This document shows positions 1-40,640 of a stretch of DNA of 40,640 bases, piece after piece. The position numbers were made by a program, and so were the translations under genes. Position 1 is the stretch's first letter. Each line of letters starts with the position of its first letter. The notes under the pieces are model-generated. The model ran no database searches and had not been told where the DNA came from. It worked only from the letters and a program-made list of their open reading frames with translations. Location: contig JAFVVS010000076.1 of NCBI GenBank assembly GCA_017502025.1, positions 1-40,640 on the forward strand, given 5' to 3'. Origin of the DNA: Alistipes sp. GTDB taxonomy: Bacteria; Bacteroidota; Bacteroidia; Bacteroidales; Rikenellaceae.

Positions 1-2731
1 TCTTACAGGTGGTGAATACAATAGTAGGTTGAACACCATTCTCGTCAGCAGCCTCGTTTGCGTAAGGCTCGCCGGTGAAACCACCAATCTCGCAAGACTC
101 AATAGTGCAACCCTCAGCAGGGATATCGATTACATCACCCTTGTTCTCGCATCTTGTGAGAGTGGTGAGCTTAGTTGCGGTGAACGAGAAATATGCAGCC
201 CAACCACCGACAATATGGCGTGATGCCCAATTGCCGGTCTTAATGGTGATATCGCCAGTCGCCTCGTTTACGCAGTCGGTGAAAGTACCACCCATAGCCT
301 GATAGAACAGACCACCTGCATACAAACGACCACCGTTACCGGTCGCAACATTGCTACACTTACCAATGTTAATTGCACCGCTGTTGTTACAGTTCTTAAC
401 CTCGCCGTGGTTGACGATAGAACGAGCAATACCACCAATGTAAAGACCACCAGTGAGGAGTGCGATATTGTCGCCAACGGTGATATTACCTGTGTTATCA
501 ACATTGTCCATCAACTCGTTGATATACAAGCTGTAACCACCACAACCCGCAATATGGAGCGAAACAGAAAGTGTAGCGTCGGTTGCAACAGAGATGTTAC
601 CCGAGTTCGAGCAGTTCTGATAAGTGTCAATAGTAGTTGCTTTATAACTACCTGCGAGCAAACCACCAATGATAAGCCAAGACTCGAATGTAGCATCCTT
701 AACCTCGATATCAGCAGTGTTGTGGCAACCGCTAACAGTAGCGATAGTGGTCTCACCTGCAACAAGACCTGCGATAATAGATTTTTTACCTGCAGTAGCC
801 TTCGAACCGACATAAATTTTACCGCTGTTCGAGCAGGTCTCCAACTTGTCAGCAGTCAAACCTTGTGTAGAAAGACCTGCGATTTGGAGAATATCACCGC
901 TAACCTTTGCTCCATCAGCAACAGTAAGAGCACCAGTGTTCTTACAGTTGGTGAGCGAAGCTACACTAGAATAACAAGAAATACCACCAAGAGAGAGAGC
1001 CTTAACTGTTCCGTTGTGGGTCAAATCTCCATTGTTTACCAACTTGTCGCAAACAACATCTGCAGCAATCTGCAAACGACCTGTAATACCAGAGAGGAGA
1101 ATGCTTGCTGTACTCTTACTCTCCTTAGAAGTAGAGAGGTTACCATTGTTTGTACAGTTCTTGATAACCTTGAAGTCCAACTGACCGTTGGTATCGCTAT
1201 TCTTACCAACGATACCCGAAATGTAAACATTTGCAATCTGGGTTGTACCTACATAGGTGATATCACCATTGTTTACGAGGCCGTTGATCTCACACTCGTT
1301 AGCCTCGCCCGATACACCACCGATTACACCACCGACAGTACCCTTCAAAGACTTCTCAGAAGCAACCAACGAAGTGACAGTGATGTCGATGTCGTTAGTA
1401 CAGTTAGTTGCGCTATGGCTGTAGAGCGTACCAACCAAACCACCGTGATTGATACCGTCATAGCTATTGCCAGCAGTGCCGTTGAAAGTAGTATTGTTGA
1501 TGTTGATAGTTCCCGAAGCCGAGCAGTTGTCGATGTCGCCATAGAGGTCGCAAGCGATAGATCCCGAGTGAAGAAGATCGGTAACAACGATATTTACATC
1601 GGTCAAGTTCAGATTGTGGATGTAAGCAGCTGCGGTCGCAAACAAAGGTGCGTTCAAACCCTTGATTGAGTAACCCTCATCCTTACCACCGTCGAACTCG
1701 AACTCGCCAAAGTTTGCGATTGGAGTCCAGTCGTAACCTGTCATATCGATCTCAGCGGTTACGACAGCCTTGGTGCGTGGGTAGAAGGTGCCGGCAATGC
1801 GAGCGAACTCGATAAGAGCCTCCTTGCTGTCAATCTCGAATACATCCTCACTGTCGTTTGCGTTAGCCTCGTAGGTGAATGCCGAGAACTCACGAACTAC
1901 ACCTGCGTTGATAGGCTTCTTGTCGCTGTCGAACTTAACGGTCATCTTCTGATGAGCCTCAGTGTTTACGGTGATAACGAAAGTTCCGTACTCTCCTGCA
2001 GGAACAGTCAAATAGACCGGAGTAGCCTCAGCACCGAGTACCAATGGCTCTGCAAAGGTTACGGTCAAGCTGCTTACAGCCTCTGCGTTTGGAGTTACCA
2101 CGCCGGTAGTGCAATCAACGGTGTAAGCACCTGCGATCTTGCCCTTCTGAGCAGTTACCTTGATGCTTGTAACCTTCTCGCCATTACCTGCGATAGCCAA
2201 ACGAAGAACGCCTGTGAGGTGCTGCATTGCGATAGTCTCGGCAGTCTCTGCGTAGCCGTACATTGGCGCTGCCTGTGGAGCAAATGTGCCAACAGTGTAA
2301 GGCTGCTCAGCCAAGAAGTGTACCGGATAAGCGGTAACAGGAGCAGGCTCGGTAGCCTCGCCTTCACCCTCACCCTCCTCTACGGTTGCAGCTGCCGAAG
2401 CAGGATATACAACGCAAAGCGGAGCGGTTACCTCCTCTGCAAACTTAAATACTGCAGTAGCTGCATCCGAGCCGATAACAGTCTCGTTTGAAACCACGCC
2501 ATTTACCGAGATAGCATCGCCATCGCTCCAATAGAGCGGATAGAGGCTTACGCCATCCTCGTCTGTAACCTTCTCACCGAGGTGAGTACGGCTCTCCTCC
2601 AACGAGAGGGTGAGCTCGGTTACGCCCTGACCTTCGACCTTGATGCCGAGGTCCTCGGTTGTGTCTGTTACGCAAGAGAATGCGAACATTCCCGCCACAA
2701 CCGCCATGAAAATTTTTGTCAAATTTTTCAT
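1..2731 (-). CDS. Giant fimbrillin-like / GLUG-like repeat surface lipoprotein (3' end outside the window)
   Basis: The ATG at 2731 opens a frame of about 910 codons with no stop before the left edge, so the C-terminus is missing. The N-terminus is a lipoprotein signal ending FAFSC (Cys20), followed by acidic residues, which in Bacteroidota fits export to the outer surface. Residues of about 30-290 look like a fimbrillin/Mfa-type beta-sandwich and share the GTFAPxxAPMYG segment and the MxHLxxxLR segment with the giant protein at 11713-17337. After a GYSIKGL..PLF segment come degenerate repeats built as GGxxG followed by CxNxGxI, the pattern of GLUG-like right-handed beta-helices. Seen: the repeats and lipobox. 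Inferred: surface adhesin or ligand binder. It lies behind a terminator and has its own promoter, so it is probably a separate transcription unit from the SusCD operon. The specific ligand cannot be read from sequence. Confidence 0.85.
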   Translation of the reverse strand, partial: MKNLTKIFMAVVAGMFAFSCVTDTTEDLGIKVEGQGVTELTLSLEESRTHLGEKVTDEDGVSLYPLYWSDGDAISVNGVVSNETVIGSDAATAVFKFAEEVTAPLCVVYPASAAATVEEGEGEGEATEPAPVTAYPVHFLAEQPYTVGTFAPQAAPMYGYAETAETIAMQHLTGVLRLAIAGNGEKVTSIKVTAQKGKIAGAYTVDCTTGVVTPNAEAVSSLTVTFAEPLVLGAEATPVYLTVPAGEYGTFVITVNTEAHQKMTVKFDSDKKPINAGVVREFSAFTYEANANDSEDVFEIDSKEALIEFARIAGTFYPRTKAVVTAEIDMTGYDWTPIANFGEFEFDGGKDEGYSIKGLNAPLFATAAAYIHNLNLTDVNIVVTDLLHSGSIACDLYGDIDNCSASGTININNTTFNGTAGNSYDGINHGGLVGTLYSHSATNCTNDIDITVTSLVASEKSLKGTVGGVIGGVSGEANECEINGLVNNGDITYVGTTQIANVYISGIVGKNSDTNGQLDFKVIKNCTNNGNLSTSKESKSTASILLSGITGRLQIAADVVCDKLVNNGDLTHNGTVKALSLGGISCYSSVASLTNCKNTGALTVADGAKVSGDILQIAGLSTQGLTADKLETCSNSGKIYVGSKATAGKKSIIAGLVAGETTIATVSGCHNTADIEVKDATFESWLIIGGLLAGSYKATTIDTYQNCSNSGNISVATDATLSVSLHIAGCGGYSLYINELMDNVDNTGNITVGDNIALLTGGLYIGGIARSIVNHGEVKNCNNSGAINIGKCSNVATGNGGRLYAGGLFYQAMGGTFTDCVNEATGDITIKTGNWASRHIVGGWAAYFSFTATKLTTLTRCENKGDVIDIPAEGCTIESCEIGGFTGEPYANEAADENGVQPTIVFTTCK

Positions 2732-2811
2732 CTTGTTTTTGGTTTTAGTTAATAAATTGGTTGAAGTATTGTCTAAGTGTCTTACTATCAATATGTTAAA
2801 GTTCAAAATAT

Positions 2812-2837
2812 CCCTCTCCCGAAAAATCGGGGGATGG
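2812..2837 (-). other. Hairpin in the leader of the left giant gene
   Basis: In the leader, ATCCC-CCGA and TCGG-(GAGA)-GGGAT can pair around a short T loop, giving a compact GC-rich stem in an otherwise AT-rich leader. It could be an mRNA stabiliser or a translational control element. No T-run follows it, so it is not a classical terminator. Confidence 0.35.
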
Positions 2838-2869
2838 CATTTCGCCCTCAACGACTTTGTATTATTATA

Positions 2870-2901
2870 CAAAACTAAATAAAAAATCTCAAATAGACAA
2901 A
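2870..2901 (-). promoter_or_regulatory. Promoter of the left giant lipoprotein gene
   Basis: Read on the minus strand, a TTTG at 2898-2901 is followed by 20 nt and then TAGTTTTG at 2870-2877. This matches the Bacteroidetes -33/-7 pattern TTTG-N19/20-TAnnTTTG. It gives a leader of about 130 nt before the ATG at 2731. Confidence 0.7.
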
Positions 2902-2911
2902 ATTTTCGCAC

Positions 2912-2946
2912 AAAAAAAAGGTGTCGAGTTTTCACCCGACACCTTT
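2912..2946 (-). terminator. Rho-independent terminator of the SusCD operon
   Basis: AAAGGTGTCG and CGACACCTTT (2917-2926 and 2937-2946) form a 10-bp stem with a 10-nt loop. On the minus strand they are followed by a run of eight T. It lies 18 bp past the stop of the last lipoprotein gene and upstream of the next promoter, so it separates the operon from the left giant gene. Confidence 0.85.
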
Positions 2947-2963
2947 CTCTCGACGACTAAAAC

Positions 2964-3671
2964 TTAGTCGTTATCATCATCATTTGCCAACTCAGGATTG
3001 TAGAGCTGGCGGATAGACAACTCCAAAGTGCGAACATCGTCCCAACCATCCACATACGAGATGCGGAAGGTTACGATACGAGGCTGCAACTCGTCGTTTG
3101 CCGCAACAAAGAATGAGCATACGCCATTCTCGAACTTGAAACCATTTACGATGGTCTTGTCCGATGACCAAGCCGAAAGCTCGTGGTCCATACACGAGGT
3201 GCGCAAGCGGAACGAGAACTCGCCACCCTCCCATGGAATCTCCATACGAGTGCCATTCTCCAATCCGAAGAGCTCCTTGTCATCGTCGTGAATTGCGATG
3301 AAGTCCTCGAAACGGCCCTTCTGCTTAATCTTGATAGTATCACGACGGCTGTGCGACGAAAGTACCAAGCGTGCTACACGCTTGTCGTTGTTGTTCTGCT
3401 TGTGTTTGAAGTGGAGAGCCTCATTACCCTTACCTGGGCGAACTACGCCCTCGGTATCAACAAACGAGAGCCACTCCGAGCCCGAGATAATAGTTGCCTC
3501 GTACTCGATATTCGAAATAACGGCCAAGCGGCAAACATCCTCGGTGTTCTCCACTACCAAGTTGCTGGTCTCCGCACCCAACGCAACTACGGGGCGGTAC
3601 TCAGGGTAGTATGGCGAAGTACACGAAGCAAAAGCTACGACTGCCAATATTGTTACAAAAATCTTCTTCAT
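2964..3671 (-). CDS. BACON-domain lipoprotein, last gene of the SusCD operon
   Basis: This is a 235-aa lipoprotein with signal MKKIFVTILAVVAFASC (Cys17). I chose the ATG at 3671 because the longer frame starts at a GTG two codons upstream and adds nothing to the signal peptide. Two tandem beta-sandwich repeats are visible. The first (about 35-120) has SGSEWLSF followed by RVARLVLSS...DTIKIKQKG, the usual BACON layout. The second (about 140-225) ends in LELSIRQ. BACON domains are common accessory domains in Bacteroidota surface proteins and often bind carbohydrate or mucin, or act as spacers. It starts 9 bp after the preceding lipoprotein gene, and a terminator follows. A role as a surface glycan-binding accessory of the SusCD pore is inferred. 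The acidic Asn/Asp-rich tail (NDDDND) is unexplained. Confidence 0.85.
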   Translation of the reverse strand: MKKIFVTILAVVAFASCTSPYYPEYRPVVALGAETSNLVVENTEDVCRLAVISNIEYEATIISGSEWLSFVDTEGVVRPGKGNEALHFKHKQNNNDKRVARLVLSSHSRRDTIKIKQKGRFEDFIAIHDDDKELFGLENGTRMEIPWEGGEFSFRLRTSCMDHELSAWSSDKTIVNGFKFENGVCSFFVAANDELQPRIVTFRISYVDGWDDVRTLELSIRQLYNPELANDDDND

Positions 3672-3680
3672 AGTCACAAA

Positions 3681-4205
3681 TTATTTGCTTTGAGCAATGT
3701 TAGTGTGCTTCTCGAAGTCAATGTCCAAACGACGAACATCCAATCGAGCAAAACGCACAACGCCACTCTGGTTATCATTGTACTGCATTGGCAAGAAGGT
3801 TACACCTGCCTTGCCTCGTATCTTGCAGAATTTACCATCAGTCTCACCAAGCGGGAAGTACTCTACACCCTCCGCCACAGGGATAGACTCGGTCTGAATT
3901 CGGCCATACTCATCCTTGATGGTATTACCAGCCTCATCCTTCTTTGCCACATCATAGTGGTCTTTCAACCAACACCAAACCTCATCCTCGGTCTGCTGCA
4001 CGAGAGTTGCCTCCCACGGACCGGTAGCGGTAATCTGGAAGTAGTGAAGGCTCTCGCCATTCACACCCTTCTTAGATGCAGTCTTTGGAATAGTCAAGTC
4101 GTAGTTGTCGATAGTCAAAGGCTCTGTCAACTCGTAAGGCTCAACACACGATGTCGCTACAACAGCAGCGAAAATCACCGTAATTATTGCAAATATCTTT
4201 TTCAT
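3681..4205 (-). CDS. Small BACON-like lipoprotein downstream of SusD
   Basis: This 174-aa protein has a lipoprotein signal with lipobox VATSC (Cys20) and CVEPYE at the mature N-terminus. Its start codon overlaps the susD-like stop by one base, a layout that implies translational coupling. The body contains ITATGPWEATL and ends in GVVRFARLDVRRLDIDFEK, which recalls a single BACON-type beta-sandwich, although the match is weaker than in its neighbours. Its operon position between SusD and another BACON lipoprotein suggests an accessory surface-binding protein. No catalytic motif is visible, so a plain lipoprotein of unknown function is the safe reading. Confidence 0.8.
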   Translation of the reverse strand: MKKIFAIITVIFAAVVATSCVEPYELTEPLTIDNYDLTIPKTASKKGVNGESLHYFQITATGPWEATLVQQTEDEVWCWLKDHYDVAKKDEAGNTIKDEYGRIQTESIPVAEGVEYFPLGETDGKFCKIRGKAGVTFLPMQYNDNQSGVVRFARLDVRRLDIDFEKHTNIAQSK

Positions 4206-5932
4206 TACAATCCGTATTTATCGTATTCAGGGTTAGACAAATTGTAGTTCGAAAGGATAATCTGAGTATCCGGAATTGGATAGTACTCACGGCAAGGGCC
4301 CTCCTTTACAAACTCAACGATATCGTTGCCGGCAGAACCCTCGATTACTCGGTCGTACCAGATTCCCCAACGAACGAGGTTGTGACGACGAGTAAACTCG
4401 CCCAACAACTCACGACCAGACTCCTGCTCCAAGTCCTTCATGAACAACACCTCATCGGCGTGACCACCACTCAAATCCTGACGACCAGCACGCTGCTTCG
4501 AAGCATTGAGATAGTCGAATGCCAAATCCCAATTTCCGACACGCATATTTGCCTCGGCCAAGTCGAGAATAACGTGTGCGAAGCGGAAAATCTTCAGGTT
4601 ATTCGAGTCCTGGGTATAGATCATACCTGGGCACCAGAACTTATCGCCCAAATATGGACGGCCATCCTTGGTCTTTGTAGAGTTGAAGAAGTGTCCTCCA
4701 GGAGGGTTTGCAGGGTCGTTGATATCAACATTCTTATCCTTCCAACCCTTGTAACACCAAGCCAACCAGCCTGCACCACCCTCAATCTCAACAGCCTCCT
4801 GTGGAGTACACTTTGCAGGGTCGTAGGTTGCACGACGCTTATCCACGGCATTGTATGGCAACAAAGTCTTGTAGAGGTAGTTTGTTGGACGGTAAGGCGA
4901 AGTGGTACGAGCATTAATACCCAACTCAGGGATACGAACACCGTCGAAGATATCGTCCTTCTGCGAGAAGTCCATACCCTCCTCCTCGATCACCTCATCG
5001 TCGGCATCATCGACAGCACCCTCGACAATAGACGAGCTACGCATTGGAGTACAACGAGAAGCCAAGCCCTGAGTTACACGCAAACCATACTCCTTTGCAT
5101 ATCCCGGCAACTCCAAGATAGACTCAGGAGTGTAACGATTGCGGAACTGAACATCCTTCAAATCGTAGCCCATCAAGGCGTCACGAGGAGCGTAATTTCC
5201 ATCGCTATCAACCGTACCATAAACCTGCTCGATTGGAGCATAGAACTCGATTGCCTTGTCGAAACGCTTGTTCCACATAGCCAACTTGCCTGCGATAGTA
5301 AGACCTACCATCGAACCGATACGATAGTGGTTTGATGGGTCGTAAGTCTTAACAAATGGCAAAGCCTGCTTTTCGAGCAACCAATACTCCAACTGATCCA
5401 TCAACTCGGCACGAAGCTCCTTTGCCGGCTTACGACCCATCTGTGCGATACGGTCGTTGTTGGCATCGGTAATCTCCTCGAAGTAGTAAGGAACATCACC
5501 AAAGTTGATTGTAAGAATGTAGTAGTAGAATGCACGCAAGATAACTGCCTCTGCCAACAATGGAGCCTTCTCCTCGTCGGTGAGTGGAGCTCGCTCGATA
5601 GCGGCATAGATAGCGTTACAACGCATCACACCCTGATAGCATTGGTTCCAGATACTTGAACCAAAGCGAGGCAAAGACTGCGTAATGTAGCATCTTGCAT
5701 CAACATACGAGTCCGAGTTGTGATAGATCAAATCGGCAGCCACCTCGCACGCCTCGAAGTAGTCAGCATTCGAATAGAGGCTCTTCAGATTGACATAGCA
5801 TCCGTTAAGACCTGTCTGGCACTGCGGAATTGTCTGATAGTAGGTCTCCGGAGACGGATCGTAGAGTCGCTCTTCGAGAGTACAACCTACTAACGCAATA
5901 GCCGAAAGTATTATTAAAATCGTCTTCTTCAT
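4205..5932 (-). CDS. SusD/RagB-family outer-membrane ligand-binding lipoprotein
   Basis: This 575-aa protein (family usually 500-650 aa) has lipobox ALVGC (Cys17) followed by TLEERLYD, a typical SusD N-terminus. The N-terminal part shows the TPR-like helices of the family (LLAEAVILRAFYYYILTINFGDVPYY, quoted here only to its LRAFYYY core). The C-terminus has the family-typical helices (ILDLAEANMRVGNWDLAFDYLN), then RRHNLVRWGIW and the closing EYYPIPDTQI segment. SusD lids the SusC pore on the cell surface and captures the ligand. The gene starts 2 bp after the SusC stop. The ligand is unknown because no degradative enzyme is encoded in the operon. Confidence 0.95.
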   Translation of the reverse strand: MKKTILIILSAIALVGCTLEERLYDPSPETYYQTIPQCQTGLNGCYVNLKSLYSNADYFEACEVAADLIYHNSDSYVDARCYITQSLPRFGSSIWNQCYQGVMRCNAIYAAIERAPLTDEEKAPLLAEAVILRAFYYYILTINFGDVPYYFEEITDANNDRIAQMGRKPAKELRAELMDQLEYWLLEKQALPFVKTYDPSNHYRIGSMVGLTIAGKLAMWNKRFDKAIEFYAPIEQVYGTVDSDGNYAPRDALMGYDLKDVQFRNRYTPESILELPGYAKEYGLRVTQGLASRCTPMRSSSIVEGAVDDADDEVIEEEGMDFSQKDDIFDGVRIPELGINARTTSPYRPTNYLYKTLLPYNAVDKRRATYDPAKCTPQEAVEIEGGAGWLAWCYKGWKDKNVDINDPANPPGGHFFNSTKTKDGRPYLGDKFWCPGMIYTQDSNNLKIFRFAHVILDLAEANMRVGNWDLAFDYLNASKQRAGRQDLSGGHADEVLFMKDLEQESGRELLGEFTRRHNLVRWGIWYDRVIEGSAGNDIVEFVKEGPCREYYPIPDTQIILSNYNLSNPEYDKYGL

Positions 5933-5934
5933 AA

Positions 5935-8900
5935 TTAGTAGCGAATTTGAATTGCAAGTGAATAGTTACGGTTCTTCGGATAGCGACCTGTGTCGATACG
6001 ACGACCACCGCTTACTGCGTCAGGGTCAAAACCTGGGAACTTTGTGAAGAGAGCCACATTGTTTACCGATGCGGTCAAAGAGATATCACGCAAGTAGCGA
6101 GACTTCTTACGCAAGTCGAAACGGTAGCTCAAATTGATGTTCTGCAAACGCAAGTACGATGCATCGTAGATGAACAAGTCACTACCATAGCTATCGGTCA
6201 TATATGCACCAGGGATATTCGAGAATGGGTTACGGCTTGCGTGCCAAGCGCCCAACGCTCGACGATCCTTGTTTGAAGTTGCAGTACCACGCATTGTGGT
6301 AAACTCGATAATGTTGTACATACGACCACCAATGCTATAAGTGAAATATACACCCAAAGAGAGGTTCTTCACAATCTTGAAGGTATTGTTGAAACCTCCA
6401 TATACGATTGGGTCTGCCGAACCGAGGTAGATACGGTCCTTATCGTTCAACACGCCATCGTGGTTGATATCGGCATAACGAGCGTAACCACGAACCTTGC
6501 TCGAACCTACATAGGTCTTGGTCTGCTTGTTCTGGTTAATCTCGTCCTGAGTGTGCCATACACCCTCGAACTGGAAGCCCCACAACGAGTTTGCCGGATA
6601 ACCCTCTGCGTAACCATAGATCATATAACCACCACTCGAATAGGTCGATACGAAGCCACGAGCAGTTGCAATATCGATAACCTTCGACGAGTTGTGAGCA
6701 ACTGTCAAGTTGGTTGTCCACTGGAAGTTACGACGCGAGATATTACGAGAAGTGAAGGTAAACTCAACTCCCGCATTCTGGGTACTACCAATGTTTGCTA
6801 CACGAGTACCGAAACCGGTAACATTTGCATTCTGCATATTGTAGAGGAGGTCCTTGGTGTGAGCCATATAACCCTCCAACGACATTGTGATACGCTCATT
6901 CAAAATCGACATATCAACACCCACATTGAACGAATCGGTCTTCTCCCAAGTCAAGTTAGGGTTGTTGATACGGTTTGGATAGAATGCTACCTCATACGAG
7001 TCGCCAAACAACCAACCTGACTGGTTTGTTGTGAGCAACATCTGCGAAACATAGTTACCAACCGAGTCATTACCCGAACGACCACCACTGATACGGATAG
7101 AGAGGTCTGACAACCACGACTTGGTACCCTTCATAAACTTCTCGTTGCTGATGCTCCACTTGAACGCAGCTGCTGGGAAGAATGCCCACTGGTGACCACG
7201 AGCAAAGTTAGATGCCGCATCGGCACGACCTGTAAAAGTGAAGTGGTAGCGACCGCCATACGAGTAGTTCACACGACCCAACACCGAATAACGCTGCTTC
7301 ATCCACGAAGATGTGTTCGAATTGAGGCGTCGCTTATCGACGACAGCATCCATATTGTAGGCTGTTACATTGTCATCGAGGTAACCTGTACCACTCATAC
7401 TCAAATAGTCGTTGCGCTGGTTCTGTGCGGTGAATGCACCCACAACATCCAACTTATGCTTCTTCTTGAAGGTCTTCTTGTACGACAAAGTAGTCTCACT
7501 CAACAAGTTGTAAGTCTCGCTATTAGTACGAGTTGCAGTACCACCCTCGTGACGACGATCTGCAAGTGGCATGGTCGATGGCGAGTAGTTGAAGTTGTGA
7601 GTGTGAGTCAATGTGTAAGAGAACTGCGACTTCAACTTCAATCCCTTAGCCAAAGTAAGCTCAATATACGGAGTCAAGGTCAAGAGGTTACGATCGTAGG
7701 TGTTGGTCACATTCAACGCCTTCAAATATGGTGAGTCGTAGACCGAACCACCATTGGTACCGTTATCACCCAACAAGTTCCAAATCGAAGTTGGATCATT
7801 CATTGGGTTGAGGTTGGTTACAGCAACTGTCGAAGTACCCGAGATTGCGTTGCTTGCCTTATCCTGAATACGCTTCGAATAAGAGATATTAGCACCGAAC
7901 TTCAACCACTTAAATGCTTGGTGATCAAGCTTCAAACGAGTATTCAAAGTCTCCTGACCCGAGCTGATTACAATACCCTGATTGTTGTTGTAACCCATCG
8001 AGAAGTACACCTTTGTGCTCTTGCTACCACCCGACAACGAGAGGAAGTAGTTGTGAGAGAACGCCTTGCGGGTCATCACATCCAACCAATCGGTACCCTC
8101 GCCATAGCTTGCTGGGTTCTGGTATCTGTTGTAGTCCGACGAACGAGCCTGGAAACGATATGTACCGCTACTGTTGATAAAGTAGTCGTTACGATACTGT
8201 GCAAACTCCGCTGCATTCATCATATCCAACTCACGAGGCAACTCCGACATCTGGAATGTAGCCTTGAAGGTGATATTGAGCTTGTTAGCCTTAGCCTCGT
8301 GTGTAGTAACGAGGATTACACCATTCGCACCACGAGATCCGTAGATTGCGGTCGAAGATGCATCCTTCAACATGGTCACATTCTTAATCGAAGCCGGATC
8401 GAGGTCGGCAAAGCTACCTACGGCATCCATAACACCATCGACAACGATGAGTGGCTCATTCGATGCGGTGATTGAACGAGATCCACGAACACGAATCGAG
8501 GCAGCCGAACCCGGCTCTCCGTCGGTGGTCATAATCTCGACACCCGCCAAACGACCCTGCAATGCCTCATCAACCGAAGCAGCTGCGGTGTTTGCCAAGT
8601 CCTCCATATTCACCGATGTAACAGCACCGGTCAAGTCGCTCTTCTGCTGTGTACCGTAACCGATGACCACAACCTCGTTGATGTTCACATTCTCCTGCTG
8701 CAACACGATGTTGATGGTTGTACGGGTACCAACACGCTCTGTTACCTCCACATAACCGAGGAACGAGAACGAGAGCTGATCTTCCGATGTAGCCTTAATC
8801 TTATACTTACCCTGCATATCGGTAGTTGTACCTACGCTCGAATTACCTACCACTACAACGGTAGCACCGATCATAGGCTGTCCACTATTGTCGAACACCT

Positions 8901-9003
8901 GTCCCGATATGGTACGCGCCTTCTGCGCCATTGCTGTTTGGGCGAACAGCAGGGCCACGATGCAGAACGATGCGTAAATTACACTGTTAATTATGCGTTT
9001 CAT
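5935..9003 (-). CDS. SusC/RagA-family TonB-dependent outer-membrane transporter
   Basis: This 1,022-aa protein has a signal peptide cut after AMA (about residue 26). A carboxypeptidase-regulatory-like domain follows (about 30-115: GQVFDNSGQPMIGATV and GTTTDMQGKYKI). The family signature around NEVVVIGYGTQ leads into the plug (LQGRLAGVEIMTTDGEPG, SIRVRGSRS, LIVVDGV, STAIYGSRGANGVILVTT). A long beta-barrel ends in IQIRY with a terminal aromatic residue. There is no N-terminal STN domain, so it is not expected to signal directly to a FecR-type anti-sigma factor, and no sigma/anti-sigma pair lies nearby. It imports a SusD-captured oligomer or peptide into the periplasm using TonB/ExbBD energy. 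It starts 3 bp after the upstream EEP-like gene and is 2 bp from SusD. Confidence 0.97.
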   Translation of the reverse strand: MKRIINSVIYASFCIVALLFAQTAMAQKARTISGQVFDNSGQPMIGATVVVVGNSSVGTTTDMQGKYKIKATSEDQLSFSFLGYVEVTERVGTRTTINIVLQQENVNINEVVVIGYGTQQKSDLTGAVTSVNMEDLANTAAASVDEALQGRLAGVEIMTTDGEPGSAASIRVRGSRSITASNEPLIVVDGVMDAVGSFADLDPASIKNVTMLKDASSTAIYGSRGANGVILVTTHEAKANKLNITFKATFQMSELPRELDMMNAAEFAQYRNDYFINSSGTYRFQARSSDYNRYQNPASYGEGTDWLDVMTRKAFSHNYFLSLSGGSKSTKVYFSMGYNNNQGIVISSGQETLNTRLKLDHQAFKWLKFGANISYSKRIQDKASNAISGTSTVAVTNLNPMNDPTSIWNLLGDNGTNGGSVYDSPYLKALNVTNTYDRNLLTLTPYIELTLAKGLKLKSQFSYTLTHTHNFNYSPSTMPLADRRHEGGTATRTNSETYNLLSETTLSYKKTFKKKHKLDVVGAFTAQNQRNDYLSMSGTGYLDDNVTAYNMDAVVDKRRLNSNTSSWMKQRYSVLGRVNYSYGGRYHFTFTGRADAASNFARGHQWAFFPAAAFKWSISNEKFMKGTKSWLSDLSIRISGGRSGNDSVGNYVSQMLLTTNQSGWLFGDSYEVAFYPNRINNPNLTWEKTDSFNVGVDMSILNERITMSLEGYMAHTKDLLYNMQNANVTGFGTRVANIGSTQNAGVEFTFTSRNISRRNFQWTTNLTVAHNSSKVIDIATARGFVSTYSSGGYMIYGYAEGYPANSLWGFQFEGVWHTQDEINQNKQTKTYVGSSKVRGYARYADINHDGVLNDKDRIYLGSADPIVYGGFNNTFKIVKNLSLGVYFTYSIGGRMYNIIEFTTMRGTATSNKDRRALGAWHASRNPFSNIPGAYMTDSYGSDLFIYDASYLRLQNINLSYRFDLRKKSRYLRDISLTASVNNVALFTKFPGFDPDAVSGGRRIDTGRYPKNRNYSLAIQIRY

Positions 9004-9006
9004 CTG

Positions 9007-10065
9007 CTATTCCTCACTTTTAAGTGTAACAATAATTGGATGGTGCGCAAGTCCCGCCTCGGCTGTAAGCGATGCGTCAAAGTCGAATGTACGGAACATA
9101 TTCCAGCACTCGTCTGTTGCATAGACATTGTTGGCACGTGATCCATCTGTGCTCGATGCTGTATAAACCGAGTGATGTACGGCATTGCACTCTACCAAGT
9201 TGTAGTACATCATCAAGTTGCTAACGGTGAAATAGATATCATCCGCTGCAAGCAACTCCTCCACCGAGAAATATGTGGTCTCGGTTGCAAGGAAATCCTC
9301 CCAATAGAAGTCAGGATTATCTGCCGGAGCATCGTAGCAGTTCTCACGATAGAACTCCTTCTCGTACTTTACGATATCGAGATGCGAATCGGCATTTGTA
9401 TTGATTGCAAAGTACCAATTTACATCCTTCAAGAATGCCTTGTTATCTACGGTCTGCTTGATAATGTAAGAGAGCTCGCTCTTACGGGCAGCAAGGACAT
9501 CCGGAGTGTATACGAGTGGAACACTCTTCTTATTCTTGGTCATAGCCTCGACCTGAGCCTCCCAATCATCCGGAATAGCATTCTTGGCTGCGAGCAACTC
9601 CGTAACAACGAAGTGAATATCATTAGCCTTGAAGTGAAGTACCGCATTGTTGAGGGTAGCACCCTGTTGAAGAGTATAGACCTCGTTGATGGTCACACCA
9701 CTCTTCACGAGAGCAGCCATAACCAAACGATTGTCATCGTTGATTGCTACCAACGATTTCAAATTGTTCTCATTAGCATACCTATTGAACCAGTCCATAA
9801 AGTCGCGCTGCAATGTTGTACCAACAGTCTTTGGCGCAACAAACATAGCGACATCTGCGCTCTTCATCGAGAGATAGAGTGCCAACTTATCCAAGTTTAC
9901 ATCTCCCGCCTCGGTGAGGTTCAAGTAAAGTGTCGTAATCTCCATCTTGGTCTGCATATCGGTAACCTCCGCATCGATATCGTGGTCACGAGATACACCA
10001 ACCTCCTGGGTACAAGCTACCGCAAGGAGCGACACTGCAAATAGTGTATAAAGTATCTTTTTCAT
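9007..10065 (-). CDS. Lipoprotein resembling a degenerate EEP (endonuclease/exonuclease/phosphatase) fold
   Basis: This 352-aa protein has lipobox LAVAC (Cys18). The layout recalls the EEP superfamily: an opening TLYLNLTEAGD strand/loop, then SADVAMFVAP (where active enzymes have DVxxLQE), a central HFVVTELLAAKN (where enzymes have THL/DHL), and an end of RANNVYATDE...HHPIIVTLK that parallels the usual RIDY.....SDHxPV terminus. The metal-binding Glu, the Asp of RIDY and the Asp of SDH all seem replaced. If the fold call is right, this is a non-catalytic surface binder. The fold call is my inference from motif order only; an unrelated lipoprotein is possible. It overlaps the preceding gene by one base and ends 3 bp before SusC, so it is firmly part of the transport operon. 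Confidence 0.7.
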   Translation of the reverse strand: MKKILYTLFAVSLLAVACTQEVGVSRDHDIDAEVTDMQTKMEITTLYLNLTEAGDVNLDKLALYLSMKSADVAMFVAPKTVGTTLQRDFMDWFNRYANENNLKSLVAINDDNRLVMAALVKSGVTINEVYTLQQGATLNNAVLHFKANDIHFVVTELLAAKNAIPDDWEAQVEAMTKNKKSVPLVYTPDVLAARKSELSYIIKQTVDNKAFLKDVNWYFAINTNADSHLDIVKYEKEFYRENCYDAPADNPDFYWEDFLATETTYFSVEELLAADDIYFTVSNLMMYYNLVECNAVHHSVYTASSTDGSRANNVYATDECWNMFRTFDFDASLTAEAGLAHHPIIVTLKSEE

Positions 10066-10721
10066 TATTCAAGTCCCTTTTGAGTTAGCACACATTCTGC
10101 AGTATGCTCGTCACCCCAAGCATCTACAAACACTACTTCGATATTAGCAAAACGCTCTGCACCGTCATTTACCGCAAATGTAACCTCCAACTCCTTGCCA
10201 TTGCTGAGATACTCGATGCTCTCTACCCAATTCTCATTGGCCGAAAGGCGAATACCTGGACGGCAAGCGTCGGTAAGATTGGTATTGAACGGAACAACAC
10301 TCTTGGTTTCGGTAGCCTCGACAGTCACATCCGACAACTTCATCGAAGGAGTGATACCACGCTGCTTAACAACGATTGTATCGGCTACGAATCCGTCGTA
10401 GGTCTCTACTACGAGGTGTCCTACACGTGCAAAGTTGCGATTGTTCATCGACGATTCGTTCGAGTCGTAGCGAACGAATACATTGTATGCGTTCTGCTTC
10501 CACTCTGCATCGTCAACATGCAACCACTCGTGCACAGGACGAACCTTCCACACAAGTTTGCTTTCGCCATTAACAGTAATTGGCAACTGGAATGTACCGG
10601 CCTGTGCGGGTACCTCCTTCTCGGCAAGTACTCGACCTGTAACATCGATACGCTCCACCTTGGTACAGCTGCTCATCACGAACAAAGCTGCCATTATAAC
10701 GAGTAAATAAGTCTTCTTCAT
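10065..10721 (-). CDS. BACON-domain lipoprotein upstream of the EEP-like gene
   Basis: This 218-aa lipoprotein has a signal ending VMSSC (Cys19). I prefer the ATG at 10721 (MKKTYLLV...) over the one 33 bases upstream, which would add a charged 11-residue extension. Two tandem beta-sandwich modules are visible. The first is about residues 30-120 with HEWLHVDD and closing ADTIVVKQRG, a clear BACON signature. The second is about 125-218 with ENWVESIEY and closing AECVLTQKG. The layout resembles the lipoprotein that ends the operon, so these may be duplicated partners. Its stop overlaps the start of the next gene by one base. The likely role is a cell-surface accessory of the SusCD complex, with the ligand unknown. 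Confidence 0.85.
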   Translation of the reverse strand: MKKTYLLVIMAALFVMSSCTKVERIDVTGRVLAEKEVPAQAGTFQLPITVNGESKLVWKVRPVHEWLHVDDAEWKQNAYNVFVRYDSNESSMNNRNFARVGHLVVETYDGFVADTIVVKQRGITPSMKLSDVTVEATETKSVVPFNTNLTDACRPGIRLSANENWVESIEYLSNGKELEVTFAVNDGAERFANIEVVFVDAWGDEHTAECVLTQKGLE

Positions 10722-10760
10722 AATCTCATTCAATTTTTTAGTCAAACACTTCATTTACTC

Positions 10761-11669
10761 TTAGTTCTCGGGGTTAAATTCACCATTCTCACCCTCGAAG
10801 CCACCAATGCCATTGTCGAGCTCAACCTTCTTGGCAACTACGGCGTTCTCCGTAATAGCGCACTTCTCTACGATGAATGGACCCTTTACAGGAGTTGAAA
10901 TCTCGCCATTCTCGCCATAAGCGATCGACACAACGAAGTTCTCGTAGGTACCAGGAGCCATTGCGACCCATACCACCAACGGATTGTCGAGGGTTGAGTT
11001 TGTACCCTCTGGGAAGCCCTTGATAGCAACCTGGTTCTTACCATTCACGATAAATTCCTCGGCATAGCTGTCAGTTGCAATATCTCCAACGCAGTAGTCA
11101 TCGTAACCACCATCGGCGGTAACATTACCCACAGTTACCAACACCTCGGTAACATTTTGGATGTCGTAATGCAACTCTACCTTCACAAGTCCTGCGTGGT
11201 AGTCGAAAGTAACATTCTCCGACTTACCCTCTGCAAGGAATGTTGAGTTATACATCAAGTGGTCGAACTCGTTAGCATAGAACTTCTGCTCTGCCGGAAC
11301 GATTACTCGACCATCGAGAGCAGCCTTGTTGCCCTCGCTCACATAAGGCATATAGATGGTCAAATCGCCACCTACCACATTTCCGAAGAAATAGGCCTCA
11401 TTATCTCCCACTGTCGATTTGACAGGGATATAGCACTCATTCTCACCGGCGTTGGTGCCATAGATACCGATAGTGTGTGCCTCGTTCCACACATAGTTGC
11501 CGACTCCTGTGGCGCCCTTCAAAGTGAGGGGCTCCACAGTCGCCTTAACCATTGTGATTGCACCATTATCGACATTCGGCATCTCCTTCTCCGGTATGCG
11601 CTCTACACACGATACCAGCGCAAGCGAGAATATTGCCACAATGCTAAGTAATGATTTAATCTTACACAT
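10761..11669 (-). CDS. Fimbrillin-like lipoprotein
   Basis: This 302-aa lipoprotein has signal MCKIKSLL...LALVSC (Cys21). The frame also opens eight codons earlier at a TTG (11693), but the ATG at 11669 gives a cleaner signal peptide. After the lipobox (CVERIPEKE) the sequence resembles Mfa/fimbrillin-type beta-sandwiches of Bacteroidales: AHTIGIYGTN, ECYIPVKSTVGDNEAYFFG, LTIYMPY, then FDYHAGLVKVELHYDI and a WVAMAPGTYENFVVSI segment. This parallels the N-terminal head of the giant protein encoded just upstream (43 bp away), as if that head existed here without the repeat tail. It may be a surface adhesin or a stalk/anchor subunit. No pilus assembly genes are nearby, so polymerisation is not indicated. 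Confidence 0.8.
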   Translation of the reverse strand: MCKIKSLLSIVAIFSLALVSCVERIPEKEMPNVDNGAITMVKATVEPLTLKGATGVGNYVWNEAHTIGIYGTNAGENECYIPVKSTVGDNEAYFFGNVVGGDLTIYMPYVSEGNKAALDGRVIVPAEQKFYANEFDHLMYNSTFLAEGKSENVTFDYHAGLVKVELHYDIQNVTEVLVTVGNVTADGGYDDYCVGDIATDSYAEEFIVNGKNQVAIKGFPEGTNSTLDNPLVVWVAMAPGTYENFVVSIAYGENGEISTPVKGPFIVEKCAITENAVVAKKVELDNGIGGFEGENGEFNPEN

Positions 11670-11712
11670 TTGTTTTATTGTTTTATTTGTCAATTATTTC
11701 CGTTTTTGCTGG

Positions 11713-14700
11713 TTATTCGCCCTGCTCCGGATCTGCCGGAGTCTCCTCGGTAGCCGGAACATAGAGGATACAACCGTCAAACTCCTTCTCATCCGAAGTA
11801 GATGTCCAGTTTGCATCCCAAGGCTCGCCATAGATTGCGTTCATATAGTTGGTTGCATCAACCTTCAACTCGCCGGTTGCACCACGCAATACATATCCAC
11901 CAACCTCGCAATCGTTGATACCGATTGGCCACTCACCATCCGAGAGGTACTTAGACACATCGTTGCTGGTGTTCTGAGAGTAGACAAAGATTCGTGGCAT
12001 ACCAACAAGCGCACCAACATTTGTTGTAGCCTGCTCCAATGCGTAAATCTCGCCTGTGTTGCGGCACCACTGCATACCACCACGGTGTGCAATCTCTGCT
12101 CCATCACGCTTCGAAGGCTCTACTGCCGACCAGTAGTAACCTGCGATACCACCGGCATAACCGGTAGAACCTACGGCACCCTCGTTTACAGCGTACTCAA
12201 CACGGCAGTACTGATGCTCAGGCATATAGTTTGGATAAGCGTTGTTGTCCGAATACTTAGCACTACCCACTGCATAAGTTGCCGAGATATACTCACGCAA
12301 GATACCTGCGATACCACCGGCATACATATACTTAGCACCGTAACGGCCACGGGTTACAACCTTACCGTTCTCACGTATAACTACGATATCACCTGTATTG
12401 ATGGTTGGATCCTCCTCGGTACCGGTAATCTTCACATACCAGCTACCGCAACCGATGATACCACCCAAGATACCCGAGAAGCCGTGGATGCGACCCGAGT
12501 TCTTACAAGAGATGATTGTAGCGTTACAACCGTTCTCACGAGTACCAAGGTTACCACCTACTGCGGTATCGCTATTTGTCGAGTGACCGATACCACCTGT
12601 GTACTGACCAATGATACCACCAACAGCAGTGTTGTAGTAGTTAGCATTTGGCGATGCCACAGTATTGCTACGATCCCACTGAATCGAACCCGAGTTCTCG
12701 CAGTGGTCGCAGGTAACATTGATGTTACCATAGTGCTGTGTATAGCCGTTGTGACCCATATTTGCACTACCGAGGATACCACCTGCGTAGTTGTAGTTAT
12801 AGGTCAATACCATCGAAGTTGTACGATAGTCGATATTACCGCTATTCTTACAGTTATTGAACTGCAACTGCAACTGGCTCTTATACCACTTACCACCACT
12901 ATAGCCTTCGAGGCCGATGTTTGTACAACGGTCTGCTGCGCAGTGGAGAGCCTGTCCGAGGATACCTCCGGCAATCTGATATACCGAAGCACCTACCTCG
13001 CCATAGTGGATATCACCCGAGTTGTTACAAGAGTTGAAGATAGCATAGTGCTTATACTTCGAGAAGTCGCCCTCCAAGTTACCGAAGAGACGGTAGTCGA
13101 AGTGTGTAGCAACGATACCACCCATATTGATAAAGAAGGTGTGGATATACTTCTTACTGTCGATAACAGTTCCGATACCTGCGTTATCAACAGCGATTCT
13201 ACCCTCATTGTTTACTGCTGTACACTCCAAGTTACTTACAAGAACGTCAGCAATACCACCGGCAACGCTCAAACACTTTGCACCGCCGGCATTTGGAACT
13301 GTTACAGCCGCCTTGTTTGTACAACCAGACAACTTGTATGAGGTCTCCTTCATTGTTGTACCAGGCATCTTCGAGAGGTCCATCATACGGCCAATCAAAC
13401 CTGCAACATTCACACGCACGAACAAACGACGGTTCTGACGGTCGTTATCATCGACGTCAGACCACTGATACTCACCATTATCCTCCATATCGGCAGATGG
13501 TGTATTGTTGGTCGAAGCAGGTGTACCCAAGATGGTAACCTTACCATTGTTGGTCAAGCTACCCAAGGTGCAGATGTAAGCAGTAGTATTTGCCTGTGGA
13601 GTAAATACTCGACCGACAACACCACCAACATCGAAACGAGAGGTTGCCAACTCGCCAAGGTAGTCAACACGCAATGGGTTGAGCAAGCACTCATGAGTAA
13701 TCTCACCATTATTTACGCAACCCGACATATCGAAGTCGGTCTCACCTACGATACCACCAACTGCGATATCGTGAGTCATAATGTTACGCCAGTTATTAGC
13801 AGTAGCCTTCTCATCTTTCTCGTTGAAACGAGGACAAGTATTTCCTGCGTGACCTGCCGAGAGAATCTCACCGTTGTTCTCGCACTCATAGAGCGCAGCC
13901 TTCGAAGTCCAACCTGCGATACCGCCGATATATGCTCCGTCGCTTGCTATACCTTTATATATAATATTACCTGTGTTGTTACAATCCGAAATAGCCTTTG
14001 TCAATCCTACACCGCCATCGGTTGTTGGGTATGCTGTATTCATTGTTGCATAGCCAAATACACCACCAATGTAGAAGCTCTCAGGAATATTTCTTGCATT
14101 GGTCATATCAGGCACCTCAACAGTACCATTGTTGGTCAAACCGCTAAGACCGTTGTCCTTAGCTGTGAGATAGCCGAAGCCACCCGAAACATAAACCTTC
14201 GGAGCGTAGCCGTAGATTGTTACATTACCGTTGTTGGTCATACCATTCTGGAACTTACCTGCAACAACAGCGTCCAATTTGGTAATCTCGGTTGCTACAC
14301 CACCGTTCGAAGCCGCATTGGTTGTAACAGCACCAGCCAAACCACCAATACCACCAACACATGCCATTATCGAAGCCTCGCCCTTATACTCAACGACACC
14401 CGACGCAGCATTGTCAAACTGTACGGTATGCTTACCCTCGCGATACACACCGCAGTAACCACCTACGTAAGCCAAAGGCGACTTACCGGCATAGGTTACA
14501 CGACCTGTATTGCGGATACCGGTAGTACCTGCACCGGTATCAGAGTTATACGAGTAACCGAAGATAGAACCGATGTAGGTCTCAGCCGAAGTATTTGCTC
14601 GTGCCTCTACACTACCCGAGTTGTAGCAACCAGGATACTGCAACTTAATATTAAGTGTGTTAGCCAAGATACCACCAACATACAATACACGAACATTTAC

Positions 14701-17337
14701 ATCGTCCTCTACAATGATATCGCCTGTGTTAGCACAGTCGTTCATCTTGATGACAGCATTGTATCTTGCAGTACCGAGCAAGCCCGACACCCACATCATA
14801 CGAGAAGACGAGTTCGAAACCTTAACCAAGCCCGAGTTCGAGCAGTTGTAAATATCGTCGCAGTCTTCGCTGATATAACCGAACATACCCGAAGCAAACA
14901 CTGTTACGGTGCTGGTTGTTGGGTGGTTGTAGTTATCAGTCGCAACATTAACCTCCACATTTACTGCACCGTTATTCTTACAGTCTGCAATGTAGTCAGA
15001 GCAGAAGATACCAACGCAAGCCGAGCTGAAAATATACGAAGCGCCGCAGTACTGCCAACCGAAGTTTACATTACCGTCGTTGCTACAATTCTCGGTTTTA
15101 ACGCTCTCGCCAATGCCCAACACTGCCTTACGGCCAGCACGAACACCGATAACACCTGCGATAGCAGTATTCTTATCTACGGTTGCCTGGTGCCACTGAA
15201 TATCACCATTACCTGCTACTTCACCAGCGATGTTGAGGACTGCACTCTTCTTGTTGCTACAATCGCTAACCAACTCCGACCAAGTGAAACCTACTACACC
15301 GCCGAGTACCATATTAGCATTCTCAACCACAGCGCTTCCCTTAGGGTGGCTTGCGTGAGAAGAACCTGAACCGGTACAAGATGCACCAACATTATCACGA
15401 GCTACATAGTAGCACGAACCGAGGTACTCAATCGAACCAGAGTTTGTACAACCCTTAATCTCCTTTGTACCCTTCTCGGCATAAGCAACTACACCACCGA
15501 TGTTACAATTCTTATTAATCTTGAACGACTCACCGAAGTTGAGCTTACCGCTATTCTCGCAATCTGTAATAGAGTTTGCCTCCAACTTACCGAGCACACC
15601 ACCAATATTAGCCTTGGTAATCTCCTCGTTGATTGTGAGCGAGCCCTTGTTCTCGCAACCTTCAACCGAAACCTTCGATGCACCAATTACACCACCCCAA
15701 TCGAGGTCGAGCATTGGCTCGTTGATTGCAAGCGCACCTGTGTTGATGTTGCCCTCGAAAGAGCCATCGGTTACATAACCTGCAACACCTCCGATATATG
15801 GGAACGACTTTGTGCTCTCCGAGTTATCGTCCCAAACGATAGCACCATTGCTGGTGTTCTCTGCAACGACAGGGAGATTCTCGCCCTCAGCGCAAACATA
15901 ACCTACAACACCACCGATGCTTGGATAGAACTCCTTGCTCTTGCCGTCGGCACCTGCGATGGTTGTGATAGTGATATCGACATTGCTCTCAGCAAGCGAA
16001 ACCTTACCGCCATAAACACCACCGACAACACCACCGATGTTGATCAACTTATAATCATTCGAGAGTGCAAGGTCTGCATTCTTATACTCAACAGAACCCG
16101 TAGCCGAGCAGTTGAAGATTGTACCAACCTTGTCGCCAGATACTGTGAGCGAACGAGCAATAAGACCGGTCTTACCCTTTACTGTCTCTACGACAACACC
16201 CTCAACCTTAACATTCGAGATTGTACCTACTACATTCTCGCCGAAGAGAGGAGTTGTCAAGCCCTTAATCGAGTAGCCACGACCCTCGAACAACGAGTCG
16301 AAGCCATCCAACGACTCCCAAGTCTGGTCGGTCATATCCACATCCGAGATCATGAGCACACCGTCGTACTTGCTGTTGAAGGTACCAGCCTTAACCTCGC
16401 TTGCGAAAGTCTGCATATCGGCATCGGTACCGATGAGGAGCATATTATCGCAATCCTCCAAGTCGAACACGAGCGATGGGAACTCACGAACCTTACCACC
16501 GAGCAACTGCTTATCGCCTGTTGCATCGAAAGTTCTCGAATAAACCTTACCCGACTGCTCTACGAAGTTTACCTCGAAAGTTGTGTACTCACCCTTTGGA
16601 ACTACAATGTAGAATACATCCTCCTTCTCGTTCGAGAGCTTGTAGCTGTCGCCCTCGAAGCTGTAAAATACGGTAGGATAAGTACTCTTGCGAGCTTCGA
16701 GTGTTCCAGCCTCTACGCCATCCTTCTCGGTGCAATAGACATCGAACACACCTGCGATAGGAGCAGCATCCACTGTCGAAACCGAGATGTACTTCAAATC
16801 AACATCCTGACCCTCCTTAGCCTTGATGCTGAAACGGAGAGCTGTTGCGAGGTGCTCCATCTGGATCTCCTCGAAACCTGTTGTCCAGCCGTACATCGGA
16901 GCACTGTTCGGAGCGAAAGTGCCCTCGGTGTGCTTCTGCTCAGCAGAGAATACTACCGGATACTTTCCGCTACCTGCCTCGACAGCCACATCCTCACCAG
17001 GATAAGGATAGACGAGGTGGAACGGAATAGTAATTCCCATCGGCATGTCAAATACTGCAACATTTGGAGTCTCCTTGTAGATGGTAATACCGGTTGTCGG
17101 CTTACCATTGACTGCGAGAACATCGCTCTCGCACCACGATACAGGATACTTTCCATCGACCTTCTCGCCCAACTCTGTACGGGTTGGAACAGGCATCGAA
17201 ACTTGCAGCGTCTGAACTTCGCCACTTCCACTACCAGGACCCACTACAATTGGAGCCTGGCTCTCGGTTGGATCTTGCACGCAAGCAAAAGTTGCGAGCA
17301 GAACTACCGACATCAAAAGTTTAGTAAAATTTTTCAC
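11713..17337 (-). CDS. 1,874-aa fimbrillin-like / GLUG-like beta-helix repeat lipoprotein, first gene of the SusCD operon
   Basis: The start is a GTG at 17337, with no in-frame ATG giving a better signal. The lipoprotein signal ends ATFAC (Cys19). Residues of about 45-290 form a fimbrillin-like head (YPVSWCESDVLAVNG, GTFAPNSAPMYGW, MEHLATALRF). From about residue 330 (GYSIKGLTTPLFG) to about 1800 the chain is made of degenerate repeats of 40-60 residues. Each has a GG-[VI]-x-G core and usually a CxNxGxI core. I count about 29 GGxxG-type cores and at least 17 CxNxG cores, consistent with a long beta-helix. The C-terminus is short and acidic, with no type IX secretion domain. Acidic residues after the Cys suggest surface display. 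It may be an adhesin or an extended ligand-capturing stalk feeding the downstream SusCD pore. The lipobox and repeats are directly visible; the function is inferred. Confidence 0.9.
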   Translation of the reverse strand: MKNFTKLLMSVVLLATFACVQDPTESQAPIVVGPGSGSGEVQTLQVSMPVPTRTELGEKVDGKYPVSWCESDVLAVNGKPTTGITIYKETPNVAVFDMPMGITIPFHLVYPYPGEDVAVEAGSGKYPVVFSAEQKHTEGTFAPNSAPMYGWTTGFEEIQMEHLATALRFSIKAKEGQDVDLKYISVSTVDAAPIAGVFDVYCTEKDGVEAGTLEARKSTYPTVFYSFEGDSYKLSNEKEDVFYIVVPKGEYTTFEVNFVEQSGKVYSRTFDATGDKQLLGGKVREFPSLVFDLEDCDNMLLIGTDADMQTFASEVKAGTFNSKYDGVLMISDVDMTDQTWESLDGFDSLFEGRGYSIKGLTTPLFGENVVGTISNVKVEGVVVETVKGKTGLIARSLTVSGDKVGTIFNCSATGSVEYKNADLALSNDYKLINIGGVVGGVYGGKVSLAESNVDITITTIAGADGKSKEFYPSIGGVVGYVCAEGENLPVVAENTSNGAIVWDDNSESTKSFPYIGGVAGYVTDGSFEGNINTGALAINEPMLDLDWGGVIGASKVSVEGCENKGSLTINEEITKANIGGVLGKLEANSITDCENSGKLNFGESFKINKNCNIGGVVAYAEKGTKEIKGCTNSGSIEYLGSCYYVARDNVGASCTGSGSSHASHPKGSAVVENANMVLGGVVGFTWSELVSDCSNKKSAVLNIAGEVAGNGDIQWHQATVDKNTAIAGVIGVRAGRKAVLGIGESVKTENCSNDGNVNFGWQYCGASYIFSSACVGIFCSDYIADCKNNGAVNVEVNVATDNYNHPTTSTVTVFASGMFGYISEDCDDIYNCSNSGLVKVSNSSSRMMWVSGLLGTARYNAVIKMNDCANTGDIIVEDDVNVRVLYVGGILANTLNIKLQYPGCYNSGSVEARANTSAETYIGSIFGYSYNSDTGAGTTGIRNTGRVTYAGKSPLAYVGGYCGVYREGKHTVQFDNAASGVVEYKGEASIMACVGGIGGLAGAVTTNAASNGGVATEITKLDAVVAGKFQNGMTNNGNVTIYGYAPKVYVSGGFGYLTAKDNGLSGLTNNGTVEVPDMTNARNIPESFYIGGVFGYATMNTAYPTTDGGVGLTKAISDCNNTGNIIYKGIASDGAYIGGIAGWTSKAALYECENNGEILSAGHAGNTCPRFNEKDEKATANNWRNIMTHDIAVGGIVGETDFDMSGCVNNGEITHECLLNPLRVDYLGELATSRFDVGGVVGRVFTPQANTTAYICTLGSLTNNGKVTILGTPASTNNTPSADMEDNGEYQWSDVDDNDRQNRRLFVRVNVAGLIGRMMDLSKMPGTTMKETSYKLSGCTNKAAVTVPNAGGAKCLSVAGGIADVLVSNLECTAVNNEGRIAVDNAGIGTVIDSKKYIHTFFINMGGIVATHFDYRLFGNLEGDFSKYKHYAIFNSCNNSGDIHYGEVGASVYQIAGGILGQALHCAADRCTNIGLEGYSGGKWYKSQLQLQFNNCKNSGNIDYRTTSMVLTYNYNYAGGILGSANMGHNGYTQHYGNINVTCDHCENSGSIQWDRSNTVASPNANYYNTAVGGIIGQYTGGIGHSTNSDTAVGGNLGTRENGCNATIISCKNSGRIHGFSGILGGIIGCGSWYVKITGTEEDPTINTGDIVVIRENGKVVTRGRYGAKYMYAGGIAGILREYISATYAVGSAKYSDNNAYPNYMPEHQYCRVEYAVNEGAVGSTGYAGGIAGYYWSAVEPSKRDGAEIAHRGGMQWCRNTGEIYALEQATTNVGALVGMPRIFVYSQNTSNDVSKYLSDGEWPIGINDCEVGGYVLRGATGELKVDATNYMNAIYGEPWDANWTSTSDEKEFDGCILYVPATEETPADPEQGE

Positions 17338-17613
17338 GCTAATAGTTTTTAAAAAAGTTTGAAATTATTGTTTGTAAAATTTTGTTGTTTGTTCTCTCTT
17401 TTCCGGTTTTCCTCGCACACACGAGCGCAGTGTGCGTGCGCAAAAAACAAAAAGATTACTCGCTCCGCAATCTCTGCGAGGCGACCAATCTCTACCACAA
17501 CGGGCCTATACTACGCAATAAGCCCTCATAATTACCGCAATATCATCGTTTTAGGTTCTACCGTGCGCAATGCGTCCATCACACACAGTTCGTTTTAGTT
17601 CAAAAAGGTGACA
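17338..17613 (-). promoter_or_regulatory. Long structured 5' leader of the SusCD operon
   Basis: About 270 nt separate the predicted transcription start (near 17605) from the GTG at 17337. The promoter-proximal two thirds are GC-richer than usual for leaders here and hold stem-loops: CGCACAC/GTGTGCG at 17414-17420 and 17430-17436, and nested CTCGC/GCGAG with CGCA/TGCG around 17459-17480. The start-proximal 75 nt are AT-rich and unstructured. A 15-codon minus-strand frame (17532-17579) begins soon after the start site. Such a leader could support attenuation or control by an RNA or RNA-binding protein. It matches no riboswitch class I can recognise. Confidence 0.45.
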
Positions 17614-17644
17614 CAAAGGTAGGCATTTTTTCTATATAAACAAA
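17614..17644 (-). promoter_or_regulatory. Promoter of the giant-lipoprotein/SusCD operon
   Basis: On the minus strand TTTG (17641-17644), exactly 19 nt and then TACCTTTG (17614-17621) reproduce the Bacteroidetes consensus. Transcription should begin near 17605. No flanking inverted repeats of the kind seen at invertible promoters were found. Confidence 0.8.
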
Positions 17645-17675
17645 CCCTTCCTCACTTTTTTTTATTAAAAATAAA

Positions 17676-18338
17676 CTACCACTCGATTGGCTCTTTGCCT
17701 ATCGACGAGAGGTAATCGTTTGCCTTCGAGAAGTGGCGTGAGCCGAAGAAACCCCTGTAAACAGAGAGTGGCGACGGATGAACCGCTTTAAGCACAAGGT
17801 TTTGCGACGGATTGACCATAGCTCCCTTCTTCTGCGCATAGCTACCCCACAACATATAGACAACGCCCTGCTTTTGCTCTGCCACAAGGCGAACTACGGC
17901 ATCGGTGAATTTCTCCCAGCCACGACCTGCGTGCGAAGCCGCCTCGTGAGCCCTGACAGTCAGCACGGCATTCAGCATCAGAACACCCTGCTCGGCCCAG
18001 CGGTCGAGATTTCCACTCGACGGCACGGGCTTGCCCATATCCTCGGAAACCTCCTTGAAAATATTGCGCAACGAAGGGGGAAAATCGACTCCGTCATCGA
18101 CCGAAAAGCACAAGCCATTTGCCTGACCGTCACCGTGATAGGGGTCTTGACCGATAATCACAACTTTGAGCTTGTCGAGCGGACATTTATCGAAGGCTCG
18201 GAATATATTTCGAGCCGCAGGAAAGACCTGCTGCGAGGCGTACTCCGCCTTCACAAAATCGACCAACTCGGCAAAATAGGGCTTCTCGAACTCCTCTTGG
18301 AGCAACGCCTTCCAATCTTCGGCAATACGGACATTCAT
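17676..18338 (-). CDS. ung: Uracil-DNA glycosylase, family 1
   Basis: This 220-aa protein (usual family length 215-230) removes uracil from DNA in base-excision repair in the cytoplasm. The family-1 signatures are intact: GQDPYHG at residues 63-69 with the water-activating Asp65, the uracil-stacking region ANGLCFSV, and the DNA-intercalating loop HPSPLS at 187-192 with the catalytic His187. It stands alone on the minus strand, divergent from the aldose epimerase gene and ending about 30 bp before the operon promoter. A candidate -7 box TATCTTCG at 18392-18399 lies about 55 bp upstream but has no good -33 partner. This is ordinary housekeeping with very high confidence. Confidence 0.98.
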   Translation of the reverse strand: MNVRIAEDWKALLQEEFEKPYFAELVDFVKAEYASQQVFPAARNIFRAFDKCPLDKLKVVIIGQDPYHGDGQANGLCFSVDDGVDFPPSLRNIFKEVSEDMGKPVPSSGNLDRWAEQGVLMLNAVLTVRAHEAASHAGRGWEKFTDAVVRLVAEQKQGVVYMLWGSYAQKKGAMVNPSQNLVLKAVHPSPLSVYRGFFGSRHFSKANDYLSSIGKEPIEW

Positions 18339-18417
18339 AGTTTTCTCTGCTTTTAGCTATTGGCGATTAGCCGTTAGCTTTTTATCGAGAGCGAAGATAG
18401 CGAATTTTGGCGAAACG

Positions 18418-18450
18418 GTTGCACTTTTTACAAAGTTTTTAGTATCTTTG
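18418..18450 (+). promoter_or_regulatory. Promoter of the galM-deoD-nuclease group
   Basis: GTTG at 18418-18421 and TATCTTTG at 18443-18450, separated by 21 nt, fit the Bacteroidetes pattern with a weak -33. The -7 box lies within a small inverted repeat (ACAAAG at 18430-18435, CTTTGT at 18446-18451). The ATG follows 30 bp later. Confidence 0.6.
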
Positions 18451-18480
18451 TGAAGATAAACCTAAAAAAGCAACAAAATT

Positions 18481-19602
18481 ATGAAGAATCTATTCGCAAT
18501 TTTAGCACTTGCTCTCGCCGTATCGTGCGGAGTAAAGCAGGAGGTAAAACTTTTGGATAAAGCCGACTTTGAGACCACGGTCGATGGTAAAGCCGTATCG
18601 CTCTACACACTCAAAGCTGGCGACCTTGTGATGCAGGTGACAAACTATGGCGCACGAGTAATCTCGTTGTGGGCACCCGACCGCAATGGCAACTATGCCG
18701 ATGTGGAGATTGGTTACGAGAATATCGACCGCTACATAAATAATACAGGTGAGCGTTATCTCGGTGCGGTTGTAGGTCCTGTGGCTAACCGCATTGCCAA
18801 CGGCAAATTCTCGCTCGACGGCAAGGAGTACACCCTGCCACAGAACAATAACGGACAGACCTTGCACGGCGGAACTCTTGGCGTTGACCGCATCGTTTGG
18901 GATGTAAAGGAGGTTACAGAGAGCAAGATTGTATTCTACTGCGAGTTACCTGACGGACAAGACGGTTTCCCTGCAAACCGAGCAATTTCGATGACATACG
19001 AACTCACACCGAACAACGAGTTCGCAGTATCGTATAACGCAACAACCGACGCAAAAACAGTATTAAACCTCTCGCACCACTCGTTCTTCAACCTCGAAGG
19101 CGATGGCGAAGGCACAATTCTTGATCATATTCTCACCATTAAGAGCAAAGCGATAACTCCTGTGAATGAGTATCTTATCCCTACAGGCGAAGTTATGTGC
19201 GTGAAGGATACTCCGTTCGACTTCAACGAGCCACACGCCATTGGCGAGCGTGTAAATGCCGACCACGCACAGCTCAAAGCGGGTGCCGGCTACGACCACA
19301 ACTGGATTATCGACCGTGAGGACAATGGCGAGGTCATCAAGGTTGCCGATGTGTATTCGCCAAAGAGTGGTCGAGGTATGGAGGTATATACCGACCAAGT
19401 GGCGTTGCAGTTCTACTGCGGCAACTTCTTCGACGGCTCATACAACAACAAATTCGGCAAGCCAATCCTCTATCGTGGAGCGATTGCCCTCGAAACACAG
19501 CGTTATCCGGATGCGCCAAATCAGGCATCGTTCCCAAGCGTGGTTTTGGAGCCCGGACAAACCTATAAGCATACTTGCGTTTATAAATTTTATGCAAAAT
19601 AA
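18481..19602 (+). CDS. galM: Aldose 1-epimerase (mutarotase), lipoprotein form
   Basis: This 373-aa protein interconverts alpha and beta anomers of galactose, glucose and related sugars. A lipoprotein signal (LALAVSC, Cys16) places it in the periplasm, probably anchored, as is common for Bacteroidales mutarotases. Family landmarks are NYGARVISLWAPDR, the substrate-site VGPVANRIANGKF, NGQTLHGG, LSHHSFFNLEG with the conserved His pair, and the late VVLEPGQTY carrying the catalytic Glu. It begins a plus-strand group with deoD 9 bp downstream and an S1/P1 nuclease after that, so it may process sugars released outside the inner membrane. Gene symbol follows family membership; substrate preference is unknown. 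Confidence 0.95.
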   Translation: MKNLFAILALALAVSCGVKQEVKLLDKADFETTVDGKAVSLYTLKAGDLVMQVTNYGARVISLWAPDRNGNYADVEIGYENIDRYINNTGERYLGAVVGPVANRIANGKFSLDGKEYTLPQNNNGQTLHGGTLGVDRIVWDVKEVTESKIVFYCELPDGQDGFPANRAISMTYELTPNNEFAVSYNATTDAKTVLNLSHHSFFNLEGDGEGTILDHILTIKSKAITPVNEYLIPTGEVMCVKDTPFDFNEPHAIGERVNADHAQLKAGAGYDHNWIIDREDNGEVIKVADVYSPKSGRGMEVYTDQVALQFYCGNFFDGSYNNKFGKPILYRGAIALETQRYPDAPNQASFPSVVLEPGQTYKHTCVYKFYAK

Positions 19603-19611
19603 TCGAATATT

Positions 19612-20325
19612 ATGGCAAATTTAACACCCACCCCACATATTGGTGCAAAGCTCGGAGAGATTGCCGAGCGAGTGATTATGGCAGGCGATCCGTTGCGTGC
19701 CAAGTTTATGGCAGAGCGCTATCTCGAAAACCCTAAGTTGGTTAATCAGGTGCGTGGAATGTACTGTTACACGGGAACTTACAAAGGCAAGGAGGTTTCG
19801 GTAATGGGCCACGGAATGGGCATCTCGTCAATCAGCATCTACACCTTCGAGTTGTACGCCTTCTATGGCGTAAAGCGCATCATCCGCACAGGTTCGTGTG
19901 GTGCATATCAACCCAATTTGCATATTGGCGATATCATCATCGCACAAGGCGCTTGCGACAACTCGAACTACGCTGCCCAATACAACCTTCCGGGCACCTT
20001 TGCCCCTATCGCCGACTACGAGATGTTGAGCGCAGCGGTCGAGAAGGCGAAGTCGATGGGAGTGAAGTATGCCGTGGGAAATATCCTCGCATCGGAAATC
20101 TTCTACAACGACGACCCCGAGGCGTGGAAGAAGTGGCAGAAGATGGGCGTTTTGGCGGTCGAAATGGAGGCTTCGGCACTCTATATGAACGCTGCACGCA
20201 GTGGTAATCAAGCACTCTGCATCTGCACCGTGTCGGACTCGCTCGTAACCCACGAGGAGACCACCGCCGAACAGCGTGAGAAGACCTTCACCGATATGAT
20301 GGAGATAGCATTCGAAATAATCTAA
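19612..20325 (+). CDS. deoD: Purine-nucleoside phosphorylase, DeoD type
   Basis: This 237-aa hexameric-type PNP is cytoplasmic. It splits purine (deoxy)nucleosides with phosphate into base and (deoxy)ribose 1-phosphate. The sequence follows the E. coli DeoD layout throughout: MAGDPLRAKFMAERYLE, VRGMYCYTGTYKGKEVSVMGHGMG, the phosphate site IIRTGSCGA, VLAVEMEASALY with the substrate-binding Glu, and TVSDSLVTHEETT with the general-acid Asp. It sits between the mutarotase gene (9 bp) and an exported nuclease gene (14 bp), which makes a nucleoside-salvage grouping. Confidence 0.97.
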   Translation: MANLTPTPHIGAKLGEIAERVIMAGDPLRAKFMAERYLENPKLVNQVRGMYCYTGTYKGKEVSVMGHGMGISSISIYTFELYAFYGVKRIIRTGSCGAYQPNLHIGDIIIAQGACDNSNYAAQYNLPGTFAPIADYEMLSAAVEKAKSMGVKYAVGNILASEIFYNDDPEAWKKWQKMGVLAVEMEASALYMNAARSGNQALCICTVSDSLVTHEETTAEQREKTFTDMMEIAFEII

Positions 20326-20339
20326 ATACCTATATTACT

Positions 20340-21119
20340 ATGAAGAAGTTATTTGCAGTAATCATAGCTATTGCCATCGTAGGCATCGAGAGCGCATCAG
20401 CGTGGGGAAGATTGGGACACGAGGTTATTATCGAGGTTGCCAAACGACACATAACCGAAAATACGAAGAAGAATATTGCGAAATATATCCCTTACGACAT
20501 CACCAAAGATGCCGTATATATGGATATTCACCGCAACGACAAGGAGATTGGCTACACCACAGCGTGGCATGTATATAATGTAGATGAGAATGGCGAGTAC
20601 GATATGAACCCTCGTCTCTACAAGGGCGATGCAATTCTTGCAATGAAAGTTGTGGAGCACAACCTCACCAAGCAGGAGCGTTTGACCGACTCGGCTATCG
20701 TGATGAATATTCGTTGCCTGCTCCACTTTGCAGGCGATATGCACTGCCCGACACACTCCTATGTGCCGGGTCCTCGTTGTCATTGGCCTTGCGAGTTGAA
20801 CGGCAAGAAAATTAAGTCGTTCCACTACGCATATGACATTATGCCGAATTTGCTCCACCCTAACAAGTCGTGCGTGGAGATTGCTGCCGAGATTGACAAC
20901 GCCTCGAAGGGCGAAATCAAGAAGATTCAGAAGGGTAACCTTCACGAATGGGTTAAGGATATCGGCCCGAAAAATGCAGTAATCTACAAGTGGAATCCTC
21001 ACAACACACCTGTTCTCAACGAGAATACAGTCGAGCTCTCACGAGATCTTGTCAATTTGGAGATGCGCAATGCGGGCTACCGACTCGCCTACCTGCTGAA
21101 TAGGTATTTCGGAGAGTAA
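20340..21119 (+). CDS. S1/P1-family zinc-dependent nuclease, exported
   Basis: This 259-aa protein (family about 250-290 aa) cuts single-stranded nucleic acids and removes 3' phosphates using three zinc ions. The signal peptide ends ESASA, and cleavage would expose Trp22 as the mature N-terminus. In P1 nuclease the N-terminal Trp itself binds zinc, so this fits exactly. Further ligands visible are His27 in GRLGHEV, Asp in YMDIHRND, His in TTAWHVYNV, and the HFAGDMHCPTH cluster. It is probably periplasmic or secreted, supplying nucleotides that phosphatases and DeoD downstream in the pathway can use. A strong terminator follows immediately. Confidence 0.94.
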   Translation: MKKLFAVIIAIAIVGIESASAWGRLGHEVIIEVAKRHITENTKKNIAKYIPYDITKDAVYMDIHRNDKEIGYTTAWHVYNVDENGEYDMNPRLYKGDAILAMKVVEHNLTKQERLTDSAIVMNIRCLLHFAGDMHCPTHSYVPGPRCHWPCELNGKKIKSFHYAYDIMPNLLHPNKSCVEIAAEIDNASKGEIKKIQKGNLHEWVKDIGPKNAVIYKWNPHNTPVLNENTVELSRDLVNLEMRNAGYRLAYLLNRYFGE

Positions 21120-21120
21120 A

Positions 21121-21158
21121 AAAATAGTCGTTTCGCAAAGAAACGACTATTTTTTTTT
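21121..21158 (+). terminator. Rho-independent terminator of the galM-deoD-nuclease group
   Basis: A 14-bp perfect stem (21121-21134 with 21140-21153) closes a 5-nt loop and is followed by a run of T. It starts one base after the nuclease stop codon. Confidence 0.92.
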
Positions 21159-21181
21159 TGCTGTTAGCCATTGGCTTTTTT

Positions 21182-21257
21182 GTAGAGGTTGTTAGAGGAA
21201 GTTAGAGGTTGTTAGGGGTTGTTAGGGGAATATAGGGAGTATAGGGAATTTAGGGAT
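21182..21257 (+). repeat. Degenerate 10-bp tandem repeat array (TTAGAGGTTG / TTAGGGGTTG type)
   Basis: Five units of exactly 10 bp (TAGAGGTTGT, TAGAGGAAGT, TAGAGGTTGT, TAGGGGTTGT, TAGGGGAATA) run into three 9-bp-spaced units (TAGGGAGTA, TAGGGAATT, TAGGGA). The array is purine-biased on the plus strand and almost free of C. It is probably a variable-number tandem repeat; no function is evident. Confidence 0.75.
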
Positions 21258-21310
21258 TGTTGCTTATTGCTTTCTCTAAGTTCTCTCTGTACTCCGACGG
21301 TTATCACGGC

Positions 21311-21382
21311 GCAGACAGGATTAAGGGTTTGTAAGGGCTAGTAACGGCTAGTAAAGAAGGCGCAGACCCTTACTTGCCCTTA
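21311..21382 (+). repeat. Imperfect inverted repeat with nested direct repeats
   Basis: TAAGGGTTTGTAAGGG (21322-21337) is complementary at 13 of 16 positions to 21367-21382. Inside lie two copies of GGCTAGTAA, and a GGCGCAGAC motif occurs on both sides (near 21309 and 21359). It may be a folded transcript end or a decayed small element. Confidence 0.4.
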
Positions 21383-21496
21383 TTAAAACTTGCGCCACCT
21401 CTCACCTCTCAACTCTCCATTTCTTGTCAGAAGGTGTGAGTTTCTACAAATACCCCAAAATTGGAATTTAAGGAGGTAGTTGCAACGCCGTCAAAG

Positions 21497-21545
21497 AAAA
21501 ATGAGATGGGAGCATACTTGGGCGTATGTGACCATCTCATTTTTT
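21497..21545 (-). terminator. Hairpin terminator downstream of valS
   Basis: AAAAATGAGATGG (21497-21509) pairs with CCATCTCATTTTT (21532-21545), and an inner GCATAC/GTATGT stem extends it. T-rich tracts flank it on both strands. It lies about 37 bp past the valS stop and could also stop leftover plus-strand transcription. Confidence 0.75.
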
Positions 21546-21581
21546 GAAGACAAGGAAGCAAATGCCCCTTAAAAACAATTT

Positions 21582-24209
21582 TTATTTTAGAGCGGCGAGC
21601 TGAGCCTCTATGGCTGCAATCTTCGCCTCCGCATCACGCTTCTTATTCTGCTCGTTCTCGACAACCTGTGCAGGAGCAGAAGATACGAAACGCTCGTTAG
21701 AGAGCTTCTTCATTACAGTTGCGAGGAAGCCCTGCTGATATGCGAGATCCTTCTCCAACTTGGCAATCTCCGCCTCACGGTCGATATTGTCGCCCATAGG
21801 CACGAAGTACTGCGTAGTCTTTACGATAAAGGCAGCATCCATAGGGTTCTTCTCGGTAACGAAAGTAACAGCCGAGAGGTTTGCCATCTTTGCGATAACT
21901 GCCTCATACTCTGCCGGATAGTTCTCGTCACGAACAACCTTCAACTCCAACGCCTCCTTCTGTGCGAGGTTCTTCTGCTTGCGGATATTACGCACGGCCG
22001 ATACAACCTCCTGCGCCAAAGCAAAGCGTGCCAAAGCCTTCTCGTCTGCCTCGCCAGCCTTCGGCATCGAAGCCACGCAGATGGACTCCCCCTCCTTACG
22101 CTCTGCCAAGTCCTGCCAGATCTCCTCGGTCACGAATGGCATAAACGGATGCAAGAGGAGCATCAACTGCTCGAACATCTGCTTTGTAGCCGCCATTGTC
22201 GCAGCGTCGCAAGGCGAAAGGTATGCAGGCTTAATCATCTCCAAGTACCAACCACTGAAATCATCCCAGAAGAGCTTGTAAGCAACCATCAACGCCTCCG
22301 AGATGCGGTAGTTGTTGAAGTTATCCTCAATCTCTGCGAGTGCTGCGTTGAAGCGGTTTGTAAACCAAGCCACAGCCTGCTTCGAGCAGTCGCTCTGCGG
22401 CAAGTTCTCGTCAATCTGCCAGCCATTGATAAGGCGGTAAGCGTTCCAAATCTTATTTCCGAAGTTACGACCCTGCTCGCAGAGAGCATTGTCAAACATC
22501 AAGTCGTTACCTGCCGACGAGCAGAGCATCATCGCTACACGCACACCATCCGCTCCATACTCGGCAATCAAATCGAGCGGGTCAGGCGAGTTGCCCAACT
22601 GCTTCGACATCTTGCGACCAATCTTATCACGAACGATACCTGTGAAATATACATTTCCGAATGGCTTCTCGCCACGGTACTCATAGCCCGCCATAATCAT
22701 ACGAGCCACCCAGAAGAAGATGATATCCGGACCTGTTACGAGGTCGTTGGTCGGATAGTAGTACTTAATCTGCTCGTTGTCCGGGTTGCGGATACCGTCG
22801 AATACCGAGATAGGCCACAACCACGACGAGAACCAAGTATCGAGTACATCCTCATCCTGACGCAAGTCAGCCAAGGTCAAAGTGTTGTCGCCTGTCTTCT
22901 CCTGTGCCAAAGCCAAAGCCTTCTCGGCACTCTCGGCTACGACATAGCCACCCTTTGGAAGGTAGTATGCAGGGATACGCTGACCCCACCACAACTGGCG
23001 AGAGATACACCAATCCTTGATATTCTCCATCCAGTGGCGGTATGTATTCTTGTACTTCTCCGGTACGAAGCGGATAACATCCTCCAAAACAGCCTTGGTT
23101 GCAGGCTCCGAAATCTCCTTCATAGCCATAAACCACTGCATCGACAACTTAGGCTCGATAGCCACGCCTGTACGCTCCGAGTAGCCTACATTATTGGTGT
23201 AAGCCTCGGTCTTTTCGAGCAAGTCGGCATTTTGTAAATCCTTCTCAATCTGCTTGCGGCAGTCGAAACGATCCATACCGACATACATACCAACCTTATC
23301 GTTGATTGTACCGTTATCGTTGAAGATGTCGATGGTTTCAAGACCATACTTCTCGCCGAGCATATAGTCATTCACATCGTGTGCAGGGGTAACCTTCAAC
23401 GCACCCGTTCCGAACTCGATATCGACATACTCGTCACGGATAATCGGAATCGAACGACCTACCAACGGAACGATAACTCGTGCACCCTCCTCGATATCGG
23501 CATAGCGAGGGTCGTTAGGGTTAAGGCAGACTGCTGTATCGCCCAAAATGGTCTCCGGGCGGGTTGTAGCAACGATAATATTGCGATCCGAGCCCTCCAA
23601 CTTGTAGCGCAAGTAGTAGAGCTTACCCTGCGACTCCTTGTAGATTACCTCCTCATCCGAAAGAGCGGTCTTTGCCGAAGGGTCCCAATTGACCATACGG
23701 ACACCACGATAGATCTTACCCTTGCGGTAGAGGTCGCAGAATACCGAAATAACGCTCGCGGTACGCTCCGGGTCCATTGTAAAGCAGGTACGATCCCAAT
23801 CGCACGAAGCACCGAGCTTGCGCAACTGCTTCAAGATAATGCCACCGTGCTTCTCCTTCCACTCCCAAGCGTGAGCGAGGAACTCCTCACGGGTGAGGGT
23901 TGCCTTGTCGATACCCTCGGCCTTCAACTTTGCAACCACCTTCGCCTCGGTAGCGATAGATGCGTGGTCGGTTCCCGGTACCCAACAAGCATTCTTGCCG
24001 AGCATACGGGCACGACGCACCAACACATCCTGCAAGGTGTTGTTGAGCATATGACCCATATGCAACATACCTGTTACATTTGGTGGCGGAATAACGATAG
24101 TGTAAGGCTCACGAGCATCAGGCTCCGAGTGGAAAAGGTTCTTCTCAATCCAGTAGTCGTACCACTTCTGTTCAATCTCTTGTGGTAAATACTTGTCTGC
24201 AATTGCCAT
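21582..24209 (-). CDS. valS: Valyl-tRNA synthetase
   Basis: This 875-aa class I aminoacyl-tRNA synthetase charges tRNA-Val in the cytoplasm. The HIGH-type motif is in [14 protein letters not shown] (HMGH at residues 50-53). The KMSKS loop reads KMSKQ at about 533-537, so the last Ser is Gln, and GNSPDPLD follows. The editing domain contains [15 protein letters not shown] and the PAHDVNDY pocket. The C-terminus is a charged coiled-coil ([13 protein letters not shown]... [13 protein letters not shown]), as in other ValS proteins. It is transcribed alone, divergent from feoB, with a hairpin terminator downstream. No T-box leader is present, as expected outside Firmicutes. Confidence 0.99.
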
Positions 24210-24249
24210 AATTTTTATATATATTTTTGTTTCGTTTTATTCTAATCGG

Positions 24250-24281
24250 CAAAAGTAGTAATTTTTCCCAAAAGAAGCAAC
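24250..24281 (-). promoter_or_regulatory. valS promoter
   Basis: On the minus strand GTTG (24278-24281), 20 nt and TACTTTTG (24250-24257) match the Bacteroidetes pattern. The leader is about 35-40 nt and AT-rich. Confidence 0.65.
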
Positions 24282-24323
24282 TATTTGCGTAGCAAAAAGA
24301 GAAAAGTCAAAAAAAGTAAAAAA

Positions 24324-24354
24324 TCTCTCGTCTCTCGTCTCTCGTCTCTCGTCT
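24324..24354 (+). repeat. Heptanucleotide repeat TCTCTCG x4 in the feoB promoter region
   Basis: Four perfect consecutive copies (24324-24351) plus a partial TCT end 6 bp before the -7 box TATCTTTG. The place where a -33 element should lie (about 24338-24341) falls inside the repeat, so changes in copy number would alter the sequence upstream of the -7 box. Confidence 0.85.
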
Positions 24355-24360
24355 TTTTCT

Positions 24361-24368
24361 TATCTTTG
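24361..24368 (+). promoter_or_regulatory. Candidate -7 box of the feoB group
   Basis: TATCTTTG matches TAnnTTTG and is identical to the galM -7 box. No TTTG exists 19-20 nt upstream because the heptanucleotide repeat occupies that place. The predicted start of transcription falls at or next to the GTG start codon at 24373, which would make the message nearly leaderless. Confidence 0.5.
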
Positions 24369-24372
24369 TGGC

Positions 24373-26433
24373 GTGGAGAGCGCAATAAAGAGAATAAACA
24401 TCGCCATTGTTGGCAACCCGAATAGCGGAAAGACTTCGCTATACAACCATATTACGGGTGAGCACGGACACACAGGCAACTATGGTGGCACAACGGTTGA
24501 GGCTCAGACTACCACCTGCCACTATAAGGGTTACGAGCTCCTTGTCACCGACCTCCCCGGTGCAAATGCCCTCTCGGGCGCAACCGCCGAGGAGCGTTAT
24601 GTCCGCAAATATCTCGCTGAACACACCCCCGATATCGTTTTGAATGTGGTATGCGCATCGAACTTGGAGCGCAACCTCTACATCACCACCGAACTCATCG
24701 ACATCGGCTACCGAATGGTCGTAGCCCTAAGTATGTACGACGAGTTGGAGCGCAATGGGGCATCGCTCGACCACGATTTGCTCGGCAAGATGATGGGTCT
24801 GCCGATGTTCCCTGTCGTAGGACACAAAGGCAGAGGCATAGAGGTATTGCTCGACACAATCATAGCCGTACACGAGCGAAAAGATGAGCGAGTGCGTCAT
24901 ATTCACATCTACCAAGGTATTGTCGAGGAGAGCGTGATGACGCTCAACAAGCAGATGAAGGAGCACCGTGAGGAGTTGCCGAAGTGCTTCTCGCCACGAT
25001 ATCTGGCGATGAAGATGCTAGAAGGCGATGCCGAAATTACCGCTATGCTCGCCTCTTGCCCCCACTTCGAGGAGTGGCAACGCACCTGTGAGAAGGAGCG
25101 AGAGCATTTGCACTCCGACCTCGGTGCCAACGAGGATATATCGACCACAATGGCGGATCAAAAGCGAGGTTTTATTGCCGGCGCACTGCTCGAAACATAC
25201 GCCAGAGGAAACAATCGACTCGAAAATATTGCAAAAGCCATCGACGCTATCGTAACGCACCGCATCCTCGGCTACCCGATATTTATATTTGTGATGTGGT
25301 TGATGTTCTACTGCACCTTCCGCCTGGGAGCCTATCCGCAGGAGTGGATTGAGCAGGGCGTAGCACTCCTCGGCTCGGCATTTGAGCATTGGTTGCCCGA
25401 CGGCATACTCAAAGATATGATCTGCGACGGAATCATCGGTGGTGTGGGCAGTGTCATAGTCTTTCTGCCCAACATTATGATTTTGTACCTCTTTATCTCC
25501 TTTATGGAGGATTCGGGATATCTGGCTCGTGCATCGTTCGTTATGGATAGACTTATGCACAAGATAGGTCTGCACGGCAAGTCGTTTATTCCGCTGGTTA
25601 TGGGCTTTGGCTGTAATGTGCCGGCCGTGATATCCTCACGCATAATCGAGAGTCGCAGTAGCCGACTCATCACCGTATTCATTACGCCGTTTATGTCGTG
25701 TAGCGCACGCCTGCCGATATATATCATCCTCATTGGAGCCTTCTTTGGCGAGCACTCTGCGTTGGTGATGATGGGCATCTATCTGCTCGGTATCGCAGTG
25801 GCTATGATTACGGCAGTGCTGATGCGCAAGTTTATGTTCAAGAAGGATGAAACTCCATTTGTTATGGAGTTGCCGCCATACCGCATACCTACCGTCAAGG
25901 CTATACTGTCGCATATGTGGCAACGATGCGCTCAGTATCTCCGCAATGTCGCAGGAATGATACTCGTAGCGTCGATTGTGGTGTGGGCATTGGGTTATTT
26001 CCCTCGCCAAGACAAAGATGAGAGTTTGAACCAAGCCGAGAGATACGAGCAGTCGTACATTGGTCGTGTAGGTCGTTTTTGCGAGCCGGCATTCGAGCCT
26101 ATCGGACTCGATTGGAAGGCGAGCGTATCGCTCATTTCGGGTATTGCCGCCAAGGAGTTGATGGTCAGCACCCTCGGAGTGCTATATAGCAACGATGCCG
26201 ACAGTAGTCCGGCACAACTAAAACAGAACTTGGCAAAGAGCAACGACTTCACTCAGCCTTCGGTTTTGGCACTATTAGTCTTCACGCTGCTCTATATGCC
26301 TTGCGTCGGAACAATCTCGGCAATCGGCTCGGAGAGCGGGTGGAAGTGGGCAATCGGCTCGGCAGTATATAGTACGGCAATAGCGTGGTTGTGTGCATTT
26401 ATCACATTCCACATTGCGCAACTATTTATGTAG
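24373..26433 (+). CDS. feoB: Ferrous iron transport protein B (no fused FeoA)
   Basis: This 686-aa inner-membrane Fe(II) transporter has an N-terminal G-protein domain. G1 is GNPNSGKT (14-21), G2 lies in YGGTTVE and G3 is DLPG. The G4 motif, normally NxxD, reads SMYD, with Ser120 replacing the guanine-contacting Asn. A helical spacer domain follows, then the polytopic membrane domain with the characteristic GFGCNVPAVISSR and FMSCSARLPIYI Gate segments and the second Gate near KELMVSTLGVLY. The start is a GTG at 24373, and no ATG precedes the P-loop. Many Bacteroides FeoB proteins carry FeoA fused at one end; here neither end has it. The next gene encodes the small Cys-rich FeoB partner, 38 bp downstream. 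Confidence 0.96.
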   Translation: MESAIKRINIAIVGNPNSGKTSLYNHITGEHGHTGNYGGTTVEAQTTTCHYKGYELLVTDLPGANALSGATAEERYVRKYLAEHTPDIVLNVVCASNLERNLYITTELIDIGYRMVVALSMYDELERNGASLDHDLLGKMMGLPMFPVVGHKGRGIEVLLDTIIAVHERKDERVRHIHIYQGIVEESVMTLNKQMKEHREELPKCFSPRYLAMKMLEGDAEITAMLASCPHFEEWQRTCEKEREHLHSDLGANEDISTTMADQKRGFIAGALLETYARGNNRLENIAKAIDAIVTHRILGYPIFIFVMWLMFYCTFRLGAYPQEWIEQGVALLGSAFEHWLPDGILKDMICDGIIGGVGSVIVFLPNIMILYLFISFMEDSGYLARASFVMDRLMHKIGLHGKSFIPLVMGFGCNVPAVISSRIIESRSSRLITVFITPFMSCSARLPIYIILIGAFFGEHSALVMMGIYLLGIAVAMITAVLMRKFMFKKDETPFVMELPPYRIPTVKAILSHMWQRCAQYLRNVAGMILVASIVVWALGYFPRQDKDESLNQAERYEQSYIGRVGRFCEPAFEPIGLDWKASVSLISGIAAKELMVSTLGVLYSNDADSSPAQLKQNLAKSNDFTQPSVLALLVFTLLYMPCVGTISAIGSESGWKWAIGSAVYSTAIAWLCAFITFHIAQLFM

Positions 26434-26437
26434 TTAT

Positions 26438-26467
26438 TTTTGAATTCTGCATTTTGAATTTTGAATT
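26438..26467 (+). repeat. Short TTTTGAATT direct repeats
   Basis: Three copies of TTTTGAATT, two of them overlapping, fill the gap between feoB and the Cys-rich gene. They probably represent a low-complexity spacer. Confidence 0.4.
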
Positions 26468-26471
26468 TTAT

Positions 26472-26615
26472 ATGGCGTGGCACGAAATATTGGCTTGGGT
26501 GGTAATAGTGGCAGCCTTTGCGCTCGCCATAGCGTGGTGCATACGACGCTTCACTTGCCCCGCATCGGAGTGCGACAAGTGCAACAAAAATTGCAACAAA
26601 CGAATAACTAAATAA
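26472..26615 (+). CDS. FeoB-associated Cys-rich membrane protein
   Basis: This 47-aa protein starts at the ATG at 26472. A longer frame exists upstream but would run back into the feoB end. One membrane helix (about 8-23: AWVVIVAAFALAIAW) is followed by a short cytosolic tail with four Cys: FTCPASECDKCNKNC. This arrangement, and the position directly after feoB, match the family of small Cys-rich FeoB partners thought to assist ferrous iron passage in place of FeoC. The gene ends 7 bp before the phosphatase gene. Confidence 0.85.
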   Translation: MAWHEILAWVVIVAAFALAIAWCIRRFTCPASECDKCNKNCNKRITK

Positions 26616-26622
26616 TTAAATT

Positions 26623-27939
26623 ATGAAGAGATTTTTACTTATTTTATCGGCATTGTTCGTCGCAACAATCGCCTTTGCTCAGAGTTCTCGTGAGGAGATT
26701 GACAAAAAACCGGACCTTGCAATATCTACCCACTCGGTATATGCAGGACCATACTTCTCCCAGCCAATCGCCAAGGCACCAAAGGGCTACGAGCCATTCT
26801 ACATCTCGCACTATGGTCGCCACGGCTCACGCTACGAGGCCAATGCCAAGCACCCTGCCGAGGTTATCAACTACTTCGACTATGCCGACAAGCAGGGACT
26901 TCTCACCCCAAAGGGTAAGGAGGCAAAGGCTCTATTCGAGAAGATTAAGGCGTTGCAGGAGGGCCGCATTGGCGAGCTCACCCAGATTGGTGCCGAGCAG
27001 CACAAGGGCATTGCTCGTCGTATGTACGACCGCTTCAAGCCTATATTCCAGCGTGGAGCAATCATCTCTTCTCGCTCGTCGACCTACACTCGTTGTATTT
27101 TGAGTATGGCGGCATTCAACGAGTCGCTCAAAGAGTGCGAGCCACTTATCGAGACTCGCTTGGTAGCATCGGAGAGCGACCAAGCAATGATTCGCCCGAC
27201 AGGTCCTCTTGCCAGCGAATATCACCACAACATTCGTCTTTACAGCCCTCATTGCTGGGATCCGATTATGGAGAATTGGGCAGCAAAGCAGAACTTCTCG
27301 CACGCCACCAACGCCCTCTTCACCGACATTAAGCCTATCTGCAAACACTTTGACGAGAGCGAGATTCATGTTATCTCCTCTATCTACAAGCGTTTGGCAT
27401 TTATGCAGAACCTCGGATGGCACGACCGCTCGTTCTTGGACAGCATCTTCACCGCCGAGGAGCGCCACGCAATCTACAAGTACGAGACATATCGTCTTTT
27501 CTGTGTCTTCGCCGGCACATCGCTTCCTGATTCGAACAAATATTTCGCTACGATGCACTTGTTGGTGGATGATATCGTAAAGTATGCCGACCTCGCTATC
27601 GAGGGTAAGAATAGCGCTTCGGCAGACCTTCGCTTCGGACACGACTACTACTTGCTCGGTCTGCTCGCTACCACCAACTTCAACGAGATAAAGATGGACT
27701 ACGACTACTCGGACATCGACAAGTTGGCAGAGAATTGGCAACCTCACAAGTTTATCACTATGGCGTCGAATATGCAGTTCGTATTCTATCGCAGCAAGAA
27801 GTCGGCAGATGTTTTGGTGCGCATTCTCCACAACGAGAACGATATGACACTCCCTATCGAGAGCGCAACCGCTCCATTCTACAAGTGGGAGGATGTGAAG
27901 AAGTACCTCAACGACCGCTGCGCTTCGTTCCGCAAGTAG
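26623..27939 (+). CDS. Histidine acid phosphatase, branch 2 (phytase/MINPP-like), exported
   Basis: This 438-aa protein has a signal peptide cut after TIAFA (about residue 19), so it is periplasmic or on the surface. The nucleophile motif is HYGRHGSRY (RHGSR at 66-70, phospho-accepting His67). The distal proton donor is in RFGHDYYL (His340-Asp341), the HD form found in phytases and acid phosphatases rather than the HAE form of classical MINPP. Other conserved blocks are LTQIGAEQHKGIARRM and RSSSTYTRCILSM-like RSSTYTRC. It removes phosphate from phosphomonoesters, with inositol phosphates a plausible substrate. It follows the feoB pair by 7 bp, and freeing phytate-bound iron would explain the company. 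Substrate is inferred. Confidence 0.88.
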   Translation: MKRFLLILSALFVATIAFAQSSREEIDKKPDLAISTHSVYAGPYFSQPIAKAPKGYEPFYISHYGRHGSRYEANAKHPAEVINYFDYADKQGLLTPKGKEAKALFEKIKALQEGRIGELTQIGAEQHKGIARRMYDRFKPIFQRGAIISSRSSTYTRCILSMAAFNESLKECEPLIETRLVASESDQAMIRPTGPLASEYHHNIRLYSPHCWDPIMENWAAKQNFSHATNALFTDIKPICKHFDESEIHVISSIYKRLAFMQNLGWHDRSFLDSIFTAEERHAIYKYETYRLFCVFAGTSLPDSNKYFATMHLLVDDIVKYADLAIEGKNSASADLRFGHDYYLLGLLATTNFNEIKMDYDYSDIDKLAENWQPHKFITMASNMQFVFYRSKKSADVLVRILHNENDMTLPIESATAPFYKWEDVKKYLNDRCASFRK

Positions 27940-27965
27940 TCTTTATCGGGTTTTGGAAAAACAAG

Positions 27966-27999
27966 AAAACGGCAGTGAAAATTTTCACTGCCGTTTTTG
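27966..27999 (+). terminator. Bidirectional terminator between the phosphatase and MFS genes
   Basis: A perfect 32-bp palindrome (27966-27997) built on AACGGCAGTGAA has T-runs on both strands. It serves the plus-strand phosphatase gene and the convergent MFS gene. Confidence 0.9.
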
Positions 28000-28017
28000 T
28001 TTTATCGCACCACCGCC

Positions 28018-29283
28018 CTACTCTTGAGGTTGCTGCAACTTCTCGAAATCTCTGCGATAAAAGAGTTTGCTACCCAGCAATACCACAACGCCTGCAACAA
28101 GCCAGATAATGCCCAAAATCGAGAGACCCGCCGAAAGGGTTGCATACTGCTTGATAACACCGAGGAGGACAGGTGCGAACGAGCCCACACCAAAGCCGAA
28201 CATAATCAACACTCCCGAGGTTGAAGAGTGGTACTTCGGAGGTATAACATCGAACATAACGACATAGGTATTGGCATCGAACAACGAGCGGAAGAAGCCG
28301 AAGCCCGCCAAGCCTACGCACACCAACCACAACTCGGTCGAATTACCCATCAACAGAATAAATGGCGCAGCAAGGATAAGACCTACACCCTGCATATACA
28401 TACGCCACTCCAGACGCCTGGTTCCGATTTTATCGGCAATACGGCCTGCAATAAGGATACCTACGGCAGCAAAGCAGTGAGTCCAAAGCATCGACTGAAA
28501 ACCCGCATCTTTCAGCTCCATACCAAAGTTCTGGTGCATATATGCCGGCATCCAGGTGAGGTAGCCCGTAAGCACAAAGATGAGTGCTGCATAGCCAACC
28601 GCCATAAAGCAAGCTGTCGGTGTGGTAAATATCACCTTAAAACCATCGAGCAGCGAACTCTTCTCCTTTGCAGGCTTTGCCTCAGTCACCTTCTCGGGTT
28701 GGCCATCCTTCAATCGCCAAGCCATAATCAGGCCGTGCAGAATACCCACCAAGCCGAATACGATAAATGTCCATCGCCAACCGAACTCCTGACCTATCCA
28801 GCCTGCCAACCAGCCGCTTGCGATAACACCTATATAATACGCAATCTGTACGATAGCCATCGCTACGGCACGGGTATTCTTGTGGTATTCGGCCAAGAGT
28901 GGCAGATAGTTAGGGCCAAACAACGCCTCGCCACCGCCCGTAGCCACACTTCGCATCACCACCAATGCAATAAAGCTGCTGCACAAACCTGTAAACATTG
29001 TTGCAACGCTCCAGAAGAGTACAGTCAGCGTCAAGATCCATTTGCGACTCACTCTATCGCCCAACCAACCTCCGAGTGGTACAAGCACTGCGTAGAAGAG
29101 GTTGAAGATTGTAGCGATCAAACCAATCTGCACATCGGTCAAACCGATATCGGTCTGGATGAGTGGCAAAACGATATTGAATGCCTGACGGTCGGCCTGA
29201 TTGAGGAAAAATGCGATCCAAATCAGCACCAAAATCTCCCACTTGTTGCGAGAAGTTTTTTCGAGCGTTAATGATCTGTTCAT
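28018..29283 (-). CDS. MFS permease, probable N-acetylmuramate/amino-sugar transporter
   Basis: This 421-aa protein shows the 12-helix major facilitator pattern. The start MNRSLTLEKTSRNKWEILVLIWIAFFLNQADRQAFNIVLPL resembles sugar-acid and anion:cation symporters (core NQADRQAFN). The conserved loop 2-3 motif is GGWLGDRVSRKW, and the central loop (about 195-215) is Lys/Glu-rich. It is divergent from the kinase and murQ genes, sharing a 92-bp control region. In Tannerella forsythia an inner-membrane transporter, a kinase and an etherase make up MurNAc salvage, so the same role is inferred here. Substrate is not readable from the protein alone, and hexuronates or sialic acid remain possible. Confidence 0.85.
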   Translation of the reverse strand: MNRSLTLEKTSRNKWEILVLIWIAFFLNQADRQAFNIVLPLIQTDIGLTDVQIGLIATIFNLFYAVLVPLGGWLGDRVSRKWILTLTVLFWSVATMFTGLCSSFIALVVMRSVATGGGEALFGPNYLPLLAEYHKNTRAVAMAIVQIAYYIGVIASGWLAGWIGQEFGWRWTFIVFGLVGILHGLIMAWRLKDGQPEKVTEAKPAKEKSSLLDGFKVIFTTPTACFMAVGYAALIFVLTGYLTWMPAYMHQNFGMELKDAGFQSMLWTHCFAAVGILIAGRIADKIGTRRLEWRMYMQGVGLILAAPFILLMGNSTELWLVCVGLAGFGFFRSLFDANTYVVMFDVIPPKYHSSTSGVLIMFGFGVGSFAPVLLGVIKQYATLSAGLSILGIIWLVAGVVVLLGSKLFYRRDFEKLQQPQE

Positions 29284-29303
29284 TTTTTTTTGATTTATAC
29301 ATT

Positions 29304-29320
29304 TATTTGTAGTACAAATA
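29304..29320. promoter_or_regulatory. Perfect 17-bp palindrome, candidate operator
   Basis: TATTTGTA-G-TACAAATA is fully symmetrical about 29312. It overlaps the -7 box (29315-29322) and expected start site of the MFS gene, so a bound regulator would block that promoter. No regulator gene is in the window next to it. Confidence 0.5.
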
Positions 29321-29322
29321 TA
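29315..29322 (-). promoter_or_regulatory. -7 box of the MFS gene
   Basis: On the minus strand TATATTTG matches TAnnTTTG, about 30 bp before the ATG. The -33 site falls on the opposite promoter's -7 box and is poor. Confidence 0.55.
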
Positions 29323-29345
29323 GCCAAATTGCGGGAAAATATCAC

Positions 29346-29353
29346 TATATTTG
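29346..29353 (+). promoter_or_regulatory. -7 box of the kinase-murQ pair
   Basis: TATATTTG lies 22 bp before the kinase ATG and is the mirror image of the MFS -7 box. An AAGGAG sequence directly abuts the ATG, which is closer than a working Shine-Dalgarno would normally be. Confidence 0.55.
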
Positions 29354-29375
29354 TCCTTAAATTAACATTAAGGAG

Positions 29376-30215
29376 ATGATTATCATTGCAGACGGAGGCT
29401 CAACCAAGTGCGATTGGGCTGTAGTTAATGAGAAGGAGGGCTCGATTATCGAGCGCTTCAAAACCGAGGGAATAAACCCCTTTGCCGTTTCGATCGAGAA
29501 GATTCGAGAGGTACTCCACACCCACTTTGCCCCTGTGGCATCCAAGTACGACATCACGAACATATGGTTCTACGGCTCGGGCTGCGTGTTTGCCACGGTC
29601 GACAAGGTCAAGTCTCTGCTTGCCGAGATTATCCCCGATGCAGAAATTTTCGTAGGTACCGACCTCGATGGTGCGGTAAATGCTTGTTGCCCCGACGGCA
29701 ACGGCATCGCCTGCATTATAGGCACAGGCTCCGCCTCGGCACAGCACGAAGGTGGCGTTCGCACAAAGCAGGTGCCCGCACTCGGCTATCTTCTGGGCGA
29801 TGAGGGCAGTGGAACGGTTATGGGCAGATTGATTCTGTCGGACTTTTTGAAGGGCGTTATGCCTGCGCATCTCACCAAGGCCTTTGCCGAGGAGTATGGC
29901 GTAACACAGGCCGAGGCGCTCGAGAGAGCATACCATCAACCCGCAGCAAACCGCTACTTTGGCTCGTTTGCTCCATTCCTTTCAAAACATATCGACAATC
30001 CATACATCCGAGGCTTTGTTAAGGAGAATTTGCGTCGTTTCGTGGTACGCAACATCTGCCAATACCGCATCGACCTCTACCCTGCAAACTTTATCGGTTC
30101 GATAGCTTCGGTATTCGAGCCTATATTGAGCGAGATACTTGCCGAAGAGGGTGTACGAAAGGGCATTATCTCCTCTTCGCCAATGGAGTTGTTAGTTAAA
30201 TATCATTCAAAATAG
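29376..30215 (+). CDS. BadF/BadG/BcrA/BcrD-type sugar kinase, probable MurNAc/GlcNAc kinase
   Basis: This 279-aa cytosolic kinase of the ASKHA fold opens with IIIADGGSTKCDWAVV, the phosphate-1 motif of N-acetylhexosamine kinases. Continuing motifs are YGSGC, GTDLDGAVNACC (sugar/metal Asp region), IIGTGSASAQ (phosphate 2) and GYLLGDEGSGTVMGR, which is typical of GlcNAc/MurNAc kinases. It ends 6 bp before murQ, and that company supports phosphorylation of MurNAc at C6 to feed MurQ, as Tannerella MurK does. A GlcNAc or glucosamine preference is not excluded. Confidence 0.88.
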   Translation: MIIIADGGSTKCDWAVVNEKEGSIIERFKTEGINPFAVSIEKIREVLHTHFAPVASKYDITNIWFYGSGCVFATVDKVKSLLAEIIPDAEIFVGTDLDGAVNACCPDGNGIACIIGTGSASAQHEGGVRTKQVPALGYLLGDEGSGTVMGRLILSDFLKGVMPAHLTKAFAEEYGVTQAEALERAYHQPAANRYFGSFAPFLSKHIDNPYIRGFVKENLRRFVVRNICQYRIDLYPANFIGSIASVFEPILSEILAEEGVRKGIISSSPMELLVKYHSK

Positions 30216-30221
30216 TAGATT

Positions 30222-31043
30222 ATGAGTTATGTGAAAATCACCGAGCAGCCGTCGCTCTACAACGACCTGGAGAAGATGTCGCCGCTCGAAATTCTAACTT
30301 GCATCAACCGTGAGGACCACAAGGTGGCAGATGCCGTCGAGAAGGTTATTCCGGCAATCGAAAAGCTCGTAGTAGGCGCTACCGAGCGTATGAAGCAGGG
30401 AGGTCGTCTCTTCTATATGGGCTCGGGCACAAGTGGTCGTGTGGGCATTGTCGATGCGTCGGAGATTCCGCCAACCTACGGAATGCCGGCATCGCTGGTT
30501 GTAGGTATCATTGCCGGTGGCGACGGTGCTATTCGCCGTGCTATCGAGGGTGCCGAGGACGATGCTGAACAGGGCTGGAAGGATCTCGAGGCTCACAATG
30601 TGACCGACAAAGATACCCTTGTGGGTGTTGCGGCATCGGGCACCACACCTTATGTTATCGGAGCTATCACCGAGGCTCGCAAGCGTGGACTTTTGACCGC
30701 CTGCATCACCTCGAACCCGGGTTCGCCCGTAACCGAGGTTGCCGAGATTCCGATTACTCCTGTCGTTGGTCCCGAGTTCGTAACAGGCTCTTCGAGAATG
30801 AAGTCGGGAACAAGTCAGAAGCTCATCTGCAACATGATTACCACCTCTATTATGATTGGTCTTGGCCGTGTGCGTGGCAATAAGATGGTCAATATGCAGC
30901 TATCGAACCAGAAGCTCGTAGATCGTGGTACCCGAATGCTGGTCGAGGAGTTAGGTTTGCCATACGACGAGGCTAAGGCTCTGCTCCTGATTCACGGCGA
31001 GGTACAACGAGCAGTCGACGCCTACCGCAGTGCAGAAAAATAA
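30222..31043 (+). CDS. murQ: N-acetylmuramic acid 6-phosphate etherase
   Basis: This 273-aa protein (E. coli MurQ is 298 aa) cleaves the lactyl ether of MurNAc-6-P to GlcNAc-6-P and D-lactate. The SIS fold is seen in GGRLFYMGSGTSGRVGIVDASE (core GSGTSGR at about 68-74). The catalytic acid corresponds to Glu81 in ASEIPPTYG, and the second conserved acidic site lies in AIEGAEDD. VGVAASGTTPYVIGA and GSSRMKSGTSQKLICNM complete the substrate pocket. It follows the kinase by 6 bp and ends at a hairpin shared with the convergent GH95 operon. Confidence 0.97.
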   Translation: MSYVKITEQPSLYNDLEKMSPLEILTCINREDHKVADAVEKVIPAIEKLVVGATERMKQGGRLFYMGSGTSGRVGIVDASEIPPTYGMPASLVVGIIAGGDGAIRRAIEGAEDDAEQGWKDLEAHNVTDKDTLVGVAASGTTPYVIGAITEARKRGLLTACITSNPGSPVTEVAEIPITPVVGPEFVTGSSRMKSGTSQKLICNMITTSIMIGLGRVRGNKMVNMQLSNQKLVDRGTRMLVEELGLPYDEAKALLLIHGEVQRAVDAYRSAEK

Positions 31044-31056
31044 CACAAAACAAAAC

Positions 31057-31090
31057 GAAAAACGGCAGTGAAGTTTCACTGCCGTTTCTT
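31057..31090. terminator. Bidirectional terminator between murQ and the GH95 gene
   Basis: AAACGGCAGTGAA (31060-31072) pairs with TTCACTGCCGTTT (31075-31087). Pyrimidine-rich tracts follow on both strands. The stem core is the same as in the terminator at 27966-27997. Confidence 0.88.
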
Positions 31091-31106
31091 TTCATCCTTT
31101 AATCGA

Positions 31107-33563
31107 CTACTTTGCGACAAACTCGTATCGCTTATTCTTTTCGGTTGGGAACTTGACGACATACCAATCGCCCTTCTTCTCGGTTATAGCCTTCACGCCC
31201 TTGATTTTCAAAGGTGTATGGCTACGAAGAATACACTCACTACCCGCAAGCGAGAGTATCGAAGCTCTATCTATCTCGCCCTTGCGCCACCTCAAATCTA
31301 CCTCGAAAGCACCCCTTGCACGCAGACCACGGAACGAGCCCTTCGCCCACGCCTTTGGCAGAGCCGGCAGAAGGTCAATCGAGCCAAACTGCGACTGCAA
31401 AAGCATCTCTGCAACTCCGACAGGAGCGCCAAAGTTGGCATCAATCTGAAACGGTGGATGGGCATCCAACATATTAGGATAGGTGCCACCAATGGTGCCA
31501 GTGGTCTTCGCCTTGGTGTTCAACCTACGAGTATAGGTCAGCAATTTGCGATAGGTCGAATAGGCATCCTCGCCTTCGAGCAGACGAGATTGGAGTGCAA
31601 TTCGCCAAGCGATTGCCCAACCCGTAGTACGATTGCCACGCAGTTCGAGAGTTCGTTTTACGGCCTTTGCAAGTTCGGGCGTGCGCTCCACCGATATATG
31701 ATTGCCGGGGAAGAGACCGATAAGGTGCGAGACATGACGATGTCGAGGCTCCCACTCTTCGAAGTCGCTACTCCACTCCTGCAATGCTCCATTACGACCA
31801 ATCTGATAGGGTTGGAGTTGCTCCAACACGGTGTGCATCTTGGCTTTGAGTTCGGCATCCACACCCAACACCTCGGCAGCCGACCAAGTGGCCGAAAGGA
31901 GCTCACGGATAATGGCGAGATCGGCGGTAGCACCACGGCTACTTGCTGCTCTCTTGCCCGTATTCGGATCTTTGAAACTATTCTCGGGCGATGTCGATGG
32001 CGAGGTTAGAATATAGCCCGTATGCTTATCCTCAACGACCCAATCGAGTAGGAACTGCGATGCACCCTTCAATAGCGGATAGGCATACTTGGCAAGATAC
32101 TCCTTATCGAGCGTATAGAGGTAGTGTTCCCACAAGTGGGTAGCCAGCCACGCTCCACCCATATTCCAATTTGCCCAATAGGGGCGACCTTTACCCTCGC
32201 CCACAGGGTTTGTCATAGCCCACAAATCGGAGTTGTGACACGCACACCAACCGCCACAGCCATAATAGTCTCGGGCGGTCTTTTCGCCCGACTTTGCCAA
32301 CTGCGAAAGGAACGAGAGGAGTGGCTGATGAAACTCCGAGAGGTTGAACATCTCCACGCCCCAATAGTTCTCCTCGGTATTGATATTCACGGTGTAGTTG
32401 CTATTCCACGGCGGAAGCAACTCCTCGTTCCAGATACCCTGCAAGTTCATCGGCACATTCTCGGTGCGAGATGCCGAGATTATCAGATAGCGAGAGAAGT
32501 GGAGGTACAACGCCTCCAACGCCCTATCCTCGGCACCATCGGTATAGGCTTTGAGGCGCTCGTCGGTCGGGAGGTGCGACTTATCCTTGCCGTCGAACTC
32601 GATATCCACACGGTCAAAGTATTTTGTATAGTCGGCAATATGTCGCTCCTTCAACTCGGCAAACGAGTGCTTCTCTGCCGCTGCCAACTGACTGTGTGCG
32701 AGCATATTGTTGTCACGCCCCTCCTTTGCAGGGTCTTTATCGTAGCCGTTGAAGCTTGTAGCTGAGGTTACAAGCAGCACCACTCGTTTGCAATCCTTAA
32801 CCACAACTTTTCCATCTCGGCACTCCACCGTTCCATCGTACTCAATCGGCTTGACAAGAAGAGTGAAGCGGATACCTCGATTTTTGTCCCACGATATTTT
32901 CTTCGTTCTGAAAGAGATATTGTAGGGAGCATAACCCTCGGCTTGCAAAACTCCATCGGCAGACGATGTCGTGTAGCGAAGTTTGCTCTCCAACGATATC
33001 TCGCCATTTATCGCATCGCCACCCTTTGCAGTCAGCTCCACCGCCAAAACCTTATCGGGATACGACACGAAATAGGTGCGATTGTATTTGGTTTTGCCGA
33101 TATTGTAGCCAACGGTTGTAATAGCCTTCGAAAGGTCGAGTTCTCGGCGATAGCTCGATGCCACGGTATCGCCCTCGAAGGCGATATGCAGACCTGCCAT
33201 AGGCAGATAGACCTGCGAGAAGTTGCCCTGCAACTGATGTTGGAGTTTGTCTGCCTCGTAATAATTACCCTCGTCGAGAGCCTTGCGAATGGCGGCAAGA
33301 GTTCTCTTTGCCTGCTCGGGGTCGATAGTCGATTTTGTAGGTTCGCCCGACCACAAAGTGCTCTCATTGAGGTTGATAAGCTCCTCGCTCACACCGCCAT
33401 AGACTATTGCTCCCATAGAGCCGTTACCCATAACCAACGACTCGATAAACTCGGTGGCTGGGGCATCGTACCACATCTTGAAGCGTGCTTGCGCACTCTT
33501 TTGACGAGCACTTGCCGACAAGCACAAAAGCAGCAAGCACAGCAAAATCAATCTTCTCTTCAT
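31107..33563 (-). CDS. Glycoside hydrolase family 95, probable alpha-1,2-L-fucosidase
   Basis: This 818-aa protein has a signal peptide (CLSASARQ). The GH95 layout is clear: the N-terminal beta domain has LVMGNGSMGAIVYGG and NESTLWSG; the (alpha/alpha)6 barrel has NLQGIWNEELLPPWNSNYT followed by NINTEENYW (Asn393, Asn395), TSPSTSPENSF (Glu527) and FQIDANFG (Asp708). These four positions correspond to the catalytic set known from Bifidobacterium AfcA. It removes terminal fucose, typically from host mucin or milk glycans, or alpha-L-galactose from plant glycans. It is the last gene of a six-gene operon, 9 bp after the dipeptidyl peptidase. Confidence 0.95.
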   Translation of the reverse strand: MKRRLILLCLLLLCLSASARQKSAQARFKMWYDAPATEFIESLVMGNGSMGAIVYGGVSEELINLNESTLWSGEPTKSTIDPEQAKRTLAAIRKALDEGNYYEADKLQHQLQGNFSQVYLPMAGLHIAFEGDTVASSYRRELDLSKAITTVGYNIGKTKYNRTYFVSYPDKVLAVELTAKGGDAINGEISLESKLRYTTSSADGVLQAEGYAPYNISFRTKKISWDKNRGIRFTLLVKPIEYDGTVECRDGKVVVKDCKRVVLLVTSATSFNGYDKDPAKEGRDNNMLAHSQLAAAEKHSFAELKERHIADYTKYFDRVDIEFDGKDKSHLPTDERLKAYTDGAEDRALEALYLHFSRYLIISASRTENVPMNLQGIWNEELLPPWNSNYTVNINTEENYWGVEMFNLSEFHQPLLSFLSQLAKSGEKTARDYYGCGGWCACHNSDLWAMTNPVGEGKGRPYWANWNMGGAWLATHLWEHYLYTLDKEYLAKYAYPLLKGASQFLLDWVVEDKHTGYILTSPSTSPENSFKDPNTGKRAASSRGATADLAIIRELLSATWSAAEVLGVDAELKAKMHTVLEQLQPYQIGRNGALQEWSSDFEEWEPRHRHVSHLIGLFPGNHISVERTPELAKAVKRTLELRGNRTTGWAIAWRIALQSRLLEGEDAYSTYRKLLTYTRRLNTKAKTTGTIGGTYPNMLDAHPPFQIDANFGAPVGVAEMLLQSQFGSIDLLPALPKAWAKGSFRGLRARGAFEVDLRWRKGEIDRASILSLAGSECILRSHTPLKIKGVKAITEKKGDWYVVKFPTEKNKRYEFVAK

Positions 33564-33572
33564 AGCTCTTGC

Positions 33573-35690
33573 CTATAAATTTTCGAGTGTATAGTCAATC
33601 ATCTTCTGGCGCACATGGATTGTAGCCGAAGGGCGCATCGAGTGATTTTGGTCGGGATAGACCATCATATCGTAGTGCTTGCCCGCTGCGTTCAGTCTGC
33701 GGCACATCTCCATTGAGTTCTGGAAATGGACATTGTCATCTGCCGTACCGTGGATAATAAGCAACTGCGTGCGCTCCGAGAGCTTTTCGGCGTGCGAGAG
33801 TGGCGAATTGTCGTCGTAACCCTTCGGATTATCTTGTGGCAAGCCGTTGTAAATCTCGGTGTAGATTGTGTCGTAGTATCGCCACGATGTTACAGGCGCA
33901 ACGGCAATAGCCATACGGAACAGCCCCTCACCGTGCAAGGCGCAATTCAGAGCCATAAAACCGCCATACGACCAACCATAAATACCGATGCGCTCCTCGT
34001 CGACAAACTCCTGCTTTGCCAAGTAGCGAGCAAACGAAATTTGATCCTCAACCTCCCTACGGCCGAGGTCGGCATAGGTGCATTTCTTGAACTTTTCGCC
34101 CCTAAAACCTGTGCCACGACCATCGCAGCACGCCACGATATAGCCCTCGTGCGGAAGTGCATCCTCCCAATCGAGCGACCAGCGGTTACGCACCGACTGC
34201 GAGCCGGGGCCCGAGTACTGCGTCAGCAATACAGGGTATTTTTTCGACTTGTCGAAGCCAAACGGCAACTGAATATAGTAGTTGAGCGTATCGCCACGCT
34301 CGGTAACAAACTGCTTAAACTCACGCTTTGCCCACACTCCTCGCTCGGCAACCTTTGCTCGGCTATCGACCAAAGTATCAACCACTTCGCCCGAAGCACG
34401 ATGCACTGTAACAACATTCGGCATATCGGCAGTCGTAGCGGTGCGGAGGTAGTAGCGCATACCTGCCGACGGCTGCACCGAGTAGAAGCCCTCCTCTGCG
34501 GTGTGCAACTTTTTGCCCTTGCCATTCAGCCCCACCGAGTACAAATCACGGCTGAGTGGCGAACGCTCGGTCGAGAGGTAGTAGATGCGATTTTTCGCCA
34601 CACCGACAACCGATGTTACCTCCCACTTGCCCGAGGTTATAGCATTCAGGCGACCCTTATCAATATCGTGGAGGTAGAGGTGATTATAGCCTGCCGAGGT
34701 CTCCTCCTGTACGATAAATCGTTTCTCGTCGAGAAAGCGAATAGTTGCCGACGAAGGTCTTTCGACATAGGTTGCCGAGCGCTCCTCGTAGATTGGGCGC
34801 ACCACTCCACCCTCCTCGCACACAAGCACCTCGAAGTGGTTTTGCAGACGATTGACACGATAGAATGAGAGTTTGCCCGACGGAGTCCATACCAAATTGA
34901 GAATATATTGGTCGCTATTCTCGCCCGTTGCCACCTGCTCGGTTTTGCCCGATGCGACATCGTAGAGGTGGAGCGTTACGACCGAGTTTTTATCGCCCGC
35001 CTTCGGGTATTTGAACGAGTACGCCTTATTATACAACGCATTGTCGTAGCGCATCATCTCGAAGGTCGGCACCTCGCTCTCATCGAAGCGCAGATAGGCA
35101 ATCTTCGCTCCGTCGGGCGACACTGCATAACCCTTCGTGAAGCCATACTCCTCCTCATAGACCCAATCGCTTGTGCCGTTGATAATCTTGTTCCACTCGC
35201 CATCGGTAGTTACAGCCTTCGACTCTGCCGAGGCGATATCGTAGAGGTAGAGATTGTTCTCTTTGGAATAGACGAGGCTCTTGTTATCGGGAGAAAATGC
35301 CACATCACGCACCTGCTCCAAGACCTTTTGCGCCTTACCACCCACCTTTGCCAAGTAGTAGTCGGCAGTTGCCGAGTGGCGATAGATAGGCTTTACACTG
35401 CGAGCATCGGAGAGCAAAATCTGCTCCTCGTCTGCCGAAAACGAATACGAGCCGATGCGAAAATCGCCCTCGAAGACCACAAGGCTATCCTTGCGGTCGG
35501 CATACGAGCAACGCACCACCCTCTTGCCCTCGATAATTGTAAAGTGCTCGCCATCCGCCATTGAGCGCACACCATATATCGCACCATTTGCGGCACGGCA
35601 CTTTGCTATATCCTCATATTTCACGGTCGAGCCGTATGCAACGACAGTGGCGCACATAACCGCCACTGCCAGAAGGAAAAATTTTTTCAT
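33573..35690 (-). CDS. Dipeptidyl peptidase IV (S9B serine peptidase)
   Basis: This 705-aa protein starts at the ATG at 35690, which gives a proper signal peptide (MKKFFLLAVAVMCATVVAYG). The frame itself opens 18 codons earlier without a signal-like start. The N-terminal beta-propeller carries the substrate-binding double Glu in DWVYEEEYGF. The C-terminal alpha/beta-hydrolase has GWSYGGF (Ser574), HGTADDNVHF (Asp651) and DQNHSM (His683), an intact catalytic triad. It releases X-Pro/X-Ala dipeptides from peptide N-termini in the periplasm. It lies 37 bp after the unknown 226-aa gene and 9 bp before GH95, suggesting joint breakdown of proline-rich glycoproteins. Confidence 0.96.
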   Translation of the reverse strand: MKKFFLLAVAVMCATVVAYGSTVKYEDIAKCRAANGAIYGVRSMADGEHFTIIEGKRVVRCSYADRKDSLVVFEGDFRIGSYSFSADEEQILLSDARSVKPIYRHSATADYYLAKVGGKAQKVLEQVRDVAFSPDNKSLVYSKENNLYLYDIASAESKAVTTDGEWNKIINGTSDWVYEEEYGFTKGYAVSPDGAKIAYLRFDESEVPTFEMMRYDNALYNKAYSFKYPKAGDKNSVVTLHLYDVASGKTEQVATGENSDQYILNLVWTPSGKLSFYRVNRLQNHFEVLVCEEGGVVRPIYEERSATYVERPSSATIRFLDEKRFIVQEETSAGYNHLYLHDIDKGRLNAITSGKWEVTSVVGVAKNRIYYLSTERSPLSRDLYSVGLNGKGKKLHTAEEGFYSVQPSAGMRYYLRTATTADMPNVVTVHRASGEVVDTLVDSRAKVAERGVWAKREFKQFVTERGDTLNYYIQLPFGFDKSKKYPVLLTQYSGPGSQSVRNRWSLDWEDALPHEGYIVACCDGRGTGFRGEKFKKCTYADLGRREVEDQISFARYLAKQEFVDEERIGIYGWSYGGFMALNCALHGEGLFRMAIAVAPVTSWRYYDTIYTEIYNGLPQDNPKGYDDNSPLSHAEKLSERTQLLIIHGTADDNVHFQNSMEMCRRLNAAGKHYDMMVYPDQNHSMRPSATIHVRQKMIDYTLENL

Positions 35691-35727
35691 TATAAATACA
35701 TTCTTAATAACCACTACCACAGGTTGG

Positions 35728-36408
35728 CTAAATATCATCAACATTAAAGTCGTAATCCAACCTCTTACCTGTCACGAACTTCGAGTTATCCATCTTGGTG
35801 TTGAACTGCTCGACAGTTACTCGCTTATTTGCATCGTATGGAGGGGTCAATAGGTTGAAATTCAATGCGTAGTTGATAGCTGTTTCGAGTATAGTAATCA
35901 GATGCTCACGGGTGATAGACTCCTTGCCAAAGCTCATTGCACGCACCAAGGTCTGACGCTTGCCCTCCACGAAGAACATCTTCTCACGGTTGATGAAGAT
36001 ACGACCAATCAGGTAGCCCTCATCAGCCGAACGGTTGAACTTGAACGAGTCGGAGAGGAAGTCGTAGATGTCGATAATTCCGCAATAGGAGTTCGCCTTA
36101 TCGCTCTGCACATAGTCGTTTTGCCAGATTATGTGGTTCGAGTCAAAGTTAAAGATATCGGTATGCATTCGCACAATAAGCAGATCCGAAGCGATTTGGA
36201 GTTGCGCCTCGAACTTACCTCTATCTCGGTACTCGATACGCACACGGCGGTCGAGTTTTCCGTCGAGCGCATCGTCAATCTCGGATGCCATCTCCAACAA
36301 GGCATCCTTCAACTCGCCAAAAACGGCAAATGTATTGTCGAAAACTCGCTGTTTAAGCGAAGACTTGTCGATAATTGCCGACAAGATTTTTTCACGAAGT
36401 TCTACCAT
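35728..36408 (-). CDS. Conserved-looking cytosolic protein of unknown function
   Basis: This 226-aa protein starts at the ATG at 36408 (MVELREKIL). The frame extends 50 codons upstream, but that part overlaps the end of the preceding gene and is low-complexity. No signal peptide, membrane helix or known catalytic motif is visible. The N-terminus is helical (about 1-50), followed by a mixed alpha/beta body (FEAQLQIASDLLIVRMHTDIFNF, YLIGRIFINREKMFFVEGKRQ) and a helical segment (EHLITILETAINYALNFNLLTPPY). It is the only clearly cytosolic product of an otherwise exported-enzyme operon (16 bp after the metallo-hydrolase gene, 37 bp before DPP IV). I do not recognise it. Confidence 0.8.
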   Translation of the reverse strand: MVELREKILSAIIDKSSLKQRVFDNTFAVFGELKDALLEMASEIDDALDGKLDRRVRIEYRDRGKFEAQLQIASDLLIVRMHTDIFNFDSNHIIWQNDYVQSDKANSYCGIIDIYDFLSDSFKFNRSADEGYLIGRIFINREKMFFVEGKRQTLVRAMSFGKESITREHLITILETAINYALNFNLLTPPYDANKRVTVEQFNTKMDNSKFVTGKRLDYDFNVDDI

Positions 36409-36424
36409 AATATTATCGTTTTTT

Positions 36425-37423
36425 CTATTTCCAATCATTGCGGTTGTAGATGATACGCTCGCCCCAGCAAGGTATCCACATATGGTCGTGATTCCACTTC
36501 TCCTTCGAGCGGAGGGCGTCGTGGAATGTCCAACGCCACTTATGCACACGGTGACCAAGCTCCTGCAAGTGCGACATAAAGAGGTGGTGAGGGTGGAACT
36601 TATCCATAGCCTTCTGGATGTCGAGGCTCACACGGATGTGAGGGATGAAGATATCGACCTGCTTTTGTGGGTTGAGTTGCTCGTAGTTGCACGAATCGCC
36701 CGTATGGAAAATTACGGTGTGGTTGGTGTTCGCACCGCAGTCAATCTCGTATGATGCAACATAGTTGCGCAACTTCTTATTGTGGTCGCCCAAAGTCACT
36801 CGCACCTTCACATCGCCAAAGGTGTATTCGCCACCGTGCTCAACTCGCATCTCCTCTACATTTTTTATATCAAATGCTGCCAGAATAGGCTTATTGCGTT
36901 TCTCCATACCCTTTGTGAAGGCGGAATTATTGTGATCGCTGTGCGGATGGGTAATCATACCGAAGTCTATCATATCGAGCAGACGGTCGGTATATTTCGA
37001 GAAGAGGTCGATACCGAAAGTGGTGGTCGGAGTCTTTACGATATAGCCCATATTGTAGAGCAGCCACACCGCCACAGTACCCTCCTTAACCTTTGTGGTG
37101 CGCACCTCCTTGCACACCTTCTCGAACGATTGGCGCAAGTAGTACGGCACACCCGTCTTTTCCATCTCGGCAAGAGCCTCTGCATCACTCTCCTTACGAT
37201 AGGCGCTCCAATCCTCACGCTCGAAGCGGTTGATAACGCTCTGCACCTTCTCCATCGCATCCAATCGTTTTGGAGTGATATCGTGACCATTGGTCTTATA
37301 CATAAGAGTTTTCACCGCCTTGCGGAACTGCTTGTCGGTAGGCAACTCCGACATCTTTACAATCTGTGCCGACACTGTCGCTACCAACAACACGAGCATC
37401 AGCAACGCCACCAATCTCTTCAT
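36425..37423 (-). CDS. Exported metallo-beta-lactamase-fold hydrolase
   Basis: This 332-aa protein has a signal peptide cut near TVSAQ (residue 20). The helical first 120 residues are unlike ordinary beta-lactamases. The metal site begins with HPHSDHNN (HxHxDH at 159-164) and continues with LGDHNK, the bridging Asp in FHTGDSCN and HLFMSHLQELGH. GIDLFSKYTDRLLDMIDF precedes the metal motif, the usual position of a strand carrying a substrate-pocket Asp. It is probably a periplasmic di-zinc phosphodiesterase or similar hydrolase; the substrate is unknown. It lies 21 bp after the GH73 gene. Confidence 0.88.
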   Translation of the reverse strand: MKRLVALLMLVLLVATVSAQIVKMSELPTDKQFRKAVKTLMYKTNGHDITPKRLDAMEKVQSVINRFEREDWSAYRKESDAEALAEMEKTGVPYYLRQSFEKVCKEVRTTKVKEGTVAVWLLYNMGYIVKTPTTTFGIDLFSKYTDRLLDMIDFGMITHPHSDHNNSAFTKGMEKRNKPILAAFDIKNVEEMRVEHGGEYTFGDVKVRVTLGDHNKKLRNYVASYEIDCGANTNHTVIFHTGDSCNYEQLNPQKQVDIFIPHIRVSLDIQKAMDKFHPHHLFMSHLQELGHRVHKWRWTFHDALRSKEKWNHDHMWIPCWGERIIYNRNDWK

Positions 37424-37444
37424 AGTAGTATCTGATTTAAGTTT

Positions 37445-38419
37445 TTACTTCAATCTTATGGTTTCGCCCTTACGAACCTCCTCGTTTAGGCGCATACGAT
37501 TGAGCTTCGCAAGCGATTTCAGGCGGATACCATACGACTGCGACAGGGAGTAGAGATTTTCATCTCGCACCACCTTATGTTGCATAACATTGCCGAGCCA
37601 CTGCGTCTTCTTGCGCTCGATATAGACGATATCGCCCTTTTTAAGTTCGCCATCCTTCGCTACATCGTTGAATTTGCGCAACATCTTCGCCGAGATGTCG
37701 AAGACCTTACCCACCGACTCGAAGGTATCGCCCTCCTTCGCCACAACATAGAAGGTGTGGTTGGTGCGATATACACCGTAGCCCTTATGCGAATTTACCG
37801 TTACACGGAAGGCGTTAGGGTTAATCTGTTCGTCGGAGGTGGCGATATTGCTCTCCCACCACGCCTCGGTATTTGCCGTTGCACTCTTCGAGGCTGCATA
37901 GATTTTGTTGCCATTCTCCTTGTCGAGCAGGTAGAGTTTCATCGACTCGATAATCTTCACCAATCGCTCGGCATAGTCGGGAGCCGTGGCATAGCCTGCC
38001 GCCTTCAAGCCCCTTGCCCAACTGCGGTAGTCATCCGACGGATAGGCAAACAACGAGTCGTAGCGTGGCGATTGGTCGAGGAAGTCGGCGTGGTCCTGAT
38101 ACGACGCTTCGACCGACGGATAGGCACGGAAGCACTCCCCCTTGGCATCGTCGTCGTGATAGACTCTGTCGCCAGTCCACGACTTCTTACACTTTATGCC
38201 GAAGTGGTTGTTCGACGAGGTCGAAAGGCGGCTATTTCCGCTATCCGACTCCAAGATACCCTGTGCCATAGTGATACTTGCAGGGATGCCGTAACGCTCC
38301 ATATGGGCAATGGCTATCGCCTTATACTTTTCGACATACTCCTCTCGAGTTTGGCGCACTGCCGCCGTTGCCGACAACGCCACAATCGACAACACTACTG
38401 CCACAAAAATTTTTCTCAT
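37445..38419 (-). CDS. GH73 N-acetylglucosaminidase with C-terminal LysM domains
   Basis: This 324-aa peptidoglycan hydrolase uses the ATG at 38419 (MRKIFVAVV), chosen over a TTG two codons upstream. The signal peptide is cut near SATAA (about residue 20). The FlgJ-like glucosaminidase domain (about 28-165) has AQGILESDSGNS with the catalytic Glu57, then NNHFGIKCKKSWTG and FRAYPSVEASYQDHADFL. Two LysM modules follow (about 220-265: YVVAKEGDTFESVGKVFDI; about 278-324: HKVVRDENLYSLSQSYGI), which hold it on the wall. It could release GlcNAc/MurNAc-containing fragments, which makes its closeness to the MurNAc salvage genes suggestive. Confidence 0.94.
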   Translation of the reverse strand: MRKIFVAVVLSIVALSATAAVRQTREEYVEKYKAIAIAHMERYGIPASITMAQGILESDSGNSRLSTSSNNHFGIKCKKSWTGDRVYHDDDAKGECFRAYPSVEASYQDHADFLDQSPRYDSLFAYPSDDYRSWARGLKAAGYATAPDYAERLVKIIESMKLYLLDKENGNKIYAASKSATANTEAWWESNIATSDEQINPNAFRVTVNSHKGYGVYRTNHTFYVVAKEGDTFESVGKVFDISAKMLRKFNDVAKDGELKKGDIVYIERKKTQWLGNVMQHKVVRDENLYSLSQSYGIRLKSLAKLNRMRLNEEVRKGETIRLK

Positions 38420-38435
38420 CGCCAATCTTTTCTAA

Positions 38436-40244
38436 CTATTTCAAAACAATGTAGTTCTCGGGGGCAACCTCTACGCCCTCGAACGCAAAAGGCTCTTTGT
38501 TGTAGTTTACCACCACACGAGTACCATCGGAGTAGGTCGAACAATATACCCCCTCAGCCAACTTATCGTGCTGCTCCATAGTCTCAAACTGCAAATGCTC
38601 CCACTGCTTGAACATATCGTAGCCCTGCTTAATAGCGGCTACCGACTTCTCCAAATCGGCTCTGTCTTTATAGGTTAGGTCTGCATTTCCCATCCAATTC
38701 TTCTTTGGATTATCCACAAATGCCGAGTAGAAATAGAACATCGGACGAGCCGCATACTCCACATTGCGCAATGCGTAGAACGGCTCTTTCAGCGTAAAGT
38801 TAACGGTCTGCGATGCGGGATTATGCAGCAAGTAGCCATTGAACACGATATGCCAAATTGGAGCATAGTCGTCAATATATGGATACTTCTCTTTGTTGGT
38901 CAAACGATTCAACGCCATCGTTACATACATAGCATAGTCCAACGACTTTGCTACAAAATAGCAACCGCCCTCCGACTGACTGCCACCGAACATATCGCGC
39001 AATCCTTGCAACATTTTGTTTGCATACATTGCGCCCTCACGACGAGTGCAAGGGTGTGCAGGGTCGTAGCAAACATGTGGCTTGATAATCGAGAGTACAT
39101 CGATATACTCCAAACCTCGGAAACCCAACTCGGCAACCTTCGGCTCGTATCCCATAAAGTATTTATCGTGGGATTGCTTGTAACAGATATTGAACATTTG
39201 ACCTCCCGACCACGCACGATTTGCCTGCAACGAGCCATCGGGATTCTTCGCCGCATCTGCGCCATTGTTCCAATCCGACGAAATCTCATAGCAATCGGTA
39301 CGATTGGTATGTCCTACGATACGATATCCATTCTCCTGCGCATACTTGATGCACTCACGCAACTTCTCCTCGCCACCGAGCGAAGGCTCGACAGGGAAGA
39401 CCGTAGGATAGCGGCCATCGTGTCCCTTGTGATTCCAACCTACCAGACAGAGCTGAGCTTTCTCCACGCCTTGACGCTTCAACTCGTCAACAATATCCTT
39501 AACTTGGTCGAAAGTTATAGCAACACGCATATCGGGTTCATTCTCCAGAGTTTGATGCTCAACAGGTGTCGGCACAGGCTTCCACCCCTGACGAATACGA
39601 ATTTCGGGAGCAGTTGCAGCGTAGGCAAGATGCTCATTCTCCTTCACTCGCTCCTTCAACATTTGAGGCATTTGATTGCTCTCAATGAGGTATTCACGGT
39701 AACGGCGTGCCATTGCGCTATAATCACCCTCGCCCTTAGGCATTGGATAGAAATCAATCACAAGTGGTTCATATGCACCGCACTTCGAGAGGTCATACTC
39801 ATACGAAAATGAATATTCGCCATCTTTATGGTGATAGCGCTGAATGCTCTCAAATTCAAGGCCTTTCAATATTGCAAGATAGGCTCCGTGCAGAGTATTG
39901 ATGCAGCTCATTGACATTCTCAGATTCTTCGCCACACGGCTATACTCACCCATTCCTGCGTGCTTAAACCCATAAAGAAGGCCATCCTCCGCAACAAAAT
40001 ATCCATCTTCACCATCCTTTGCACGGGCAAACGACGGGGTTACGCACAACTCATCAATATTCTCCAACTCTGCGGGGGATAGTTCAAGTCGAAGATACTC
40101 CTCAAAGCAAACTCTTTTAAGTTGGCGTACCTCGGTGGTTACTGTTCCGTCGTTGCGGGTAAATCGCAATTCTACCGACTCCTTAACCTCGCAACACGAC
40201 ATAGCAACAAATGCTGCTACAACTGCAAAAAGTAGTTTCTTCAT
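38436..40244 (-). CDS. DUF5696/GH101-like TIM-barrel glycosidase lipoprotein (putative)
   Basis: This 602-aa lipoprotein has a signal ending VAMSCC (Cys17). After a beta-rich N-terminal part (about 20-190), the DYSAMARRYREYLIESNQM linker leads into a TIM-barrel-like region: MRVAITFDQVKDIVDEL, KAQLCLVGWNHKGHDGRYP, YRIVGHTNRTDCYEISSDW and FRGLEYIDVLSIIKP. A beta-sandwich tail follows (VYCSTYSDGTRVVVNYN). This layout fits DUF5696 proteins, which are distantly related to GH101-type enzymes and act on alpha-linked glycans; the family assignment is mine from memory of the motif order. It is the first gene of the operon that ends with GH95 and has its own promoter. Mucin-type O-glycans are a reasonable guess for the substrate. 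Confidence 0.75.
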   Translation of the reverse strand: MKKLLFAVVAAFVAMSCCEVKESVELRFTRNDGTVTTEVRQLKRVCFEEYLRLELSPAELENIDELCVTPSFARAKDGEDGYFVAEDGLLYGFKHAGMGEYSRVAKNLRMSMSCINTLHGAYLAILKGLEFESIQRYHHKDGEYSFSYEYDLSKCGAYEPLVIDFYPMPKGEGDYSAMARRYREYLIESNQMPQMLKERVKENEHLAYAATAPEIRIRQGWKPVPTPVEHQTLENEPDMRVAITFDQVKDIVDELKRQGVEKAQLCLVGWNHKGHDGRYPTVFPVEPSLGGEEKLRECIKYAQENGYRIVGHTNRTDCYEISSDWNNGADAAKNPDGSLQANRAWSGGQMFNICYKQSHDKYFMGYEPKVAELGFRGLEYIDVLSIIKPHVCYDPAHPCTRREGAMYANKMLQGLRDMFGGSQSEGGCYFVAKSLDYAMYVTMALNRLTNKEKYPYIDDYAPIWHIVFNGYLLHNPASQTVNFTLKEPFYALRNVEYAARPMFYFYSAFVDNPKKNWMGNADLTYKDRADLEKSVAAIKQGYDMFKQWEHLQFETMEQHDKLAEGVYCSTYSDGTRVVVNYNKEPFAFEGVEVAPENYIVLK

Positions 40245-40321
40245 CTTTTCCAGTTTTTCATTTCTATGTATTTTTCTATTTATTGCTTATCACTATCGCT
40301 CAAGCACAATACTGTATGCTA

Positions 40322-40353
40322 CAAAATTAGCAATAATTTATAAATAAAGCAAT
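40322..40353 (-). promoter_or_regulatory. Promoter of the DUF5696-to-GH95 operon
   Basis: On the minus strand ATTG (40350-40353), 20 nt and TAATTTTG (40322-40329) match the Bacteroidetes pattern. The -33 touches the aspS terminator stem. The leader is about 70 nt and AT-rich. Confidence 0.65.
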
Positions 40354-40377
40354 CGCCCCGACAAAAAATCGGGGCGA
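40353..40377 (-). terminator. Terminator of aspS
   Basis: TCGCCCCGA and TCGGGGCGA form a 9-bp GC-rich stem (40353-40361 with 40369-40377) around a 7-nt A-rich/T-rich loop, 25 bp past the aspS stop. The downstream tract on the minus strand (TTGCTTTATTT) is moderately T-rich. Confidence 0.8.
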
Positions 40378-40401
40378 ATTGCGATATATAGTATTTTAAT
40401 A

Positions 40402-40640
40402 CTACTTCTGTGGTTCAACCAATGAGAGGTAGAGCTCCTCCAACTGTGCCGGGTCGATTGGCGATGGGCCATCAAGCATAACATCACGACCTGCATTGTT
40501 CTTAGGGAATGCGATAAAGTCACGAATAGACTCTACGCCACCGAACAACGAGCAGAGACGGTCGAAGCCGAATGCCAAACCACCGTGAGGTGGCGCACCG
40601 TAGCGGAAGGCGTTGATGAGGAAGCCGAACTGCGCCTCAA
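40402..40640 (-). CDS. aspS: Aspartyl-tRNA synthetase, C-terminal end (5' part outside the window)
   Basis: Only the last 78 or so codons are visible, read on the minus strand from the right edge to a TAG at 40402-40404. The translated end contains the class II motif 3 [10 protein letters not shown] with the ATP-binding Arg, then [10 protein letters not shown] and [12 protein letters not shown], the usual closing blocks of bacterial AspRS. It charges tRNA-Asp in the cytoplasm. It is followed by a GC-rich terminator and is unrelated to the neighbouring glycosidase operon. Confidence 0.95.

Follow-up and report, generated by a model that had tools for sequence, protein, structure and literature searches.

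The eight-gene operon described here, from an uncultured gut relative of Alistipes, is a real and conserved unit that encodes an importer of a known type, a SusCD pair, accompanied in this case by an enzyme relative that seems to have been disarmed and by an RNA leader that may regulate the operon. It lies on a contig of 40,640 bases (C62), which was analysed whole and is called the window throughout, and which belongs to a genome assembly of 2.06 Mb in 151 contigs, estimated to be about 85% complete. An earlier note on this DNA had described the operon as having neither a recognisable degradative enzyme nor a regulator. Because one of its lipoproteins appears to be a decayed relative of a hydrolase family and its 5' leader carries covarying stems, that description gives way to one of a disarmed enzyme with a candidate RNA regulator.

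Organization of the operon

The eight genes are all on the minus strand between positions 2964 and 17337, with gaps of at most 19 bp; taking the ORF starts as called, there is a one-base overlap at the g3/g4 and SusD/g7 junctions, and the other intervals are of 2, 3, 3, 6 and 19 bp. In the order of reading they encode a giant repeat lipoprotein (g1, 11713..17337, 1874 aa), a fimbrillin-like (Mfa-like) lipoprotein (g2, 10761..11693, 310 aa), a BACON-type lipoprotein (g3, 10065..10754, 229 aa), an EEP-family lipoprotein lacking catalytic residues (g4, 9007..10065, 352 aa), SusC (g5, 5935..9003, 1022 aa), SusD (g6, 4205..5932, 575 aa), a small lipoprotein (g7, 3681..4205, 174 aa) and a second BACON lipoprotein (g8, 2964..3677, 237 aa). 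SusC and SusD scored above their Pfam cut-offs, and SusC above that of NCBIfam as well, and a TonB-dependent SusC (TIGR04056) adjacent to a SusD lipoprotein is what identifies a SusCD importer. A lipobox was recognized by eye in all seven proteins other than SusC, so that the operon encodes six lipoproteins plus SusD beside the pore, as had been proposed.

Upstream of g1 a pattern match identified a promoter motif of the Bacteroidetes sigma-ABfr type (TTTG-N19-TACCTTTG, 17614..17644, minus strand), the consensus used being the one quoted in PMC7366714. Three exact copies of the pattern TTTG-N17..22-TAnnTTTG are present in the window against an expected 0.65, a number reached in one of 100 shuffles; they lie at 17644-17614, at 2901-2870 (beyond the end of the operon) and at 19649-19616. 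The TAnnTTTG box is found at the place of the g1 promoter in all seven loci aligned. In this count of exact matches, the pattern has no copy inside the operon. At the other end stands an intrinsic terminator (2912..2945, minus strand), a hairpin followed by a T-run; the region 2960-2905 folds at -32 kcal/mol (z -7.9), a value as low as which was obtained in none of 200 shuffles. A promoter motif and a terminator thus bracket the genes as the earlier note had it, the hairpin falling just outside the span it had drawn. A generic scan for sigma-70 promoters and terminators found both no commoner than by chance, and its hits included neither the hairpin at the end of the operon nor the second stem of the leader. 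Directly beyond the operon there is a second giant lipoprotein gene with a promoter-like motif of its own, and two plus-strand ORFs (407-1669 and 1952-2491) were read as shadows of this gene and rejected as genes. The contig ends at base 1 of the window, so that what lies beyond it is out of view.

None of the eight operon proteins matched a hydrolase above cut-off in Pfam or NCBIfam, and among the features by which a polysaccharide utilisation locus is recognized, no carbohydrate-active enzyme or lyase passed the cut-off in these eight proteins. The Pfam scan of the 26 ORFs of the window, two of them shadow ORFs, revealed no sigma, anti-sigma or sensor protein, and no linked ECF/anti-sigma or hybrid two-component regulator was present among them.

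Conservation of the operon within one genus

A search of 268 genomes of the family with a profile of g4 gave strong matches (E 3.5e-15 or better) in 12, all of one genus. Eleven of these loci are uncut by contig ends (the window, G047, G057, G005, G068, G049, G070, G138, G167, G189 and G166), all hosted by one Rikenellaceae/Alistipes genus, and the twelfth (G058) is divided between contigs. Genes g1 to g6 and g8 are found in the same order in all 11 uncut loci, the window included, and this conserved synteny, together with junctions of -1 to 19 bp, bears out the claim that the eight genes form a single unit. The g7 gene is recognizable in nine of the 11, its slot being taken in G070 and G166 by a different small lipoprotein gene. 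Ten named loci of g4 relatives come from MAGs called 'Alistipes sp.' or 'Rikenellaceae bacterium' (these are not additional to the G-numbered genomes), and for six of the ten the source named is a hindgut sample (sheep, yak, water buffalo or water deer).

The ung gene, which neighbours g1, was found in 171 of the 180 genomes that represent the genus. Examination of the 30 best-matching ung loci, with about 1.5 kb of flank on each side, showed that g1 lies next door in all 12 with an ung at least 88% identical (including G181, whose contig ends inside g1), and beside none of the remaining 18. Because high-identity ung loci adjoin g1 and the others do not, the operon seems to be fixed in a single subclade, while in G166 it is found at another place.

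The surface lipoproteins

Four of the lipoproteins (g1, g2, g4 and g7) matched no family over cut-off in Pfam or NCBIfam. The repeats of g1, which the earlier note had read as a giant beta-helix, are real, with 20 motifs of the GGxxG type and 15 of the C/N/S-x-N-x-G type against about one of each in shuffles (maximum five), and from them a beta-helix would be a possible fold. The N-terminus of g1 is weakly Mfa/fimbrillin-like (profile score 52.9 against 22.3 in shuffles), and its only match to a model named for a peptidase, the N-terminal region of M26, was sub-threshold (11.8 bits against a cut-off of 27.7). The fimbrillin-like nature of g2 was supported by a profile score of 152 against at most 20.6 in 60 shuffles; the protein has no Pfam match of its own and aligns strongly to stretches that contain Pfam Mfa_like domains. 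BACON passes the Pfam cut-off in g8 (25.6 against 25), BACON_2 falls below it in g3 (20.4 against 25), and g3 is homologous to g8 (profile score 64 against 21 in 100 shuffles). Comparison of g7 with g3 and g8 by hhalign gave scores of 21.0 and 16.0, within the range of shuffles (up to 26.3 and 20.1), and a BACON assignment of g7 by profile was therefore set aside as unsupported. The gene in the g7 slot of G070 does carry BACON above cut-off.

Descent and decay of g4

Profiles of 12 g4-type proteins, with their signal peptides trimmed, and of 21 intact EEPs aligned over their full length (266 columns, probability 97.8), which supports the description of g4 as EEP-like despite the lack of a Pfam match. 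Scored on match columns only, the comparison reached 89 against a maximum of 26.7 in 300 column shuffles, and a reversed profile gave 12.3. Shuffles in which gap columns were also moved produced two results in 200, at 133-135, above the real value of 94; none recurred with match columns only, and these outliers are perhaps due to the shuffled gap columns. Of 31 weak and short genome matches of the g4 profile (E 1.9e-7 to 6.6e-4), 18 fell on EEP genes found in a separate EEP search. The more direct tests were negative, g4 having no EEP match in Pfam and no significant BLASTP match to a sister EEP (E 0.26); an earlier hhalign run with untrimmed and narrower profiles gave a match of 59 columns only, at the N-terminal end, and the g4 profile matched no solved structure (the best were xylanases, E 1.8). 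On the strength of profile homology over the domain g4 qualifies as a member of the EEP (PF03372) superfamily by descent.

In the merged alignment, whose 12 g4 and 21 EEP rows are related sequences and not independent events, the glutamate of the QE/CE motif, the histidine of LH and the aspartate of SDH are each present in 21 of 21 EEPs and in none of the 12 g4 proteins. The aspartate of GDFN, also found in every EEP, persists in four of 12 g4 proteins, so that the decay is not uniform. Retained in g4 are the asparagine of WNI (12/12), the asparagine of GDFN (12/12) and the histidine of SDH (10/12), each of them present in all 21 EEPs. The QE glutamate is a metal ligand in EEP enzymes, and the asparagines and histidine are phosphate or active-site contacts in enzymes such as APE1. 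The set of residues that would define g4 as an EEP hydrolase (E, H, D of GDFN and D of SDH) is therefore not present. The earlier claim that the operon has no enzyme stands in so far as no hydrolase, carbohydrate-active enzyme or peptidase was recognized, and needs amending in that g4 appears to have decayed from a hydrolase whose counterparts in sister operons are intact.

The g4 gene contains no internal stops, and its dN/dS values are 0.14-0.17 among the window, G047 and G057 and 0.21 between the window and G005, comparable with those of g1-g3; for contrast, SusC gave 0.08-0.12 (0.15 against G005) and ung 0.03-0.07. Because purifying selection acts on it despite the lost catalytic residues, g4 has the appearance of a pseudoenzyme that is being maintained.

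Sister operons with an intact EEP

The genome of the window has 15 PF03372 matches, two of which lie directly beside SusC genes (contigs C16 and C93). The order on C93 is a fimbrillin-like gene (Mfa_like_1), BACON_2, an EEP with intact motifs, SusC and SusD, followed by two large lipoproteins (one with DUF5689 and BACON over cut-off, the other with DUF5689 below it), a metallo-beta-lactamase-like protein, which passes the Pfam cut-off in G002 but stays below it here, and a second EEP. C16 carries a similar operon on a contig that stops upstream of the BACON gene; its EEP and SusC are 99-100% identical to a contig of G167, and the C16 contig is possibly misbinned. Among the SusC proteins seen, the one nearest to that of C93, from G189, is not identical to it. 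Further intact EEP-SusCD operons occur in G167, G189, G002, G143 and G054, those of G002 and G143 having a C93-like order as judged by gene size, position and motif (the Pfam scan covered the G002 proteins, minus the small gene before its EEP). Among 36 EEP loci, taken with flanks of about 1.5 kb, SusC stands directly beside the EEP in six, C16 and C93 being two of these; in addition it does so in one locus of G054, a second G054 locus having a lipoprotein gene in between. There is a recurring operon type, composed of a fimbrillin-like protein, BACON, an EEP hydrolase, SusC, SusD and BACON/DUF5689 lipoproteins, to which the operon of the window is related.

The SusC of the window is 45-49% identical to the SusC proteins of the sister operons (49% to those of C93 and C16) and 24-30% identical to the four other SusC proteins of its own genome that were compared. 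In a tree of 24 SusC rows, 23 of them different, the 12 SusC proteins accompanied by a dead EEP fall on one side of a branch (100/99) and the eight accompanied by an intact EEP on one side of another (99/96), two G054 rows being classed as intact by their GDxN and SDH motifs only. Given that the same slot holds an intact EEP in the sister operons, of which this assembly has two, the missing enzyme is probably a derived loss within the EEP-SusCD lineage and not the mark of an operon built without one, and since every EEP in the comparison retains its catalytic residues, a loss in the ancestor of the dead-EEP clade would be the simplest history.

A profile of eight EEPs (five adjacent to SusC, two second EEPs and one from G137) found its best likeness in nuclease-type EEPs, although the matches were weak and covered only part of the length (2v0s, E 1.6e-8; the LINE-1 endonuclease 8sp5, E 5.1e-7). 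An identification of these EEPs as mannose-6-phosphatases, from a match to 4c1r, was abandoned when that match disappeared with the eight-EEP profile and nuclease-type EEPs came up instead; the match had presumably come from the tandem EEPs of C132 or from similar proteins.

A structured leader upstream of g1

If transcription starts just after the promoter motif, the operon has a 5' leader of about 276 nt (17338..17613, minus strand), which is long in comparison with the 5' UTRs of B. theta, for which PMC7366714 gives an average of 52 nt and a median of 32 nt. Alignment of the leaders of 11 loci, with G070 (too diverged) and G166 (motif not found) left out, showed two stems common to all. Stem 1 (17502..17525, minus strand) is overlapped in the window by a frame of seven codons (17529-17506), and a frame of seven or 10 codons overlaps it in nine of the 11 leaders; stem 2 (17451..17493, minus strand) is followed by a U-run in the manner of a terminator, and 7 of its 16 pairs have changed on both sides. 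The RNAalifold consensus contains 22 pairs, eight of them with two-sided changes, a number as high as which occurred in three of 500 shuffles, and 92.1% of cells are paired, 18 cells having two-sided changes against a shuffled mean of 7.0 (none of 500 as high). Further pair types numbered 22 (as high in 18 of 500 shuffles). The covariation score was 0.333 against 0.219 when shuffled (none of 500 as high) and at most 0.157 when the structure was slid by one to three columns; the structure counted is the consensus of the same sequences, which gives it an advantage over its slid versions, and kinship among the sequences can be enough by itself to outscore shuffles. The leader stretch of the window also folds better than all but two of 200 shuffles. 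These results support the two stems as a conserved, covarying structure, the second of which resembles a terminator, and they make the leader a candidate attenuator for the operon. A guessed antiterminator pairing (UGAGG with CCUCG) had no support from covariation and was rejected.

A covariance model of the leader found one strong copy in its own genome, that of the window (98 bits), the next scoring 26 bits (E 0.05), in a search that scored 150 of 1130 candidates. Because the model had no match in G070, in G166 or in the sister-operon stretches searched, the leader does not characterize the operon family as a whole. Rfam families had no match in the window. The statement that the operon has no regulator accordingly survives for protein regulators, over the 26 ORFs scanned, and has to be qualified by this candidate RNA leader with covarying stems.

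A model for the operon and its alternatives

Taking all these results together, we consider it reasonably probable that the operon arose from one of the EEP-SusCD type and encodes an enzyme-free SusCD capture complex, in which g4 has taken on a binding or scaffolding role, with transcription tuned by the leader. In the lineage of the window the EEP lipoprotein has lost its catalytic residues and has remained under purifying selection; today it is most likely a component of the SusCD complex with a binding or scaffold function. First contact with the ligand at the surface would fall to the giant repeat, fimbrillin-like and BACON lipoproteins, and SusD would close over the ligand for import by SusC with TonB energy, lid closure and TonB-driven import being established for SusCD systems (PMC7618045, PMC7782687). 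As the operon encodes no hydrolase, its ligand would have to be small and soluble by the time it is captured. Transcription would start about 276 nt upstream of g1, as the motif suggests, and would probably be tuned by the leader, stem 2 of which resembles a premature terminator. Capture and import without an enzyme, as proposed before, is still the most economical reading, with the difference that the absence of the enzyme is probably derived.

The ligands of SusCD systems without carbohydrate-active enzymes are often unassigned, and the ligand classes proposed in the earlier note are indistinguishable from the sequence in this case. A phosphodiester-like ligand is a candidate because of the ancestry of g4, and a peptide is one because of precedents of SusCD pairs with bound peptides. 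A bolder and rather doubtful version would have a surface phosphoester hydrolase turned into a metal-free binder that holds phosphodiester-type ligands uncut and hands them to SusCD (both asparagines and mostly the histidine being kept and the metal ligands lost), under a terminator-type leader switch of a kind absent from Rfam.

That g4 is still an enzyme, with an altered chemistry, seems very improbable: purifying selection, the two asparagines and the SDH histidine kept in most copies speak for it, but none of the 12 g4 proteins has the QE glutamate or the SDH aspartate. Enzymes might instead act in trans, the operon being the import half of a system for a phosphodiester or nucleic acid whose hydrolases lie elsewhere, such as the EEPs at C93, C16 and C132 or the S1/P1 nuclease near ung. 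The abundance of PF03372 matches in this genome, the likeness, weak and part-length, of the eight-EEP profile to nucleases, two intact EEPs just downstream of the operon on the opposite strand in G166 and a PNP gene close to ung in every one of the 12 operon loci are all compatible with this. Yet the PNP/S1P1 cluster also occurs with no operon adjoining it, in G163 and G166, which weakens a nucleic-acid reading drawn from these neighbours; S1P1 was not found near ung in three of the 12 loci (G068, G049 and G058), and only six of the 12 operon genomes have a match to an intact-EEP query at 1e-20. We regard such a division of labour as fairly unlikely.

An importer of peptides, akin to RagAB of Porphyromonas gingivalis or to BT2261-2264 of Bacteroides thetaiotaomicron, in which the dead EEP is a structural leftover, appears distinctly unlikely. 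The solved structures related to SusC include RagA and BT_2264 (E 2.8e-110 and 4.6e-43), but the closest is 8aa4, of the dextran utilisome (E 6.9e-168), so that SusC kinship does not point to peptides, and g8 matched no solved chain at E 1 or better and the g7 profile none at E 10 or better. As regards the leader, its stems could be the terminator of ung or a separate small RNA and not a regulator of the operon, given that stem 2 and its U-run resemble a terminator and lie downstream of ung on the same strand. Against this, a conserved promoter-type motif separates the stems from ung, and the 420 bp upstream of the g1 start contain no second TAnnTTTG box in the window, although G068 and G049 have further boxes; we hold this alternative to be somewhat unlikely, and retain the leader as a candidate attenuator of the capture operon.

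Comparison with known systems

The operon resembles the levan and dextran utilisomes of Bacteroides thetaiotaomicron in joining surface lipoproteins to a SusCD core (PMC7618045), and the nearest solved SusC, 8aa4, is that of the dextran utilisome (PMC7618045). It differs from them in that the utilisomes described there contain a surface glycoside hydrolase and a glycan-binding protein, whereas the operon of the window has in their stead a probable EEP-derived pseudoenzyme and a giant repeat lipoprotein. With BT2261-2264 and RagAB it shares the SusCD importer, theirs binding peptides and having oligopeptides in their structures (PMC7782687). Their SusC proteins are, however, further from the SusC of the window than is the dextran SusC. 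To our knowledge neither system has a surface hydrolase, an EEP-like protein or a giant lipoprotein. Flavobacterium PusCD offers another likeness, a SusCD pair tied to phosphoester and not glycan chemistry, but it is induced by phosphate starvation and accompanied by phosphatases or phosphodiesterases, and the lone EEP in the table of that report is listed as an orphan (PMC8115612).

The leader would provide a candidate RNA switch for a SusCD operon that has no recognized linked protein regulator, RNA control of SusC genes being otherwise exerted by small RNAs, as described for FopS and RbpB (PMC11697453). In the open-access literature, which misses most subscription journals, we found no published account of operons that join an EEP or pseudoenzyme to SusCD. 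A close comparison is with the sister EEP-SusCD operons, in which the EEP likewise lies 5' of SusC, next to it or nearby, and which, in the case of C93, share the order of fimbrillin-like protein, BACON, EEP, SusC and SusD. They differ in the intact motifs of their EEPs and in the DUF5689/BACON lipoproteins encoded downstream, to which C93 adds the metallo-beta-lactamase-like protein and the second EEP. Intact and dead EEPs in these related operons constitute a natural controlled comparison of the enzyme slot beside SusC, and the pair could show whether an enzyme can become a capture protein.

Leader and neighbouring genes

Within the leader, the stretch of about 276 nt between the promoter motif and g1, the first gene of the operon, a reading frame of seven codons (MRAYCVV; 17529-17506, minus strand) overlaps stem 1, and an equivalent frame of 7 or 10 codons was found in 9 of 11 leaders, with a cysteine codon in eight of these nine. 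Upstream of the operon, genes for an aldose epimerase, a nucleoside phosphorylase and an S1/P1 nuclease (18481-21119, plus strand) lie divergently from ung, and an S1/P1 gene was found close to ung in 9/12 operon loci. Three S1/P1-like proteins in tandem were also seen by eye on contig C119 of the same genome.

Beyond the other end of the operon, a second giant repeat lipoprotein gene (1-2731, minus strand) has its own promoter motif (2901-2870). Its reading frame is open at the contig end, giving a product of at least 910 aa that shares about 27-33% identity with the g1-type proteins of relatives. The related genome G167 likewise carries a giant gene of related type downstream of g8, the BACON lipoprotein gene.

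EEP proteins outside the window

Contig C16 of the same genome (locus L068) and G167 contig C55 are nearly identical in EEP and SusC, whereas the window operon differs clearly between these genomes; this near-identity would reflect either recent transfer or a misbinned contig. Lipoproteins of about 835-850 aa occur in tandem in other species of the genus (L080 and L162), the EEP matches falling in their C-terminal part, and in genome G054 such a tandem is close to a SusC gene. Five EEP-family genes also stand in tandem on contig C132 of the same genome (L069:8698-13543), and these, or their like, are probably what makes the EEP alignment A6 match 4c1r, a mannosyl-6-phosphatase of solved structure.
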